62,895 bases of DNA, taken from the NCBI GenBank assembly GCA_018335295.1, contig JAGXKI010000007.1, positions 7,501 to 70,395 of the forward strand, given 5' to 3'. Below the pieces are notes generated by a model that saw nothing but the letters and a program-made list of their open reading frames with translations, did no database searches and had not been told where the DNA came from. This document shows, one piece after another, positions 1 through 62,895 of this stretch (position 1 is its first letter; each line of letters begins with the position of its first letter). The DNA comes from a bacterium (lineage in GTDB: Bacteria; Acidobacteriota; Aminicenantia; Aminicenantales; Aminicenantaceae). Both the position numbers and the translations under genes were made by a program.

Positions 1-2282
<2,282 letters not shown>

Positions 2283-2304
2283 AAGTTTACCAAGACAAAA
2301 ATAG

Positions 2305-2356
2305 AAAAAAAGGGACAGTTCTATTTTTTTAAAAAAAATAGAACTGTCCCCTTTTT
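2305..2356. repeat. REP-like palindrome in the 23S-5S spacer
   Basis: A nearly perfect palindrome of about 26 bases per arm with no real loop; its centre is a run of T followed by a run of A. Each arm carries the core GGGACAGTTCTATTTTTT or its complement. It lies about 20 bases after the 23S end and 14 before the 5S, so it is transcribed in the rRNA precursor. With A-runs and T-runs on both sides it would fold like a bidirectional intrinsic terminator. A relative lies at 3332-3377. Similar GGGGACAG...CTGTCCCC palindromes are known as REP sequences moved by IS200-like (RAYT) transposases; no such gene is in the window. Confidence 0.8.
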
Positions 2357-2370
2357 AAAAAAGTTATTTA

Positions 2371-2486
<116 letters not shown>

Positions 2487-2496
2487 TTTTTTTACG

Positions 2497-3294
2497 TTAG
2501 AGTCTTTTCTTTATAGTTTGGGGGGCTTTTCTGTAAAGAACCCACCGGGGTAAAATTTTTGTAAGATTCCGGATAATTTTATTGTTTAATCCCGGCACAC
2601 AGATGACTTTCTCTTTCTTCAAACACTCCAAGGAAATATCCACCACTTTATTTGGGTCTAATGCTTTCCATAGTCCTCTTTTTTTGTAGACTCTGTGTTG
2701 ATCCAAACCCATCCTTTGATGAAATTCTGTCCGGGTGATACCTGGACACAGAGCTTGTATTTTGACTCCTGTTCCTCGCAGTTCGAGATAGATAGATTCT
2801 GAGAAATTTATGAGGAAATCTTTAGAAGCAGAATAGATGGCGTTGGAAGGAAAGGGAGAAAAGGCACTCGTGGAAGAAACATTGATCACAGTTCCTCGGC
2901 CTTTGTTCACCATTTGGGGGAGAACAGCGTGGGTAAGCTGCATGGGAGCCAGACAGTGGACTTTTATCATCTGTTCCTGAATTCGAAAATCCTGGATATG
3001 AAACAAGCCTTTTTTGCCAAATCCTGCATTATTGATGAGTATTTCCAGGTTATTCATCTTTTGGATCGTGCTAATAAAAGAGGTAAGGGCCTGTTTATCA
3101 GACAGCTCAACGAAGAAAGTCTTCACCTTCACAGCGTAGTCTTTGGATAAATTTTGGGCCAGAGATTGAATTTTTCCTTTTCTTCGTCCTGTGATCAAAA
3201 GATTGTATCCCTGTAACGCCAGTTTTTTTGCGAATGAAGCCCCGATTCCACTGGTAGCTCCGGTGATACAAGCCCAATTGTCTTGCTCTTTCAT
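2497..3294 (-). CDS. SDR family NAD(P)-dependent oxidoreductase
   Basis: A 265-residue classical short-chain dehydrogenase/reductase, cytosolic. The cofactor-binding glycine motif TGATSGIG is at residues 11-18, NNAG at 88-91, the catalytic Ser in the INVSS strand near 140, and the Tyr-x-x-x-Lys pair as YSASK at 154-158. Length is normal for the family. Substrate cannot be told from sequence; closest general type is the DltE/YohF-like group that reduces or oxidises ketones or alcohols. Start ATG at 3294 has AAGGAG upstream. The gene stands alone, convergent to the 5S rRNA and divergent from the GNAT gene, and is bracketed by the two REP-like palindromes. Confidence 0.9.
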   Translation of the reverse strand: MKEQDNWACITGATSGIGASFAKKLALQGYNLLITGRRKGKIQSLAQNLSKDYAVKVKTFFVELSDKQALTSFISTIQKMNNLEILINNAGFGKKGLFHIQDFRIQEQMIKVHCLAPMQLTHAVLPQMVNKGRGTVINVSSTSAFSPFPSNAIYSASKDFLINFSESIYLELRGTGVKIQALCPGITRTEFHQRMGLDQHRVYKKRGLWKALDPNKVVDISLECLKKEKVICVPGLNNKIIRNLTKILPRWVLYRKAPQTIKKRL

Positions 3295-3331
3295 TTAAAC
3301 ATTCTCCTTTTTGAGGGTCATCATACCAAAA

Positions 3332-3377
3332 ATAAGGGGACGGTTCTATTTTTTAAAAAATAGAACCGTCCTCTTAT
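3332..3377. repeat. REP-like palindrome, second copy
   Basis: Two 23-base arms meet at a TTTTTT/AAAAAA centre with no loop; the arms match at every position except one G-T wobble. The core reads GGGACGGTTCTATTTTTT, one base different from the copy at 2305-2356 (CAG becomes CGG), and the opposite arm carries the compensating change. It occupies the divergent intergenic region between the dehydrogenase and the acetyltransferase, upstream of both. Confidence 0.8.
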
Positions 3378-3446
3378 ATTAGAAATCTTTTATTCATTCT
3401 GGTATGATTCTACCAAGAAGAGTGGAGAGTTGGAAAAGAGTGGAAT

Positions 3447-3980
3447 ATGAGTTTAGAGGTGAAAGTCAGACAATACAAACCTAGGGATTTGGAACAGGTG
3501 CTTTCTTTGGTGAGAGAGTTGGAAACAGAGCTGACCGAGAAATTCAAGGATGTAAAAATCAAATCAAAGGTTGAAGATTACCGCCATCGTTATTTGAAAC
3601 CGAGAAACAAGTACAAAATATTTGTGGCTTTGGTCAAAGATAAAGTGGTGGGATATCTCATGGGCTATCCTTCCCTGGGAGCTCCGGAAATCGACAATAT
3701 GTATGATATGCTTCCGATTTCTGCAAACTGGACTCCTCCCGAGTTTTATCTTCAGATTACTTTTGTTTCCAAACCCTATCGGAACCAAGGAATTTCCAAA
3801 GCCCTCCATCGAAAGATCATAGATTACGCCAAAAAGCAGGGGCATAAAGAAGTTTATGCCTGTATTGCCAAATGGAATCTTCCTGAACTCAAGGTGATCC
3901 AGTCCTTGAAATTTCGGAGAAAAGATTTGGGTTATAGATACCGATTGAGTCTTAAATTCGAAAATCGCAAAAATGACTGA
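3447..3980 (+). CDS. GNAT family N-acetyltransferase
   Basis: A 177-residue single-domain GNAT protein, which would transfer an acetyl group from acetyl-CoA to an amine. The acetyl-CoA motif A is seen as the strand LQITFVSKPYRNQGIS near residues 103-119, where YRNQGIS corresponds to the Q/R-x-x-G-x-G/A loop, followed by the helix KALHRKIIDYAKKQG. The N-terminal half (EVKVRQYKPRDLEQVLSLVREL) is typical of family members. The acceptor is unknown. The ATG at 3447 has no strong ribosome site, only weak purines in front. It is a lone gene after the second REP-like palindrome and before the inverted-repeat element at 4065. Confidence 0.85.
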   Translation: MSLEVKVRQYKPRDLEQVLSLVRELETELTEKFKDVKIKSKVEDYRHRYLKPRNKYKIFVALVKDKVVGYLMGYPSLGAPEIDNMYDMLPISANWTPPEFYLQITFVSKPYRNQGISKALHRKIIDYAKKQGHKEVYACIAKWNLPELKVIQSLKFRRKDLGYRYRLSLKFENRKND

Positions 3981-4064
3981 TTAACCTCAGGTGTCTCTCC
4001 ATCGAGGCAGCCCCACAGAGTGAAAAAGGACGAATGTCCCTCCATTTGATAAAATTTCCTATAT

Positions 4065-4358
4065 AAAGAAGGAAGGGGCATTGGATTCGTCACCCGCTCG
4101 ATTCCCACATCGAGAACTCGGAGGGGAAAAGCTCCGCTTTCCCCCTTCCGACGGTCGCTAAAGCTCCCTGCCTCCCTTCTCGGGCTTGCGTCCTGCGACC
4201 AAAGGGGCATACCCCTTTGGAACCCCCACTGATTTGTGAAGGTTCACAAATCAGTCAATCTCGCTCCCATTCGGGCTTCGCTCTCCTCTCCTTGAGAGAG
4301 GAACCATGCCCACTCAGCCCTCATAGGGGATTCCTCATCCAATGCCCCTTCCTTCTTT
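4065..4358. mobile_element. MITE-like element with perfect 22-bp terminal inverted repeats
   Basis: AAAGAAGGAAGGGGCATTGG begins the left end (4065-4086) and its exact reverse complement is at 4337-4358, 22 of 22 bases. The 250-base interior is more GC-rich than the flanks and holds three hairpins: 4123-4144 (GGGGAAAAGC against GCTTTCCCC), 4199-4220 (nine pairs, loop CATA) and 4228-4255 (thirteen perfect pairs, two-base loop). It fills most of the 455-base gap between the GNAT gene and hslV; reading frames through it resemble no protein. No target-site duplication could be identified. It could instead be a structured RNA or an old composite of repeats. Confidence 0.5.
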
Positions 4359-4435
4359 ACAGTTTCAGAAATGCTCCCCCATTTATCCCTCTTTACTTGC
4401 CGAATCCTATCTATTATTATATAAGAAGGAAAGTA

Positions 4436-4963
4436 ATGATGAAATCGACAACTATCATTTGTGTTCGTCGTAAGGGAAAAGTGGCTATTGCCGGTGATGG
4501 TCAAGTTACTATGGGCCAGACAGTATTGAAAAGAAAAGCCAGTAAGATTAGAACTCTGTATAAAGGAAATGTCTTAGCTGGTTTTTCTGGAGCGACTTCG
4601 GATGCCTTTGCCCTCTTTTCCCGGTTTGAGAAAAAATTGGGTGAGTATAGAGGAAATCTTTCTAGAGTAGCCATAGAATTAGCTAAAGATTGGCGATTGG
4701 ATAAGGCATTGCGAAAACTGGAGGCCCTCCTTATTGTGGCGGACAAGGATAAATCATTTTTGATTTCGGGAACCGGGGATGTGGTCGAACCAGATGATGG
4801 ACTTTTAGCCATCGGCTCGGGAGGGGCATATGCTCTGGCGGCCGCTCGGGCCATGATTCATCATACGGATTTCTCCGCCAAAAAGATTGCTTCAGAGGCG
4901 ATGAAAATAAGCTCTGATATTTGTATCTATACAAATGATTATATTTCTGTTGAGGAACTTTAA
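4436..4963 (+). CDS. hslV: ATP-dependent protease subunit HslV
   Basis: The peptidase half of the HslUV (ClpQY) protease, a proteasome-like double hexamer in the cytosol that degrades misfolded and regulatory proteins. The mature N-terminus [21 protein letters not shown] matches the family, so the nucleophile is Thr5 after a four-residue MMKS leader that must be removed. AGDGQ and the later [13 protein letters not shown] are family blocks. The long upstream frame runs through the repeat element and is not real: the start is ATG 4436 (or the next ATG, 4439), preceded by AAGGAAAG. It is followed without a gap by hslU. Confidence 0.95.
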
Positions 4964-6349
4964 ATGGCTATTGAACTTCCTAATTCTCTAAAAAAGACTT
5001 TTAAAAAAGAAGAATTGACCCCCCGAGAAATAGTTTCTGAGCTCAATAAGTATATTATTGGTCAGGATAATGCAAAAAAGGCTGTGGCGATTGCTTTGCG
5101 CAATCGATACCGACGAAGAAAACTTCCTTCTGAGTTAGCAGAGGAAATTGTTCCCAAGAATATCCTGATGATTGGTCCAACTGGGGTAGGAAAAACCGAG
5201 ATCTCTCGGAGATTGGCTAAATTGACCTCTTCTCCTTTTCTTAAGATCGAAGCCAGTAAATTTACCGAAGTCGGATACGTGGGACGGGATGTGGAATCTA
5301 TGATAAGGGATCTTGTCCGGATAGCTGTGAACATGGTGAGGTCTGAAAAGATTGAAGAAGTGAAAGAAAAGGCAAGACAGAATGTTGAAGAAAAAATCTT
5401 GGATATTCTTCTTCCTCCTAAGAAAAAATCAACTGAATCCTCCTCTTCGGAAGAGCAGGAAAAGTTTTATGAGACAAGAGAGAAATTGAGAAAACAGCTC
5501 CGGAATGGAGAACTAGAGAAAAGGGTTGTTGAGATTGAAGTCAAGGAAAAATCTTCTTCTCCTATGGAAATTTTTTCAAATTCTGGGGTTGAAGAAATAG
5601 GGATTCAGATTCAGGAAATGATGCCAGGACTTTTAGGAGGAAAAACAAAGAAGCGAAGGATGAAAATAGAAGAAGCCCGAGATTATTTGTTGGAAGAAGA
5701 GCAGAAAAAATTGATAGACATGGACCAGGTATCTCGTCTGGCTGTGGAAAGAGTGGAAAATTCAGGGATTGTTTTCTTGGATGAACTGGATAAAGTCTCT
5801 GGCCGGGAATCCGGACAAGGAGGTCCAGAAGTCAGTCGGGAAGGAGTCCAGAGGGACATGCTCCCTATTATTGAGGGGACCACTGTGAATACGCGTTACG
5901 GTTTGGTGCGTACAGATCATATCCTGTTTGTGGGGGCAGGAGCTTTTCATACCACTAAACCTTCTGATCTTATTCCGGAACTCCAAGGAAGATTTCCTAT
6001 CCGGGTGGAATTGGGTTCTTTAGGAAAAGAGGAATTCATCAAGATTTTAACCGAACCTGAGAACGCCGTGAGCAAACAATACCAAGCCTTACTGGAGACT
6101 GAAAATATACAGATCAATTTCACTAAGGAGGCTTATGAAGAGATTGCAAAAACGGCAGAAAAGGTGAATGATATAACAGAAAATATTGGAGCGCGAAGAC
6201 TTCATACCATCATGGAAAAGGTGATGGAGAAGATCTCCTTTGAAGCTCCGTATCTTAAAAAGAAAAAGGTTTCGATAAGTAAAGATTATGTGAGAAAACA
6301 GCTGCAGAATATTGTTGAAGATGAAGACTTAAGCCGTTTTATCCTTTAA
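4964..6349 (+). CDS. hslU: ATP-dependent protease ATPase subunit HslU
   Basis: A 461-residue AAA+ unfoldase that feeds substrates into HslV. Walker A GPTGVGKT is at residues 71-78, the pore loop GYVG at 104-107, a charged, variable I-domain from about 115 to 240, Walker B in IVFLDELDK and sensor II in the C-terminal [11 protein letters not shown]. The end EDLSRFIL is the conserved tail that docks into HslV. The ATG directly abuts the hslV stop, so the two are translationally coupled; the stop in turn overlaps the next start (TAATG). Confidence 0.97.
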
Positions 6350-7467
6350 TGAAAAAATTCACCCTCTGGGTTTTACTCGGGGTGTGCATTCCATTTTTTT
6401 ATGGGTGCGGAAAAAAAGGGCCTATCCATCCTCCTGTCACCCAAGTTCCCCAGAAAATCCAATCCATCCAGGTTTTCCAGAGGGGAAAATCCTTGATTTT
6501 AGAGTGGGAAAACCCTCAATCTTACACCGATGGGAGCCCCCTGCCGGGGATCCGTGAAGTTGAAATCTGGTTGTGCTCGAAAAAAAAATCAGAGAATAAA
6601 GACTTCCAACCTCTTTCACCCCAGAAATTTAAAAAAGAAGCTGAACGGATTATCACTATTTCTAGGAAGAATTTTTCTGAATACCGATTGAATCCCAAAG
6701 AAGCTTCTTCAGATTTCTGTTATGTATATCCAATGAAGGAAGAAGAATTCCTCTCCCGAATCTATATATTCGGAATGCGCATAAGGGATAGGGAAAACAA
6801 AAAATCTCCTTTCTCGGAATTCAAGTCCGTGGAACCCCAGCTTGTGTCTCTTCCTCCTAGAGGACTTCAGGGCCATCTCTCGGAAGAAAGGATCGAATTA
6901 GAGTGGGAGCCCCCACAAAAAAATATTGATTTGTCTTCGCCCCCAGAATTGAAGGGATATAATATTTACAGAGCTAAAAAAGAGGAGGATTTCACACGGA
7001 TCAACTCTCAATTGATTCAGGAGGAAAAATATAAAGATACGGATATTTCCTTCGGCCCTGTCTATTCCTATTTGGTGAGAGCTTCGGCCACAAAATCTTC
7101 TCCTTATGTGGAAAGCGATAATTCCGAAATCATAGAAATCCATGCCCAGGACAAGTTCCCCCCGGAGGCACCAAACAAAGTAAAAGCAATAGTGGGGAAA
7201 GATACAGTGGCGTTAAGCTGGCAGTCAAACCAAGAGAAAGACCTGGAAGGATACAGGGTATGGCGTCGAAAAGAAGAGACAGAAGACTATGAACTTCTCA
7301 CTTCCCAAACCATTCAAGAGAATGCTTACATTGATTCAACAGTTGAAATGAATCAAAGATATTATTATGCTATTACTGCTTTGGATGAAGCGGGCAATGA
7401 AAGTCCGAGGTCTCAGAGTGTGTATGTGAAAGTGGAGGAAGATTTGGATGAAAATTTATCATTATAA
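6349..7467 (+). CDS. Fibronectin type III lipoprotein with LptM-like N-terminus
   Basis: A 372-residue secreted lipoprotein. The signal sequence [20 protein letters not shown] ends in a lipobox Cys at residue 20. The next residues GKKGPIHPP resemble the short LptM/YifL motif CGxKGPLxxP found in a small lipoprotein that helps LptD mature. After that come about three fibronectin type III-like beta domains, the last two recognisable by VELEWEPP...LKGYNIYRA and VALSWQSN...LEGYRVWRR. Its start overlaps the hslU stop by one base, and its end overlaps the FAH gene by 20. Function unknown; likely periplasmic or outer-membrane protein binding. Confidence 0.7.
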   Translation: MKKFTLWVLLGVCIPFFYGCGKKGPIHPPVTQVPQKIQSIQVFQRGKSLILEWENPQSYTDGSPLPGIREVEIWLCSKKKSENKDFQPLSPQKFKKEAERIITISRKNFSEYRLNPKEASSDFCYVYPMKEEEFLSRIYIFGMRIRDRENKKSPFSEFKSVEPQLVSLPPRGLQGHLSEERIELEWEPPQKNIDLSSPPELKGYNIYRAKKEEDFTRINSQLIQEEKYKDTDISFGPVYSYLVRASATKSSPYVESDNSEIIEIHAQDKFPPEAPNKVKAIVGKDTVALSWQSNQEKDLEGYRVWRRKEETEDYELLTSQTIQENAYIDSTVEMNQRYYYAITALDEAGNESPRSQSVYVKVEEDLDENLSL

Positions 7468-8224
7468 ATTTAAAGAGAAGATTTATTATGGAATATTAAA
7501 GGAAGAAAATCTTTATCCCATCAAAGGATCCCTTTTCAGGAAATTTGAGATAGAAGATAAAAAGATACCCATCGGTGAAGTCATCCTGCTTCCTCCCGTG
7601 AAACCCACAAAGATTGTAGCTGTGGGAGCCAATTATAAAGACCATGCCATGGAGAGAGGACGGCCTATCCCCAGGGAACCCTTGATTTTCCTTAAACCCC
7701 CTTCAGCTGTGATTGGCTCTCATGAAAGCATCATTTACCCCCCTATGACAAAAAGAGTGGATTATGAAGGAGAGCTCGCTGTGGTGATTAAAAAGAGACT
7801 CTGGAATATTGCTGACGATGAAAAACTTCAGGATTGCGTTTTAGGATACACTTGCTTTAATGACGTCACGGCCAGAGACCTTCAGGATAAAGATATTCAG
7901 TTTACACGGGCGAAATCTTTTGATACATTTGCGCCTATGGGTCCTTGTTTGGTGACGGATGTGGATCCTTCTCGTTTGAAGATAAAAACTTTTTTAAACG
8001 GGAAGCTCCGGCAGTCCTCGAATACTCATAACTTAATATTTTCAGTTCCTTATTTAGTAAAGTTTATCTCTCAAATTATGACCCTCAACCCTGGAGATGT
8101 GATTGCTACCGGCACCCCCGCTGGGATTGGGCCTATGGGGTCTGGAGATCGGGTGGATGTTCAGATTGAGGGAATCGGGAGTCTTTCCAACACAGTGATG
8201 AAAATAAAAGGAGAAAGGACCTGA
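7448..8224 (+). CDS. Fumarylacetoacetate hydrolase (FAH) family protein
   Basis: A 258-residue member of the FAH/YcgM-type metal-dependent family, which hydrolyses, isomerises or decarboxylates beta-keto acids. The family core is present: KPTKIVAVGANYKDHA, the metal-binding glutamates in DYEGELAVVI, FNDVTARDLQ, the lysine in AKSFDTFAPMGP and the C-terminal GDVIATGTPAGIGP. A short N-terminal extension matches the two-domain FAHD1-like forms. It overlaps the lipoprotein gene, and its ATG lies inside that gene's last codons. The precise substrate, perhaps an acylpyruvate or oxaloacetate, cannot be fixed. Confidence 0.88.
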   Translation: MKIYHYKFKEKIYYGILKEENLYPIKGSLFRKFEIEDKKIPIGEVILLPPVKPTKIVAVGANYKDHAMERGRPIPREPLIFLKPPSAVIGSHESIIYPPMTKRVDYEGELAVVIKKRLWNIADDEKLQDCVLGYTCFNDVTARDLQDKDIQFTRAKSFDTFAPMGPCLVTDVDPSRLKIKTFLNGKLRQSSNTHNLIFSVPYLVKFISQIMTLNPGDVIATGTPAGIGPMGSGDRVDVQIEGIGSLSNTVMKIKGERT

Positions 8225-8378
8225 ACATTCTCAAAATAAAAGATTTTGAGGAAAGAAAATCTATCATTAAAATAGACAAGGAAGCATAATGCGGAGAAAA
8301 GCGGACAAAGTTTATTGCTTTCATTGACGAGCCTGTAGACTGCTCCGCTATGTTTTCTGTATTTTGTGGGAGGTAAGT

Positions 8379-9026
8379 ATGCAAATCTTTCTGGATACAG
8401 CTAATTTGGAACAGATAAGAGAAGGAGTGGAATGGGGAATAGTGGATGGAGTGACCACCAACCCAACTCTGATTTCCAAGGAAGAGGGGTCTTTCCAAGA
8501 AATCATTAAAGAAATCTGCAACGTGGTTTCGGGTCCTGTGAGTGTGGAATGTGTGTGCACTCAATCTCAAGATATTATCAAAGAAGCACGGTCTCATGCT
8601 AAATTGGCTCCGAATGTTGTGGTGAAAATCCCCATCTGTCGGGAAGGTCTCAAAGCCACCAGTGTTCTCTCTAAAGAGAACATCAAAGTCAACACCACTT
8701 TGGTGTTTTCGGTTAACCAGGCTCTTTTGGCAGCCAAAGCCGGGACCCGGTTTGTCAGTCCTTTTATCGGACGGCTCGATGATAGAGGTCATGAAGGACT
8801 GGATATTGCGGATCAAATTGTGACGGTCTTAGAAAACTATGAGATGGAGACAGAGGTTATTGTAGCCAGCATTAGACACCCTCTTCATGTTACAGAAGCC
8901 GCTTTAATCGGGGCTGATATAGCCACGGTTCCCTTTTCCGTTTTGGAAAAAATGTTGAGACATCCTCTCACCGACATTGGAATCGATAAATTTTTGAAAG
9001 ATTGGGATAAAGTTAAGGGCCGCTAA
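8379..9026 (+). CDS. Transaldolase / fructose-6-phosphate aldolase family (TalC/MipB)
   Basis: A 215-residue short transaldolase, which moves a dihydroxyacetone unit between sugar phosphates in the pentose phosphate pathway, or cleaves fructose 6-phosphate. It starts [13 protein letters not shown] and has GVTTNPTLI at residues 24-32, the Schiff-base Lys83 in VVVKIP and KVNTTLVFS. The start at ATG 8379 rather than the upstream GTG is set by GGGAGGT six bases before it. It follows a 154-base gap that holds a small hairpin (8230-8250) and no gene, and lies 14 bases before the carboxylase gene. Confidence 0.9.
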
Positions 9027-9040
9027 ACAGGGTAAGTAAA

Positions 9041-10591
9041 ATGACCATTAAGAAAAGATTAAAAGAACTCCAAGAAAAACAAAAATCTGCGGAAAGAGGC
9101 GGAGGGGAAGAAAGGATAAAAAAACAGCACAAATCAGGAAAACTCACGGCTAGAGAACGGATCAACCTCCTTCTGGATGATGGTTCCTTTCAGGAAATGG
9201 ATAAACTGGTGGTTCACCAGTGTCAAGATTTTGGGATGGAAAAGAGAAAAATCTATGGAGATGGAGTGGTCTCAGGCTACGGAACCATAAATGGAAGAAC
9301 TGTGTACATCTTTGCTCAGGATTTCACTGTATTTGGAGGCTCCTTGAGCCGGACCAATGCTTCTAAAATCGTGAAGATTATGGACTTGGCCATGAAGATG
9401 GGGGCTCCGTTAATCGGACTGAATGATTCAGGAGGAGCACGGATTCAGGAAGGAGTGGCCAGTTTGGGTGGTTACGCAGACATTTTTTTAAGAAATGTCC
9501 TGGCCTCCGGAGTGATTCCTCAAATATCAGCCATCATCGGTCCTTGTGCGGGGGGAGCTGTTTATTCTCCAGCGATCACAGATTTCATCATCATGACCCA
9601 AGATATCAGCCGGATGTTCATTACCGGGCCTCAAGTGATCAAAGCCGTGACTCATGAAGAGGTGACGATGGAAGAATTAGGAGGAGCCGAAACCCATAAT
9701 ACTTTGAGTGGAGTGGCTCATTTTTCTGCTGAAAACGAAGAACATACTTTTTCTTTGATCCGCGAACTACTCTCCTTCATTCCTGATAACAACATGGAAG
9801 ATCCTCCAGAAAAGGAAACCAGTGACTCTCCTGAGAGGATTAATGAAAACCTCAATTTTGTAGTCCCCGATGATCCCAATCAGCCTTACGATGTAAGAGA
9901 AATCATAAGTGATGTTATGGATGATCAATATTTTTTTGAAGTTCAGGAATACTACGCGAAAAATATTGTGGTCGGGTTTGGTCGATTGGGTGGAAAACCC
10001 GTGGGAGTTGTGGCCAATCAGCCGGATTATTTAGCCGGGGTATTGGATATCAATTCATCCGATAAAGGAGCTCGGTTTGTCCGGTTTTGTGATGCCTTCA
10101 ACATCCCCCTCATCACATTTGAGGATGTTCCTGGGTTTCTCCCGGGAGTGTCTCAAGAACACGGAGGAATCATTCGTCATGGAGCTAAGCTTCTTTATGC
10201 CTTTGCCGAAGCCACTGTTCCTAAAATCACTGTGATTACCCGAAAGGCTTATGGAGGGGCTTATTGTGTGATGTCTTCCAAACACATTCGGGCCGACATC
10301 AATTATGCCTATCCTACAGCAGAGATTGCGGTGATGGGTCCGGAAGGAGCAGTGAAAATTGTTTACAGACGGGATTTAGAGAAAGCTGAGGACACTGATA
10401 AATTAAGGGAGAAAAAAGTCCAGGAATTCAGGGAAAAATTTGCAAATCCTTATATTGCCTGTGAAAAAGGTTATGTAGATGAGGTTATAGAGCCCAAGGT
10501 CACTCGTCCCAAACTCATCGCGGCTTTGAATATGCTGGAAAACAAAAGAGATAAAAATCCTCCTAAAAAGCACGGGAATATTCCATTGTAG
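9041..10591 (+). CDS. Acyl-CoA (propionyl/methylmalonyl-CoA) carboxylase carboxyltransferase beta subunit
   Basis: A 516-residue biotin-dependent carboxyltransferase with the two crotonase-like halves of the PccB/MMDA family. The N-terminal half has [18 protein letters not shown] and [13 protein letters not shown]; the C-terminal half has [35 protein letters not shown] and [12 protein letters not shown]. It would transfer carboxyl from biotin to propionyl-CoA or a related acyl-CoA. The separate biotin carboxylase and biotin carrier genes follow, making a complete three-subunit set. After its stop the same frame stays open for 27 more codons (to 10678), likely by chance. Confidence 0.94.
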
Positions 10592-10692
10592 GAGATCAGT
10601 AAACATCTTTATGAAGGAATAGAGATTGTTGATTTTATTCAATGGGACAAAAATGATAAAGTGACGGAAGCATAGGATAAGGAAAATTAAAA

Positions 10693-12204
10693 GTGGCCAA
10701 GAAACTAAAAAAAGTTCTCATTGCCAATAGGGGTGAGATAGCTGTCCGGATCATTCGAGCTTGCCAGGAAATGGATATTCTTCCGGTGGCTGTGTATTCA
10801 GATGTGGATAAAAAAGCCCTTCATGTTCAGCTGGCAGATGAGGCCTATTATTTAGGAGGAGCTAAACCTTCAGAAAGTTACTTGAACATAGATAAGTTGA
10901 TCCATATCGCCCAAAAATGCAAAGCGGATGCTCTCCATCCCGGTTATGGGTTTTTAGCTGAAAATTCAAAGCTGGTCCAAAGGTGTGAAGAAAAAGGGAT
11001 TATTTTCATCGGTCCTCCCTCAGAAGCGATGAAAACCATGGGGATTAAAACTACTTCTCGAAGCCAGATGGCCCAAGCCGGAGTCCCTATTATTCCCGGA
11101 ACCGTGAAGCCCATAAAAACAGAAAAAGAATTGAAGAGAGAGGTCCAAAAAATCGGTTTCCCTCTTATACTTAAAGCTGCGGCTGGAGGAGGAGGAAAGG
11201 GACTCAGGCTGGTTTTCAAAGAAGAGGACCTTTTATCTTCTTTCCGGTTGGCTAAATCAGAAGCTCAATCCAGTTTCGATGATTCTTCGGTATACATCGA
11301 AAAATACATTCAAGAACCCCATCACATTGAAGTACAGGTCCTCTGTGATCAACATGGACAAGCCATTCATCTTGGAGAAAGAGAATGTTCCATTCAAAGG
11401 AGATACCAGAAGGTTCTTGAGGAAACGCCTTCTCCGTTTTTGAATGAAGAGATTCGCCAGAAGATGGGAAGAGTGGCGGTTAAGGCTGCTCAGGCTGTCC
11501 ACTACCACAATGCAGGGACGGTGGAGTTTGTCGTGGACGGTAAAAAAAATTTTTATTTTTTAGAGATGAATACACGACTCCAAGTTGAACACCCGATCAC
11601 CGAAATGATTACAGGTGTGGATTTGGTAAAGGCCCAGCTGGAGGTGGCCTCGGGATTGCCTCTGCGTTTAGCTCAGAAGGATATCTTCCGCAGGGGACAT
11701 TCCATGCAGTGCCGAATTTATGCAGAGGACCCAGAGAATAATTTCATGCCTTCACCAGGAAAAATTGAGCATTTCCGTTCTCCCGGAGGGGGTTTGGGAG
11801 TTCGGGATGACAGCGGGATTTACGAAGGGTTCCGTGTGCCCTTAGAATACGACCCCCTTCTCTCCAAGCTCATCACATGGGGGAACACCCGCAAAGAAGC
11901 TATCCATCGGATGCTGAGAGCTTTATCCGAATACCAGATATACGGGATTAAAACCACTATCCCCTTTTTCAAACGGATACTTCTTCATCCTCAGTTTTAT
12001 GCAGGAAAGTACAACACTCACTTTATTGCCAATTTAGAAAAGGGAAAACAAAGGGAGGAACCCGAAGAACAGTTTATTGCTTTGGTAGCCGCGGGAGTTA
12101 AGAGCCATTCAGAGTCTAAAAGGGGTTTGGTGGCTCGGAAGAGAAAAAAATCGAGCAACTGGAAATTTCAGGGTAAAATCCAAAATTTTTCAAATAACTT
12201 CTAA
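10693..12204 (+). CDS. Biotin carboxylase subunit of acyl-CoA carboxylase
   Basis: A 503-residue ATP-grasp biotin carboxylase: it carboxylates the biotin on the carrier protein using ATP and bicarbonate. It starts KVLIANRGEIAVRIIRAC, has the glycine-rich ATP loop AAAGGGGKGLR near residues 166-176, the metal and bicarbonate site EMNTRLQVEHPITE and the C-terminal cap. It starts with GTG at 10693; AAGGA lies upstream and no better ATG exists. The last 60 residues are lysine- and arginine-rich and unlike the core. The biotin carrier begins one base after its stop. Confidence 0.94.
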   Translation: MAKKLKKVLIANRGEIAVRIIRACQEMDILPVAVYSDVDKKALHVQLADEAYYLGGAKPSESYLNIDKLIHIAQKCKADALHPGYGFLAENSKLVQRCEEKGIIFIGPPSEAMKTMGIKTTSRSQMAQAGVPIIPGTVKPIKTEKELKREVQKIGFPLILKAAAGGGGKGLRLVFKEEDLLSSFRLAKSEAQSSFDDSSVYIEKYIQEPHHIEVQVLCDQHGQAIHLGERECSIQRRYQKVLEETPSPFLNEEIRQKMGRVAVKAAQAVHYHNAGTVEFVVDGKKNFYFLEMNTRLQVEHPITEMITGVDLVKAQLEVASGLPLRLAQKDIFRRGHSMQCRIYAEDPENNFMPSPGKIEHFRSPGGGLGVRDDSGIYEGFRVPLEYDPLLSKLITWGNTRKEAIHRMLRALSEYQIYGIKTTIPFFKRILLHPQFYAGKYNTHFIANLEKGKQREEPEEQFIALVAAGVKSHSESKRGLVARKRKKSSNWKFQGKIQNFSNNF

Positions 12205-12205
12205 A

Positions 12206-12697
12206 ATGAATTTGTCTTTTTGGGTCAATAATAAAGAGTATAAGTTAAAAGTTAAAGAATATCAGAAAAATTCAATCCACGTGTGGGTGGGAGAGAGGAA
12301 GTACAATGTAGAGGCAGAGTATTTAAAGCCAAATGTGCTCCTTTTGAATGTGGAAGGGAAGGTTTACGAGACAATGATCCATTCGAATGCCGTTTCTCAC
12401 TCTGTTTATGTGAACGGCCTTCGGTTTGATGTGCAAAAGAAATCTTTGAACCAGATTTTAGGAAAACAAGCGGGAAAAACGAGGAAAAAGGATATCAAAA
12501 CTTCAATGCCGGGAAAAATAGTCAAGGTACTGATGGAAGAAGGAACAGAAGTTCAAGAAGGCCAGGCCGTTTTAATTCTTGAAGCTATGAAAATGCAGAA
12601 TGAAATTAAATCTCCTCAAGCGGGGCGCATAACAAAATTGGGATCTAGGGCTGGAGATTCTGTAGAAGCTGGTGCTCTTTTATTTACTGTGGAATAA
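12206..12697 (+). CDS. Biotin carboxyl carrier protein (acyl-CoA carboxylase)
   Basis: A 163-residue carrier. The C-terminal biotinyl/lipoyl domain (about 95-163) has the biotinylation motif EAMKMQN with Lys129, preceded by the linker MPGKIVKVL and followed by IKSPQAGRI. The N-terminal 90 residues form a small beta-rich region of unknown function that is common in carriers of propionyl-CoA carboxylase type. It completes the operon of the beta subunit and biotin carboxylase and is followed by a hairpin that may end the transcript. Confidence 0.93.
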   Translation: MNLSFWVNNKEYKLKVKEYQKNSIHVWVGERKYNVEAEYLKPNVLLLNVEGKVYETMIHSNAVSHSVYVNGLRFDVQKKSLNQILGKQAGKTRKKDIKTSMPGKIVKVLMEEGTEVQEGQAVLILEAMKMQNEIKSPQAGRITKLGSRAGDSVEAGALLFTVE

Positions 12698-12726
12698 ATA
12701 AAAATGGAGGGGAGTTGGGAGTCTTT

Positions 12727-12770
12727 CTCTTCAAAGAGAATGTTTCCTCTTTGAAGAGTTGAAAATTTTT
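12727..12770 (+). terminator. Hairpin after the carboxylase operon
   Basis: Twelve perfect base pairs (12727-12738 with 12747-12758) around an eight-base loop, followed a few bases later by ATTTTT at 12765-12770. Position 30 bases after the carrier stop fits an intrinsic terminator, but the stem is AT-rich and the T-run is short and not adjacent. Confidence 0.45.
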
Positions 12771-12856
12771 ATCCCCATGGGGAAATTCCTATTTCTAGAC
12801 AATGATGCTATATTTAATGGTTAGACCCAAAAAATGTTCAAGAAAAGGAAACAAAA

Positions 12857-12921
12857 AGTCAAAATTTATTCCGACTCTTTTTTTATAAGTCTCGGTCCCT
12901 TTTATGAATAATTCAGGTTAA
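12857..12921. repeat. Dispersed repeat, partial copy upstream of tamB
   Basis: About 65 bases matching the right half of the element at 53103-53242. Two blocks are identical: GACTCTTTTTTTATAA (12873-12888) and TTTTATGAATAATTCAG (12900-12916). The last 18 bases ATGAATAATTCAGGTTAA equal the reverse complement of the left end of the other copy. It ends seven bases before the tamB start, so it forms the gene's immediate leader. Confidence 0.6.
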
Positions 12922-12927
12922 ATAAAC

Positions 12928-15900
12928 ATGATGAAATTGGGAAGGGTCAAATTTAAAACTTTAATCGTTATCCTCTCTCTCTTTGTATTGTTAGCGGGGG
13001 CAGGATACATCATCAATCGGGTGGTCCTCCGTCAGATAGAAAAGAGGATTGAGACCCATTTTGGTTTTGATGAAATCCACCTGGGCGTTTTTCCCCCGTC
13101 TGTGGTGATCGAGGATCTCCGGTCTAAATCCATGACCCCTTTCATTGCTTCCGATCGGGTGAGGCTGCAAATTTCCTCTGGAACTTTATGGTCCAAATCA
13201 ATCCAGTTTAATGTTTTTATGGAACATCCCGTAGTGAGGATGGAGGGGATTCCTCAAGAAAAGAATAAAAGAGAAAAAGACTTTGACTTTGTTTCATCCC
13301 TTCCTGTTGGAATTCACAAAGGAGTTATTAGCAATGGAGAACTCTATTTTTGGGCAAAGGGGATGCGGATATTTTCGAAAAAAATAGAGGCTCTCATCTT
13401 CAAGAAAAAAGACCGCTTGGAGTTAAAGATGGAAGCGGAAGAGAATATCTTTGATTTTGGAGATGAAAGAGAAAAAATCAAGGGAAAAATGAACCTTATA
13501 CTGGAAGGGAAGGGGAAGGAGTTCGATATCAGGAAATTAAATATCCGTGGAAACGGGTGCATCCTGAAAGCAGAGGGAAAGTTGTTGGAGCCTTTTAATC
13601 CTCGATTTCATTTAAAAAGCTTTTTCAACCTTCCAGCAGAGTTTGCTTCGGGGATGTTCCATCTTCCTTTTGATTGGCAAGGAAAGCTGGAAGGAGAGGG
13701 GATGTTAACCCGGAAGAACCGGACGTTTTTGGCTCAAGCTGATTTTTCCAGCAGAAACTTGGTTCTTAATGATGTAGATATGGGGAAAGTGGAAGGAAAT
13801 GTGGATTATAATCAAAAAAAGGGAGGGACAGTCGAGCTGAACATCCAGAAAAATCGATCTTCTCAAGAATTCGTAAAAATCCGTTTTGAGGGGAATAAAA
13901 TAAAGGGAGAAGCCCGTCGGTTTCATCTGGACCCCATTGTCCATTTCATTTCACTGCCCTGGCCCGTTCTTTCTCCTGTTTGGGGAGAGTTCACTATGAA
14001 AAGAGGCCGGCTCAATGTAGAAATGGAATTTCGAGACCAATTGATGGCTCCCTTGGGTCATGAATTTCCCTTTCAGGGAAAACTGAATCTTTTCTGGGAC
14101 GGAGATAGAAGAGTTTCTTTCAAGGCTCCGGACCTTAGATCGACCTTTGCTCATGTTGAGTTGGATGGAGAATTATCTGTGGGGAGGAATATGGATATCT
14201 CCATTGAGGGAGAGGTGAACCATCTTCAACAAGCCCGGATATTCACAGAAGAGTTTTTAGGCCAAGAATTTAAATTCCCAGAAACTCAGGGAAAGGGAAA
14301 AGCCAAATTACAAATCTTTGGCCCTTTTAAATCTCCTCAATTGTATGCCCGGTTTTCTTTTTCTCCTGGAATTTTTGACCGTTTTGAAGTCAATAAGGTG
14401 CAAGGTGAAGCTGAGCTTATTAAAAATGAGTTTTTTGGAAGGTTTAACTTGAAGGATCCGGTAGCGGAGGGTAAAGTCAGTTTATTTTCCAGCCCCCAGG
14501 AATTCAGGACAGAAATTCAGCTCCAAAGGGGAAAAATAGAAAAAATACTTCCCAAAATAGATGTTCCTGTGCCTTTAACGGGGGAAGTTTCTGGAAATTT
14601 CGAGTACACACAGAAAGATGGGGAACCTCATTTCCAAGGGGACTTTTCCAGCCCCCATCTGGAGATGGGAGGACAGGAATTTTCCGAAGTGAATGGCAAG
14701 ATCAACTGGTCCCCCGATAAGATTTCTTTCCCTTCTCTTCAGTTTGATTATCTTGAGGGCCAGGTCGAAGGAATTCTCCTCTTAAACACTTCTAAGGACC
14801 ATTTTGATGTGAATGTGGAAGGGAGGAACATCAATATTTCTTCATTCCATCCCCATTTGAAAGGGAATTTAAATTTTAACATGGAAGGCCAAGGCACATT
14901 CGGAAAGAATAAGGCCAAGGGAAAAGTGAAGATCCAAAGTTTGAAGTTCCCTCCCCTTCAAAAAACAGATTTTATAGGAGAAGCAAAACTAGGCCTTTCT
15001 TCGAACACTCTTCAATTGGATTTGGATGGAAATTTTTCTCCTGGAAAAAATAGGTTTCAATTTTCCCTCAAAGCCCCCCTTTTCAATAATACGGTATCGG
15101 GAAAAGTTGCCGGAAGTTTTGAAAATTTTGATTTAGTCATTCCTTGGACCGGAGCCAAAGGAAAGATCAATTATATGGCTGAACTTTCGGGGAAAAGAGC
15201 TTTTCCTCGATTCAAAGGAGCCATTGATTTTCAAGGTTCTGTATTTCCTTTTCCTCAATTCCCCCACGCATTGAGAGATTTCTCAGGCCTTATTTTCGTA
15301 GAAAACAATGAATTTTCACTTCGATCCTTCCAGGGGAAATTGGGAAGAGGAAATTTAAAAGGAAACGGCCAGCTTACCGTAGGAGATAAGGGGATAAAAG
15401 ACATCAATCTCCAGATAGAAGGGAAAGACATGCTCCTTTCTCCTCTGGAAAGGACTCGAGCTTTGACCGATGGGAGTTTGAGTCTCACTCAAGAAGACGG
15501 ACAGCTGAACCTTAAAGGAAAATTATTTGTAGACCGACTCTCCTGGAGGCGGGAATTCACAGAGAAATTTGAATTTTATCCTTCTCCTTATTATCAACCT
15601 GAAAAAAAGTCCGATTTGCTTGAGAATCTCAAGTTGAACCTCCGGTTGGAGGCGGAGGATAACGCTAGGATAGAAAATTCTCTGGTGAATCTAGAAACTC
15701 GTTTTGATCTAAATGTTAAAGGAGATCTGAATTCTCCTGTGATTCTGGGAGATATTGAAGCTTTAAGTGGAGAAGCCTATTTTCAGGATAGGGAATTCAG
15801 GATTGTAAAAGGGGAAGTGAGCTTTTTCGATCCTTTGAGGATTGAACCTTATTTAAATTTTAAAGGAGAAACTTACATAAAAGACTATAGGGTGACCTTT

Positions 15901-16347
15901 TCCCTACAGGGATTTTTAGATAATTTGAAACCTCAGTTTAATTCCTCTCCTCCTCTTCCTCCCGAAGATGTTTTGGCTCTTATCACTCTCGGACAATCTT
16001 TCCGGAGAACTTATTCCTATGAAAAGAGTACTCGTCAGAGTACGGCCTCTCTTTTGTCTTTCCAGCTTTCTGAGGAAGCAGAAAAACGGGCGGAAAAACT
16101 TTTCAGCATCGATCGGTTTCGGATTGATCCCTTTATTATGGGGTCTTCGGCAGAGATGACAGCTCGGCTGACGGTAGGGAAAAAAATCACCAGGAATTTT
16201 TTCATTTACTATTCGACTAACCTGAGTACTCAGAGAGAAGAGATTGCGCGGTTGGAATGGGAGCTCACCCGAGACCTCTCTGTGGTGGGGACCCGGCAAG
16301 AAGATGGTCGGCTCAGTTTTGACTTCAAAATTCACAAGAGATTTTAA
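12928..16347 (+). CDS. tamB: TamB-like translocation and assembly / lipid transport protein
   Basis: A 1139-residue AsmA/TamB-type protein. It has one N-terminal membrane anchor (LIVILSLFVLLAGAGYIINRVVL) and then a long periplasmic body of repeating beta strands expected to form a hydrophobic groove between the two membranes. The last 300 residues are the DUF490 domain, recognisable by GDIEALSGEAYFQDREFRIVKGEVSFFDP and the C-terminal LSVVGTRQEDGRLSFDFKIHKRF. The family carries phospholipids to the outer membrane and helps assemble beta-barrels. ATG 12928 or 12931 can be used. It is followed by a BamA-family gene five bases later, the common tamB-bamA/tamA pairing. Confidence 0.9.
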   Translation: MMKLGRVKFKTLIVILSLFVLLAGAGYIINRVVLRQIEKRIETHFGFDEIHLGVFPPSVVIEDLRSKSMTPFIASDRVRLQISSGTLWSKSIQFNVFMEHPVVRMEGIPQEKNKREKDFDFVSSLPVGIHKGVISNGELYFWAKGMRIFSKKIEALIFKKKDRLELKMEAEENIFDFGDEREKIKGKMNLILEGKGKEFDIRKLNIRGNGCILKAEGKLLEPFNPRFHLKSFFNLPAEFASGMFHLPFDWQGKLEGEGMLTRKNRTFLAQADFSSRNLVLNDVDMGKVEGNVDYNQKKGGTVELNIQKNRSSQEFVKIRFEGNKIKGEARRFHLDPIVHFISLPWPVLSPVWGEFTMKRGRLNVEMEFRDQLMAPLGHEFPFQGKLNLFWDGDRRVSFKAPDLRSTFAHVELDGELSVGRNMDISIEGEVNHLQQARIFTEEFLGQEFKFPETQGKGKAKLQIFGPFKSPQLYARFSFSPGIFDRFEVNKVQGEAELIKNEFFGRFNLKDPVAEGKVSLFSSPQEFRTEIQLQRGKIEKILPKIDVPVPLTGEVSGNFEYTQKDGEPHFQGDFSSPHLEMGGQEFSEVNGKINWSPDKISFPSLQFDYLEGQVEGILLLNTSKDHFDVNVEGRNINISSFHPHLKGNLNFNMEGQGTFGKNKAKGKVKIQSLKFPPLQKTDFIGEAKLGLSSNTLQLDLDGNFSPGKNRFQFSLKAPLFNNTVSGKVAGSFENFDLVIPWTGAKGKINYMAELSGKRAFPRFKGAIDFQGSVFPFPQFPHALRDFSGLIFVENNEFSLRSFQGKLGRGNLKGNGQLTVGDKGIKDINLQIEGKDMLLSPLERTRALTDGSLSLTQEDGQLNLKGKLFVDRLSWRREFTEKFEFYPSPYYQPEKKSDLLENLKLNLRLEAEDNARIENSLVNLETRFDLNVKGDLNSPVILGDIEALSGEAYFQDREFRIVKGEVSFFDPLRIEPYLNFKGETYIKDYRVTFSLQGFLDNLKPQFNSSPPLPPEDVLALITLGQSFRRTYSYEKSTRQSTASLLSFQLSEEAEKRAEKLFSIDRFRIDPFIMGSSAEMTARLTVGKKITRNFFIYYSTNLSTQREEIARLEWELTRDLSVVGTRQEDGRLSFDFKIHKRF

Positions 16348-16351
16348 AAGG

Positions 16352-19096
16352 ATGAATATAAAGAAGATTTCCGTTTGTTTTTTGATTTCATTCTTTCTTC
16401 TGGTTTTAGGAAAAGGGGTAGCTGCCTTTGATTTTCCACAAAAGCGGCCCATTGTTTCCCGAATAACCTTTAAGAGTGAAGGAGAGTTAACCACTCAGGG
16501 GATGAAAGAATTGATCACAGTTAAAGAAGGGAACCCTTTTTCTTTACAAGAAGTTACAAAAAGCATCAAACAGATTTACCAAACGGGACTCTTTTCAGAT
16601 ATTCAGGTTTTGAAAAAGGGTAGAGAGGAGATTGAATTGATTTTCCTCTTAACCAAGAAATTCTCTGTCCGGAAAATCAGCATTTCAGATAGTGGAAAAA
16701 TTCCCCGGAAAAAAATCAAAAAAGGACTGTTTTCACTCCGGAGAGGAAGTGCATTCTCCGAGTATAAATTGAAGGAAGCGGAAAAACAGGTAAAACAATT
16801 ATTAAGAGAAGAAGGTTATTTTTCCCCAGAAATTGAGATGAGCACAGAAAAAAAACCGGGCACTTCTTTAGTGGATGTATTTCTTAAGGTGGAGTCTTTT
16901 CAGAAGTATATGATTCAAAGGATCAATTTTTCTGGAAATGTTATTCTTTCAGAGAAAAGGCTGAAAGAAGAAATGAAAAGTGAGGAGGGAGAGAGGTATG
17001 TCCCTTCCCGCTTAGAAGAGGATCTCCAAAGATTAAAGCAGGTTTTCAGTTCTATGGATTACTTTTGGGCAGAGATTGAGGTGGAGAAGAAAGATTTCGA
17101 TCAAAAAGAAAACAAGGTTTCTCTTTTGATTAAAATTATTCCTCATGAAAAAATAAAAATTGTGGTGAGAGGGGCTCAGGTACCTCTGGATCTTTTAAAG
17201 CCCCTATGGGAAGAAAGAATTTTTAAGGAATGGGGACTGGAAAAAGGAGAAGCTAAGATTATTCATCATATGCGAAAGAAAAATTATCTTTTCGCTCAGG
17301 TGAGTGCTTCGATTCAAAGAGAGGACCATCATATACGGGTTATCTATGACATCCAACCTGGCCAAAAGTATAAAATTGGTGAGCTTCGGTTTGAAGAGCT
17401 CAATTATTTCACCCCTGTCCAGTTGAAGAGGGAGCTGGAAATCGCCAGGAATATTCCTCTGATTGGGGGGGTCGACGGAGCCAGGCTTTTTGAATTACCG
17501 CAGGAAATAGAGAGCCTTTACAAATCTCATGGTTTTACCCAGACTCGTGTCTCTTTAAATTTCAACAGGTTTCAGAATAAAGTCAACCCCATCCTTTATG
17601 TGAAAGAGGGAAGCCAAAAGAGAATTGAATCTATTGAAATCCAAGGAGCTTCCGCTTTCAGTAGAGAAAGGATTTTAGAACAAATTCAAAGTACCCAAGA
17701 AGGACCTTTTTATAAGCCCCGAGTGAAAAAGGATCCTGAAAGGCTGGAAAATTTCTATCTCCAACAGGGTTTTAGAGAGACCGAGGTCAAGGTTAAGATA
17801 AATCGCAGGGAGGAAAATCTTTATTCTTTATTGTTTCAGATTGAGGAGGGAAATAAGGTTGAAATCGAGAATGTGATCATTAACGGAAATGTCATCACCA
17901 GAGATAAAACCATATTGAAAGAACTTTTGGTCAGAGAAGGGGATTATGCTCGCTACGATTTGATAAGAAAAAGCGAAAGAAGGCTGGAAAGGCTGGGGAT
18001 ATTTTCTGAAATAAAAATAGAGGAAATCCCCTTATCTCCAGAAAAAGAAAATTTACTTATCCGAGTAAGAGAAGGGGAAAGAAATTATGCCAGTTTAGGT
18101 TTGGGATTGGAAACCAAAGAGGAACCCAGGTCATTAGATATCAGTCAGAACGTGATTCGTTTACGAGGAACTGCAGAGCTGGTCCGGAGCAACATTTTAG
18201 GCACAGCCGCTCAACTCAGCCTGGTTGGCCAATTCAGCTTAAAAGAAAAAAGAGGAGTGGTCAGTTGGGAGCAGCCCTATTTCTTAGGCCTTCCTCTGGA
18301 GACCTTTGTGAATGCATGGCTTGAAAGGGAGGCCCGAAAAAGCTTTAGTTTTGATCGACGAGGAGTAACTTTGACCACCATAAAATCTTTGTCTAAGTCT
18401 GATGACATGGTGTTTTTGACCACTCTGAGATGGGCTCAGACGACCCTTTTTGATCTTCAGATTGAAGAATCCGAAGTGGACCGCCAGCATTCTCCTTTCT
18501 CCTCCTCTTCTATTTCGGGTAGTTTCATATGGGATAAGAGGGATGATGCCTACAATCCAGAAAAGGGATATTTTTTCAGTTCTGTTCTGGAGTGGGCTTA
18601 TCCTTTATTCCAGGCAGAATCTAATTTTTTGAAGAGTTTTACCAAATACCAGCAATATTTCCCGATATTTTCCGATGTAAGATTCAGTTTGACTTCCCGT
18701 CTGGGTTTGGGCCGAGGAAAAATTCCTATACATGAAAGATTTTTCGGTGGAGGAAGCAATTCATTTCGGGGAGTTGAGTTCGATGAATTGGGTCCCAAAG
18801 ATCCTCAATCTTCCAAACCGGTTGGGGGAAAGGCTTTGTTTTTGGTCAATATGGAGTTGACGTTCCCTCTTTATTTATCTCTGGAGAACTTACACGGAGT
18901 GGTTTTTTATGATAAAGGGAATGTGTTCGCTCAGAGGAAAGATTTTAGCTTGGCTTCTCTTCAGGATGCAGTGGGAGCCGGACTGAGATACCAGACTCCT
19001 TTGGGGCCTGTTCGGTTGGAATTGGGATGGAACTTGGATGCTCCATCCCAAGAAAAAAATATGTTGATGTTTATCACTATCGGGAATGTGTTTTAA
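16352..19096 (+). CDS. bamA: BamA/TamA-family outer membrane assembly factor with seven POTRA domains
   Basis: About 914 residues. A signal peptide (MNIKKISVCFLISFFLLVLGKGVAA) leads into seven consecutive POTRA-like beta-alpha-alpha-beta-beta units before a C-terminal 16-strand barrel of the Omp85 family (about 540 to 914). The lid-loop region appears as FFGGGSNSFRGVEFDELGP and the protein ends in the aromatic NVF. E. coli BamA has five and TamA three POTRAs, so this form is longer. It folds beta-barrel proteins into the outer membrane, here probably with the adjacent TamB. The start is ATG 16352, with AAAAGG very close to it; longer frames overlap tamB. Confidence 0.9.
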   Translation: MNIKKISVCFLISFFLLVLGKGVAAFDFPQKRPIVSRITFKSEGELTTQGMKELITVKEGNPFSLQEVTKSIKQIYQTGLFSDIQVLKKGREEIELIFLLTKKFSVRKISISDSGKIPRKKIKKGLFSLRRGSAFSEYKLKEAEKQVKQLLREEGYFSPEIEMSTEKKPGTSLVDVFLKVESFQKYMIQRINFSGNVILSEKRLKEEMKSEEGERYVPSRLEEDLQRLKQVFSSMDYFWAEIEVEKKDFDQKENKVSLLIKIIPHEKIKIVVRGAQVPLDLLKPLWEERIFKEWGLEKGEAKIIHHMRKKNYLFAQVSASIQREDHHIRVIYDIQPGQKYKIGELRFEELNYFTPVQLKRELEIARNIPLIGGVDGARLFELPQEIESLYKSHGFTQTRVSLNFNRFQNKVNPILYVKEGSQKRIESIEIQGASAFSRERILEQIQSTQEGPFYKPRVKKDPERLENFYLQQGFRETEVKVKINRREENLYSLLFQIEEGNKVEIENVIINGNVITRDKTILKELLVREGDYARYDLIRKSERRLERLGIFSEIKIEEIPLSPEKENLLIRVREGERNYASLGLGLETKEEPRSLDISQNVIRLRGTAELVRSNILGTAAQLSLVGQFSLKEKRGVVSWEQPYFLGLPLETFVNAWLEREARKSFSFDRRGVTLTTIKSLSKSDDMVFLTTLRWAQTTLFDLQIEESEVDRQHSPFSSSSISGSFIWDKRDDAYNPEKGYFFSSVLEWAYPLFQAESNFLKSFTKYQQYFPIFSDVRFSLTSRLGLGRGKIPIHERFFGGGSNSFRGVEFDELGPKDPQSSKPVGGKALFLVNMELTFPLYLSLENLHGVVFYDKGNVFAQRKDFSLASLQDAVGAGLRYQTPLGPVRLELGWNLDAPSQEKNMLMFITIGNVF

Positions 19097-19100
19097 ATCA

Positions 19101-19808
19101 ATGAAAAACCTTCTCCGTTTGAAAGGAAAGGTTCGATTGATCAGTATGGTTTGGACAGGAATTCTTTTATGGGGATTGATTCTTTGGTTTGAATTTCCTG
19201 CCTATCCTCTTCAAAAAACGGTGGACCGAATTGTTGCGGTAGTGGATAATCAGGTGATCACTTTGGCCGATTTAAAGATTGTCAAAGAATTCCACCTCTA
19301 CCAGACGAAGCCGGGAGATGAGACTCTTAAGGAAACAAAAATTCTGATTAGGTTGATCAATCAAGAATTGGTAAAACAGGTAGCCAGGGAGAATGGGAAC
19401 CTTGATGAAGAAAAGATCCAAGAAAATCTGGAAAGGCTCAAGGACAGATTGGGAGAAAAAGTGTTTCAAAGAAAGCTTTTGAAATGGGGCCTCCAGCCTG
19501 AAAATCTCAAAGAATACATTCGGGAGAAGATTGTTTATAAAAATATCATTGAGAGAAAATTTAAAGATACGGTCGTTATCACTCTCCAAGATATCAAAGA
19601 TTATTACCGGGAAGAATATCTTCCTTCCCAACAAAAAAAAGGAAAGGAACCTTCCCCTTTAACCGAAGTTCTTGAGGAAATTGAATTAAGGGTAAAAAAG
19701 AAGAAAGTGGAACAGCAAGCAGAAGACTGGCTTAGAAATTTAAGGAAAGAGGCAAAGATTCATATAAAAATGGATGAATACAAAAATATATGGAATGAAT
19801 CGGAGTGA
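19101..19808 (+). CDS. SurA N-terminal domain protein without PPIase domain
   Basis: About 235 residues: a signal anchor (SMVWTGILLWGLILWFEFPAYPL) and then a SurA-type chaperone core, DRIVAVVDNQVITLADLKIVKEF, with the helical bundle that follows. After DIKDYYREEYLPS, where SurA has its first parvulin domain, the protein goes straight to the closing helix EIELRVKKKKVEQQAEDWLRNLRKEAKI. It is therefore a PPIase-less periplasmic chaperone, presumably handing barrel proteins to the BamA encoded just before it. The ATG at 19086 overlaps the bamA end; 19101 is more likely though neither has a clear ribosome site. Confidence 0.8.
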   Translation: MKNLLRLKGKVRLISMVWTGILLWGLILWFEFPAYPLQKTVDRIVAVVDNQVITLADLKIVKEFHLYQTKPGDETLKETKILIRLINQELVKQVARENGNLDEEKIQENLERLKDRLGEKVFQRKLLKWGLQPENLKEYIREKIVYKNIIERKFKDTVVITLQDIKDYYREEYLPSQQKKGKEPSPLTEVLEEIELRVKKKKVEQQAEDWLRNLRKEAKIHIKMDEYKNIWNESE

Positions 19809-19812
19809 AACC

Positions 19813-20736
19813 ATGAGTTTTACAGCATTCTTATTTCCTGGACAAGGTTCTCAAACAGTGGGAATGGGAAAGGATTTGTACGAACACTCGTCTTCAGCTC
19901 AAGAAATTTTTGAAAGAGCGGATAAAGCTTTAGGTTTTGAGATTTCCAAGCTCTGCTTTGAGGGTCCTGAAGAAAAGTTGAAATTGACCCAAAACACTCA
20001 GCCAGCCCTTTTGACGGTGAGTTATATTCTTTTTCAAATGCTGGGAATCAGTCCGGATATCGCCGCAGGACATAGTTTGGGAGAATACTCAGCTTTGGTG
20101 GCTTCCGGAGGGTTGAGTTTTGAAGATGCTCTCATTCTTGTGCACAAACGAGGAAGGTATATGCAGGAGGCCGTGCAGGTGGGACAAGGTTCCATGGCAG
20201 CCGTGTTGGGTGCTGAGCCTCAAAAAGTAAAACAAGCTCTTCAGGAGGTGAAGAACGGAGTGGTGGAAATAGCCAACTGGAACAGTAGGGAACAGATTGT
20301 TATTTCCGGCCATAAAAAATCTGTGGATGAAGCTTTGGCTTTGATAAATCCTCCTCGTTCTGTGGTTCTTCCTGTGAGCGCTCCTTTTCATACTTCTCTC
20401 ATGAAAAGTGCTGAAGAAAAACTATCCCAAGATTTAGATAGAGTTGAATTTAATGATTTGAATTTCCCAGTTATTACTAATGTGGATGCCAGAGTGGTTC
20501 ATCAGGGTTCCCGAGCCAAGGAAGCTCTAAAGAAACAGGTGAATCATCCGGTTTTGTGGTATCAAACCATGGAAGTTTTAGCAAAGAAGAAAACAGACAT
20601 ATGTGTAGAGTTGGGTCCCAAAAAAGTCTTAACCCGATTGATCAAGCGTGGCAGCCGCGAGTGGGATTCCAAGCCCCAGATCTTCAGTGTGGAAGATATA
20701 CCCAGTTTAGAGAAAGCCAAACAGGTCCTTTCCTAA
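19813..20736 (+). CDS. fabD: Malonyl-CoA:ACP transacylase
   Basis: A 307-residue FabD that loads malonyl groups onto acyl carrier protein for fatty acid synthesis. It shows FPGQGSQTVGMG at the start, the nucleophile Ser88 in GHSLGEY, the partner His in SAPFHTSLM, and NWNSREQIVISG. The start ATG 19813 is chosen over upstream ones because GGAG sits seven bases before it, four bases after the SurA-like stop. It is separated from other fatty acid genes and instead closes the envelope operon, which links membrane lipid supply with outer membrane assembly. Confidence 0.96.
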   Translation: MSFTAFLFPGQGSQTVGMGKDLYEHSSSAQEIFERADKALGFEISKLCFEGPEEKLKLTQNTQPALLTVSYILFQMLGISPDIAAGHSLGEYSALVASGGLSFEDALILVHKRGRYMQEAVQVGQGSMAAVLGAEPQKVKQALQEVKNGVVEIANWNSREQIVISGHKKSVDEALALINPPRSVVLPVSAPFHTSLMKSAEEKLSQDLDRVEFNDLNFPVITNVDARVVHQGSRAKEALKKQVNHPVLWYQTMEVLAKKKTDICVELGPKKVLTRLIKRGSREWDSKPQIFSVEDIPSLEKAKQVLS

Positions 20737-21059
20737 CCCCCAAAAATTCTGGGGAGGGTGATTCGCTCAAATCGGATTTTAACGCCGTATCCGAAGGGAT
20801 TCCCTGTTTCTTTTTCGAAGAGGATGGGTCCTATCACGGGATGTTCTTCCGTCCGTCCTCACTCCACCCATCTCCCTGTGGGTCCCTTCCGCTGCGGGCG
20901 GGCGGGAGAACATCCCGCGCCACCCATCCAAAAAAACATTCCATTTCCCATGGTTCATTTGTAAGAGTTCTCATCTCCGCAGTGAACCGACAAAGTTAGG
21001 AATGGAGAAAATCAGCGTGCTGACGATCCCCCATCCCTCATCCTTTTCTTTGGGGTGGG
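20737..21059. other. Structured intergenic region between fabD and mutS
   Basis: No credible gene. The central part is GC-rich and folds: GGATGGGT (20822-20829) pairs with ACCCATCC (20922-20929), and CGGGATGTTCT (20837-20847) pairs perfectly with AGAACATCCCG (20907-20917), giving a long interrupted stem over an 80-base head. The string CCACCCATC occurs twice (near 20864 and 20920). It could be an RNA leader or end, or a relict repeat element like the one at 4065-4358, which has the same change of composition. Confidence 0.4.
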
Positions 21060-21088
21060 TTGAAATATTCCCCATCCCTGAGTATATT
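21060..21088 (+). promoter_or_regulatory. Predicted sigma-70 promoter of mutS
   Basis: TTGAAA (21060-21065), a 17-base spacer, then TATATT (21083-21088). The expected start of transcription is only a few bases before the mutS ATG at 21100, so the mRNA would be nearly leaderless. Confidence 0.5.
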
Positions 21089-21099
21089 GGATTGAAGAG

Positions 21100-23745
21100 A
21101 TGACCCAAAATAAATTATCTACACCTATGATGGATCAGTACCACCGGATCAAAAAAAAGAACCAGGATGCTTTATTGTTTTTTCGGTTGGGCGATTTTTA
21201 TGAAATGTTTTATGAAGATGCAAAGGTGGCCTCTTCTGTTCTGGAAATAGCCCTGACTTCGCGGCAAAAGGTTCCGATGTGTGGGATCCCCTATCATACA
21301 GCGGATTCTTATATATCCAAGCTTTTGAGGAACGGTTATAAAGTGGCCATTTGTGAGCAGGTGGAAGACCCCAAAAAGGCAAAAGGTGTGGTCAAAAGAG
21401 ATGTGGTGAAAGTTTTAACTCCAGGAACGGCGGTGGAAGTGGAATTGGGGGATGAAAAAGAAAACAACTATATCGCCAGTTTATGTATAGAGAACAATAC
21501 TTGGGGGATGGCTTTCATCGATTTGGCAGCGGGTCAGATGAAAACTATTCAGAAGGATACACGTGGACATAGAAATCTTAAGGATGAGGTATTCAAAACT
21601 TTCCCTAAGGAAATCATATATCCGGAGTCCCGGGGAAAAAAGCTGAAAGAAATTTTCTCCTGGGAGGAGATGACTTCGGTGATGGAAAGTCCCCAGGAAG
21701 ACTGGATATTCGATTTCACTCAAGCTAAGAATTTTATTTTCGATCATTTTCAAGTGAAATCTTTGGCTGGTTTTGATCTGGGGGATAAACACATGGCTGT
21801 CTCAGCGGCCGGAGCTCTTTTGTACTACCTGAAAAAATTGAGGAAAGAGTCTCTATCTTTGATTCATACGATTTCACATGTTCAGGCCGCCAATCACATG
21901 ATTCTGGATACCACATGTGTGAAAAATTTAGAATTGATAAAGAATTTAAGGGATGGAGGACGGAAAGGGTCTCTTCTGGAGGTCATTGATTTTACGGTGA
22001 CCTCCATGGGAGGAAGATGTCTTCGTTCGTGGCTTCTTCACCCTCTCCTGGATTCAAAAGAAATCAACCGTCGATTGGATGCGGTGGAGGAATTTCTCCA
22101 CCAAACCATAGAGAGGCAGGAATTAAGAAAGAGTTTGGAAGAGATCCATGATTTGGAGCGTTTGACCGGGAAAGTCTCTCTTTCGGTGGCTCATCCCCGG
22201 GATTTGGTTTCTTTGAAAAAATCCTTGGCCCCACTTCCTCAAATTCAATCATTGATTCAGTCCTTATCTTCCAGTCAGATTAAGGAGATTGGTGACCAGT
22301 GGGATAATGCCCAGGATCTTGTTGATTTGATCGATCGTTCCATTGTGGATGAACCCCCTTTTCTTCTTACAGAAGGCGGAATTATTAAAGAAGGATACAA
22401 TAAGAAGCTGGATGAGTTAAAGGAGATAAGCCGTTCAGGGAAAACCTTTATCGCCGGTCTGGAAAAAAAAGAGAGAGAAAAAACGGGAATTTCTTCCATC
22501 AAAATACGCTACAATAAGATATTCGGATATTACATAGAAGTGACTAAGCCCAATCTTCATCTGGTTCCTTCCGATTATATGCGCAAACAGACTTTGGCCA
22601 ATTCAGAACGTTTCATAACCCCTGAACTAAAGGAATACGAGGAAAAGGTTCTCAATGCTGAGGAACGCATTCGGGGATTGGAACATGAACTTTTTATGGA
22701 CCTGCGGAAGAAAATATCGGAAGAAACCACTCGTCTCCAAAAAATTGCTTCCAGTATTGCTCGTCTGGACGTGCTTTCTTCATTGGCCGAACTGGCCTCT
22801 TACATGAGTTACAACCGCCCCCGGGTGGATGATGAGGAGAAGATAAACATTGTAGAGGGGCGCCATCCAGTGATTGAAGTGGCCATTGAGGAGGCTTTTA
22901 TTCCTAATGACACTTATTTGGATCGGGAAAACGACCAAATTCTCGTGGTCACGGGTCCCAATATGGGGGGTAAGTCCACTTATTTAAGGCAGGTCGCTTT
23001 AATCTGTATTCTTGCTCAAATGGGCTCTTTTGTCCCGGCTAAACAGGCTCAAATTGGAATCGTGGACCGCATATTCACCCGGATCGGAGCCATGGATTTT
23101 CTAACTGCGGGGCAATCCACTTTTATGGTGGAAATGTTAGAGGCGGCAAATATTTTAAATAATGCGACTTCCAAAAGTTTGATCCTTCTAGATGAGATAG
23201 GACGGGGGACCAGTACTTTTGATGGGCTGAGTATTGCTTGGGCTGTAGCTGAGTACTTATATGAAAGGGAAGAAGTTCGAGCGAAAACTTTGTTTGCTAC
23301 TCATTATCATGAATTGACTGAACTGGCTTTTACATTAGATGGAATCAAAAATTATCATGTTTCGGTTAAAGAACAAAAGGAAGACATTCTTTTTTTGAGA
23401 AAGATTCTTCCAGGCCCTTCTGACCAGAGTTATGGAATTCATGTGGCTAATTTTGCCGGGATCCCCAGGCCAGTCATAGAAAGAGCCAAACAGATTCTTT
23501 TTAACCTGGAAAAACAGGAATTGGACAATTCCGGACTCCCCCGGATGTCTTATAAATCTCCACCTAAAAAGAATAAAGCACAGCTGCCTTTATTTAAAGA
23601 GGATAAAGAGAGGGAAATGTTAGAAGAGATTAAAGAAAAGATTGTGAGCAGTGACCCCAATCAGTTGACGCCCATCGATGCTTTAAATTTTCTCCATGAA
23701 CTGAAGAAAAAAATAGAAGAAAATGAAAGCTCATCTCACGGATGA
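21100..23745 (+). CDS. mutS: DNA mismatch repair protein MutS
   Basis: A full-length 881-residue MutS1, which finds mismatches and recruits MutL. The mismatch-wedge Phe-x-Glu is at residues 33-35 (GDFYEMF). The connector, core and clamp follow, and the ABC-type ATPase has Walker A GPNMGGKST at 619-627, the signature STFMVEMLEAANIL and Walker B ILLDEIGRGTSTFDG. FATHYHELTEL is also present. The C-terminal end has a dimer-type tail. No ribosome site precedes the ATG, which agrees with the nearly leaderless promoter. No mutL is nearby; it ends 11 bases before a convergent small gene. Confidence 0.98.
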   Translation: MTQNKLSTPMMDQYHRIKKKNQDALLFFRLGDFYEMFYEDAKVASSVLEIALTSRQKVPMCGIPYHTADSYISKLLRNGYKVAICEQVEDPKKAKGVVKRDVVKVLTPGTAVEVELGDEKENNYIASLCIENNTWGMAFIDLAAGQMKTIQKDTRGHRNLKDEVFKTFPKEIIYPESRGKKLKEIFSWEEMTSVMESPQEDWIFDFTQAKNFIFDHFQVKSLAGFDLGDKHMAVSAAGALLYYLKKLRKESLSLIHTISHVQAANHMILDTTCVKNLELIKNLRDGGRKGSLLEVIDFTVTSMGGRCLRSWLLHPLLDSKEINRRLDAVEEFLHQTIERQELRKSLEEIHDLERLTGKVSLSVAHPRDLVSLKKSLAPLPQIQSLIQSLSSSQIKEIGDQWDNAQDLVDLIDRSIVDEPPFLLTEGGIIKEGYNKKLDELKEISRSGKTFIAGLEKKEREKTGISSIKIRYNKIFGYYIEVTKPNLHLVPSDYMRKQTLANSERFITPELKEYEEKVLNAEERIRGLEHELFMDLRKKISEETTRLQKIASSIARLDVLSSLAELASYMSYNRPRVDDEEKINIVEGRHPVIEVAIEEAFIPNDTYLDRENDQILVVTGPNMGGKSTYLRQVALICILAQMGSFVPAKQAQIGIVDRIFTRIGAMDFLTAGQSTFMVEMLEAANILNNATSKSLILLDEIGRGTSTFDGLSIAWAVAEYLYEREEVRAKTLFATHYHELTELAFTLDGIKNYHVSVKEQKEDILFLRKILPGPSDQSYGIHVANFAGIPRPVIERAKQILFNLEKQELDNSGLPRMSYKSPPKKNKAQLPLFKEDKEREMLEEIKEKIVSSDPNQLTPIDALNFLHELKKKIEENESSSHG

Positions 23746-23756
23746 AGATAAGGGAG

Positions 23757-24089
23757 TTAAAATTTATCTATGTCTTCGTTGGATTGGCTGTTTTCTTCCA
23801 GCTCTTCTCTTTCGAAAACTTCCTCCATGTTGAGGTCTTCATCATAGGGAGCTTCCCCATATTCTTCTTTTCGGTTTTTCAAAGCTTCCTGAAACTCGCT
23901 TTTATCTTCGTAACGCCTTAAGAAATTGGAAGCGGAATCACTGTAGCAGAGTTCTAAAAAATCATCTTCAATGGTACAGAAAGTGGATTTACAGTGACCA
24001 CTCTGAAGGTTCCCGATTTCCTCCACCACAGACGCTTCATTTTTGAGGGCGTTTAGTGTTAACCAGCTGGAGACTTCAATTTCTTCCAT
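23757..24089 (-). CDS. Hypothetical acidic protein
   Basis: A 110-residue protein that I do not recognise. It is acidic, with a Glu/Asp-rich C-terminal third (EEVFEREELEENSQSNEDIDKF), no signal peptide and no membrane segment. It contains a CxxxxC pair (CKSTFC) and another Cys in LELCYSD. A good promoter directs it, 20-45 bases upstream of the ATG, and GGGGA lies just ahead of the start. It is divergent from clpB, so it may share stress control; that is inference. Confidence 0.65.
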   Translation of the reverse strand: MEEIEVSSWLTLNALKNEASVVEEIGNLQSGHCKSTFCTIEDDFLELCYSDSASNFLRRYEDKSEFQEALKNRKEEYGEAPYDEDLNMEEVFEREELEENSQSNEDIDKF

Positions 24090-24092
24090 TTA

Positions 24093-24177
24093 TTTTCCCC
24101 AAAAAGAAACATATCAATTTTTCTTCAATTGTCAAGAGAAAAACTTCGTTTCATCATTATTTCTTTTTTGGGGAAAA
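24093..24177. repeat. Long inverted repeat between divergent promoters
   Basis: TTTTCCCCAAAAAGAAA at 24093-24109 is repeated in reverse complement at 24160-24177 with one extra base. The left arm covers the predicted transcript start and ribosome site of the minus-strand gene; the right arm lies beyond its -35 box and toward clpB. This is the geometry of paired operator sites, or of an RNA or DNA stem; no known operator such as CIRCE is seen. Confidence 0.5.
24108..24135 (-). promoter_or_regulatory. Predicted promoter of the 110-residue gene
   Basis: On the minus strand: TTGACA (24130-24135), a 16-base spacer, TATGTT (24108-24113). The leader would be about 12 bases. Confidence 0.6.
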
Positions 24178-24262
24178 GTTTGATTATCAAAAGAGGGAAA
24201 GGTAAGGATTTCATCCCCTACCATCGCGGTTTGGGAAATGCTTTTTTCGTTTCCTCGATCTC

Positions 24263-24291
24263 TTGACATTATTCAAAAGGGATATTTAAAT
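24263..24291 (+). promoter_or_regulatory. Predicted promoter of clpB
   Basis: TTGACA (24263-24268), 17 bases, TTAAAT (24286-24291), 18 bases before the clpB ATG. Both divergent promoters carry TCTTGACA. No CIRCE element or sigma-32-type sequence is apparent. Confidence 0.5.
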
Positions 24292-24308
24292 AGAAATGGT
24301 GGAATAAA

Positions 24309-26921
24309 ATGAGATTCGATAAATTAACGATTATGTCTCAAGAGGCTTTTCAGAGGGCCCAGTCGAAAGTGGAACAAGAAGGCCAACAGGAATTAAGGCC
24401 TGAACATCTTTTGTGGGCTTTTCTCAACCAGGAAGAAAATATCATCAGCTCTATATTTGAAAAGATTGGAGTTAACTCCTCCAAAATTCAAACGGAGATT
24501 GAAAAGGCTATAGATAAAATCCCTAAAGTACATGGGACCGAAGGAGAGGTCTATCTTTCTCAATCCATGAGGAAGATCATGAATAATGCTCAAAAAGAAG
24601 CAGATAAGCTCAAAGATGAATATATTTCTACAGAGCATCTATTTTTGGCTCTTTTAAAGGAAGGGTCCAGCGAAGCCAGCCGAATCATGAAGGAAAATGG
24701 GGTGGATGAAGATGGATTTTTAAAGGCTCTTATGGAGGTCAGAGGAAGTCAGAGGGTCACCGATCAACAGCCTGAATCAAAGTATAAAGTGTTGGAGCGT
24801 TACGCTCGGGACATCACCGAAGAAGCTCGTAAGGGAAAGCTGGACCCGGTGATTGGACGAGAAGACGAAATCCGAAGGGCCATTCAGGTTCTCTCTCGGC
24901 GAACCAAAAACAATCCAGTTTTGATTGGAGAAGCCGGTGTGGGAAAAACAGCTATTGTGGAGGGATTAGCTCAGAGAATTGCCAATGAAGATGTCCCTCA
25001 ACCCTTGAAGAATAAAAGGCTCATCGCTCTGGATGTGGGCTCCATGATTGCAGGCGCCAAATACAGGGGTGAGTTTGAGGACCGGATGAAAGCCGTATTA
25101 AAGGAAATAAAGGAAAGTGAAGGAGAGGTTATCCTATTTATTGATGAACTCCATACTATCGTGGGAGCTGGGGCTGCGGAAGGAGCTGTGGATGCTTCCA
25201 ATATGCTAAAACCCCCGTTGGCCCGAGGAGAACTTCGCTGTGTGGGAGCCACCACTTTAAATGAATACAAGAAGAACATTGAAAAGGATGCGGCTCTCGA
25301 GAGAAGGTTCCAGCAGGTCTTTATTGATGAACCTTCCTTGGAAGAAACCATTTCCATATTGAGAGGGCTCAAGGAGAAGTATGAAGTCCACCATGGAGTA
25401 GAAATCAAAGATTTCGCTTTAGTGGCGGCGGCCACTCTCTCCAACCGGTATATCACGGACCGGTATCTCCCAGATAAAGCTGTGGATTTGATCGATGAAG
25501 CTGCGTCTCGAACCCGTATTGAAATAGATAGCCGGCCCGAAGAAATTGACGAACTGGAACGCAAAATCACCCAGATGGAAATTGAAAAACAAGCTTTGAA
25601 AAAGGAAAAGGATAAAAGCACTAAAGAAAAGCTGGATCAGTTGAACAAGAATCTTTCTGACCTAAAGGAGAAAGTCAATACTCGAAAGGCCCGTTGGCAG
25701 AAAGAAAAGAAAATGATCGACCAAATAAACAGCTTAAAGGAGCAGATGGATTCTCTGAAAGTAGAAGAGCAGAATGCAGAGAGGAGAGGAGATTTAGAGA
25801 AAGTGGCCGAGATTCGTTATGGAAAGTTAGCAGAAGTAGAAAAACAGATCCAAAAGAAATCTGAAGAACTTTCTCATTTGCAGAAAAAAGGAAAAATCCT
25901 TAAGGAAGAAGTGGATGATGAGGATGTGGCTCAAGTGGTATCCAAATGGACAGGTATTCCTGTAGCTAAAATGATGGAAGGAGAAGCAGAAAAACTCATC
26001 AACATGGAAGCCAATCTTTCCAAAAGGGTGGTAGGCCAAGATCAAGCTTTAAGAGCCGTCTCCAATACCATCCGAAGATCCCGAGCCGGGATTCAGGATG
26101 CCTCTCGTCCCTTGGGTTCTTTTATCTTTTTGGGCCCCACAGGGGTGGGCAAAACCGAACTGGCCCGGGCCTTAGCTGAATTCCTCTTTGATGATGAAAG
26201 GACCCTAGTCCGGCTGGATATGTCCGAATACATGGAGAAACATACCGTAGCCCGTCTTATCGGCGCTCCTCCCGGCTATGTAGGGTATGAAGAAGGAGGG
26301 CAGCTTACCGAGACTATCAAGCGCCGACCCTATTCCATCATTCTTCTTGATGAGATTGAAAAGGCTCACGCCGATGTGTTTAACATTCTTCTCCAGATTT
26401 TGGACGATGGACGGCTTACCGATGGAAAAGGAAGGACGATTGATTTCAGAAACACCATTATCGTGATGACCTCCAACCTGGGAAGTCAGGTGATCAAGGA
26501 GATGAGTCAAGATTATGAGAAAATGAAAACCCAGGTCCGGAGTGTTCTCGAAGAGCATTTCCGGCCGGAATTCCTCAACCGGATTGATGAAATCATCATC
26601 TTCAAAGCTTTAAACCGGGAGACTCTGCTCAAAATTGTGGATTTGCAGATAAATATTTTGAGAAAAAGACTACAGGAGAAAGGGTTGGATATCGAAGTGA
26701 GCGATGAAGCCAAGAAGTTGCTGGCTGAAAGAGGTTATGATCCGGTTTACGGAGCTCGGCCGTTACAAAGAACCATCCAGCATCACATTCAGAACCCCCT
26801 GGCTTTAAAGATGTTAGAGGGAAATTATAAGGAAAAAGACACTGTTCAAGTGGATGTGAATAAGAATAACGAGTTTGTTTTCAAGAAGAAGAGTCCCAAG
26901 GAATTGAAGAAGACCGGTTAA
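24309..26921 (+). CDS. clpB: Chaperone ClpB
   Basis: An 870-residue Hsp100 disaggregase that, with DnaK, pulls proteins out of aggregates. Order: N-terminal double Clp repeat (about 1-145), AAA1 with Walker A GEAGVGKT and [12 protein letters not shown], the long coiled-coil middle domain (about 405-525) that marks ClpB rather than ClpA or ClpC, AAA2 with GPTGVGKT and [11 protein letters not shown], and the C-terminal domain with [15 protein letters not shown]. Both ATPase sites look intact. The ATG at 24309 follows GGTGGA. It is a single-gene unit from its own promoter. Confidence 0.98.
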
Positions 26922-27048
26922 ATCGGGGAAATTATTCTTGAAGCATTCCCAAAACCGTTATGAATATAAATATCTCTACATATTGATAGGGAGTGAGGGA
27001 TGGGGGGTCTTCACGGAGTTAGAGATGATTACAATTATTCTTTTTTGA

Positions 27049-27077
27049 TTGACAAACCAGGCAAAAATGTGTACACA
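27049..27077 (+). promoter_or_regulatory. Predicted promoter of the FadL-type gene
   Basis: TTGACA (27049-27054), 17 bases, then the weak -10 TACACA (27072-27077), 27 bases before the start. Confidence 0.45.
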
Positions 27078-27103
27078 GAGGGAAAAGTTCAACGGAGGAT
27101 AAG

Positions 27104-28417
27104 ATGAAAAGGAGATTTGCACCTATATGTCTGTCTCTTCTATTGTTAAGTCCTTTAGCCATGGCGAATGGTTTGAACTTGAACAGTATGGGGTCCAGAG
27201 CATTGGCCATGGGAGGAGCCTATGTTGGATTGGCGGATGATTTCAGTGCAGTTTTTTGGAATCCAGCGGGGATTGCTTTTTTCGAAAAAGACTGTCTGGG
27301 GTTCTACGGAACAGACCTGATTCCCATGAGCACATATGCCCTGGAATATCAGGTTCCAGGAACGGACACTCCCATAACTCTTGTGGATGCAGAGAATGAA
27401 ACCATTCATTATCTGGCGGGGATGGGGGCCTATTACCATCCTGTTACTGAAAATCTCGTTGCGGGTTTAGGAGTGTATGTACCATCTGGCTTAGGAATCC
27501 GATGGAAGGGAGAAGATATGGCAAGCATTTCCAACGGTAACCCTTCCATAAATTGGGAAAGCCGTGTCAGTATGGTGACCATTGCCCCCACTTTGGCTTT
27601 CAAGATTACCGATCAAATATCCCTCGGAGCGGCCTTGAATGTCAATTATGGGATGTTCAATATCGGTATGCACGCTGGAAAAGTCTCCATCGATCAGCCC
27701 CCCTACATGGTAGATCTTGGTCAGTATGAAGAGGAAATGACAGGCTGGGGTTATGGGGCTACCGTGGGCATACTGGTTAAACCAAGTGAGAAATTTAGTT
27801 TTGGGGGAACTTTCCGGACCCAAAGCAAAGTTCAGTTCAGTGGGGAAGCCACCATTTCCAATCTCAACTACTTGGGTCTTCAAGCTTCATCCAAACTGGA
27901 AAGAGATTTGACCTGGCCCATATGGATTGCTGGGGGAGTGGCCTTTAATCCCATGCAGGAGCTGACTTTGACCGCTGATGTCCAGTACACCCAGTGGTCT
28001 GAGCTGGATGTCATTGTAACCGATTTCAAGAACATTTCCTGGCAGATGATAATGGCCCGAAGTGGTCAAGATAAAATGGACCTTCACTGGAAAGACGGCA
28101 CCCAATTCCGTTTTGGAGCTGAATACAGGATCAACTCTTTAGCCTTGAGAGGGGGTTATTACATCGACCCGGCTGTGGCTCCGGATGAAACCATGAATAT
28201 CCTTCTTCCCAACTATCACTACAATGTGGTGACAGCCGGATTTGGATATCATTTAAACGGACTCCAGTTGGACTTCGCGGTAGAGTATCTTATGGGTAAA
28301 GAACGGGAGATTGATTACAGAAAGGTAATCACCGATCCTAACTATGAATCCGCTATGCCTGGAACTTATAACATGAATGTCCTTGTTCCCAATCTTTCTG
28401 TGAGCTACAAGTTTTAA
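27104..28417 (+). CDS. OmpP1/FadL family outer membrane transporter
   Basis: A 437-residue outer-membrane beta-barrel. The signal peptide ends at AMA before NGLNLNSMGSRALAMGGAYVGLADD; this NGxNxxxxGxRAxxMGGA start and AVFWNPAG are hallmarks of FadL/TodX, where the N-terminal stretch plugs the pore. The rest is strand-rich and ends with an aromatic residue (SVSYKF) as barrels do. Known members import long-chain fatty acids or aromatic hydrocarbons; the substrate here is open. ATG 27104 has GGAGG seven bases upstream. It is followed by galU after a 63-base gap. Confidence 0.92.
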   Translation: MKRRFAPICLSLLLLSPLAMANGLNLNSMGSRALAMGGAYVGLADDFSAVFWNPAGIAFFEKDCLGFYGTDLIPMSTYALEYQVPGTDTPITLVDAENETIHYLAGMGAYYHPVTENLVAGLGVYVPSGLGIRWKGEDMASISNGNPSINWESRVSMVTIAPTLAFKITDQISLGAALNVNYGMFNIGMHAGKVSIDQPPYMVDLGQYEEEMTGWGYGATVGILVKPSEKFSFGGTFRTQSKVQFSGEATISNLNYLGLQASSKLERDLTWPIWIAGGVAFNPMQELTLTADVQYTQWSELDVIVTDFKNISWQMIMARSGQDKMDLHWKDGTQFRFGAEYRINSLALRGGYYIDPAVAPDETMNILLPNYHYNVVTAGFGYHLNGLQLDFAVEYLMGKEREIDYRKVITDPNYESAMPGTYNMNVLVPNLSVSYKF

Positions 28418-28480
28418 ACAGCTTTTTTACGATCTTCCGATAAAATTTTATATATGAATCCTTATTTGGATGAGAAAAAT

Positions 28481-29350
28481 ATGAAAATTCAGAAAGCTGT
28501 CATCCCGGCCGCGGGTTTTGGTACCCGGTTCCTCCCTTCTACCAAGGCCCAGCCCAAAGAAATGTTGAATGTTGTGGATAAGCCTTTGATTCAGTACAGC
28601 GTGGAGGAAGCAGTCCAATCAAAAATCAAAAATATCCTTCTTATCTCCAGCCGAGGCAAGAGTTCTATGGAAGACCATTTTGATCATTCCCCGGAATTAG
28701 AGCGGTTTCTTAAGGAGAAGGGAAAACAGGGATATCTTAAAGAGGTGAAGAGGATCGGGGAATTGGTTGATTTGAATTTCATCCGCCAAAAAGAAGCTCT
28801 AGGATTGGGGCATGCCATTTCATTAGCTCAAAGCTATGTGGGAAACAACCCTTTTTCGGTTCTTCTCCCAGATGATATTTTTGACTGCCCCACTCCCTGT
28901 ATAAGCCAGCTCATGGATGCTTTCTCGAAGATGAAGGCTTCCATTATTGTACTGGGGCGGGTGGATAGAGAAGGAACCAAAAAATACGGGATCATAAAGC
29001 CCAAACAGGTTTCAGAGAGGATTTTTCAGGTAGAAGATTTGGTGGAAAAACCCGGTCCTGAAAAAGCTTATTCAGATTTGGGGGTATTAGGACGATATGT
29101 CTTTACCCCTGAGATATTCCAGGCCATAAAAGAGACCAAACCTGATACCAAAGGGGAAATTCAGATTACAGATGCCATTAAACATCTCCTTAAATCTCAA
29201 TCTGTATATGGGTATCTTTTTGAAGGCACCCGTTATGATGCAGGGAATAAAATGGGTTACCTCCAGGCTACTCTGAGTTTAGCCTTAAAAAGGCCTGATT
29301 TCAAGGAACAGCTCAAAGACTATCTCAAAACTGTCAAGGTTGAGGATTAG
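28481..29350 (+). CDS. galU: UTP-glucose-1-phosphate uridylyltransferase
   Basis: A 289-residue nucleotidyltransferase making UDP-glucose for glycans and lipopolysaccharide. It has the signature KAVIPAAGFGTRFLPSTKA at its start, KEMLNVVDKPLIQY, LLPDDIFD for metal binding and the sugar-site VEKPGPEKAYSDLGVLGRY. The frame stays open to an earlier ATG at 28454 but that adds nine residues foreign to the family; 28481 places the motif where GalU proteins have it. Neither start has a strong ribosome site. The tRNA-Phe gene follows on the other strand. Confidence 0.93.
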   Translation: MKIQKAVIPAAGFGTRFLPSTKAQPKEMLNVVDKPLIQYSVEEAVQSKIKNILLISSRGKSSMEDHFDHSPELERFLKEKGKQGYLKEVKRIGELVDLNFIRQKEALGLGHAISLAQSYVGNNPFSVLLPDDIFDCPTPCISQLMDAFSKMKASIIVLGRVDREGTKKYGIIKPKQVSERIFQVEDLVEKPGPEKAYSDLGVLGRYVFTPEIFQAIKETKPDTKGEIQITDAIKHLLKSQSVYGYLFEGTRYDAGNKMGYLQATLSLALKRPDFKEQLKDYLKTVKVED

Positions 29351-29446
29351 GTCGAGAACGTCTCGCCTTTCTCGCTCAATCCAATACATCTCATGACAGG
29401 CCCCATTCTAAAGGTAGTTTTATTTCTGAAATAAAAACAAGGGGAG

Positions 29447-29519
29447 TGGCGAGGGAGGGAGTTGAACCCCCGACGCAGAGATTTTCAGTCTCTCGCTCTA
29501 CCGACTGAGCTACCTCGCC
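29447..29519 (-). tRNA. tRNA-Phe (GAA)
   Basis: A 73-base tRNA on the minus strand. The acceptor GGCGAGG pairs with CCTCGCC and the discriminator is A. The D-arm is GCTC-AGTCGGTA-GAGC, the anticodon arm AGAGA-CTGAAAA-TCTCT with anticodon GAA, and the T-arm has GGTTCAACTCC. The 3' CCA is not encoded. An AT-rich hairpin (29419-29437) lies 10 bases downstream and may help end the transcript. Confidence 0.97.
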
Positions 29520-29551
29520 GTCTGGCCAAACAGCATTTTTTCAATTTTAAA

Positions 29552-29580
29552 AGTATAATTTTCTTGCCATTTAAAGTCAA
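29552..29580 (-). promoter_or_regulatory. Strong promoter of tRNA-Phe
   Basis: On the minus strand: TTGACT (29575-29580), exactly 17 bases, TATACT (29552-29557). Transcription would start about 25 bases before the mature tRNA. It is one of the best sigma-70 matches in the window. Confidence 0.75.
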
Positions 29581-29795
29581 TTGTTAAATCCATATTTTTT
29601 GGGAGATCTTCCGCTTTTTTTTGAAACTCAGCTTTCCCCTGAAAATTTCAACATCCTCATGACTTTGAGGACAAATATAGAGGAGATATTCCTTGATTGA
29701 GAGAAATTAGTGCCTTTCCGTTAGGGTTATAAAGGATTGATAAAATTGAAATAGGGGAATCGTTGTGTTATTCTTTTTTGGGAGGATAGGAGCTT

Positions 29796-30020
29796 ATGAA
29801 AGAAAAGGATTTAAAAGAATTTCTTTTAGAAGAAAATGAAGATTTCAAAAAGACTTACCGACAACATCAGCAGTATGAAAAAAGGCTGGAGCAGTTAAAA
29901 AAGAAGAGTTATTTAACAGAGAAAGAACGGTTGGAAGAAAAAGAGCTTAAAAAGAAAAAATTAGCTCTCAAGGATAAAATGTACTCCTTGATGAGAGAAT
30001 ACAGAAAATCTCATTCTTGA
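29796..30020 (+). CDS. DUF465 (YdcH-like) small coiled-coil protein
   Basis: A 74-residue highly charged protein, almost wholly helical: KEKDLKEFLLEENEDFKKTYRQHQQYEKRL is split by a short turn from LTEKERLEEKELKKKKLALKDKMYSLMREYR. The two-helix hairpin with LxExxxFKKxYxxHxxxExxL and the KxKLxLKDKMYxLM ending is the DUF465/YdcH pattern. The function of that family is unknown. The ATG at 29796 is preceded by GGGAGGATAGGAG. It is the first gene of the long operon that runs to priA. Confidence 0.8.
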   Translation: MKEKDLKEFLLEENEDFKKTYRQHQQYEKRLEQLKKKSYLTEKERLEEKELKKKKLALKDKMYSLMREYRKSHS

Positions 30021-30032
30021 GTTGAGGGTCAA

Positions 30033-31058
30033 ATGAAAAAAAACAGAGAGTGGAATGTTGCTCTAGTGGGAACCAGCTCATTTCGGGGAAAGGAGATGAA
30101 AGGGGTATTAGACAGGAAGAATTTTCCCTTTATCAAGGCTGAATTTTTTGATCCCGATGTGGAAGATGAATACAGTAAATTGACTGAATTTCGAGGAGAG
30201 CCTCGGGTTATCCAATATCTAGATAAGGATTCCCTACGTGAGACAGACCTGGTTTTTTTGGCTTCTGAAAGGAATGTGAATCAAAAATACGGGAATGAAG
30301 CCTTCAATCAAAAATATATTGCCATCGATTTGAATGAAACTTTCAACACAGATCCGAAGGTTCCTCTGGTGGTTTCAGGAGTCAATGATGGCCTAATCCT
30401 TGAGCAAAATCCTTCCCTGATTGCAAATCCTCATCCTGTGACCATTATCCTATCCCATGTTTTTAAACTTTTTGAGGGACATTTAAGCGTTAAGAAAGCC
30501 CTGGCTTTTGTCCTTCAGCCGGTTTCTGCATTTGAGGAATCAGGTATTGAAGAGCTTGCTGACCAGAGTTTTTCCACTTTGGGAAGTACTTCTCTATCCA
30601 AAAATGTCTTTCAGACTCAGATCGCTTTTAATGTCCTCAGCCAGACAGAAAAACTGGATGAAAAAGGTTTTTCTTCATCAGAAAATCAGGTGATGGAAGA
30701 AATTAAGAGAGTTTTTCGGAGACAGGATTATCCTTTATCCCTTTCGTTTGTTCAGGCACCGGTGTTTCATTCTTATTCTATAATGGCTTATGTTGAATTG
30801 AAAGAAAAAGCAGGTATGAAAGATCTAGAGAAAAAGTTTAGAAATTCTCCTTACTTCAAGTTTTTGCCCCCTAATCCTTCCTGTCCTGCCTCCAGTGTTT
30901 CTGTTGCTGGAAAGGACGAAGTGTTTATCGGTCAGATAAAAAAAGAGGAAAAATTTCCCAATAGTTTTTGGATCTGGATTGTGGCTGATAATCTGACCAG
31001 GGGTTCCACTCTAAACGCTCTAGAAACTGCCCAAAAAATTATCTCTTCCTCCATTTGA
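30033..31058 (+). CDS. Asd-family (aspartate-semialdehyde dehydrogenase-like) protein without catalytic residues
   Basis: A 341-residue homologue of aspartate-semialdehyde dehydrogenase. N-terminal Rossmann-like strand WNVALVGTSSFRGKEM, then LVFLASERNVNQKYGNEAF, IAIDLNETFN, and the loop SLIANPHPVTI at 129-138. Real enzymes have NPNCST in that loop; here Cys is replaced by Pro135. The C-terminal RxPxxxGHxE site reads QAPVFHSYSI at 241-250, losing the Arg and the His (Tyr248). The glycine motif is also altered. It is therefore probably not a dehydrogenase, comparable to the inactive E. coli paralogue Usg. It sits 12 bases after DUF465 and one base before msbA. Confidence 0.8.
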   Translation: MKKNREWNVALVGTSSFRGKEMKGVLDRKNFPFIKAEFFDPDVEDEYSKLTEFRGEPRVIQYLDKDSLRETDLVFLASERNVNQKYGNEAFNQKYIAIDLNETFNTDPKVPLVVSGVNDGLILEQNPSLIANPHPVTIILSHVFKLFEGHLSVKKALAFVLQPVSAFEESGIEELADQSFSTLGSTSLSKNVFQTQIAFNVLSQTEKLDEKGFSSSENQVMEEIKRVFRRQDYPLSLSFVQAPVFHSYSIMAYVELKEKAGMKDLEKKFRNSPYFKFLPPNPSCPASSVSVAGKDEVFIGQIKKEEKFPNSFWIWIVADNLTRGSTLNALETAQKIISSSI

Positions 31059-31059
31059 A

Positions 31060-32862
31060 ATGAAAGAGTTTTTCCAGCTTTTAAGCCTTATTCTTAAAGA
31101 AAGAAAAAAAGTTTTGCTCTCTTTCCTGTTTACCCTTTTTGTGGCCTTTTTTACCTATGTTTTTGTGAATTTGGTGCAGCCCATTATTGACAATATGTTC
31201 CGAGTGGGAGAGTCAAATCCTTCCGAGACCACTAATATCATGAATTTTGTGTTTGATGTTTTTCATATCGGAAGAGAACAACTCGTCACTTTTATTCCTT
31301 TAGTGTTGGTGATTGTAGTCTTCGGCAAGGGTTTATTTACCTTTCTTTCATCTTTTTTCATGAGAAAGGCTGGTTTGAACATAGTCACAGATATGCGGAA
31401 TGACCTTTTCCAGCATCTCGTCTATCAATCATCCCAATACTATGATAAAGTTTCTACAGGTGAGCTCATGTCCCGCCTCACCAGCGATGTGGATAAGATT
31501 CAGGAAGCCGTCTCCAGCAATATGGGAGATTTCATTAGAGAGGCTTTTATTCTTTTGGCTCTTATAACTTATATATTCATCACGGATTGGCGCTTAGCTT
31601 TTGCTTCTTTGGTTATTACACCTTTAGCGGTGATTCCCTTGGTGGCCTTCAGCCGTCAGCTCAAAAAGAAGGGGCGACTGAACCAAATGAGGATGGCCGA
31701 TATATACTCTCTTCTTCATGAGGCAATCACCGGAAATAAAATCATCAAAGCATTCACCACAGAAAAGTTTGAGATAAAAAGATTTGTTCGATCAACCAGC
31801 AAATACCTTAAAATGAGTATCAAGTTGGCTTGGATAGGAAGCCTTTCTTCTCCCTTTATGGAATTTTTAGGTGGAGTGGTGGGGGCTTTTATTCTGGTTG
31901 TGGGGACCACTCGAATCACCCAAGGATACATCAGTGCTGGAGATTTTGGTTCTTTTATCATGGCTCTTTTTATGATGTATACTCCCATAAAAAGGCTGAG
32001 TCGAGCCAATACCATCATCCAGCAGGGAAGGGCTTCCTATGAAAGGATTCAGGAAATTTTCAAAGAAAAAGCCCAGCTTGATGATCATTTCCAGGGTTCT
32101 CTACTGCCTAATGTGAAGGGAAGGGTGAAGTTTGAAAATGTTTCTTTCAGTTACAATCAGTATTATCCGGTCCTCGAAAATGTCAATTTTGAGGTCAAGC
32201 CTTCGGAAACAGCGGCCCTGGTAGGTTTGAGTGGAGGAGGGAAAACCACCATCATCAATTTGATTTCCCGGTTTTATGAGCCTACTTCTGGAAAGATCAC
32301 CATCGACGGGATGGATATTCGAGAAGCCAATCTTTCCTCTCTTCGGTCTCAGATTGGATTGGTGACCCAGGAACTCATCTTGTTCAACGACACCGTCAGA
32401 AACAACATAGCTTATGGGGGAGAAGGAGTCAGTTTTGAACAGATAAAGAAAGCAGCGAAAAGGGCCAAAGCTCATGGTTTTATCCAAAAACTCCCTCAAG
32501 GATATGAGACCTGCATTGGAGAAAAGGGAAGTTTGCTTTCCAGCGGGCAAAGACAAAGATTATCCATTGCCAGAGCTTTGGTCAAAGACCCCCCTATTTT
32601 CATTTTGGACGAAGCCACTTCGGCTTTGGATTCAGAATCTGAAAAGATGATTCAGATGGCTCTAGAGGACATTATGAAAGAAAGAACAGCCTTTGTGATT
32701 GCTCACCGTTTGTCCACTATTCGCAACGCCGACAAAATTTTAGTAGTGGAAGGGGGACAGATTGCCGAAATGGGGAGTCATCATCAACTGTACAGGAGAA
32801 ACGGTATTTACAGAAAGTTGTATGACCTGCAGTTTCCAGAAAAAAAGGAGGAAGTGTCTTGA
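31060..32862 (+). CDS. msbA: ABC transporter, MsbA/lipid flippase type
   Basis: A 600-residue half transporter in the inner membrane. The first 320 residues have six membrane helices (the first being VLLSFLFTLFVAFFTYVFVNL). The nucleotide-binding domain has Walker A GLSGGGKTT, Q-loop VTQELILF, a signature reading LSSGQ instead of LSGGQ, Walker B IFILDEATSALD and the switch His in VIAHRLSTI. The family includes MsbA, which flips lipid A, and similar lipid exporters; the link with YicC and Gmk is only genomic. It starts one base after the Asd-like stop and overlaps yicC by four. Confidence 0.88.
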   Translation: MKEFFQLLSLILKERKKVLLSFLFTLFVAFFTYVFVNLVQPIIDNMFRVGESNPSETTNIMNFVFDVFHIGREQLVTFIPLVLVIVVFGKGLFTFLSSFFMRKAGLNIVTDMRNDLFQHLVYQSSQYYDKVSTGELMSRLTSDVDKIQEAVSSNMGDFIREAFILLALITYIFITDWRLAFASLVITPLAVIPLVAFSRQLKKKGRLNQMRMADIYSLLHEAITGNKIIKAFTTEKFEIKRFVRSTSKYLKMSIKLAWIGSLSSPFMEFLGGVVGAFILVVGTTRITQGYISAGDFGSFIMALFMMYTPIKRLSRANTIIQQGRASYERIQEIFKEKAQLDDHFQGSLLPNVKGRVKFENVSFSYNQYYPVLENVNFEVKPSETAALVGLSGGGKTTIINLISRFYEPTSGKITIDGMDIREANLSSLRSQIGLVTQELILFNDTVRNNIAYGGEGVSFEQIKKAAKRAKAHGFIQKLPQGYETCIGEKGSLLSSGQRQRLSIARALVKDPPIFILDEATSALDSESEKMIQMALEDIMKERTAFVIAHRLSTIRNADKILVVEGGQIAEMGSHHQLYRRNGIYRKLYDLQFPEKKEEVS

Positions 32863-33731
32863 TTCAAAGCATGACTGGATTTGCGGAAAGAAAATTTGAT
32901 TCTGAAGGTCTATCCGCCCAAATAAGTATAAAAAGCTTGAACAGCCGTTTCTTGGATATGCATTTCCGGGGCACTCCTCTGGGAGAAGTAGAAGAGAATC
33001 TGAGAGCCCTCTGTCAAAAGAAATTCCAGCGAGGTCGAATCGAAGTGTACGTGGAGTTGACTTTTCAGGACCAGCAAAAATGGGATCTTTATTTTAACCG
33101 AGAGCTGTTGAAAAAAATTTTATTTTCTTTGGAAGAATTATCTTCAGAGATGGGGAGACAGATTCATTTTTCAGTGGATAAACTTTTCACTATTCCTCAA
33201 GTGATGGAAATCAGGAGAAAAAGTTTTACCCCTGAGGAGATTGATTTTTTAGAGAAATCATTTGAAGAGAATCTGGAAAGGCTTTCCAGAGCCCGACAAA
33301 GAGAAGGAGAAGAGATCAGAAAAAAATTGAAGGAACACATTTCCATGCTGAAAAAGAAGATGGATCATGTCCAGGAATTATCTTCCCAACAACCTGATCT
33401 TATCAAAAAAAAGCTGGAGGAAAGATTAAACAAACTGAAAACAGAAGTATCTGAAGAAAGACTGGCTGAAGAAGTGGCAGTCCTTGCCCAGAAGTTTGAT
33501 CTCACTGAAGAAATCGCCCGGTTGAGCGGTCATTTAGAGCATTTTCAAGAACTTCTTTCTCCAGATAAAAAAGCCGCTGTGGGAAAAAAATTAGATTTTT
33601 TATCTCAGGAAATGTCCAGAGAGATTCATACATTGAGTTCCAAGTCTCAAGATTTGGAGTTAACAAAAAAGGGGTTGGATATAAAAAGTGAGATCGAAAG
33701 CATCCGTCAGCAGGTTCAAAACGTGGAATGA
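32859..33731 (+). CDS. yicC: YicC family endoribonuclease
   Basis: A 290-residue YicC/YloC protein, typically beginning MIxSMTGFA. The N-terminal YicC domain has SLNSRFLDMHFR and GRIEVYVEL; the C-terminal DUF1732 has LSGHLEHF and KKLDFLSQEMSREIHTLSSKS. Family members are hexameric RNases in E. coli and B. subtilis. The start is TTG at 32859: a full AAGGAGG sits eight bases before it and no other start restores the family N-terminus; TTGA overlaps the msbA stop. Its neighbour gmk follows, a widely conserved pairing. Confidence 0.93.
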   Translation: MIQSMTGFAERKFDSEGLSAQISIKSLNSRFLDMHFRGTPLGEVEENLRALCQKKFQRGRIEVYVELTFQDQQKWDLYFNRELLKKILFSLEELSSEMGRQIHFSVDKLFTIPQVMEIRRKSFTPEEIDFLEKSFEENLERLSRARQREGEEIRKKLKEHISMLKKKMDHVQELSSQQPDLIKKKLEERLNKLKTEVSEERLAEEVAVLAQKFDLTEEIARLSGHLEHFQELLSPDKKAAVGKKLDFLSQEMSREIHTLSSKSQDLELTKKGLDIKSEIESIRQQVQNVE

Positions 33732-33753
33732 ATTCTTTCGATTTTAAGAAGAA

Positions 33754-34365
33754 ATGAATACACTGTTTATCATTACCGGTCCTTCTGGAGGGGGTAAATC
33801 TACTTTGGTCCATGAAGTCATGAAAAAAATGAGTGGGCTTCAGTTTTCTGTCTCCCATACCACCCGAAAAAAAAGAAAAGGGGAAAAAGAAGGAAAAGAT
33901 TATTATTTTCTATCCAAAAAGAAGTTCGAACAGATGATTAGGGAAAAAAAGATGGTGGAATGGGCCAGAGTTCATGGAGATTATTATGGGACTTCCCAAA
34001 AGGAAATGGAAAGGAAGAAAAAGGAAGGGGATTTAATTTTAGATATTGATATTCAAGGAGCCCAACAAATAAAAGAGCAATTCGGAAAAGTCGTGTTTGT
34101 TTTCATCATGCCCCCTGGATATGAAGAACTGAAGAAACGACTGGAAAATCGAGCTCAGGAAAATGAAGTTTCTATCCAAAAAAGGCTGGAGTCAGCTGAG
34201 AAAGAAATCACCCATTATTCTGAGTTTGATTATGTCGTCATCAATGACCATCTTAGAAAGGCCGCAGACGAATTGGGGGCCATCATCACCGCCCGAAGAT
34301 GTCATCTGGACATCCAGGAAAAGAAAATTCAGCTTATTCTTCGGAGTTTTATTTCCCATGATTGA
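33754..34365 (+). CDS. gmk: Guanylate kinase
   Basis: A 203-residue enzyme that turns GMP into GDP with ATP. The P-loop GPSGGGKST is at residues 9-17, the GMP-binding SHTTRKKRKGEKEGKDYYF near 34-52 and the helix EWARVHGDYYGTS follow, then LDIDIQGAQQIK. The ending with an extended C-terminal tail is slightly long for the family. Upstream is yicC and downstream coaBC, the common order, but the rpoZ gene (RNA polymerase omega) often found after gmk is not here; only nine bases separate the two genes. Confidence 0.96.
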   Translation: MNTLFIITGPSGGGKSTLVHEVMKKMSGLQFSVSHTTRKKRKGEKEGKDYYFLSKKKFEQMIREKKMVEWARVHGDYYGTSQKEMERKKKEGDLILDIDIQGAQQIKEQFGKVVFVFIMPPGYEELKKRLENRAQENEVSIQKRLESAEKEITHYSEFDYVVINDHLRKAADELGAIITARRCHLDIQEKKIQLILRSFISHD

Positions 34366-34374
34366 GAGGGCCGC

Positions 34375-35571
34375 ATGAAGAAGGTGATTCTGGGAGTTTG
34401 TTCCTCCATCAGTTTGTACAAAGCTTGTGAGATTGTCCGTCTTTTTCAAAAAAAGAAATGCCCCGTTCAGGTCATTATGACCCAGAACGCCACTCGTCTG
34501 GTTTCTCCTTTACTTTTTGGTTATTTAACAGGAAAGAAGGCTTTAGTGGATCTTTTTGAGGACTCCTCGGAAGAGAAAATCACTCATGTGGATTTGGCCC
34601 AAAAGACCTCGCTCTATGTGGTGGCTCCAGCTACGGCCAATATGTTGGGAAAATTTTCATCTGGTATCGCAGACGACTTTTTATCCACTTTTTACACGGC
34701 TGTGACCTGCCCCGTGCTGGTCGCTCCGGCCATGAATGAAGCGATGTATTTTCATACACAGACCCAGCTGAATATAAAAAGGCTCAAATCTTTGGGGGTC
34801 CGATTTGTGGAGCCGGGAAAAGGACCTCTCGCATGTAAAGAGGAGGGATGGGGACGATTGGCCAATCCCCAGGAGATTGTGGAAGAGGGAATGAAATTGT
34901 TGAAGCAGAGAAACAGCCTTAAGGGAAAAACGGTATTGGTTACAGCCGGGCCTACCCGAGAGTTTTTGGATCCGGTCCGTTTCCTCTCCAACCGTTCTTC
35001 GGGGAAAATGGGATATGAACTGGCTTCAGAGGCTTTATCCAGGGGAGCTGAAGTGATTTATATCACAGGGCCCACCTCCCTTTGGCTTCCTCCCCGAGCT
35101 CAAAGAATTCGGGTAAATACAGCTCAACAAATGAAAGAGAATGTGGAGCGCTTTTTTGATCAAACAGATATCCTGATTATGGCTGCGGCCGTCTCTGATT
35201 TTAAATTCGAAGAGACCGCTGTTCAAAAGATAAAAAAGAAGGATATGAAAAAAAGGATGGAATTGGTCCCTACCCCCGATGTACTGAAAGATTTAGCGCC
35301 CAAAAAGGGAGATAAGACTATAGTGGGATTTGCGGCGGAAACGAAGAATGTTCAGGAAAACGCTCTCGAAAAAATAAAAAAGAAACATATGGATATGATT
35401 GTGGCCAACGATGTATCCCAAAAAGGGGTGGGGTTTGAATCGGATTTGAATCGGGTTTTACTTCTTTTTCCGGACGGTCAGAGGTTGGACTCGGGCCTTA
35501 AAAGCAAATCCGAGATAAGCCGGGATATTATCGATAAAATCGAGGAAATCATTGAGAAAAAAGGCCGATAA
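34375..35571 (+). CDS. coaBC: Phosphopantothenoylcysteine decarboxylase / phosphopantothenate-cysteine ligase
   Basis: A 398-residue bifunctional enzyme making 4'-phosphopantetheine for coenzyme A. The N-terminal flavin domain (about 1-175) has VAPATANMLGKFSSGIADD with the active-site region, APAMNEAMYFH and the decarboxylase Cys in PLACKEEGWGRL. The C-terminal ligase half has VTAGPTREFLDPVRFLSNRSSGKMG, AAAVSDF and VGFAAET. With coaD, found about 10 kb away, two late CoA steps are covered. It overlaps the glycosylase gene by 20 bases. Confidence 0.97.
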   Translation: MKKVILGVCSSISLYKACEIVRLFQKKKCPVQVIMTQNATRLVSPLLFGYLTGKKALVDLFEDSSEEKITHVDLAQKTSLYVVAPATANMLGKFSSGIADDFLSTFYTAVTCPVLVAPAMNEAMYFHTQTQLNIKRLKSLGVRFVEPGKGPLACKEEGWGRLANPQEIVEEGMKLLKQRNSLKGKTVLVTAGPTREFLDPVRFLSNRSSGKMGYELASEALSRGAEVIYITGPTSLWLPPRAQRIRVNTAQQMKENVERFFDQTDILIMAAAVSDFKFEETAVQKIKKKDMKKRMELVPTPDVLKDLAPKKGDKTIVGFAAETKNVQENALEKIKKKHMDMIVANDVSQKGVGFESDLNRVLLLFPDGQRLDSGLKSKSEISRDIIDKIEEIIEKKGR

Positions 35572-36199
35572 AGTTATTGAGGATATTAAGGAAAACGTGA
35601 AATATCTTTCCCAATTGGGAGTGGAGTCCATTCAAGAAGATTCAGCTGAAGAGACGCTCAGAGAGAAAATTAGTCATTGTCAGGAATGTCCTTTGAGTCA
35701 GACCCGGAGGAATGCTGTGCCTGGGGAAGGGAGCATAAAAACAGATCTCATGTTTGTTGGGGAAGCCCCGGGAAGAGAGGAAGATATTCAGGGAAGACCT
35801 TTTGTGGGAAGAGCTGGACAGCTTTTGACGAAAATCATAGGCGCTATGAAATATCGGAGAGAAGACGTTTTCATCACCAACATCGTTAAATGCCGACCTC
35901 CCCAAAACCGGGTGCCACGTAAAGAAGAGATCGAAAAATGTAAAGGATACCTGTTTAAACAGTTGGAAATAATAAGTCCGAAAGTCATTGTAGCCTTAGG
36001 AAAAAGTGCCGCTGATTTTTTCATCCATTCTCAATTGGGAATGACCGCTCTGCGGGGGGATTTATATGAATTTAACGATATAAAGGTCATGCCTACTTTC
36101 CATCCTTCTTATCTCATCCGGAATGAAGGGAATAGAAAAATAAAAAAGATGGTTTGGGAAGATATGAAAAAGGTGATGGCTGTGCTGGGCAAAAAATGA
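35552..36199 (+). CDS. Type-4 uracil-DNA glycosylase (Fe-S)
   Basis: A 215-residue UdgA-type enzyme that removes uracil from DNA. The four Fe-S cysteines are at 43, 46, 114 and 130 (CQEC, VKCRPPQNR, KCKGYL). Motif 1 GEAPG is at 70-74 with GRPFVGRAGQLL after it, and motif 2 HPS is at 184-186 in PTFHPSYLIR. The start TTG 35552 lies inside coaBC with GAGGAAA before it; a GTG at 35597 is the alternative and would still keep all motifs. Its stop overlaps the priA start (ATGA). Confidence 0.9.
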   Translation: MRKKADKVIEDIKENVKYLSQLGVESIQEDSAEETLREKISHCQECPLSQTRRNAVPGEGSIKTDLMFVGEAPGREEDIQGRPFVGRAGQLLTKIIGAMKYRREDVFITNIVKCRPPQNRVPRKEEIEKCKGYLFKQLEIISPKVIVALGKSAADFFIHSQLGMTALRGDLYEFNDIKVMPTFHPSYLIRNEGNRKIKKMVWEDMKKVMAVLGKK

Positions 36200-38349
36200 C
36201 CCTTTACGCTGAGGTGGTCCTTCCTCTTCCCTTAAATAAAAGTTTCATTTATAAGTTACCAGAAAAGGTTTCCTCTTCTCCTCAAGTGGGTTCCCGGGTT
36301 CTGGTTCCCTTTCGAAACCGAAAGCTCACCGGGTTTATCATTCGGATAAGAAAAAAAAGTCCGAGGTCGAATTTCAGACTCAAGATGGTCTCCCATGTTC
36401 TGGATGAAAGGCCTGTTTTTTCGGTTTCTTTTCTTTCTTTCACCCGGAAGTTAAGCCGTTATTATCACACTTCTTGGGGGGAACTCCTCCAGTTATCCCT
36501 TCCTCCCTCTTTTATATTAAGAACCCGGAAATTAATTGGGCTGACCGGTAAGGGAAGGGAGGTTCTCCAGAATAACTCACCCTCAAAGGAAGAGAAAAAA
36601 CTTCTCTCCTTTATCCAAAAGAAAGCTTATTCAGAGAATTATTTGAAACGAAGGACTCAGATAAATCATTTCTCCTCTTTAATTTCTCGGTTGGAAAGGA
36701 AGGGATGGATTGATGTGGAAGAGGAGATGAAAAAGGTTCCTCGAAGGAAAACCGAAGGGACTCTCCCTCGAGAGAACCAGCTGGAAATGGACTTTTCTTT
36801 GGATAAGGAAGCCCTTCGGAGGGCGGAACAGATGGAAAAATTTTTGGGTGAGGATGTTTTTTCTCCCTATTATGTTTATGGAAATATGGAAAGAAGAGAG
36901 GGGATATACTTTTATCTGATAAAAAAATGTTTGGACGAAGGAAGAAAGGTGATTTTCCTTGTACCTGAGATTTCATTGACTCCTTCGTTTACAGAAAAAT
37001 TAGAGAAAAGGCTGGGTCGCTCGGCGGCTCTTTTTCACAGTGGGCTGACAGAAAAGAAAAGAGAACTGGAATGGCAGAAGGTGAAAAGAGGAGAATCTCA
37101 GGTGGTGATAGGATCTCGCTCGGCCATTCTTTCTCCTTTAGAAAATGTGGGTTTGATTGTGGTGGATGGAGAGCACGATTCGTCTTATTATCCGAAAGAA
37201 ACTCCTTGTTATGATGTGAGAAAGGGGGCGTGGATAAGAGCCAAACAGGAAAAGTCAGTTTTGGTTTACGGTTCGGCGTCTCCTTCTGTTGAGGAATTGT
37301 ATAAAGCCAGAAAAAGAGGATATCTGGTTAAATTAAGAGACAATGAATGGAATAAAAAAGCTCATATCGTGAAATATAAAAAAGGAAGGAAAGTCTTTTC
37401 TTCCCAAATAATAGAAAGAATCAGAGAAAGATTGAAAAACAGAGAACCTGTGTTGGTTTTTTACAACCGCCGCGGTTATGCGAACTATTTGATTTGTCCT
37501 CGTTGTCAGTACATTCCCCGGTGCCGGAATTGTGATGTGGCCTTAGATTTCCATAAAAGAGAACATAAACTGGTTTGTCATTACTGCAGTTATAGTTATC
37601 CTTCAGAGGATCTCCGATGCCCTCACTGCAGAAGCAGAATTATACAAAAAAGAGGACTCGGGATTGAAGCGGTTCAGGAAGAATTGGAAAAAAAATTTCC
37701 TCGTAAAAGAATTGAGATCTTCACCACCGATGAGATGAAAAATAAAAAGAAAAGAGGTCAAACATTGATCCGTTATCAAAAAGGGGATATCGATATCCTG
37801 ATTGGGACAGAAATAATGGCCCATCAGGTTCATTTGTCTAAGGCCTCTTTATTGGTGATTTTGTATCCTGAAATTCTATTAACTCTTCCCGATTTTATGG
37901 CAAGCCAAAAAACTTTCCAGACTATAACTCAATTGAGGCGTTTTCTTCACCCCAAAGAGAGATCGGAGATGATAATCCAAACTGAATTCCCCGACCATTT
38001 TAGTATTTCTACAGCCGCACAGGGAGACTATGAGTTCTTCTACCAACAAGAAATTCAATTTCGGCGCCTTATGAATTATCCTCCGTTTTCGTATATGGCA
38101 GAAATTTTGATTTCCGGGGAAAGCAAAAAAGCAGCTGGAAGAGAATCCAGAAAATTTATATCCAAAGCCGATGGATTTTCGGACCAGGTTGAAATATTAG
38201 GACCTTCCATGGGGTCGGTCCCCAGAGTGAGGGGAAAAACCCGAGTCCAAATCGTGCTCAAAGCCCACCGAAAAAAGATTTTGGATCAGGTGATGAGAGA
38301 AACCCTTCCTTCCCTCAAATCAGGTTTTTCAGTCCGTGTTTACGGATGA
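36196..38349 (+). CDS. priA: PriA homologue with degenerate helicase motifs
   Basis: A 717-residue primosomal protein N', which restarts stalled replication forks. The N-terminal 3'-DNA-binding domain (YAEVVLPLPLNKSFIYKLPE, 1-100), the winged-helix region and the eight zinc cysteines (434, 437, 443, 446, 461, 464, 475, 478) are kept. The helicase is broken: the Walker A site, normally GVTGSGKT, reads YGNMERREG at 228-236; the DEEH box reads DGEH at 324-327; and the QxxGRAGR motif VI reads QLRRFLHPKE at 579-588. Length and frame are intact, so it looks like a maintained pseudohelicase, as described for Deinococcus PriA. ATGA overlap with the glycosylase fixes the start. Confidence 0.92.
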   Translation: MTLYAEVVLPLPLNKSFIYKLPEKVSSSPQVGSRVLVPFRNRKLTGFIIRIRKKSPRSNFRLKMVSHVLDERPVFSVSFLSFTRKLSRYYHTSWGELLQLSLPPSFILRTRKLIGLTGKGREVLQNNSPSKEEKKLLSFIQKKAYSENYLKRRTQINHFSSLISRLERKGWIDVEEEMKKVPRRKTEGTLPRENQLEMDFSLDKEALRRAEQMEKFLGEDVFSPYYVYGNMERREGIYFYLIKKCLDEGRKVIFLVPEISLTPSFTEKLEKRLGRSAALFHSGLTEKKRELEWQKVKRGESQVVIGSRSAILSPLENVGLIVVDGEHDSSYYPKETPCYDVRKGAWIRAKQEKSVLVYGSASPSVEELYKARKRGYLVKLRDNEWNKKAHIVKYKKGRKVFSSQIIERIRERLKNREPVLVFYNRRGYANYLICPRCQYIPRCRNCDVALDFHKREHKLVCHYCSYSYPSEDLRCPHCRSRIIQKRGLGIEAVQEELEKKFPRKRIEIFTTDEMKNKKKRGQTLIRYQKGDIDILIGTEIMAHQVHLSKASLLVILYPEILLTLPDFMASQKTFQTITQLRRFLHPKERSEMIIQTEFPDHFSISTAAQGDYEFFYQQEIQFRRLMNYPPFSYMAEILISGESKKAAGRESRKFISKADGFSDQVEILGPSMGSVPRVRGKTRVQIVLKAHRKKILDQVMRETLPSLKSGFSVRVYG

Positions 38350-38369
38350 AACCCCCTATCGATTTTCGG

Positions 38370-40262
38370 CTAATCTTTATACACCAGAGTGAGTTCTACT
38401 TCAGCGGTAAGGACTTCAAACTCTGAAATTTCCACCTGAGCTTCGATAGTGGCGGTGCTGTCTTCAGATATCTCTGTATTTGTGGGACCCCAGTAAGTGA
38501 CTTTGGCGATGCCTTCCGAGTCAGTGGTAGCTTCTATAGAATACACATCATCAGTATCATCAAAGCTTCCTTCTCCGGATGTAATCTGGAATAATACAGT
38601 TTCACCAGAGACAGGACTGGTTCCTTGTTTGAGTTTGGCTCTGATTTCTGAATCCGAACTTGTGTCACCACAGATAACCGTGCTGGGGTCCGCGATGAGT
38701 TCTAATGAATACTCAGCCTCTTCTTCTTTGATCAGAGTTAGTTCTACTGTTTCTGTGATATTATACAGAGAAGAGGTTTGGGGTTGAGCTTCAATGGTCA
38801 CCGTTTCATCATCGGTCATATCATCTTTGGTGGGACCTCTGTAGGTCACAGTGGCGATTCCTTCTTCATCTGTCAAGGCCACAGCAGTGGTTTTGCCGTT
38901 AGTGAATTCTCCGGAACCGGAGGTAATCTGGAAATAAATTTTTCTATCGGGTAGAAGAGTGCTTCCTTTCTTGAAGTAAGCTTTGATGGTGGAAGTAGGG
39001 TTCTGATCTCCACAAAGCAGGACATAAGGCTCAGCGATGAGATCCAGACTTAAATCCGGGGCATCTCTCAAAATGGAAACCGAAGTGGTCCCTGTAGAAC
39101 TTTCCTCTCCTTCTCCCGCCAGCCAAGCTTTGATGTAGATGGTGGTGTTTTCTGAAATCTCTTGAGCAATCGGTCCATAGTACACTGTCTCCGCCGTGCC
39201 GGTGTTGTCGGTGGTTTTTTCCTTAACCGATTTTTCTCCTTCGAAATATCCCAGATCCAGCCTATTTCCGTTTTCATCGGTGATTTCAAAATAAAGAGTC
39301 TTATTGGCTACTGGCTTATTCCCGGCTTGGGTGGCTGTGGCTGTAATCGTTGATTTTTCTCTGTAGGTTCCGGCAAAAAGGACATTGGGACTGGCGCTGA
39401 CATCGATATAAATATCATCTGAGTCTGCAATGATTTGGATGGCTGCGGTGGCTTCGATGATTTCTTCTTCGCTGGCTCCTTCCCATCCCACGGTAGCCCG
39501 GATGTAAAGGGTGGTGTTTTCGGTTATTTCATCGGACACTGGTCCAAAATAATCAACTTCCACCCTTCCTTGCTCGTCGGTGGTTTTAGTGATAACCGGT
39601 TCATTTCCTTCAAAATAACCGAGGTTAACCTTGGTCCCTGTTCCATCAGTGATTTCAAAGTGAACTTTTTCTCCGGATAAAGCGATGTCGCTGGTAGTTT
39701 TGAGAACCCCGGTTATAGTCGATTTTTCTGGAGATTCTCCTGCGAAGAGAACATTGGGGTCAGCGGCAAGGGAAAAGGTAGCCACTTCCATATCTTGGAT
39801 GATTTGGAGCTTGGCGGCATTGGATATAAATTCTTTTCCTTCCCAGGAAGCCCTTGCATATATGTAGAGGGAAATGTCCCCGCTCAGCTCTTCAGCTGTG
39901 GGGCCATAGTATTTGACTTTAGCCAGTCCGTTCCCATTGGTGGTGACGGTTTGGACAGATTTATTGCCTTCAAAATAGCCCATATTGATCTTATTTCCCT
40001 CTGAATCTCCGATTTCAAAGTGGATGTCTTTTCCGCTTATAGGAACCCCGTCATATTTTTTTAGAGAAGCGCTGATTTGGCAGATATCACGGGATTCTCC
40101 GGCGGTCAGGACATTGGGACTTAAAGTGAGGTCCAAAATGATCGAAAAGGTGGAAGGTCCTACTGGAGAAGGCTCCTCAACTTCATTCCGGGTGCAGGTA
40201 TTGAAAAGGAAAAATCCCAAAATTAAGAAGAATACGCTTAATATTCTCAATTTTATTCTCAT
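38370..40262 (-). CDS. Lipoprotein with five bacterial Ig-like (Big_1/invasin-type) repeats
   Basis: About 630 residues. A lipoprotein signal (RIKLRILSVFFLILGFFLFNTC) leads into five tandem repeats of roughly 110 residues, each starting like ADPNVLFAGES...STI and closing like TTDxxGxAxVxYxGPT...TxxIxA. The first three are closest to one another, the last two to each other, suggesting two rounds of duplication. The invasin-type fold builds rod-like surface or periplasmic arms. The start at 40262 has AAGGA seven bases before it; the frame is open to 40286. It ends the minus-strand pilus operon, so it may be a pilus-linked surface lipoprotein (inference). Confidence 0.8.
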   Translation of the reverse strand: MRIKLRILSVFFLILGFFLFNTCTRNEVEEPSPVGPSTFSIILDLTLSPNVLTAGESRDICQISASLKKYDGVPISGKDIHFEIGDSEGNKINMGYFEGNKSVQTVTTNGNGLAKVKYYGPTAEELSGDISLYIYARASWEGKEFISNAAKLQIIQDMEVATFSLAADPNVLFAGESPEKSTITGVLKTTSDIALSGEKVHFEITDGTGTKVNLGYFEGNEPVITKTTDEQGRVEVDYFGPVSDEITENTTLYIRATVGWEGASEEEIIEATAAIQIIADSDDIYIDVSASPNVLFAGTYREKSTITATATQAGNKPVANKTLYFEITDENGNRLDLGYFEGEKSVKEKTTDNTGTAETVYYGPIAQEISENTTIYIKAWLAGEGEESSTGTTSVSILRDAPDLSLDLIAEPYVLLCGDQNPTSTIKAYFKKGSTLLPDRKIYFQITSGSGEFTNGKTTAVALTDEEGIATVTYRGPTKDDMTDDETVTIEAQPQTSSLYNITETVELTLIKEEEAEYSLELIADPSTVICGDTSSDSEIRAKLKQGTSPVSGETVLFQITSGEGSFDDTDDVYSIEATTDSEGIAKVTYWGPTNTEISEDSTATIEAQVEISEFEVLTAEVELTLVYKD

Positions 40263-40266
40263 GGTT

Positions 40267-40869
40267 CTATCCTTCTTCGTCAGCATAATTTGCGAAAAAT
40301 ATTGGTAAATAGCCTGTAGCCTTAACTTTGCGGCCGGCTAGATCATGACCATAAAATTCCACCTTCGCTTCAACTTCCAGGACGCGTTCTCCCCCCTTTT
40401 CTCTGAGGTCGACCAAAGGAGATTCCTCTTTGGCCACTTCTCTGACGATAACAAAGGAGATTTCCGTAGTGGAATCGATTTCAACCAGGGCGGAAAGAGA
40501 GCCTTCGAAGGAATAGGGAACATCTTCACCCTCCACATTTTTACCATCGGTTCGATGATAAGAGACTACATACCGGGTAACCTTTATATCGTTGTAGTGA
40601 GAAGCTCCTAATCCCAAAAGAGGTTCTGGGTTCAAAAGCTTAGCGGCTAGAGTGACGGTGGCTGTATCTGCGGTTGCGGTTTGGGTTCCTATGACCACAT
40701 CAGACTGCAGGAAGTTGACTTCATTGTCTTCAATGTCTGTTCCAGTGATGTTTTGGACGATGAGCATGCTGTTGGATCGGGTCTCGTTCTCCATCGGGTT
40801 GCAGGAGAAGAGAAGGATTATAATCGGGAAGATAACGGTTATTTTCCAGGCCCATTTTGCTTTTTTCAT
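40267..40869 (-). CDS. Hypothetical lipoprotein of the pilus operon
   Basis: About 200 residues, with a basic N-terminus, a hydrophobic stretch WKITVIFPIIILLF and a lipobox Cys (FSCNP). The body is beta-strand-like with no motif that I recognise: SMLIVQNITGTDIEDNEVNFLQSDV and VTRYVVSYHRTDG suggest one Ig/fibronectin-like domain. It lies 13 bases after the pilQ stop and its own stop is five bases from the Ig-repeat gene start, so the pair is cotranscribed. The start could also be ATG 40878; 40869 has AGGATGG in front. Confidence 0.6.
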   Translation of the reverse strand: MKKAKWAWKITVIFPIIILLFSCNPMENETRSNSMLIVQNITGTDIEDNEVNFLQSDVVIGTQTATADTATVTLAAKLLNPEPLLGLGASHYNDIKVTRYVVSYHRTDGKNVEGEDVPYSFEGSLSALVEIDSTTEISFVIVREVAKEESPLVDLREKGGERVLEVEAKVEFYGHDLAGRKVKATGYLPIFFANYADEEG

Positions 40870-40882
40870 TTTGACCATCCTA

Positions 40883-43183
40883 TCATTTAATTATCCGAGG
40901 AGTTATGAAGATTAACAGTTCTCGATTTTTTTTGGTTCGGGCGAATGACCGGAATAAATTTCCCAGGATAGGAATTTTATGGAAAAAAGGAACACGTTCC
41001 CGAGTAATGGTGTCTTCCATCCGGTAAATACCCCCGATCACCGTGGTGCCTCCATCCTCGACCATTACGGTGGTGCTGGCACTCTGAGTGGTGATTGGAG
41101 GAATACCGTTGACCAGGTTAGCGAAGTCGGCGGCGTTGTTTCTTATATCGATAGCCATAACAATGGTTCCTTCGGCTGTGATTTGTGGAGTTGCTGTTAA
41201 TTCCAGGGCGGCATTCACATACCGTGTGGTGACAGTGAAATTAGCCACTGTCTGGACAGGGATTTGTCTTCCTCGGATGATTTCGGCTTCCTGGTTGTTT
41301 TGAGTGGTTACGGTGGGTGCGGAGATGATGCGGCCTTCTCCAGACCTTTCCAGGGAGGTGATGGCCATATCCAAACGGAATGTATCCAGCACGTTACCGA
41401 AGGAGAGTCCAACCGCTGTATTGAAAGAAGGAGCTGGAAGGTTGACCGCATAACCTCCCAGAGGTCCCCCCAAACCTTTGGTGACTGTTCCTTTGGGTAT
41501 TTGAGCTCCGTCCACCAGAACGGAATTAGGAAACTGAAGAGAGGTGGGATTTCCGTAGAAAGAGTCAGCAATTCCTCGAAATCCCCATTGAATCCCCAAA
41601 TTTCGAATGAACTGGGAAGTGGCTTCCACAATTCGTGCTTCAATAGAGACTTGAGGGGTGGCTGTGTCAAAAACATTGATGAGTTTTTCTAAAAGAGGCA
41701 TCCGGTCACGGACTTCAGAAATGATCAGAGTGTTGGTTCTTTCGTCTATGATGATTTCCCCTCTTTCTGACATTTTGGTTTGGAGAAGACCCTGGACTTC
41801 TCCGGCTTTCGCATAAGAAAGAGTAAAGGTTTTAACCAACACAGGACCGGCCAGTTCTTTGCTTTCTTTTAGTTGCCTTTCTTGTTGTTGCTCCCGGGTG
41901 AGAACGCTGACAGGAGCAATCCGGAGAACATTTCCTTCGATCGTCTTTCCCATGTTGTTTATTCTAAGAATGATATCCAGAGCTTGGTCCCAAGGAATAT
42001 CTTCCAAATCGCAGGTCACCGTACCGCTGACTTGAGGATCAAAGACCACATTGAGATTGGCAAATTCACCCAGGTAGAGGACCACATCCCGTAAATCGGC
42101 CTCTTTGAATTTGAGGCTGATGATTTCTCCAGTGTATTTTTCCTCTTCTTCAGTAATGCTTTTGGGTTTGTACTGGGTTTCCTGAGATTTCTTTTCCTGG
42201 GATTGGAGTTCCTGAGACTTTGTTTTCTGGGCAGAAATGTTTGAGTCTTTCTTTGTTTTGGATTCGGAAGAGTCTGTTTTTGTATGGGAACTTTTTTGGG
42301 AATTTTTGGTCTCTTTAGAAGGGTCCTTTTCCTTTTCAGGAATCACTGATTCTTTGGGGATAGGCGGGGGAGCAGCTTTTGAAGTGGAACTGGAGACAGA
42401 AGAGGGAAAGGAAACAGTCAATCCATTTTGATCCTCTTGGAGCTCAAACAAAGAAGGTTGATTCAGGTCAAAGACCATCCGAGAAATGGTATGAGGATTG
42501 GAGACCTGGAATTGGGCGGTTCGGATCCTTTTAATTCCATACTTATTTACAGGATAAGTGTCAGGACGTCTGTTTAAAGTATTGAACAGATCAACCACTA
42601 ACCGTAAGGGGTTCTCCAGTACAAAAACATTGGATATCGGATTCCCATCTGTCTCCGCTCTGATATTCAGGGTATTTTCGTTTTCAGAGACACGGATTCC
42701 CTTTAAATGGAAGAAACTGAGAGGAGTTTGATTGAGCTCTTTTTTTAAACCTGAACCAAAAATGTATTCTTCAGCTCCTCTTTGGATATGGTTCAACTCC
42801 ACCACTGTGGATTGACTGTGAGAAAGGATTCGGTAGGGCACAGGCTCTTTTAAAACAAGAGCTAAACGAAAGTTGTTTCCCCTGTTTTTTTCAAGATCAA
42901 TTTTCTTCACGAGAGAAGATGTTTTGGGCATAATGGGAAGATCAGGAAATTCTTTGATAGGGGAGAGATCTATGAATAAAGTGGATGAGTTATCAGGGGA
43001 ATAATGGGATCGGTGGATGGATAAAGGAGAATTGGTGTCCAGGACTACATCAGTGGTGAGTTTGTGGGGTTGAATGGAGATTTTATTTATGTTGACGGGT
43101 GATTGATTGCTTTTGGCTTGGATGAAGAAAAAAGAAAGGACGAGCAGAAAGGGAATTATTTTTAAATGTTTTTTCCTAATCAT
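40883..43183 (-). CDS. pilQ: Type IV pilus secretin PilQ
   Basis: About 766 residues: the outer-membrane channel through which the pilus emerges. Order: signal peptide (IIPFLLVLSFFFIQA), two AMIN-like beta domains (about 20-270), a Ser/Lys/Glu/Gln-rich linker (about 275-345), an STN/N0-like domain with ISLKFKEADLRDVVLYLGEF, a secretin N1 domain and the secretin core with VEDGGTTVIGGIYR and a KKNRELLIFITPRII end. The start ATG 43183 has GAGGAGC eight bases before; the frame is open to 43216 but that overlaps pilP. It is the fifth gene of pilMNOPQ. Confidence 0.96.
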   Translation of the reverse strand: MIRKKHLKIIPFLLVLSFFFIQAKSNQSPVNINKISIQPHKLTTDVVLDTNSPLSIHRSHYSPDNSSTLFIDLSPIKEFPDLPIMPKTSSLVKKIDLEKNRGNNFRLALVLKEPVPYRILSHSQSTVVELNHIQRGAEEYIFGSGLKKELNQTPLSFFHLKGIRVSENENTLNIRAETDGNPISNVFVLENPLRLVVDLFNTLNRRPDTYPVNKYGIKRIRTAQFQVSNPHTISRMVFDLNQPSLFELQEDQNGLTVSFPSSVSSSTSKAAPPPIPKESVIPEKEKDPSKETKNSQKSSHTKTDSSESKTKKDSNISAQKTKSQELQSQEKKSQETQYKPKSITEEEEKYTGEIISLKFKEADLRDVVLYLGEFANLNVVFDPQVSGTVTCDLEDIPWDQALDIILRINNMGKTIEGNVLRIAPVSVLTREQQQERQLKESKELAGPVLVKTFTLSYAKAGEVQGLLQTKMSERGEIIIDERTNTLIISEVRDRMPLLEKLINVFDTATPQVSIEARIVEATSQFIRNLGIQWGFRGIADSFYGNPTSLQFPNSVLVDGAQIPKGTVTKGLGGPLGGYAVNLPAPSFNTAVGLSFGNVLDTFRLDMAITSLERSGEGRIISAPTVTTQNNQEAEIIRGRQIPVQTVANFTVTTRYVNAALELTATPQITAEGTIVMAIDIRNNAADFANLVNGIPPITTQSASTTVMVEDGGTTVIGGIYRMEDTITRERVPFFHKIPILGNLFRSFARTKKNRELLIFITPRIIK

Positions 43184-43184
43184 G

Positions 43185-43640
43185 TTATCGCTCCTCGAGA
43201 GATATTTCTTTGACAATATCTTTTGGTTTTAACAAAGGAATTCCTCTTTCTTTAGTCTTTCGGAATATGACTTTATTTTTCTCTATGGACAGCACAAAAC
43301 CATTCGAAAATTTATCCCCTTCATGAATGTAATAAGGAAATTCCTGAGGGCTGGAGATGATAGCGGTGTAGCGGCCCTTTGCTTTGACAATACCTATGAG
43401 CACTACCTCATCGATGGAAATCTGAGGGATTCCTTGAGCCTTATCTGTTTCTTTCACTTCTTTTCCAGCCAGAAGGTTGCGGAAAGGATCTCGCCTCCCC
43501 TGTGATTGGTAAGAGTAGGCAGTTTTTTTGAGCTTTTCTGGGCTTATTTCTTTTTGTTGGGTTTTCTTTTCAGTTTGAGAAAAGAGAGGTCCTATCCAGA
43601 TAAAGAAAAAAGAGAGTGCAATAATGAATATTCTTTTCAT
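43185..43640 (-). CDS. pilP: Pilus assembly protein PilP
   Basis: A 151-residue periplasmic protein that links the inner-membrane PilMNO platform to the secretin. Signal peptide (MKRIFIIALSFFFIWIGPLFS), a short low-complexity linker rich in Lys and Gln, then the PilP beta-sandwich: RRDPFRNL, ISIDEVVLIGIVKAKGRYTAII, YYIHEGDKF. No clear lipobox is seen, unlike many PilPs. Its start overlaps the pilO stop (ATGA) and its stop lies one base before the pilQ start codon. Confidence 0.9.
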   Translation of the reverse strand: MKRIFIIALSFFFIWIGPLFSQTEKKTQQKEISPEKLKKTAYSYQSQGRRDPFRNLLAGKEVKETDKAQGIPQISIDEVVLIGIVKAKGRYTAIISSPQEFPYYIHEGDKFSNGFVLSIEKNKVIFRKTKERGIPLLKPKDIVKEISLEER

Positions 43641-44209
43641 TTTCCTTTGTTTTGTTTCCCTTGTTGTTCGGATGAAGGTTCAGGGAAAATATAAGTTTTA
43701 GCTGTCCACTCGGCAGATATGGTAGTTCCTTCCGATTGCTCACGCAGAGCTTGGATTGAAAAGTTGTCTATGGTGAAAAGTCGGGAAAAATTACTAAGCC
43801 TGTCAAAAAAGATGGCAAGGTTATGATAGTTTCCGGTTATTTCCACAGAAATAGGCCACTCAAAATAAAATTCTTTTTCTACAACTCCCTGCGGAACAAA
43901 TTTGGAGATATTGAGCCGAGAGTCATAAGCGAGCTGCTGGATTTTTCTCAATATATCACTTATTTCTTTGCGCTGAGGGATGATGGCCTCCAGTTTATCC
44001 AAAGTTTCATTCATAGATTCCAGCTCAGCTTCAATCTTATCCAGTTCCTTTTTTTTGGCTTTTAACTCTCGGACTGTTTTTTCAACTTGAATTCTTTCCT
44101 GTTTTATGTTTTTCAGTTCCTGGTTTTTGGGTTTGAAATAGACAAGGTAGAAGAGCCCGAAAATGATCAAACCCAATAGAGCATATCCATACCAGGGCCA
44201 ATCTCTCAT
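43637..44209 (-). CDS. pilO: Pilus assembly protein PilO
   Basis: A 190-residue inner-membrane protein: one membrane helix (WYGYALLGLIIFGLFYLVYF), a coiled coil (about 30-75) and the periplasmic ferredoxin-like PilO domain with FYFEWPISVEITGNYHNLAIFFDRLSNFSRLFTI. It forms heterodimers with PilN and binds PilP. ATGA overlaps join it to both pilN and pilP. The C-terminal tail is Gln/Lys-rich. Confidence 0.92.
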   Translation of the reverse strand: MRDWPWYGYALLGLIIFGLFYLVYFKPKNQELKNIKQERIQVEKTVRELKAKKKELDKIEAELESMNETLDKLEAIIPQRKEISDILRKIQQLAYDSRLNISKFVPQGVVEKEFYFEWPISVEITGNYHNLAIFFDRLSNFSRLFTIDNFSIQALREQSEGTTISAEWTAKTYIFPEPSSEQQGKQNKGK

Positions 44210-44814
44210 TTTTTCTCCTTTTTGGAATTATCGTTTGAATTAGATGAAGGAGGTGAGTAATTGGCGGTGAGGGAGAATTCCAGGTATTGATTGTTCTGGG
44301 TTTTTCGCTGAGTGGAAGAAAGAAGGTTGACATTGTCAAAGTAAGGGCTTTCATTCAGGTTGGATATATAGTCAGCTATCAGATTGTTGGATAGAGCATT
44401 TCCTTGAATTTGAATACCCTGAGGTTTGTAGGTGGTTTCTGTCAGCCATACCCATTCAGGAATGTTTTTGCTGAGCATATCCATAATAATGACTGCATTA
44501 TCTTGGCGGGATTTTAGTTGTTGGATAAGATTTATTTTTTTCTCCAGCATATTTTTTTGTTTTTCTAATTTTTCCAGTTTAACCAGGACATATTGGAGTT
44601 CATTCTTTTCTTTTTGGGCTTTCTCTAATAAATTCTGTTCTTTATTGATGGCTCTCTGCTGGAGAAAGAATAGGACTCCTATGAGAATGACCAAAAAGAG
44701 AATAAATAGAGTTCCAATAGGAAGCTTTTTTTTCTCTTTGTATTCGGGAGGTGGGACTCCTGGCTCTTCTCTGATCTCTTTTTTTTCTGGTTTGAGTAAG
44801 TTAATTCTTATCAT
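44206..44814 (-). CDS. pilN: Pilus assembly protein PilN
   Basis: A 202-residue inner-membrane partner of PilO. The cytoplasmic start MIRINLLKPEKKE holds the INLLP-type motif that binds PilM, followed by a membrane helix (GTLFILFLVILIGVLFFL), a coiled coil and the fimbrial-assembly domain with PEWVWLTETTYKPQGIQIQGNALSN. The C-terminus is Ser/Asn/Lys-rich. It starts three bases after pilM and overlaps pilO by four. Confidence 0.93.
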   Translation of the reverse strand: MIRINLLKPEKKEIREEPGVPPPEYKEKKKLPIGTLFILFLVILIGVLFFLQQRAINKEQNLLEKAQKEKNELQYVLVKLEKLEKQKNMLEKKINLIQQLKSRQDNAVIIMDMLSKNIPEWVWLTETTYKPQGIQIQGNALSNNLIADYISNLNESPYFDNVNLLSSTQRKTQNNQYLEFSLTANYSPPSSNSNDNSKKEKK

Positions 44815-44817
44815 GGC

Positions 44818-45897
44818 TTATTTCTCTACTTTCCGGGTAGCCAATCCTGTGGCTACTCCAAAAAGAGAAGGCATTTCTTCAAAATACATGCTGTCGAATT
44901 TTTTCTCATCATAGTAAATATTTCGAAAAGGATTGAATATTTCTGTTTTCGTGTTGAATTTTTGTTCAAAATCTTTAGGGAGATTGGATAATTTAGATAG
45001 TCCCCCGGAGAGAAGTATGAGATCGATCTTTCGTTCGCTTTTTTCTCCTGCTTCATAAAAATCAAAGGTCTTTTCTACTTCTCCTAAGGCATTCTGAATA
45101 TTCAGGTTCAATGCATTTTTGAATTGGTCTTCAGGAACGCCTTCCACAGGAATTCCTTTCAGCATTTTTTCTACATCATCGAAACTGACGTTTAAATCTT
45201 TGCTTATGTTTTCGCAAAAATAGGCTCCTCCCAATGAAAGGTCCCTAAAAAGTTGGGGAGTCCCTTTTTCTATAATGACGGTATTGGTGATGTTCGACCC
45301 CAGGTTGATAATGGCCACTGTTTTCCCTGAGTATATTTCTGGATAATTGATTTCAAATGCGTTTTGAAGAGCAAACACATCTACTTCGATCGCTTTTAAA
45401 TTTTTTTTGGCTTGATGGACTACGTTGCTGTAATTGGCAATCTTATCTTTTTTAGCTGCCACCAGCAGGATATCCAGGTTCTTTTCTTTTGTGCTTTCAC
45501 TCGGTTTCAGTATAGAGTAATCCACGTTGGTTTCTTCGTAGGGATAGGGGATGTTGTGTTTGGCCTCCCAAATTATAGACTCAGCCAGTTCTTCAGTCTC
45601 CATGTTGGGAAGGGATATTTTTTTGATGATCACCGAATTTCCTGAAATAGAAATCACCACGTTTTTATTGGAGATTTTGTTTTCATCAAAAACCATTTTG
45701 ATGGTTTCTACTACGGCAGGAGAATCTATGATGGTGCCTTCCACGATGGCATCTTGGGGAAGAAATTCGTAGCCAATTTTTTTGACTTCGTACTGCTCGG
45801 CCCCTTCTTTTTTCTTTGATCTCAATCCGACTGTTTTGATGGCATGGGATCCAATGTCCAATCCCACCACTTCTTTGTCTCCACCTAAACCAAACAT
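44818..45897 (-). CDS. pilM: Pilus assembly ATPase-like protein PilM
   Basis: A 359-residue cytoplasmic actin-like protein that binds the PilN tail. It has the phosphate-1 motif GLDIGSHAIKTVGL, NVVISISGNSVIIKKI, the phosphate-2 motif VAIINLGSNITNTVI and the adenosine motif LILLSGGLSKLSNL. The rest follows FtsA/PilM topology, and the conserved MFGLGGDKEVVGLDIGS start is typical. It starts one base after coaD and leads pilMNOPQ. Confidence 0.95.
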   Translation of the reverse strand: MFGLGGDKEVVGLDIGSHAIKTVGLRSKKKEGAEQYEVKKIGYEFLPQDAIVEGTIIDSPAVVETIKMVFDENKISNKNVVISISGNSVIIKKISLPNMETEELAESIIWEAKHNIPYPYEETNVDYSILKPSESTKEKNLDILLVAAKKDKIANYSNVVHQAKKNLKAIEVDVFALQNAFEINYPEIYSGKTVAIINLGSNITNTVIIEKGTPQLFRDLSLGGAYFCENISKDLNVSFDDVEKMLKGIPVEGVPEDQFKNALNLNIQNALGEVEKTFDFYEAGEKSERKIDLILLSGGLSKLSNLPKDFEQKFNTKTEIFNPFRNIYYDEKKFDSMYFEEMPSLFGVATGLATRKVEK

Positions 45898-45898
45898 T

Positions 45899-46408
45899 TT
45901 ATTGAATTGTTATATTGGAATTATTTTGTAGCTTCTTTTTCAAATTTTCCTCTACTTCAGGAGGAACTAGGTCTTTAAGACAGCCTCCCAAAAGGCTCAC
46001 TTCCTTCACTAATTTAGAGCTTAAAAAAGAGTATTTCACACTGGGCATCATAAAAAAAGTTTCCACATCAGGGTCCATTTTTCTGTTCATCAAAGTCATC
46101 TGAAATTCATACTCAAAATCGGAGATGGCTCTCAGTCCTCTGATGACAATAGGAGCGTTGATTTTTTTAGCAAATTGGACTAAAAGCCCGTGGAAAGATT
46201 GAATTTTGATGTTGTCTTGTCCGGCGAAAATTTTTTCAATCATCTCCACTCTTTCTTTAGTCGCAAATAAAGGCCTTTTCTTGGGATTTTCAAGCACGGC
46301 GATCACAATTTCGTTAAATATTTTCAACCCCCTCTCTATGATATCCACATGTCCATTAGTGATTGGATCGAACGAACCTGGATAAACAGCTCTTCCTTTC
46401 ATCTGCAA
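45899..46408 (-). CDS. coaD: Phosphopantetheine adenylyltransferase
   Basis: A 169-residue nucleotidyltransferase making dephospho-CoA. The TxGH site reads TNGH at residues 17-20 within GRAVYPGSFDPITNGHVDI; VVIRGLRAISDFEYEFQMTLMN and the late SFLSSKLVKEVSLLGG are family blocks. ATG 46408 or the in-frame ATG 46402 can start it. It is the first gene of the minus-strand operon with pilMNOPQ, an unusual partner that is shared only by position. Confidence 0.95.
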   Translation of the reverse strand: MQMKGRAVYPGSFDPITNGHVDIIERGLKIFNEIVIAVLENPKKRPLFATKERVEMIEKIFAGQDNIKIQSFHGLLVQFAKKINAPIVIRGLRAISDFEYEFQMTLMNRKMDPDVETFFMMPSVKYSFLSSKLVKEVSLLGGCLKDLVPPEVEENLKKKLQNNSNITIQ

Positions 46409-46434
46409 CAGCTAATTTCAACCACTTGTGAAGT

Positions 46435-46463
46435 TAAATATCAGAAAAAAAAATTTTTGTCAA
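46435..46463 (-). promoter_or_regulatory. Predicted promoter of coaD-pilMNOPQ
   Basis: On the minus strand: TTGACA (46458-46463), a 17-base spacer with a run of nine T, TATTTA (46435-46440). Transcription would start about 20 bases before coaD. The A/T tract inside the spacer may bend the DNA. Confidence 0.6.
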
Positions 46464-46624
46464 ACAGAAAAATTAGATTTTTTCATTTTTGTATCTTGCG
46501 GACACGGATTTTTTATCCTGAACCAGGCTCTTTGGTCGCTAGGGGAAGTTAAACAAATACAGAGAATGGATTGAATTTAAAAATGACCTCTTATATGATA
46601 GAAATAAAGAGGGATACAAGTCGA

Positions 46625-47362
46625 ATGAAAATGAGACGAAAATGGATGGTAACGGGGATTTTTTTCCTTAGTTTATCTTTTTTTCTCTTTCCTTCTTCTT
46701 CCCAGAAGAAAGATTCCTACACTCAGATGAGGAAGAATATGGTTCAGAGCCAGCTGAAGGCTCGGGATATAACGGATGAGAGGGTTTTGGAAGTTATGAA
46801 AAAGGTCCCCCGGCATCTTTTCGTGAGTCCCCGGTACAAGAATCAAGCTTATGAAGACCATCCTTTACCCATTGGAGAAGGCCAAACCATATCTCAACCT
46901 TATATTGTGGCCCTGATGACTCAGTATCTGGATGTGAATAATGACGAAAAGGTGCTCGAAATCGGGACCGGTTCTGGTTATCAAGCCGCCGTACTTTCTC
47001 ATTTGGCAGCCCAGGTTTATTCTATCGAGATCAGAGAAAAATTAGCCCAGAAAGCGGCACAGCGGCTCAACAGGCTCCACTATGATAACGTGATGGTTAA
47101 ATGTGGAGATGGTTATTTTGGATGGGAAAAACATGCTCCCTTTGATGCCATCATAGTAACCTGTGCGGCCAACCATGTCCCTCCCTCTCTTATGAAGCAG
47201 TTGAAAGAGGGAGGAAAGTTGATCATTCCTTTGGGAAGCGTCAGGTATTTTCAGACCCTGACTTTAATCACCAAGGTTGATGGTGAACCAAAGGTCAAGC
47301 ATATTTCAGGAGTGCGGTTTGTTCCTATGATCGGAGAAGCTCAAAAAAGGGACCGTCAGTAA
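46625..47362 (+). CDS. pcm: Protein-L-isoaspartate O-methyltransferase with signal peptide
   Basis: A methyltransferase that repairs isoaspartyl residues. The SAM motif is VLEIGTGSGYQAAVLS, with the family blocks VPRHLFVSPRYKNQAYEDHPLPIGEGQTISQP, FDAIIVTCAA and GGKLIIPLG. Before the enzyme is a classical signal sequence (KMRRKWMVTGIFFLSLSFFLFPSSS), so it is probably exported and acts in the periplasm, where the source of SAM is a puzzle. The frame is open to a TTG at 46571; ATG 46625 is chosen because it gives a normal signal peptide. The last 57 bases overlap the convergent next gene. Confidence 0.85.
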   Translation: MKMRRKWMVTGIFFLSLSFFLFPSSSQKKDSYTQMRKNMVQSQLKARDITDERVLEVMKKVPRHLFVSPRYKNQAYEDHPLPIGEGQTISQPYIVALMTQYLDVNNDEKVLEIGTGSGYQAAVLSHLAAQVYSIEIREKLAQKAAQRLNRLHYDNVMVKCGDGYFGWEKHAPFDAIIVTCAANHVPPSLMKQLKEGGKLIIPLGSVRYFQTLTLITKVDGEPKVKHISGVRFVPMIGEAQKRDRQ

Positions 47363-49729
47363 ATACCCTCCTGCCGCCAGGATGAAAACCAGATTATAAC
47401 CTCCCCAAAATGCAAGCAGCAGAGCGGCTACAGAATTGATTACTGAGGAAAAAGCATTGACCGCCCAAGCCCAAGGGATAAACTTTCTTTCTTTTTTTTC
47501 CACCAGACGGATGCCGTTAGGAAAAGGAAAACCCATCAGAAATCCTAAAGGAAAAATAACCAAGAATGTCAACAGTATTTTCAGAGTGAGGCCCAGGCCT
47601 ATTAAACTTTGGGTGAAGAGAGGGAGAAGGAAAAGATAAGCGGCTGTGACTCCTCCACACAAAAGGAGAAATTTCTTGAGGTTTTTTTGGATTGGTGAAG
47701 AAAGAATTTTTCTGGAAAAGAAACTCCCCAGTCCTGAAGAAAGAAGAAGAGAAAAAATAATGATGGAGGTAGAATAAATAGGATGACCCAAAAAAAGGAT
47801 GAATTTCTGGATTAGAGTGATTTCCACAAACATAAAGGCCATTCCAATCAAACCAAAATAGAAGAAGACATTGACAAAGGTTTTCCCCTTTTTGCTTCCT
47901 CTCTTTTTCAGCACAAAAAGAGGAAGAAGAATGAGCACAAACGCAATGATAATGGCTTGAACAAGAAGGAGATGGACCAGGAACCTCCCTCGAAGGAAGG
48001 GAAGGAGTTTTTGATTCAGGGCTTTAAAACTCTTTTTCAACTTGTTTATTTTAAAAAAGTTGTAAAAGAAAGGAGAATTGTCTGTAACAGGTCTTATCTG
48101 GAAAAGGTAGTTTGAGTAAAATTTTTCTCTTTTTTTTGGGGAAAGAAGTTTTTGAACTCGGTTGTAGTAGAGGGGTGTATTAAACTGATTGTGAATGTTG
48201 GTTTCGTTTTTTTTGATCCCCGGGTAGTGGACCAGGTCAAAAAGATATTTATCGCTAAATTCCTTCAACTTTTGAATTTCCTCTTGGTTAAAAGGAGTGT
48301 TTTTTATGAAGTAGTGAAGAGTGCCCCAACTCCGAAGGGCCATTAGGTGAGTGGAAGGAGCTTTGTCTTTTTTTTCTAAGGCCTCGACCCATGTGGCTAA
48401 AGCTCTCAGTTCCTGCCGAGGTGGAGGCAGCAGATAGAAACTCATGCTCACAATTCCCTTGGGAGAGAGTCTTTCCAGGACGTTGAGGAAGGATTCTTTA
48501 GTGTAGAGATAATTTTCTCCAAACCCATAAAGACCGGTGCCCGACGACCCAAAAACATCTGTCAACGAGAATACCACCAGTTCATAATTTCTGCTTTCTT
48601 TTTTTAAAGCAGAACGGAGGTGGGAAGAGGTCACATGTAGGTTCTCTTGCCGGTAGAGATTTCCGTAGAAGGAAGACAATTCATCTTGAAGCACTTCTAT
48701 GATTAGGGGATTGTTTTCAACAGCTTTGATGGAAGAAGCGTTGTAGTGGACCGCTTCCAGCAGATCCAACCCTCCTTTGGGATTCAAGAGGAGTGTTTGG
48801 GGATTTTGTTTGAAGGAATAGGCTAAAGAAGAAGGGAGATAAGAAAGAAATTTCAGAGATTCTGGTTTGGAGGGGTCAAAGCGGGTGATCGCTGTCAAGC
48901 TGCCTCCATCTATGGTGAGGCCCAATTGGGAAGGCAATTTTTTTTGGTATAGAAGACTCAGCCCCGGAGCATACCTTACGGCAGGCGAATCGATGACATC
49001 GACTCGAGATTGGGCATTCCATTTAGTCAAGAGGTGTTTGGATTGGGAGTAACGAAGGGCTGAAGGCAAAGCCTTATAAGGAGAGATCCGGAAACTAAGC
49101 CAATCCGGGGATTGAAAGAAAAGGACTATTCCCCCGACCAGAAGAAACCCCGTCAGTCCCCTAAATGCATGAGACCGGCGGGGGCTGAATAACAGAGCGG
49201 CAATCAAAGGGAGGAAAGAAATGAGGAGGATCACTCCTTTATCCCCTTTAGGAAGGAAGATGATCAGGACACCCAGAGTCCCTATTCCTGACCCTATCAA
49301 GTCTGAGAAATAAATCTTATTGACCGCCTTTGTCGTGGTGGTTATAGCAAAGGAAATGATGGTACCGGCGAAAAAGAAGGGCAAACTGAAAAGGAGGTAA
49401 TAAATCAGGATAAAAAAGATTTGGTTGTTGTTCCATGATATTTGGGTGAAGTCAAAAGAAAGGTGGTTGCACAGGAGATAACTGGAAAAGATGGTCAGTG
49501 AATAAAAAAAGGCACACCAACAGAGGAATTTATTCCGGTTTAGATGGGTGATTTTTTTAAAAATGGATAAGAATGAACCACTGGCTCCATAGCCAAGAAA
49601 AGCCATACTCACGACGAGAAAGGCAAAATGATAGTGTTGGGAAATGGTAAAATACCGGGTGAGAGATATTTCCAGACATAAAGTGGCGGAAGATATCAGA
49701 AATATACCTGCTAAATAACGGAATTTCAT
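47306..49729 (-). CDS. Polytopic membrane protein with spermidine synthase-like domain
   Basis: An 807-residue protein. The N-terminal 215 residues hold seven or so membrane helices (first: YLAGIFLISSATLCLEISLTRYF). The middle (about 230-560) is a soluble part like spermidine synthase: LLLNPKGGLDLLEAVHYNASSIKAVENNPLIIEVL resembles the SAM-binding strand and LVVFSLTDVFG the next, but the glycine loop GGGDG is degenerate. The C-terminal 210 residues have about six more helices. Such fused proteins are common in uncultured bacteria; their role is unknown. It starts ATG 49729 and overlaps pcm tail to tail. Confidence 0.75.
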   Translation of the reverse strand: MKFRYLAGIFLISSATLCLEISLTRYFTISQHYHFAFLVVSMAFLGYGASGSFLSIFKKITHLNRNKFLCWCAFFYSLTIFSSYLLCNHLSFDFTQISWNNNQIFFILIYYLLFSLPFFFAGTIISFAITTTTKAVNKIYFSDLIGSGIGTLGVLIIFLPKGDKGVILLISFLPLIAALLFSPRRSHAFRGLTGFLLVGGIVLFFQSPDWLSFRISPYKALPSALRYSQSKHLLTKWNAQSRVDVIDSPAVRYAPGLSLLYQKKLPSQLGLTIDGGSLTAITRFDPSKPESLKFLSYLPSSLAYSFKQNPQTLLLNPKGGLDLLEAVHYNASSIKAVENNPLIIEVLQDELSSFYGNLYRQENLHVTSSHLRSALKKESRNYELVVFSLTDVFGSSGTGLYGFGENYLYTKESFLNVLERLSPKGIVSMSFYLLPPPRQELRALATWVEALEKKDKAPSTHLMALRSWGTLHYFIKNTPFNQEEIQKLKEFSDKYLFDLVHYPGIKKNETNIHNQFNTPLYYNRVQKLLSPKKREKFYSNYLFQIRPVTDNSPFFYNFFKINKLKKSFKALNQKLLPFLRGRFLVHLLLVQAIIIAFVLILLPLFVLKKRGSKKGKTFVNVFFYFGLIGMAFMFVEITLIQKFILFLGHPIYSTSIIIFSLLLSSGLGSFFSRKILSSPIQKNLKKFLLLCGGVTAAYLFLLPLFTQSLIGLGLTLKILLTFLVIFPLGFLMGFPFPNGIRLVEKKERKFIPWAWAVNAFSSVINSVAALLLAFWGGYNLVFILAAGGYLLTVPFLSFSDHRNKPHS

Positions 49730-49785
49730 CTGATTATGTCATTTCCATAAATTAAAGAAGACAAGAGAAAGTGTCAATGGAAAGG

Positions 49786-49814
49786 TTGCTTTTCCCCTGG
49801 GGTTATGATATTTT
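49786..49814 (+). promoter_or_regulatory. Predicted promoter upstream of the FtsB-like gene
   Basis: TTGCTT (49786-49791), 17 bases, TATTTT (49809-49814), 36 bases before the start codon. The -35 is imperfect. Confidence 0.4.
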
Positions 49815-49849
49815 AAAAAAAATGAGTGTGAAGAAGGGGTAAGTGTGAA

Positions 49850-50158
49850 TTGAAGAGAAAAAAGGAAGTTCGGAAATCGTTTCGGAAGAAGGTATTGATA
49901 GCGGGGGTAGGATTTCTTTTTTTGGTCCTCCTGGTTGCTTCTTTTTTTGGGAAGAGAGGACTGTTAGAGATTTATCAGGCCAAAAAAAACAAGCAGGAGC
50001 TCCTTCAAAAAATAGATAAACTTCAAAAGAAAAAGAGCCAATTAAAGAAGGACATCAAGGAAATAAAAGAAAATCCTGAAGCTATGGAAAAGAAGGCAAG
50101 GAAAAAGCTGTGGCTTGTTCGACCGGATGAGATTGTCATTGTTGACGAAAAAAAATAG
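49850..50158 (+). CDS. FtsB/DivIC family septum protein
   Basis: A 102-residue single-pass protein: basic cytoplasmic start, a membrane helix (VLIAGVGFLFLVLLVASFF), a coiled coil of about 40 residues (KNKQELLQKIDKLQKKKSQLKKDIKEI) and the closing PEAMEKKARKKLWLVRPDEIVIV, which is the FtsB/DivIC signature (xPxxxExxARxxLxxxxPgE). It would join FtsL and FtsQ at the division site. The start is TTG at 49850 with AAGGGG eleven bases before. It stands 26 bases before the helicase gene with no other division genes near. Confidence 0.8.
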   Translation: MKRKKEVRKSFRKKVLIAGVGFLFLVLLVASFFGKRGLLEIYQAKKNKQELLQKIDKLQKKKSQLKKDIKEIKENPEAMEKKARKKLWLVRPDEIVIVDEKK

Positions 50159-50184
50159 CATTATTTTTCATTCCAGGTTCAATC

Positions 50185-53106
50185 ATGTTCCATGTATCTC
50201 CTAAAGAAAACCTCAATCATTTAACCAAGGGGTTGAATTCTGAACAAAAGAGAGCTGTGACCCATGGTCATGGTCCTTTACTCATCATTGCCGGAGCAGG
50301 GACCGGGAAAACCAAGGTTATCACTCATCGGATTGCTTATCTTATCTCTTCGAAGTTAGCCAAACCTGAAGAAATCCTGGCGGTGACTTTTACAGAGAAG
50401 GCAGCGAATGAAATGGAAGAAAGAGTAGACCTTTTTATCCCTTATAGTTATTCTTTTGTAGAGATAAGCACTTTTAATTCCTTAGGGGAAAGAGTTCTAC
50501 GGAATTATGGTCATGAATTGGGTTATTCTTCCGATTTTAAACTCTTGGATGATGTGGAACAAGCCATTTTCTTTCGCCAAAATCTTTTTCATTTTCCTTT
50601 AAAACATTACCGTCCTTTAAGTTCGCCCACCAAATACATCCAGGAACTTTTAACAGCGATTAAAAGACTGAAACAAGAAGATATCAAACCTCAGGAATAT
50701 CTGGATTATTCCCAGAAACTTCAACAGGAAGCTGCCGATGAAGCCGAACAGGAACTCGCTCGAAAACATTTAGAAATGGCTCGAGTGTACCAAAAATATC
50801 AGGAATTGTTGGAAAAAGAAGGAAAAATTGATTTTGAAGACCAAGTTTGGTTAACAGTGGAGCTTTTCCGAAGAAGGCCTTCGATCTTGAAGCTTTTTCA
50901 AGAGAAATACAAATACATCCTGGTGGATGAACTTCAGGATACCAATTACATCCAGTTTCAACTGCTCAAACTGATATCGGGAAAGCATCCCAATCTGACA
51001 GTGGTGGGGGATGATGACCAGAGCATTTTTAGATTTAGAGGGGCTTCACTCAGCAATATTTTGAATTTCCGCATGGCATTCCCTAACCATAAAAAGGTGG
51101 TTTTAAATTCGAATTATCGTTCTTCCCAGGCCATCCTTGATTCCGCTTATCAATTGATCAGACAAAATGACCCTCATCGTCTTGAATATAAGGAAAATAT
51201 CAACAAAGCTCTAGAGTCTAAGATAGAGAAAGAAGAAAAGAGCATCCATATGCTCCAGTTTGATACACTTTCTCATGAAGCCGATCAAGTGGCCCAAACC
51301 ATCTTGGAGAAAGTGCAGGAAGGATATAGTTATGGTGATATTGCCATCCTAGTTCGAAGGAATGCGGATGCGGATCCCTTCTTGAGAGCGTTGAATGTGA
51401 AGGAAATTCCTTTCCGGTTTTCCGGAAGCAGAGGATTGTACTCTCAAGAAGAAGTGAAAATTCTGGTTTCCTTCATCAAAGCGTTGACTGATTTTGAAGA
51501 CAGCAAAAGTCTTTTTTATCTAGCGCTCTCGGATGTTTACGGGATGGACTCTTATAATTTGACAATGATTTCCAATTATGCCCACAAAAAGAATATTTCT
51601 CTGCATCATGTTTTTAAAAAGATTTACGAAGGAAATTGTCCCCTAGAGATAGATGAAGGTTCAGAGGAAAAGGTGAAAAAGCTATTCCAGGATTTGCTTT
51701 ACTTTGTCCGGCTCGCGGGTTCACAGAATGCAGGACGGCTGATCTATTCTTTTTTGGAAAAAACGGGTTATTTAAAATCTCTTGTGAAAGAGGGGAGACT
51801 CCGTTCAGAAATAAAAATAAAGAATATTCGGATTTTTTTTGATAAAGTGAAGAATTTTTCAGAGTTGACCGAAGACGATTCCATATATTCATTTTCAGAA
51901 CATCTGGACCTTCTTCAACAAGTTGGAGACAACCCCGCTACAGCTGAAGCTCAACTGGAAGAGGATGCGGTCCATGTCCTTACGGTGCATAAGGCAAAAG
52001 GGTTGGAGTTTCCTGTAGTGTTTATGGTGAGTTTGATCGCAGACCGATTTCCAGGAAGATCAAGGAAAGAAAAGATCCCCATTCCCGATGAGATATTAAA
52101 AGAGGAGATTCCCGGAGGGGAAGATTATTTACATGAAGAAAGAAGGCTTTTTTATGTAGCCATGACCCGGGCCAAAAAATTTCTTTACTTAACCTGGGCC
52201 AAAGATTACGGTTTGAAAAGGTTGAAAAAAGTCAGTCCATTTGTTTTGGAGGCCTTAGATTTGTCTCACAAGCCGGAGAAAACTATCCGCAGTTCGGCGT
52301 TAGAAGAGATCAAAAGGTATGCACCTAAAGTGGAGTCTCCGGAAGCCATGCCCAAGGTAAAAGAGAAAAGAGTTCTCCAGCTCAGTTTTTTCCAGGTGAA
52401 TGACTATCTCACTTGTCCTCTCAAGTATAAATTCAGACACCTTCTAAAGATCCCGGTTCTTCCTCATCATAATCTGGTGTTTGGCCGGGTGCTCCACAGG
52501 CTTATCTATTATTATCTGACTCAAAGAATGGCAGGAAAAAAAATAACGGAAAAAGACCTGATCGAAGAATACGAAAATCAATGGGTAAATGAAGGATTCC
52601 TCAGTCGAGAACATGAAGAAATGAGAAAAAAGGCTGGAGAAAAAGCTCTGCGGCTTTTTTACAGACGAGAAGAGGCCTCCGACTCCATTCCCTGGTATTT
52701 GGAAAGGAATTTTTGGTGGAGGACAGGAAATGTCAAATTTGTGGGACGTTGGGACCGAGTGGATCATAGAGAAAAAGGGGCTGTGATTATAGATTTTAAA
52801 GCCACCGAAGTTAAAGACCAGAAGAATGCTGATAAAAAAGCGAGAGAAAGCCTTCAGATGGACCTCTATGCTCTCTCTTTTATTCATACCCAGGATATTC
52901 CTCTTTTAGAAACCCAGCTCTATTTTCTTGAATCTGACATTATTGGCCGGGCCCAAAAAGGAGATAAGGATTTGAACAAGGCATCGGAAAAAATTCATAA
53001 AGCAGAAGAGGGTATTCGGAGGGAGAATTTTGAAGCCCAGCCAAATTGGCATCACTGCAATCTTTGTGAGTTCAAATCCATCTGTCCATCTTCCTATGGT
53101 TATTAA
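50185..53106 (+). CDS. UvrD-type SF1 helicase fused to a PD-(D/E)XK Fe-S nuclease
   Basis: A 973-residue DNA repair enzyme. Helicase: Walker A AGAGTGKT at 36-43, VTFTEKAANEM, DELQ at 248-251, GDDDQSIFRFRGA, NYRSS, VLTVHKAKGLEFPVV and FYVAMTRAKKFLYLTW. The C-terminal 240 residues are an AddB/Cas4-type nuclease: GRVLHRL, GRWDRVD, the catalytic IIDFK at 868-872 and Q-x-x-LYAL. Four cysteines (744, 958, 961, 967) fit the Fe-S staple. This is the AdnA/AdnB architecture in one gene with no partner nearby. Probably resects DNA ends or clears damaged DNA. Confidence 0.92.
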   Translation: MFHVSPKENLNHLTKGLNSEQKRAVTHGHGPLLIIAGAGTGKTKVITHRIAYLISSKLAKPEEILAVTFTEKAANEMEERVDLFIPYSYSFVEISTFNSLGERVLRNYGHELGYSSDFKLLDDVEQAIFFRQNLFHFPLKHYRPLSSPTKYIQELLTAIKRLKQEDIKPQEYLDYSQKLQQEAADEAEQELARKHLEMARVYQKYQELLEKEGKIDFEDQVWLTVELFRRRPSILKLFQEKYKYILVDELQDTNYIQFQLLKLISGKHPNLTVVGDDDQSIFRFRGASLSNILNFRMAFPNHKKVVLNSNYRSSQAILDSAYQLIRQNDPHRLEYKENINKALESKIEKEEKSIHMLQFDTLSHEADQVAQTILEKVQEGYSYGDIAILVRRNADADPFLRALNVKEIPFRFSGSRGLYSQEEVKILVSFIKALTDFEDSKSLFYLALSDVYGMDSYNLTMISNYAHKKNISLHHVFKKIYEGNCPLEIDEGSEEKVKKLFQDLLYFVRLAGSQNAGRLIYSFLEKTGYLKSLVKEGRLRSEIKIKNIRIFFDKVKNFSELTEDDSIYSFSEHLDLLQQVGDNPATAEAQLEEDAVHVLTVHKAKGLEFPVVFMVSLIADRFPGRSRKEKIPIPDEILKEEIPGGEDYLHEERRLFYVAMTRAKKFLYLTWAKDYGLKRLKKVSPFVLEALDLSHKPEKTIRSSALEEIKRYAPKVESPEAMPKVKEKRVLQLSFFQVNDYLTCPLKYKFRHLLKIPVLPHHNLVFGRVLHRLIYYYLTQRMAGKKITEKDLIEEYENQWVNEGFLSREHEEMRKKAGEKALRLFYRREEASDSIPWYLERNFWWRTGNVKFVGRWDRVDHREKGAVIIDFKATEVKDQKNADKKARESLQMDLYALSFIHTQDIPLLETQLYFLESDIIGRAQKGDKDLNKASEKIHKAEEGIRRENFEAQPNWHHCNLCEFKSICPSSYGY

Positions 53107-53242
53107 CCTGAATTATTCATCAAAAAGGATAAAGAGCATGAATGAGTTAAAAGAATTTCTTAGGACTTCCGGAAATAAAGTCAATTTCATGGACTCTTTT
53201 TTTATAAAGAAAACGGCCTTTTTTATGAATAATTCAGACTTA
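53103..53242. mobile_element. MITE-like element with 21-bp inverted repeats
   Basis: Left end 53108-53128 and right end 53217-53237 match in inverted orientation at 20 of 21 positions, built around CTGAATTATTCAT / ATGAATAATTCAG. The 130-base unit lies between the helicase stop (53106) and the SHOCT gene. Its right half recurs upstream of tamB (12857-12921). A short frame inside it is not credible as a protein. Its ATGAATAATTCAG ends could carry a six-codon frame when followed by GTTAA. No transposase is linked. Confidence 0.55.
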
Positions 53243-53260
53243 TAGAGAAAGGAGGTTGTG

Positions 53261-53497
53261 ATGTGGTATATGGGATCTCATATGGGGAATTGGTGGTTGG
53301 GATTTTTATTCTATTTCATCTTTTTTATAGGGATTATTATCCTTATTATTTTTTTGGTCAGAGGATTGAGTTCTTCGAGAAGAGAAAGCCCTCCTCCTTC
53401 CAAAGAGGAACCCTTAGAAATTTTGAAAAAACGGTACGCCAAGGGTGAAATCACCAAGGAGCAATTTCACCAGATGAAAAAAGAGATAGAATCTTGA
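53261..53497 (+). CDS. SHOCT domain small membrane protein
   Basis: A 78-residue protein: one strongly hydrophobic helix (FLFYFIFFIGIIILIIFLV) and a C-terminal SHOCT domain, EPLEILKKRYAKGEITKEQFHQMKKEIE, a short motif that often helps proteins form oligomers. It belongs to the large group of small SHOCT membrane proteins of unknown role. AAAGGAGG ends seven bases before ATG 53261; a GTG directly before it is possible too. It is convergent with sppA, with three bases between. Confidence 0.85.
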   Translation: MWYMGSHMGNWWLGFLFYFIFFIGIIILIIFLVRGLSSSRRESPPPSKEEPLEILKKRYAKGEITKEQFHQMKKEIES

Positions 53498-53500
53498 GCT

Positions 53501-55213
53501 TTATTCGGGAGAAATCCAGTAGGGCATGAGAGCCCAGGTTTTCTTTTTCTCCAGGCATTTTAATGTGGATAAAAAACGTTTCTTCCGGGAGGAGGAAAGG
53601 GAAAGAACCGAAGCCGGTTTCCGCCCGAGAAGAATATCTAAGAAGGAGACTTTTTTAGGCCACACTTCCAACATGACTTTCTTTTCTTCGGGAATTCCCG
53701 CCAATTTTTTGGCTGCAGAAATTGCTTTGCTCAATCCTCCCATTTCATCCACCAGTCCTCTTTTTTGGGCTTGAATCCCGGTCCATATCCGTCCTTTACC
53801 GATTTCATCCACTTCTTTTTTCTTCATGTTCCGTCCCCGGGCTACTTTAGTGATGAATTTATCATAAATCCATGAAATTTCATCCTTAAGAAGTTTTCTT
53901 TCCTGGGGAGTCAGCCCCCGAAATGTGGAAAAAAGGTCGGCTCTTTTCCCATAGGTTAATTTTTCGGCTGTAACGCCCAGCTTTTTATAGAATTCCTCCA
54001 GGTTGAATTTGCCAGTAAGGACTCCGATTGAACCGGTGAGGGTTTGAGGGTGAGCGATGATTTTATGAGCCGCCATCGAAATCCAATATCCTCCCGAGCC
54101 CGCCACGTCCGACATAGAGATCACCACTGGCTTTTTTTTCTTGGTTAAAACCAGCTCTCTCCATATGATGTCCGAAGCCACTGCCGATCCACCGGGACTA
54201 TCCACCCGGAAAACCACCGCTTTAATGGTTTCGTCCTCTCTGACCTTTCTGAACCAGCGGGAGATAGTGGAACTTCCCATAGTCTGATAAAAGCCTTCTC
54301 CTGTGTGAATAGGGCCCATTCCATAAATAAGAGCAATGTTCTTTCCTCGATGAAGACCTAGAGATGAAGGTTTCACTTTAGCATAACGGGAATGGGTGAT
54401 TTTATGAATGGGCTTATCATTGGTCCGGAGATGATTGATGAGTTGGTCTTCAAAATAAAGTTTATCTACCAACCCGGATTCTTTGGCCTCTTTTCCGTGA
54501 TGAAATCCTTGATCAATAAGGGCTTTTATTTCTTTTTTATTCATTCCTCTTTCTTCAGCGATTTTGTTTAGATAAATAGAGAAAAGATTTTGATAAATGG
54601 ATTTCATCATTTCTTCATGAGCTGGAGTGAATCCCTTTTCTGTGAATTGGTTGTAGGCTGTTTTGTATTCTTCCACATGTTCAAATTCAGCTTCGATTCC
54701 CAGGATGTTCAGAGTTTTTTTAAAGAAAGGAATGTATCCACCGATCCCGTTGATCACCATGGAGCCGAGAGGATGAAGGATGATTTGATCGCAAGCTGTG
54801 GCCAGATAATATTCTTTATCAAACTCCAGGGCTTCGTCTATGTAGGCATAAGCTTTTTTACCTGTTTTTCGGAAATCAAGGATCATTTCCCTGAGTTCAT
54901 GGACTTTTCCCCAGTTGCACTGAAGGTAGTCGATGTGGATTACCAGATTTTGAATGCGGCTATCCACTTTGGCTTTCTGGATATTCATCCAAATATCGTA
55001 CATGGATAAAGAGGGCTCTCCTAAGAATCGATTCATGAATAAACCAGGAACGGCCCGTTCCTGGATGGGACCGGAAAGGTTGATTTCAAGATAAGAATTG
55101 GCTTTCACTGAAGGAGGTTTTCCTAATCCATAATAAAGAAAAGAGAATATAGTGACACCGATTAAAATGATAAAAATCAAAATGATGATCAGAACATATG
55201 AACTCTTTTTCAT
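53501..55213 (-). CDS. sppA: Signal peptide peptidase SppA, long type
   Basis: A 570-residue inner-membrane Ser/Lys protease that degrades cleaved signal peptides. After an N-terminal anchor (YVLIIILIFIILIGVTIFSFLYY) are two tandem crotonase-like halves as in the E. coli 67K form. The general base Lys is Lys184 in EEYKTAYNQF; the nucleophile is Ser373 in DVAGSGGYWISMA. FRVDSPGGSAVASD and TGSIGV also match. Start ATG 55213 has AAAGGAG seven bases before. It is a lone gene, divergent from the DUF1614 gene. Confidence 0.93.
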   Translation of the reverse strand: MKKSSYVLIIILIFIILIGVTIFSFLYYGLGKPPSVKANSYLEINLSGPIQERAVPGLFMNRFLGEPSLSMYDIWMNIQKAKVDSRIQNLVIHIDYLQCNWGKVHELREMILDFRKTGKKAYAYIDEALEFDKEYYLATACDQIILHPLGSMVINGIGGYIPFFKKTLNILGIEAEFEHVEEYKTAYNQFTEKGFTPAHEEMMKSIYQNLFSIYLNKIAEERGMNKKEIKALIDQGFHHGKEAKESGLVDKLYFEDQLINHLRTNDKPIHKITHSRYAKVKPSSLGLHRGKNIALIYGMGPIHTGEGFYQTMGSSTISRWFRKVREDETIKAVVFRVDSPGGSAVASDIIWRELVLTKKKKPVVISMSDVAGSGGYWISMAAHKIIAHPQTLTGSIGVLTGKFNLEEFYKKLGVTAEKLTYGKRADLFSTFRGLTPQERKLLKDEISWIYDKFITKVARGRNMKKKEVDEIGKGRIWTGIQAQKRGLVDEMGGLSKAISAAKKLAGIPEEKKVMLEVWPKKVSFLDILLGRKPASVLSLSSSRKKRFLSTLKCLEKKKTWALMPYWISPE

Positions 55214-55329
55214 CAGAAACTCCTTTTGTGTCCCTAGTTGGGCTCTATTTGTCCCTTGAGGTAATATAACAAAAAGGAAAAAGAAATTGAAATTTTAAGT
55301 TTATTTCTTTTTATAGGGGATAAGTTCTC

Positions 55330-55358
55330 TTGACATGATGGGTGCATTGGGATATTTT
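55330..55358 (+). promoter_or_regulatory. Predicted promoter of the DUF1614 gene
   Basis: TTGACA (55330-55335), exactly 17 bases, TATTTT (55353-55358). The longest frame of the downstream gene starts inside this spacer (ATG 55342), which argues for the GTG start at 55402. Confidence 0.6.
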
Positions 55359-55401
55359 CTCTATAACTTTCCGTTTCTCAGAGAGAAAAGGAGAATTTGA
55401 G

Positions 55402-56103
55402 GTGCATTTGGGTTGTTTGGTTGTTTCAATCATTTTTTTCTTTTTCTTTCTGGTGCCTTTCTTTTTTGCTCAGGTTATGCTGGGAGCCCTCAGCAGGCTG
55501 GGGATGTCTCCGGAGATAGCTCTGCTGGTCCTGGCAGGTATGTTGTTCGGAGGGGCCATCAATATTCCTCTAAGACGGTTTCAAAGGGAAAACGAAGTGG
55601 TTTATGACCCCATGCAGATATTTGGTTTGGACCGGTTGAGGATGCAGTTAGGGGAAAACTGGCCTTTTCCTTTCCGCAAAAAAGCTCAAACTTCCATGGT
55701 TTTAGCTGTGAATGTAGGGGGATGTCTGATCCCTTCGGCAATAGCTTTCTATGAAATAATCCGGATTATCCATCGAGGGCCTCAATTTTTTTTGGCCTTA
55801 TTGATGATTACAGGACTGAACGTGGGGGTGTGTTACCGGATTGCCCGTCCTGTGGCCAATGTGGGTATAGCTATGCATCCTTTTATCCCTCCTCTAGTGG
55901 CGGCAGTCCCCAGTATTCTTCTGCTGCCGGAGTTTGCCCCGCCTGTGGCTTTTGTAGCTGGAGTGATGGGATCATTGATCGGGGCAGACCTTCTTCATCT
56001 AAAAAGCATACAGGAGCTTCATACAGGGATGGCCAGTATCGGAGGGGCGGGAACTTTTGACGGGATCGTCCTCTCCGGGATGATCGCAGCTTTACTGGCA
56101 TGA
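55402..56103 (+). CDS. DUF1614 family membrane protein
   Basis: A 233-residue polytopic inner-membrane protein with about six helices (first: CLVVSIIFFFFFLVPFFFAQV). It matches the DUF1614 layout: LLVLAGMLFGGAINIPL, VLAVNVGGCLIPSAIAFYEI, NVGVCYRIARPVANVGIAMHPFIPPLVAA and a glycine-rich end SIGGAGTFDGIVLSGMIAALLA. The family function is unknown; conserved NVGG and GGAGTFDG loops suggest a transporter or enzyme in the membrane. The GTG start has AGGAG eight bases before and lies just after a good promoter, so the in-frame ATG 20 codons upstream is rejected. Confidence 0.8.
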   Translation: MHLGCLVVSIIFFFFFLVPFFFAQVMLGALSRLGMSPEIALLVLAGMLFGGAINIPLRRFQRENEVVYDPMQIFGLDRLRMQLGENWPFPFRKKAQTSMVLAVNVGGCLIPSAIAFYEIIRIIHRGPQFFLALLMITGLNVGVCYRIARPVANVGIAMHPFIPPLVAAVPSILLLPEFAPPVAFVAGVMGSLIGADLLHLKSIQELHTGMASIGGAGTFDGIVLSGMIAALLA

Positions 56104-56203
56104 TCACTCCTGAAACAAGCCTAATGAAGGGGACAGCCCCCTCCGACAGAGAGTAAGCCGGGCCGGAGAGACTTATGTCCAGAGTTTTTAGAGGGAGAAT
56201 TTG

Positions 56204-56232
56204 TTGAGCTTTCGTTTGATTTGTTTTATATT
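56204..56232 (+). promoter_or_regulatory. Predicted promoter of the ABC exporter operon
   Basis: TTGAGC (56204-56209), 17 bases, TATATT (56227-56232), 32 bases before the ATPase start. Confidence 0.5.
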
Positions 56233-56263
56233 AAACTTTTTTAAATTTATCAGGTGAGAAAAA

Positions 56264-57184
56264 ATGCAGGCTTTAGAGGTTGAAAATGTCTCGAAAAGTT
56301 TTGGTTCCTTTCTGGCGGTGAACGATTTATCTTTTTCCATTCCTCAGGGAACCATCTATGGTCTTTTAGGACCTAACGGAGCGGGGAAAACCACCACTAT
56401 CCGCATGGTGATGAATATCATTATTCCGGATCAAGGATTTATCCATGTTCTGGGTCAAAAAATGAATGAACACATGAAGGAAAAAGTGGGATACCTTCCC
56501 GAAGACAGGGGCCTTTATCCTAAAATGAAGGTGGAAGAACTGCTTTTTTTCCTTTCAGCATTGAAAGGACTTAAAAGAGATGAGGTCGGCCGGAGGATTG
56601 ATTATTGGCTCGACCGGTTCGACCTCGGCGAATGGAAAAATAAAAAGGTGGAAGAACTTTCCCGAGGGATGCAGCAGAAAATCCAGTTTATTGTGACCGT
56701 CATCCACCGTCCTGATTTGATCATACTGGATGAACCTTTTGGAGGACTGGACCCTGTGAACACCAAACTGTTGAAAGACATCATGCTGGAGATGAAAAAA
56801 GAAGGACACACCATCATTTTTTCCACCCATCGAATGGAGCAAGTGGAGATGATCTGTGAGAATATTTGCCTTATTAACCGGGCAAAAAAGGTATTAGAAG
56901 GAAGTCTCAACCAAATCAAGAAGCAGTACGGAAAAAATACCCTTCTCCTTGATTACGAAGGAGAGGGGCATTTTATCCACAAGCTTTCCGGGGTTGAGCA
57001 TATCGATGATTATGGTAAATTCATGGAAATAAGACTTGCGGACACCCGGGATCCTCAAAATTTGTTGAAAGAGCTGGCAGAGAAGGTTCGAATCAACCGG
57101 TTTGAAGTGAAACAACCCTCCCTCAATGCGATATTTATTGATAAAGTGGGAGATAAAAATGCAAAAGATCCTATCGGTCATTAA
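56264..57184 (+). CDS. ABC transporter ATP-binding protein (NatA-like)
   Basis: A 306-residue ATPase of the ABC-2/NatA group. Walker A GPNGAGKTT, Q-loop GYLPEDRGLYPKM, signature LSRGMQQKIQ, Walker B LIILDEPFGGLD and the switch FSTHRMEQVE are all present. The C-terminal 90 residues form the extra regulatory part of this group. It pairs with the permease that begins 26 bases before its stop. Such exporters move sodium, small toxic compounds, or lipids and glycans in other bacteria. Confidence 0.93.
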   Translation: MQALEVENVSKSFGSFLAVNDLSFSIPQGTIYGLLGPNGAGKTTTIRMVMNIIIPDQGFIHVLGQKMNEHMKEKVGYLPEDRGLYPKMKVEELLFFLSALKGLKRDEVGRRIDYWLDRFDLGEWKNKKVEELSRGMQQKIQFIVTVIHRPDLIILDEPFGGLDPVNTKLLKDIMLEMKKEGHTIIFSTHRMEQVEMICENICLINRAKKVLEGSLNQIKKQYGKNTLLLDYEGEGHFIHKLSGVEHIDDYGKFMEIRLADTRDPQNLLKELAEKVRINRFEVKQPSLNAIFIDKVGDKNAKDPIGH

Positions 57185-58436
57185 AAGAGAATACCTCCAG
57201 ATCGTCAGGACCAAGGGGTTTATCATCGGGACTGTTTTGGGGCCCGTTCTTATCGGGGCCTTTCTGGTGATTCCTGTGGTTTTTTCTCTGATTTCTGTCG
57301 ATCAACAGGAACAGATTGGTGTGGTGGATTTGAGTGGGGAGGTGGCTGGGGGGTTGGAAGAAAAACTCGATCAAAAAATGAAAGATGGAAAACCGAGATT
57401 CGTTTTGAAGCTCTATGAAAATTCTAAAGATGAGAATATTAAAGACTTAAAAGAAGAGATGAACCAGAAGGTTTTGAATGAGGAGTTTTCCGCCTATATT
57501 TTCATACCTGAAGGTATTATAAAGGGGGGGAGTGTGGAGTATGTGTCCCAGCATGTTTCGGATTTTGATAAGATCGGGAATATCCATGATGCGGTCAATT
57601 CGGTGATTATCGAAAAAAGGCTTAAGAAGGAAGGATTGGACCCCCAGAAAATAGCTCAACACATGAAAGAAGTGAGCTTGAAAACCAGCAAGGTCACCCA
57701 AAGAGGAGTGGAAGAGGACACCGGAGGGACGTTTATTATTTCCTATCTTTTAGTGTTTATTTTGTACATGACTCTTTTTTTCTACGGGTCTATAATTTTG
57801 AGAGGGGTCATTGAAGAAAAAAGCTCCCGGGTTGTGGAGATTGTTCTCTCTTCCCTGCGGCCTTTTCAACTCATGCTGGGAAAAATAATGGGAATTGCGG
57901 CCGTGGGGTTTACTCAGTATGCCATCTGGGCTCTGTTTGGACTGGGCGTGTCTCAATATGGTTCATCCCTGATTTCTGGATTTTTTCCAGCGGCTTCTTT
58001 CAATTTTCCTTCTATTCCGGCTTATATTTTTATCTATTTTGTGGTTTTTTTCATCCTGGGATATTTTCTTTATGCAACGGTCTACGCTGCCATCGGATCT
58101 TTGGTGAATTCAGAAAAAGAAGCCCAACAGCTACTTTTACCTGTGAGCATGTTTTTGGTGGTGCCTATCCTTTTAATGATGTATGTAATCCGGAGCCCTG
58201 AAAGTACTCTTTCGGTGGTTTTATCCATGATTCCGTTCTTTGCTCCCATTTTGATGCTTCTCAGAGTCTGTGTGCTGTTTCCTCCCTTTCCTCAAGTGGC
58301 TGGTTCGATTCTTCTTCTGATTTTAACCATTCTGGCTATGGTCTGGGTTGTGGCCAAGATTTACAGAGTGGGGATTTTGATGTACGGGAAGCGTCCCCGC
58401 TTTCCAGAGATTATCAAATGGTTTCGGTACCAATAA
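57159..58436 (+). CDS. ABC-2 type permease (NatB-like)
   Basis: About 425 residues: an N-terminal membrane helix (FIIGTVLGPVLIGAFLVIPVVFSLI), then a 150-residue outer domain, then five helices grouped at the C-terminus (TFIISYLLVFILYMTLFFYG and RVVEIVLSSLRPFQLMLGKI in the first two). The order and the IxREYxxIVRTKGFxIGT start match NatB/ABC2_membrane_3. Start ATG 57159 has GGGAG six bases before; the frame opens at 57126 inside the ATPase gene. The secreted protein gene begins just after its stop. Confidence 0.88.
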   Translation: MQKILSVIKREYLQIVRTKGFIIGTVLGPVLIGAFLVIPVVFSLISVDQQEQIGVVDLSGEVAGGLEEKLDQKMKDGKPRFVLKLYENSKDENIKDLKEEMNQKVLNEEFSAYIFIPEGIIKGGSVEYVSQHVSDFDKIGNIHDAVNSVIIEKRLKKEGLDPQKIAQHMKEVSLKTSKVTQRGVEEDTGGTFIISYLLVFILYMTLFFYGSIILRGVIEEKSSRVVEIVLSSLRPFQLMLGKIMGIAAVGFTQYAIWALFGLGVSQYGSSLISGFFPAASFNFPSIPAYIFIYFVVFFILGYFLYATVYAAIGSLVNSEKEAQQLLLPVSMFLVVPILLMMYVIRSPESTLSVVLSMIPFFAPILMLLRVCVLFPPFPQVAGSILLLILTILAMVWVVAKIYRVGILMYGKRPRFPEIIKWFRYQ

Positions 58437-58441
58437 AAAAG

Positions 58442-60049
58442 ATGAATAGTAAAAGAAAAGGAAGCAAGAGAGGGATTATTATTTTTATGGGGATGGTTAT
58501 TTTGGGTTCTTTTCTTTTCTCTTCTGCGGCCCAAGAATCAGAGGTGTTTATGTGGATAGGGTTTAAACAGCTTTCCAGGGAAGACCCTTTAACCCTGGAT
58601 AATATCCTCAGGTTCGCCAAAAGGATGGATATCATTCCTTACTCCTCAGGAATGAATCACACCCGGGAGCTGGAACGTTTCCTTAAAGAATGCCAGAGGA
58701 AGGGATTTGAAAAGACCTGGATAGAAATCGGTCCCGGCAAAAAAGTGACAGCGAAGGAGTTTGTGGAAAATCCTTCTTCCAGAGAGGAGACTCTTTCCCG
58801 GTTTAAAGCGTTGGCGGAAGTTTACAAAAAATATTATCCTCATTTTGCTCGGATCACTATTTTTGATGAAGCTCCGTTAGGAGCTTTTGGCCGGAAAGAG
58901 GGAAGTTATAAAAAGCAGCTTGAACAGTTTCAAAAGTACGGCCCTCGGGCTTTTGCTTTTATGTATGAAGCGATTAAACAGGTTATGCCCGCTGCTCAAG
59001 TAGGGATATTTTTGCATCATCCCCATAATGCTTCTCCCCGAATGGCCGGAGATTATTCCTACATCAAGCCCTTTATGGAAAAAACTTCCCGTTGGGAAGC
59101 TTCTCCGGATTTCATCTTTTCCGATGTGTATAGGGGTTATTTCAATCGAGGCTTTGGAGTGGAGAAGACCGATGACTACATTACCGATGTGGTGAACTAC
59201 ACCAGAAAAATTTCAGAAGAGTACGGAGCGAAAGCCTATCAACTGGGTCAGATGCATACGATTAAATTGGGATATACTCCCAGTCAGAGGCAGATTGATC
59301 ACAATGTGGAAGCGATGCTTAGAGGAAATCCTCACGGGATCGGTTGGTACTGGCCCAATTATGCTTCCACAAATTACAGAAGAATTTCAAAGAAAAAGAT
59401 CGGTTCCCCGGAAGGTTATGATGTTTCCTTTGATCCGTTTGTGCCCAACAGTTGGGGGAAGATCGGACCGGCGGGCTCTGTGTACGGCACATCCAAAGAC
59501 CGGTTTGTTTATTCTTATCTGCGAATCCTGGAGTCTTTAGGTAAAATAAACTTTCAGCAGGTTTTTGACCTTTGGGTTTACGGTTATGACTTTGATCATG
59601 TGGAACATAAGCTGTATTTAAAGGATGTTCAGAAAGAAAATGGAAAATGGGAGTTGATCGGACACTTCAATCCTCAACAGGATAAACAGGGCTATGTAGA
59701 GGGAGCCAGAGAGGAATACATGTATTCCTACCACGAGAAATGGCATGCGGTGGCTTTCCACGGACTCTCCCGGGAAAAATTTTTAACCAAGGAAAATGAA
59801 TCTTCCTACCAGCTCACAGTCAAAATTGAAACCTCCAAAGAGAGTGACCAATCTTTGTTAAGTGCCCTGTATGTCATGCCCTACAGAAAAACTCGACATT
59901 ATGCCCTAGAGGATAAAATCACCGAATTTATAGAGAGACATCCCCGATGGGTGAGGATCAATAGTCTGACTCACCGGGTGGCCCCCCAACACTTGACTTT
60001 GACTCCTCAGGGAAAATGTGTATGGAAAGTGAGGCAGCCTGCGCCATGA
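58442..60049 (+). CDS. Unrecognised secreted protein, TIM-barrel-like with C-terminal novel domain
   Basis: About 535 residues. The N-terminus is a signal peptide (GIIIFMGMVILGSFLFSSAA). The first 370 residues look like a hydrolase-type barrel: alternating strands and helices, ARITIFDEAP with an Asp142-Glu143 pair at a strand end, then VGIFLHHPHNASP and GIGWYWPNYAS. The last 160 (from FDLWVYGYDFD at 375) form a beta-rich domain that is repeated in the gene at 60332. Function unknown; a sugar or glycan substrate is a guess. The frame opens at 58418 inside the permease gene; ATG 58442 suits the signal peptide. Confidence 0.6.
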   Translation: MNSKRKGSKRGIIIFMGMVILGSFLFSSAAQESEVFMWIGFKQLSREDPLTLDNILRFAKRMDIIPYSSGMNHTRELERFLKECQRKGFEKTWIEIGPGKKVTAKEFVENPSSREETLSRFKALAEVYKKYYPHFARITIFDEAPLGAFGRKEGSYKKQLEQFQKYGPRAFAFMYEAIKQVMPAAQVGIFLHHPHNASPRMAGDYSYIKPFMEKTSRWEASPDFIFSDVYRGYFNRGFGVEKTDDYITDVVNYTRKISEEYGAKAYQLGQMHTIKLGYTPSQRQIDHNVEAMLRGNPHGIGWYWPNYASTNYRRISKKKIGSPEGYDVSFDPFVPNSWGKIGPAGSVYGTSKDRFVYSYLRILESLGKINFQQVFDLWVYGYDFDHVEHKLYLKDVQKENGKWELIGHFNPQQDKQGYVEGAREEYMYSYHEKWHAVAFHGLSREKFLTKENESSYQLTVKIETSKESDQSLLSALYVMPYRKTRHYALEDKITEFIERHPRWVRINSLTHRVAPQHLTLTPQGKCVWKVRQPAP

Positions 60050-60339
60050 AAACAAATATTCACAGGGGAATTTCTCCAAGGGAGAAATGGGTTTTAATGG
60101 CCGCCGCAGGTTTGGGGTTTATTTTTTTATTAGGGAGCTGTTTTCAGTCAAGCTCTCCTTCCCAGGATATCCTTGAAGGAGGGTATTGGAAAAAACAAGG
60201 ACTGGAGGATCCTTCGGTGAAGATTATTGAAGTCAAGGTCAACAATGGTACATGGAAAGATTACAATTCCAGATCGGTTTTTTTGCCCGGAGGCTCCTGT
60301 TTACACGTGGAGGTTCTCATAGGAAAGAAAAATGATTGA
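60046..60339 (+). CDS. Small lipoprotein of the secreted cassette
   Basis: About 97 residues. A basic start, a hydrophobic stretch (WVLMAAAGLGFIFLLGSC) and a lipobox Cys, then about 65 residues with VKIIEVKVNNGTWKDYNSRSVFLPGGSCLHVEV, which looks like one small beta domain. I do not recognise it. ATGA overlap with the previous gene (60046-60049) fixes the start, and it overlaps the following gene by eight bases, so the three are translated together. Confidence 0.6.
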   Translation: MKTNIHRGISPREKWVLMAAAGLGFIFLLGSCFQSSSPSQDILEGGYWKKQGLEDPSVKIIEVKVNNGTWKDYNSRSVFLPGGSCLHVEVLIGKKND

Positions 60340-60964
60340 TATCCGGATGAATTTTCTTTTTAAACTCCAAATTTTTCTCTTATTTATTATGATGGGGCTT
60401 CCAGGGAGGGTGTTTTCCGGAAGTCCAGGTGGAGAGAAGTTTTTTGCTTATTTTGATTTTTGGATTTATGGGGAAGGGTTGAACGAAGGAAAATATCAAA
60501 TTTTTCTCAAAACCAATCTTTTTTACGGAAACAAATGGGAATGTGTGGGGAAATTTCCTCAACGCTCTGATAATTTAAAAGTTTCAAAGGAAGGAAAACT
60601 TCTTCTCATAAGCCGATTGAAAAGAGAAAAGTATTGGGGACAGGATATCAGAGAAAATTATGTAGCTGTAAAGATGGTTTCTCCCAAAGGGAATCCCACC
60701 GTTTCTGTGAAAGGAATGTATATTTTCAGCTCTCAAACAGAGGAAAAGGAGGGGTTAGAGAGAAAAATTCGTCGGATTGAAAATCAATATCCCGTATTGA
60801 ATAAAAAATCCTTGGCTTACCATGTGCGGCCGCGGGTGTATACCCTGGTACCCGGAGTTCCTTATATCGAACATGTAGAAGCTCCAGTGAAGGGCCACAA
60901 GCCAGGCGTTTTGGAAGTGGAATGGTTGGAGATGATTTTCAAGCATAAAAGGAGTCAATCATGA
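60332..60964 (+). CDS. Secreted protein sharing the C-terminal domain of the 58442 gene
   Basis: A 210-residue protein with a signal peptide (NFLFKLQIFLLFIMMGLPGRVFS). From residue 41, FDFWIYGEGL...WECVGKFPQ, and at the end KSLAYHVRPRVYTLVPG, it matches the last 160 residues of the 58442 protein (FDLWVYGYDF...WELIGHF and NSLTHRVAPQHLTLTPQG). The two look like paralogous copies of one beta-rich domain, here without the barrel. AGGAAAG is five bases before the ATG. It is not recognised as a known family. Confidence 0.6.
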   Translation: MIDIRMNFLFKLQIFLLFIMMGLPGRVFSGSPGGEKFFAYFDFWIYGEGLNEGKYQIFLKTNLFYGNKWECVGKFPQRSDNLKVSKEGKLLLISRLKREKYWGQDIRENYVAVKMVSPKGNPTVSVKGMYIFSSQTEEKEGLERKIRRIENQYPVLNKKSLAYHVRPRVYTLVPGVPYIEHVEAPVKGHKPGVLEVEWLEMIFKHKRSQS

Positions 60965-61205
60965 AAAGATTTCTAAAATATGATGCCTTTCTTTGATTAT
61001 CTTTATGAACGTTGGATCAAGAAAGGGAAGCTGGAAGGGATTTAGTTAGAATACAGAAGCCGGATTTGCAGGAATAAATGGAGTGGCCAATCCTTTACCT
61101 AAAAATAATCCTTTAAAATTTGGACTGTCTTTGAAGAAATACCGAATTTATTTATTTTTGAAGGATCATGAACCTTTTTTGATCTTTGTCCGTAGAACAG
61201 AGTGA
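60961..61205 (+). pseudogene. Probable remnant of a fourth cassette gene
   Basis: The previous gene ends beside a good ribosome site (AAAGGAG) and ATG 60961, but the frame stops after 11 codons. The following 200 bases keep protein-like reading in changing frames: MPFFDYLYERWIKKGKLEG (from 60983) and a 51-codon frame without a proper start (61050-61205; contains KFGLSLKKYRIYLFLK). This looks like a decayed or frameshifted gene; chance cannot be excluded. Nothing else is seen in the gap up to the sigma factor. Confidence 0.25.
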
Positions 61206-61261
61206 AACAGAATAAAGATTAAGTCAGGATTTAGCTTACTGAAAAGTCATTGATTCGAGGA

Positions 61262-61843
61262 ATGGAAGAAAAGAGTTTATCAAAAAATGAGGATATTTCT
61301 GCCCTTATCCAGAAAATCAAAAAAGGTGACCGGAAGGCTTTCATGACAATCACTCAACTTTACCAGAAAAATGTTTTTTTGCTGGCCTATTCGTTCTTCC
61401 ACAACAAGGAAGATGCTTTGGACGTGGTGCAGGAGACATTTTTACGGTTTTACCAAAAAGTCCATCTTTATAAAAAAGGACGAAATTTTAAGAATTGGCT
61501 TTTACAGATAACCAAAAACATATGTATCGATTATTACAGGAAAAACTACAGTGGGAATAATTCCTTTAACAGAGAGCAAAACTTGGAGGATATAAATATT
61601 CCTGTGAATGACTCAAATGATTCTCTTCTTTCATCAGATTTAAAAAGGATATTTATCCGTTCTCTTCAGGAGTTATCTGAAAGACAAAGGATGATCTTTG
61701 TCATGAAACATTATAACCAATTCCAGTATAAGGAAATTGCTCAAATATTAAACATAGCTGTGGGCACTGTGAAATCCATTCATCATAAAGCTGTGCAAAA
61801 CCTTAAGAGGATTATGAATCCTTATTTAGGGGGTGAAAAATGA
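61262..61843 (+). CDS. ECF-type RNA polymerase sigma factor
   Basis: A sigma-70 family ECF factor of about 193 residues. Region 2 has AFMTITQLYQKNVFLLAYSFFHNKEDALDVVQETFLRFYQ with the core-binding and -10-recognition helices, then NFKNWLLQITKNICIDYYRK; region 4 has LQELSERQRMIFVMKHYNQFQYKEIAQILNIAVGTVKSIHHKAVQNLK, the helix-turn-helix. ATG 61262 has GAGG very close; a TTG at 61250 is the alternative. It overlaps its anti-sigma gene by four bases. Confidence 0.92.
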   Translation: MEEKSLSKNEDISALIQKIKKGDRKAFMTITQLYQKNVFLLAYSFFHNKEDALDVVQETFLRFYQKVHLYKKGRNFKNWLLQITKNICIDYYRKNYSGNNSFNREQNLEDINIPVNDSNDSLLSSDLKRIFIRSLQELSERQRMIFVMKHYNQFQYKEIAQILNIAVGTVKSIHHKAVQNLKRIMNPYLGGEK

Positions 61844-62634
61844 AGGAATGTCAGAAGATTCAAAAAGATTTGGTGGCGTTCCTTTACGGAGAATTGGATG
61901 AAAGGGAAACCGAACGGGTCCAACATCATATCCAAGAGTGTTCTCACTGTGAAAAAGAACTCCACAACTTGAAAAGGATTATGGGAGGCGCTGACTGTTT
62001 GCAGGAAGATATCCAGGGAGCTGTGTCTTCGGTGGATTGGGATTCCCTTTCTTCCCAAATCACCGATTCGGTCTTCGATAAAAACACATCCCCGGAATCC
62101 ATTTGGACCCGAATCGGGAAATGGCTGTTTCCACCCAAGTTAAAGCCGGTTTATGCAGGATTGATTGTAGGGATCCTTTTGGGGTCTGTCCTCACACTTT
62201 TGATTTTCCGAATGCCTCCTCAAAAAGTACAGGGGAAGCATTTTATGGTTCCTCCTGGATTTTTAGAAAAGGTAGAAATCGAGATGGCTCGCCGGGAAAC
62301 CGTCGATTATCTCCAAAAGAGTGAGTATGTGATTTTGGATTTAGTCCAGACGGATCAACCGGTTTCTCACTGGGAGGATAAAACAGGGACCTTTCGAAGG
62401 GCCCAGAACTTGCTCTCCAAAAAGAGATACATCGACCCGCAGCTGAATAAGATTCAGATAGCCAAAGCTAAGGACATCTGCGACCAGATCGAGCTTCTTT
62501 TGTTTGAGCTCATTCAAATCAGGGGGGAGCTGAATGAGGAGAAAATGGAAGAAATTCAAGAATACATCAAGCAAAAAAAGATTTTACTGAAGATAAATTT
62601 AGTAAAAAATGAATTGGAAAAAAGTGAGGTGTAA
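61840..62634 (+). CDS. Zinc-finger transmembrane anti-sigma factor
   Basis: A 264-residue membrane protein. The N-terminal zf-HC2/ZAS domain has HxxxCxxC as His30, Cys34, Cys37 (HIQECSHC) plus Cys4, which holds the sigma factor off the polymerase. One membrane helix spans about 104-123 (VYAGLIVGILLGSVLTLLIF). The outer 140 residues are helical and charged, ending in IKQKKILLKINLVKNELEKSEV, and may sense an envelope signal. ATGA overlap with the sigma gene and two bases to the next start suggest one operon. Confidence 0.88.
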   Translation: MKECQKIQKDLVAFLYGELDERETERVQHHIQECSHCEKELHNLKRIMGGADCLQEDIQGAVSSVDWDSLSSQITDSVFDKNTSPESIWTRIGKWLFPPKLKPVYAGLIVGILLGSVLTLLIFRMPPQKVQGKHFMVPPGFLEKVEIEMARRETVDYLQKSEYVILDLVQTDQPVSHWEDKTGTFRRAQNLLSKKRYIDPQLNKIQIAKAKDICDQIELLLFELIQIRGELNEEKMEEIQEYIKQKKILLKINLVKNELEKSEV

Positions 62635-62635
62635 A

Positions 62636-62895
62636 GTGAGAAAATCAATCATCGGCATGAGTTTTTTACTTCTCCTTTCTCTCTTCCTCCAGGCCTCTAT
62701 ACAGACACCTCCAGATGAAAAGCTTTTCAGAGAGGCCAAAATCCTTATCTTTGATAAAGAATGGGAGAAGGCTCAAGAAAAGTTGGGCACCCTTCTCCAG
62801 GAATATCCCCGCAGTCTTTTCTATTCTCAAGCGGTTTTTTATAAAGCCCGATGTCTGGAAGAACAGGGAGGGAAGGAAGAGGAAGCCTTGAAAAC
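62636..62895 (+). CDS. TPR-like secreted protein, cut by the window end
   Basis: The first 86 codons of a gene that runs off the window. Signal peptide (IIGMSFLLLLSLFLQASIQ), then helix pairs FREAKILIFDKEWEKAQEKLGTLLQEYP and SLFYSQAVFYKARCLEEQGGKEEEAL, the pattern of tetratricopeptide repeats as in YbgF/BamD-like periplasmic proteins. GTG 62636 follows GAGGT. It probably belongs to the sigma/anti-sigma operon and may be its output or sensor; the rest would be needed to judge. Confidence 0.65.
   Translation, partial: MRKSIIGMSFLLLLSLFLQASIQTPPDEKLFREAKILIFDKEWEKAQEKLGTLLQEYPRSLFYSQAVFYKARCLEEQGGKEEEALK

Follow-up and report, generated by a model that had tools for sequence, protein, structure and literature searches.

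A rare three-gene cassette for secreted proteins, with a truncated AGE-superfamily gene, inside an exporter–sigma factor neighbourhood of an Aminicenantaceae bacterium

Retaining glycosidases of clan GH-A are defined by an Asn preceding the Glu of strand 4 and by a second Glu on strand 7. In the cellobiose 2-epimerases, which together with the N-acylglucosamine 2-epimerases (AGEs) belong to the AGE superfamily (PF07221), two essential histidines serve as acid/base (PMC5726027), and the position of Tyr124 of RmCE is taken by Phe116 in the AGEs (PMC6333288). Both groups are the closest described counterparts of proteins encoded by a three-gene locus in a 62,895-nucleotide stretch of bacterial DNA (hereafter, the window), which is compared here with cassettes of the same genes in two other phyla.

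Layout, neighbours and distribution of the cassette

Three plus-strand reading frames lie head to tail, each overlapping its neighbour (Table 1). Genes 1 and 3 start with hydrophobic N-terminal signal sequences, and LLGSC in gene 2 resembles a lipobox; the coordinates and signal sequences bear out the original prediction of three overlapping genes for secreted proteins. The start of gene 2 is likelier to be at 60046, in an ATGA overlap with gene 1, than at the listed position 60016, an upstream in-frame ATG. A 160-residue domain had been proposed to be common to genes 1 and 3, and it is real: residues 373–542 of gene 1 and 31–186 of gene 3 are 25% identical over 170 residues (BLASTP, E 3e-10), and a six-sequence alignment that includes the homologues supports the common domain. 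None of the three window genes has a convincing match to a Pfam or NCBIfam model, and genes 1 and 3 match no sequence-defined family in Pfam, NCBIfam and PDB profile searches. The original statement that none of the three was recognised holds, by sequence, for genes 1 and 3, but gene 2, through its full-length relatives, falls in a described superfamily (see below).

Table 1. Features of the locus, its neighbours and the related cassettes
Feature	Position	Strand	Length, evidence or remarks
ABC transporter ATPase, resident neighbour	56264..57184	+	PF00005, E 4e-30
ABC-2 permease, resident neighbour	57126..58436	+	PF12698, E 1e-56
Gene 1, secreted protein	58442..60049, or 58418 from upstream ATG	+	535 or 543 aa
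Gene 1, N-terminal TIM-barrel-like domain	residues ~40–375	+	predicted structure
Gene 1, C-terminal beta domain	59543..60049, residues ~376–543	+	BLASTP homology to gene 3, alignment
Gene 2 remnant (P0002)	60046..60339	+	97 aa; in-frame fusion of the two ends of an AGE-superfamily protein
Gene 3, secreted single beta-domain protein	60332..60964	+	210 aa; homologues P0012, P0013
ECF sigma factor, resident neighbour	61250..61843	+	TIGR02937, E 1e-31
zf-HC2 anti-sigma factor, resident neighbour	61840..62634	+	PF13490, E 6e-9
L004, Bacteroidales MAG (G427)			gene 1 best segment 62% identical
L004, full-length gene 2 (P0010)	11502–12983, directly after gene 1		493 aa; AGE superfamily
L005, Aliifodinibius (Balneolota) MAG			gene 1 55% identical
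L005, full-length gene 2 (P0011)	11672–13120, directly after gene 1		482 aa; AGE superfamily

The cassette is preceded by an ABC-2 exporter and followed by a sigma/anti-sigma pair, as predicted and as the family matches in Table 1 confirm. Orthologues of the ABC ATPase occur in same-family genomes that do not carry the cassette, and the permease is matched in 31 of 38 family genomes at E ≤ 1e-30, mostly with 58–73% identity. In at least 22 same-family genomes without the cassette, the exporter is followed 0.1–1 kb downstream by the sigma gene and usually by the anti-sigma gene too; at a few other loci of the family no sigma gene lies within the fetched flank, or the contig edge is reached. The DNA homology between the window and these relatives ends at about 58430–58442 and restarts at about 61260, on either side of the cassette. 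Neither the exporter nor the sigma pair is present in the neighbourhoods of the L004 and L005 cassettes. By these sequence comparisons, the exporter and the sigma/anti-sigma pair are old residents and not specific to the cassette.

Across most genera of the family, the ABC-2 exporter followed by the ECF sigma/zf-HC2 pair (56264–58436 and 61250–62634 in the window) is kept, a neighbourhood that is uncharacterised but stable in the family. At three same-family loci (L025, L027 and L030) no sigma gene is found within 1.5 kb after the exporter, and another insert or a rearrangement may lie behind it. Elsewhere in the window, reading of the translations alone suggests a secreted 638-residue protein of repeated Ig-like blocks (38370–40286), adjoined by a second lipoprotein-like gene (40267–40878) and a type IV pilus-like assembly cluster (40883–45897).

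Relatives of gene 1 were found in two of 84,980 species genomes, in a scan with short exact peptides that distant relatives may escape; over its full length, gene 1 is 59% identical to the L004 protein and 55% to that of L005. In whole-genome searches, the gene was present in one of 38 same-family and one of 396 same-phylum genomes. Profile searches around the two other carriers, in samples drawn from the phylum and family to which the Balneolota genome belongs and from the class and order of the Bacteroidales one, returned only the known members; three profile matches with E of about 0.001 (L044, L045 and L046) proved unrelated when read. A tblastn search of plasmids with the L005 protein gave no match, and viral contigs gave pattern matches but no relative among them. 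The gene 1 family is rare.

Genes 1, 2 and 3 are together on one contig in L005, whereas in the Bacteroidales MAG genes 1 and 2 (L004) and gene 3 (L012) are at the ends of two contigs, C105 and C44, a split between genes 2 and 3 that is consistent with an assembly break. The gene order of the cassette is kept in three phyla; the conserved co-occurrence with the exporter and sigma factor that had been put forward as a check was not found in the neighbourhoods of L004 and L005. No SusCD pair, sugar transporter, sulfatase or other sugar gene was seen adjoining the cassette in the three genomes, and the literature on secreted or periplasmic AGE enzymes, or on the L004 sampling site (Lake El Tobar), yielded nothing specific to it. 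Between the window genome and the other two, MutS shares 44–47% identity, whereas gene 1 is 55–59% identical; because gene 1 identity exceeds that of MutS and the distribution is patchy, horizontal transfer is favoured. The GC content of the cassette (0.39–0.44) does not differ from that of the window (0.42), so that composition gives no signal of transfer.

The predicted barrel of gene 1

The model of full-length gene 1 was poor (pLDDT 56.8), and the barrel domain was therefore modelled separately. The barrel models, built on only three sequences, reached a pTM of 0.69 and a pLDDT of 66.5, and their confidence is good up to roughly residue 275 of the protein; residues 240–339 of the barrel model are unreliable and its last third has a pLDDT below 50. 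In Foldseek searches with this model, GH53, GH5 and GH10 structures were at the top of the list (best E 5.6e-7, for GH53), with query-normalised TM-scores of only about 0.45–0.56. At or near the predicted strand ends, E103, D150–E151, H200–H201–P–H203 and D236 are invariant in the three sequences, as are Q275, Q278, H280, W310 and W312. At the end of strand 4, as placed by the model, all three have Asp150–Glu151 rather than Asn–Glu, and on predicted strand 7 all three read AYQLGQxHT, with Gln rather than Glu, at a strand end that borders the low-confidence part of the model. Going by the model, E151 is a natural candidate for an acid/base. Since the Asn of strand 4 and the Glu of strand 7 are both missing, gene 1 was not assigned to clan GH-A.

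Kinship with the GH84 O-GlcNAcases was also considered and rejected: the PDB match is weak (E 0.05–0.1) and out of register, and the catalytic Asp pair does not fall on the conserved Asp–Glu.

Gene 2 and gene 3 in the three cassettes

In the two related cassettes, gene 2 encodes a full-length protein of the AGE superfamily. The L004 and L005 proteins match PF07221 with E values of 6e-34 and 5e-28 (scores 118 and 99, cut-off 23.4), covering positions 1–345 and 24–345 of its 347, and the full-length protein matches the cellobiose 2-epimerase 5zhb with an E of 1.7e-26. In the alignments to 3wkf and 5zhb, the histidine of its GHNxE motif falls on the one of GHDIE, and KTSYH pairs with KCPYH of 5zhb, so that the equivalent of H259 of RmCE and the YH near the barrel end are kept. 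At the position of RmCE Tyr124 there is a Phe, as in the N-acyl enzymes, a weak hint that may point to N-acylhexosamines. A lipobox is present in the L004 protein.

The gene 2 of the window likewise lies between genes 1 and 3, and had been described as a tiny lipoprotein. This description does not survive the alignments with L004 and L005, in which it appears as the leftover of a much longer AGE-superfamily gene: the signal peptide, the lipobox and the first ~20 mature residues, joined to the last ~45 residues, with about 400 residues of the catalytic barrel missing. The product has no Pfam match; the barrel and the catalytic histidines are gone and only the two termini align. At the N-terminus, the signal, the lipobox and GxxWKxQGL align to the start of the full-length proteins, with scores reached by 12 of 5000 shuffles for P0010 and 1 of 5000 for P0011. 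The C-terminal part, EDPSVKIIEVKVNNG...LPGGSCLHVEVLIGKK, aligns with the L004 tail, EDHNVTVRHVRIDGK...LPEGSNLSVEVVLSK (BLASTP, E 3e-6; score reached by none of 5000 shuffles), and has no match to the diverged tail of L005; only about half of the C-terminal extension is kept. The breakpoint is placed to within a few codons, and the deletion is seen in the assembly of one MAG. Read in this way, the 97-residue protein is a remnant of an AGE-superfamily protein or an assembly artefact (see below), and not a distinct protein.

Gene 3 has an invariant GQDIRENY motif. The window protein is 29% identical to P0012 (L005) and 36% to P0013 (L012), whereas P0012 and P0013 are 43% identical; the window copy is thus the outlier of its three, while gene 1 is evenly diverged (59%, 55% and 55%). 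The comparison covers three sequences, too few for a formal test, and the faster divergence of gene 3 in the window would be compatible with relaxed constraint after the loss of the enzyme.

A proposed reading and its relation to known systems

We consider it fairly probable that the locus is a rare, horizontally acquired cassette for the extracytoplasmic processing of a saccharide, which landed between a resident exporter and a resident sigma pair and has partly decayed in this genome. The anatomy and history of the cassette are well supported, and for its function a reasoned hypothesis can be offered. The complete cassette, represented by L005 or by L004 with L012, would encode a secreted TIM-barrel enzyme, with a fold most like that of the clan GH-A glycosidases and a C-terminal beta domain (protein 1), an epimerase of the AGE superfamily that is exported (protein 2) and a second beta domain, secreted on its own (protein 3). 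Protein 1 would first cleave, or otherwise act on, an extracellular saccharide through its conserved acidic residues at strand ends, presumably D150–E151 on strand 4, possibly together with E103, D236 and the HHPH cluster. The reducing sugar set free in this way would next be epimerised or isomerised by protein 2, whose two conserved histidines would be the acting residues, and protein 3 may bind the ligand or protein 1. In the window genome, an in-frame deletion would have taken about 400 residues of protein 2, so that only the first step could still run; the short frame keeps its start–stop overlaps and may couple the translation of gene 3. Of the original suggestion, the location outside the cytoplasm and, as the probable substrate, a glycan gain support from the AGE-superfamily gene 2 of the homologous loci, the GH-A-like barrel model of gene 1 and the signal peptides. 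More tentatively, and as a possibility rather than an expectation, protein 1 may found a new family of sugar-active TIM barrels (a strand-4 Asp–Glu dyad, a strand-5 HHPH cluster and no GH-A nucleophile) that acts with an exported 2-epimerase, the cassette releasing and epimerising a sugar outside the cytoplasm and moving between phyla as a unit.

The idea that the cassette is dedicated to its neighbours, with the ABC-2 exporter moving a glycan or lipid, the three secreted proteins processing it and the adjacent sigma factor in control, we regard as highly improbable. The permease stop and the start of gene 1 lie a few bases apart, and co-transcription with the exporter is likely here; however, such a dedicated link, part of the original prediction, is not supported, because the exporter adjoins the sigma/anti-sigma genes without the cassette in the family genomes described above, and the L004 and L005 cassettes have neither neighbour. 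A less far-fetched, if still unlikely, alternative is that the true genome holds a full-length AGE gene, collapsed to 97 codons in the MAG contig. The genome is a single metagenome assembly of 107 contigs, exactly one internal in-frame deletion is seen and gene 1 is well preserved, all of which would fit; yet no relative of P0010 was found elsewhere in the 2.5-Mb genome, there is no known repeat to account for a collapse, and the faster divergence of gene 3 here would be expected if its partner had been lost. That the 97-residue protein is instead a working mini-lipoprotein, ancestral or repurposed, is quite improbable: the open frame, the lipobox and the coupled start and stop are all kept, but one half of it matches the start and the other half the end of a 490-residue enzyme, with only part of the extension kept, and, as both other cassettes have the long form of gene 2, a loss in the window makes for the simpler history.

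As to the chemistry of protein 1, a metal-dependent barrel, resembling sugar isomerases/epimerases or lyases and using the strand-5 HHPH cluster, has some chance of being correct in place of a glycosidase, although we would not bet on it. The invariant H200, H201 and H203 lie at or near strand ends with E103, E151, D236 and H280, and the Foldseek lists include xylose-isomerase-like and YcjR-type barrels; GH53, GH5 and GH10, however, outscore them with the barrel-domain model, and there is no Pfam match to the sugar-isomerase barrels.

If the proposed saccharide-processing cassette is confirmed, the known sugar enzymes would gain a barrel family that is not yet catalogued and an AGE-type epimerase that is exported, and the linkage of the three genes across phyla would make the question of the substrate directly testable. 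The locus also illustrates that a small lipoprotein of unrecognised role can be what is left of a gutted enzyme, and that neighbouring genes, taken by themselves, can be a misleading guide once a cassette has inserted into an old operon.

Of the described systems, clan GH-A (GH53, GH5, GH10) resembles gene 1 in the predicted TIM barrel, the Glu ending predicted strand 4 and a Trp on strand 8 of the model, but gene 1 has an Asp before that Glu and a Gln on strand 7, and no sequence-level match to any GH family. The AGE superfamily aligns with gene 2 of L004 and L005 at both histidine motifs and at an Arg-containing segment. In contrast to its described members, these proteins are exported and are extended at the C-terminus by about 80 residues; a Tyr replaces the Glu of WWxQxE, no counterpart of the third histidine (H200 of RmCE) is evident, in a stretch where the alignment has gaps, and the scores are far under the NCBIfam equivalog cut-offs, whereas gene 2 of the window lacks the entire barrel. 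Finally, as in the polysaccharide utilisation loci of Bacteroidota, secreted and lipoprotein sugar enzymes would be encoded side by side; the cassette differs from these loci in having no SusC/SusD pair, regulator or sulfatase in the neighbourhoods examined, and in occurring outside Bacteroidota too.
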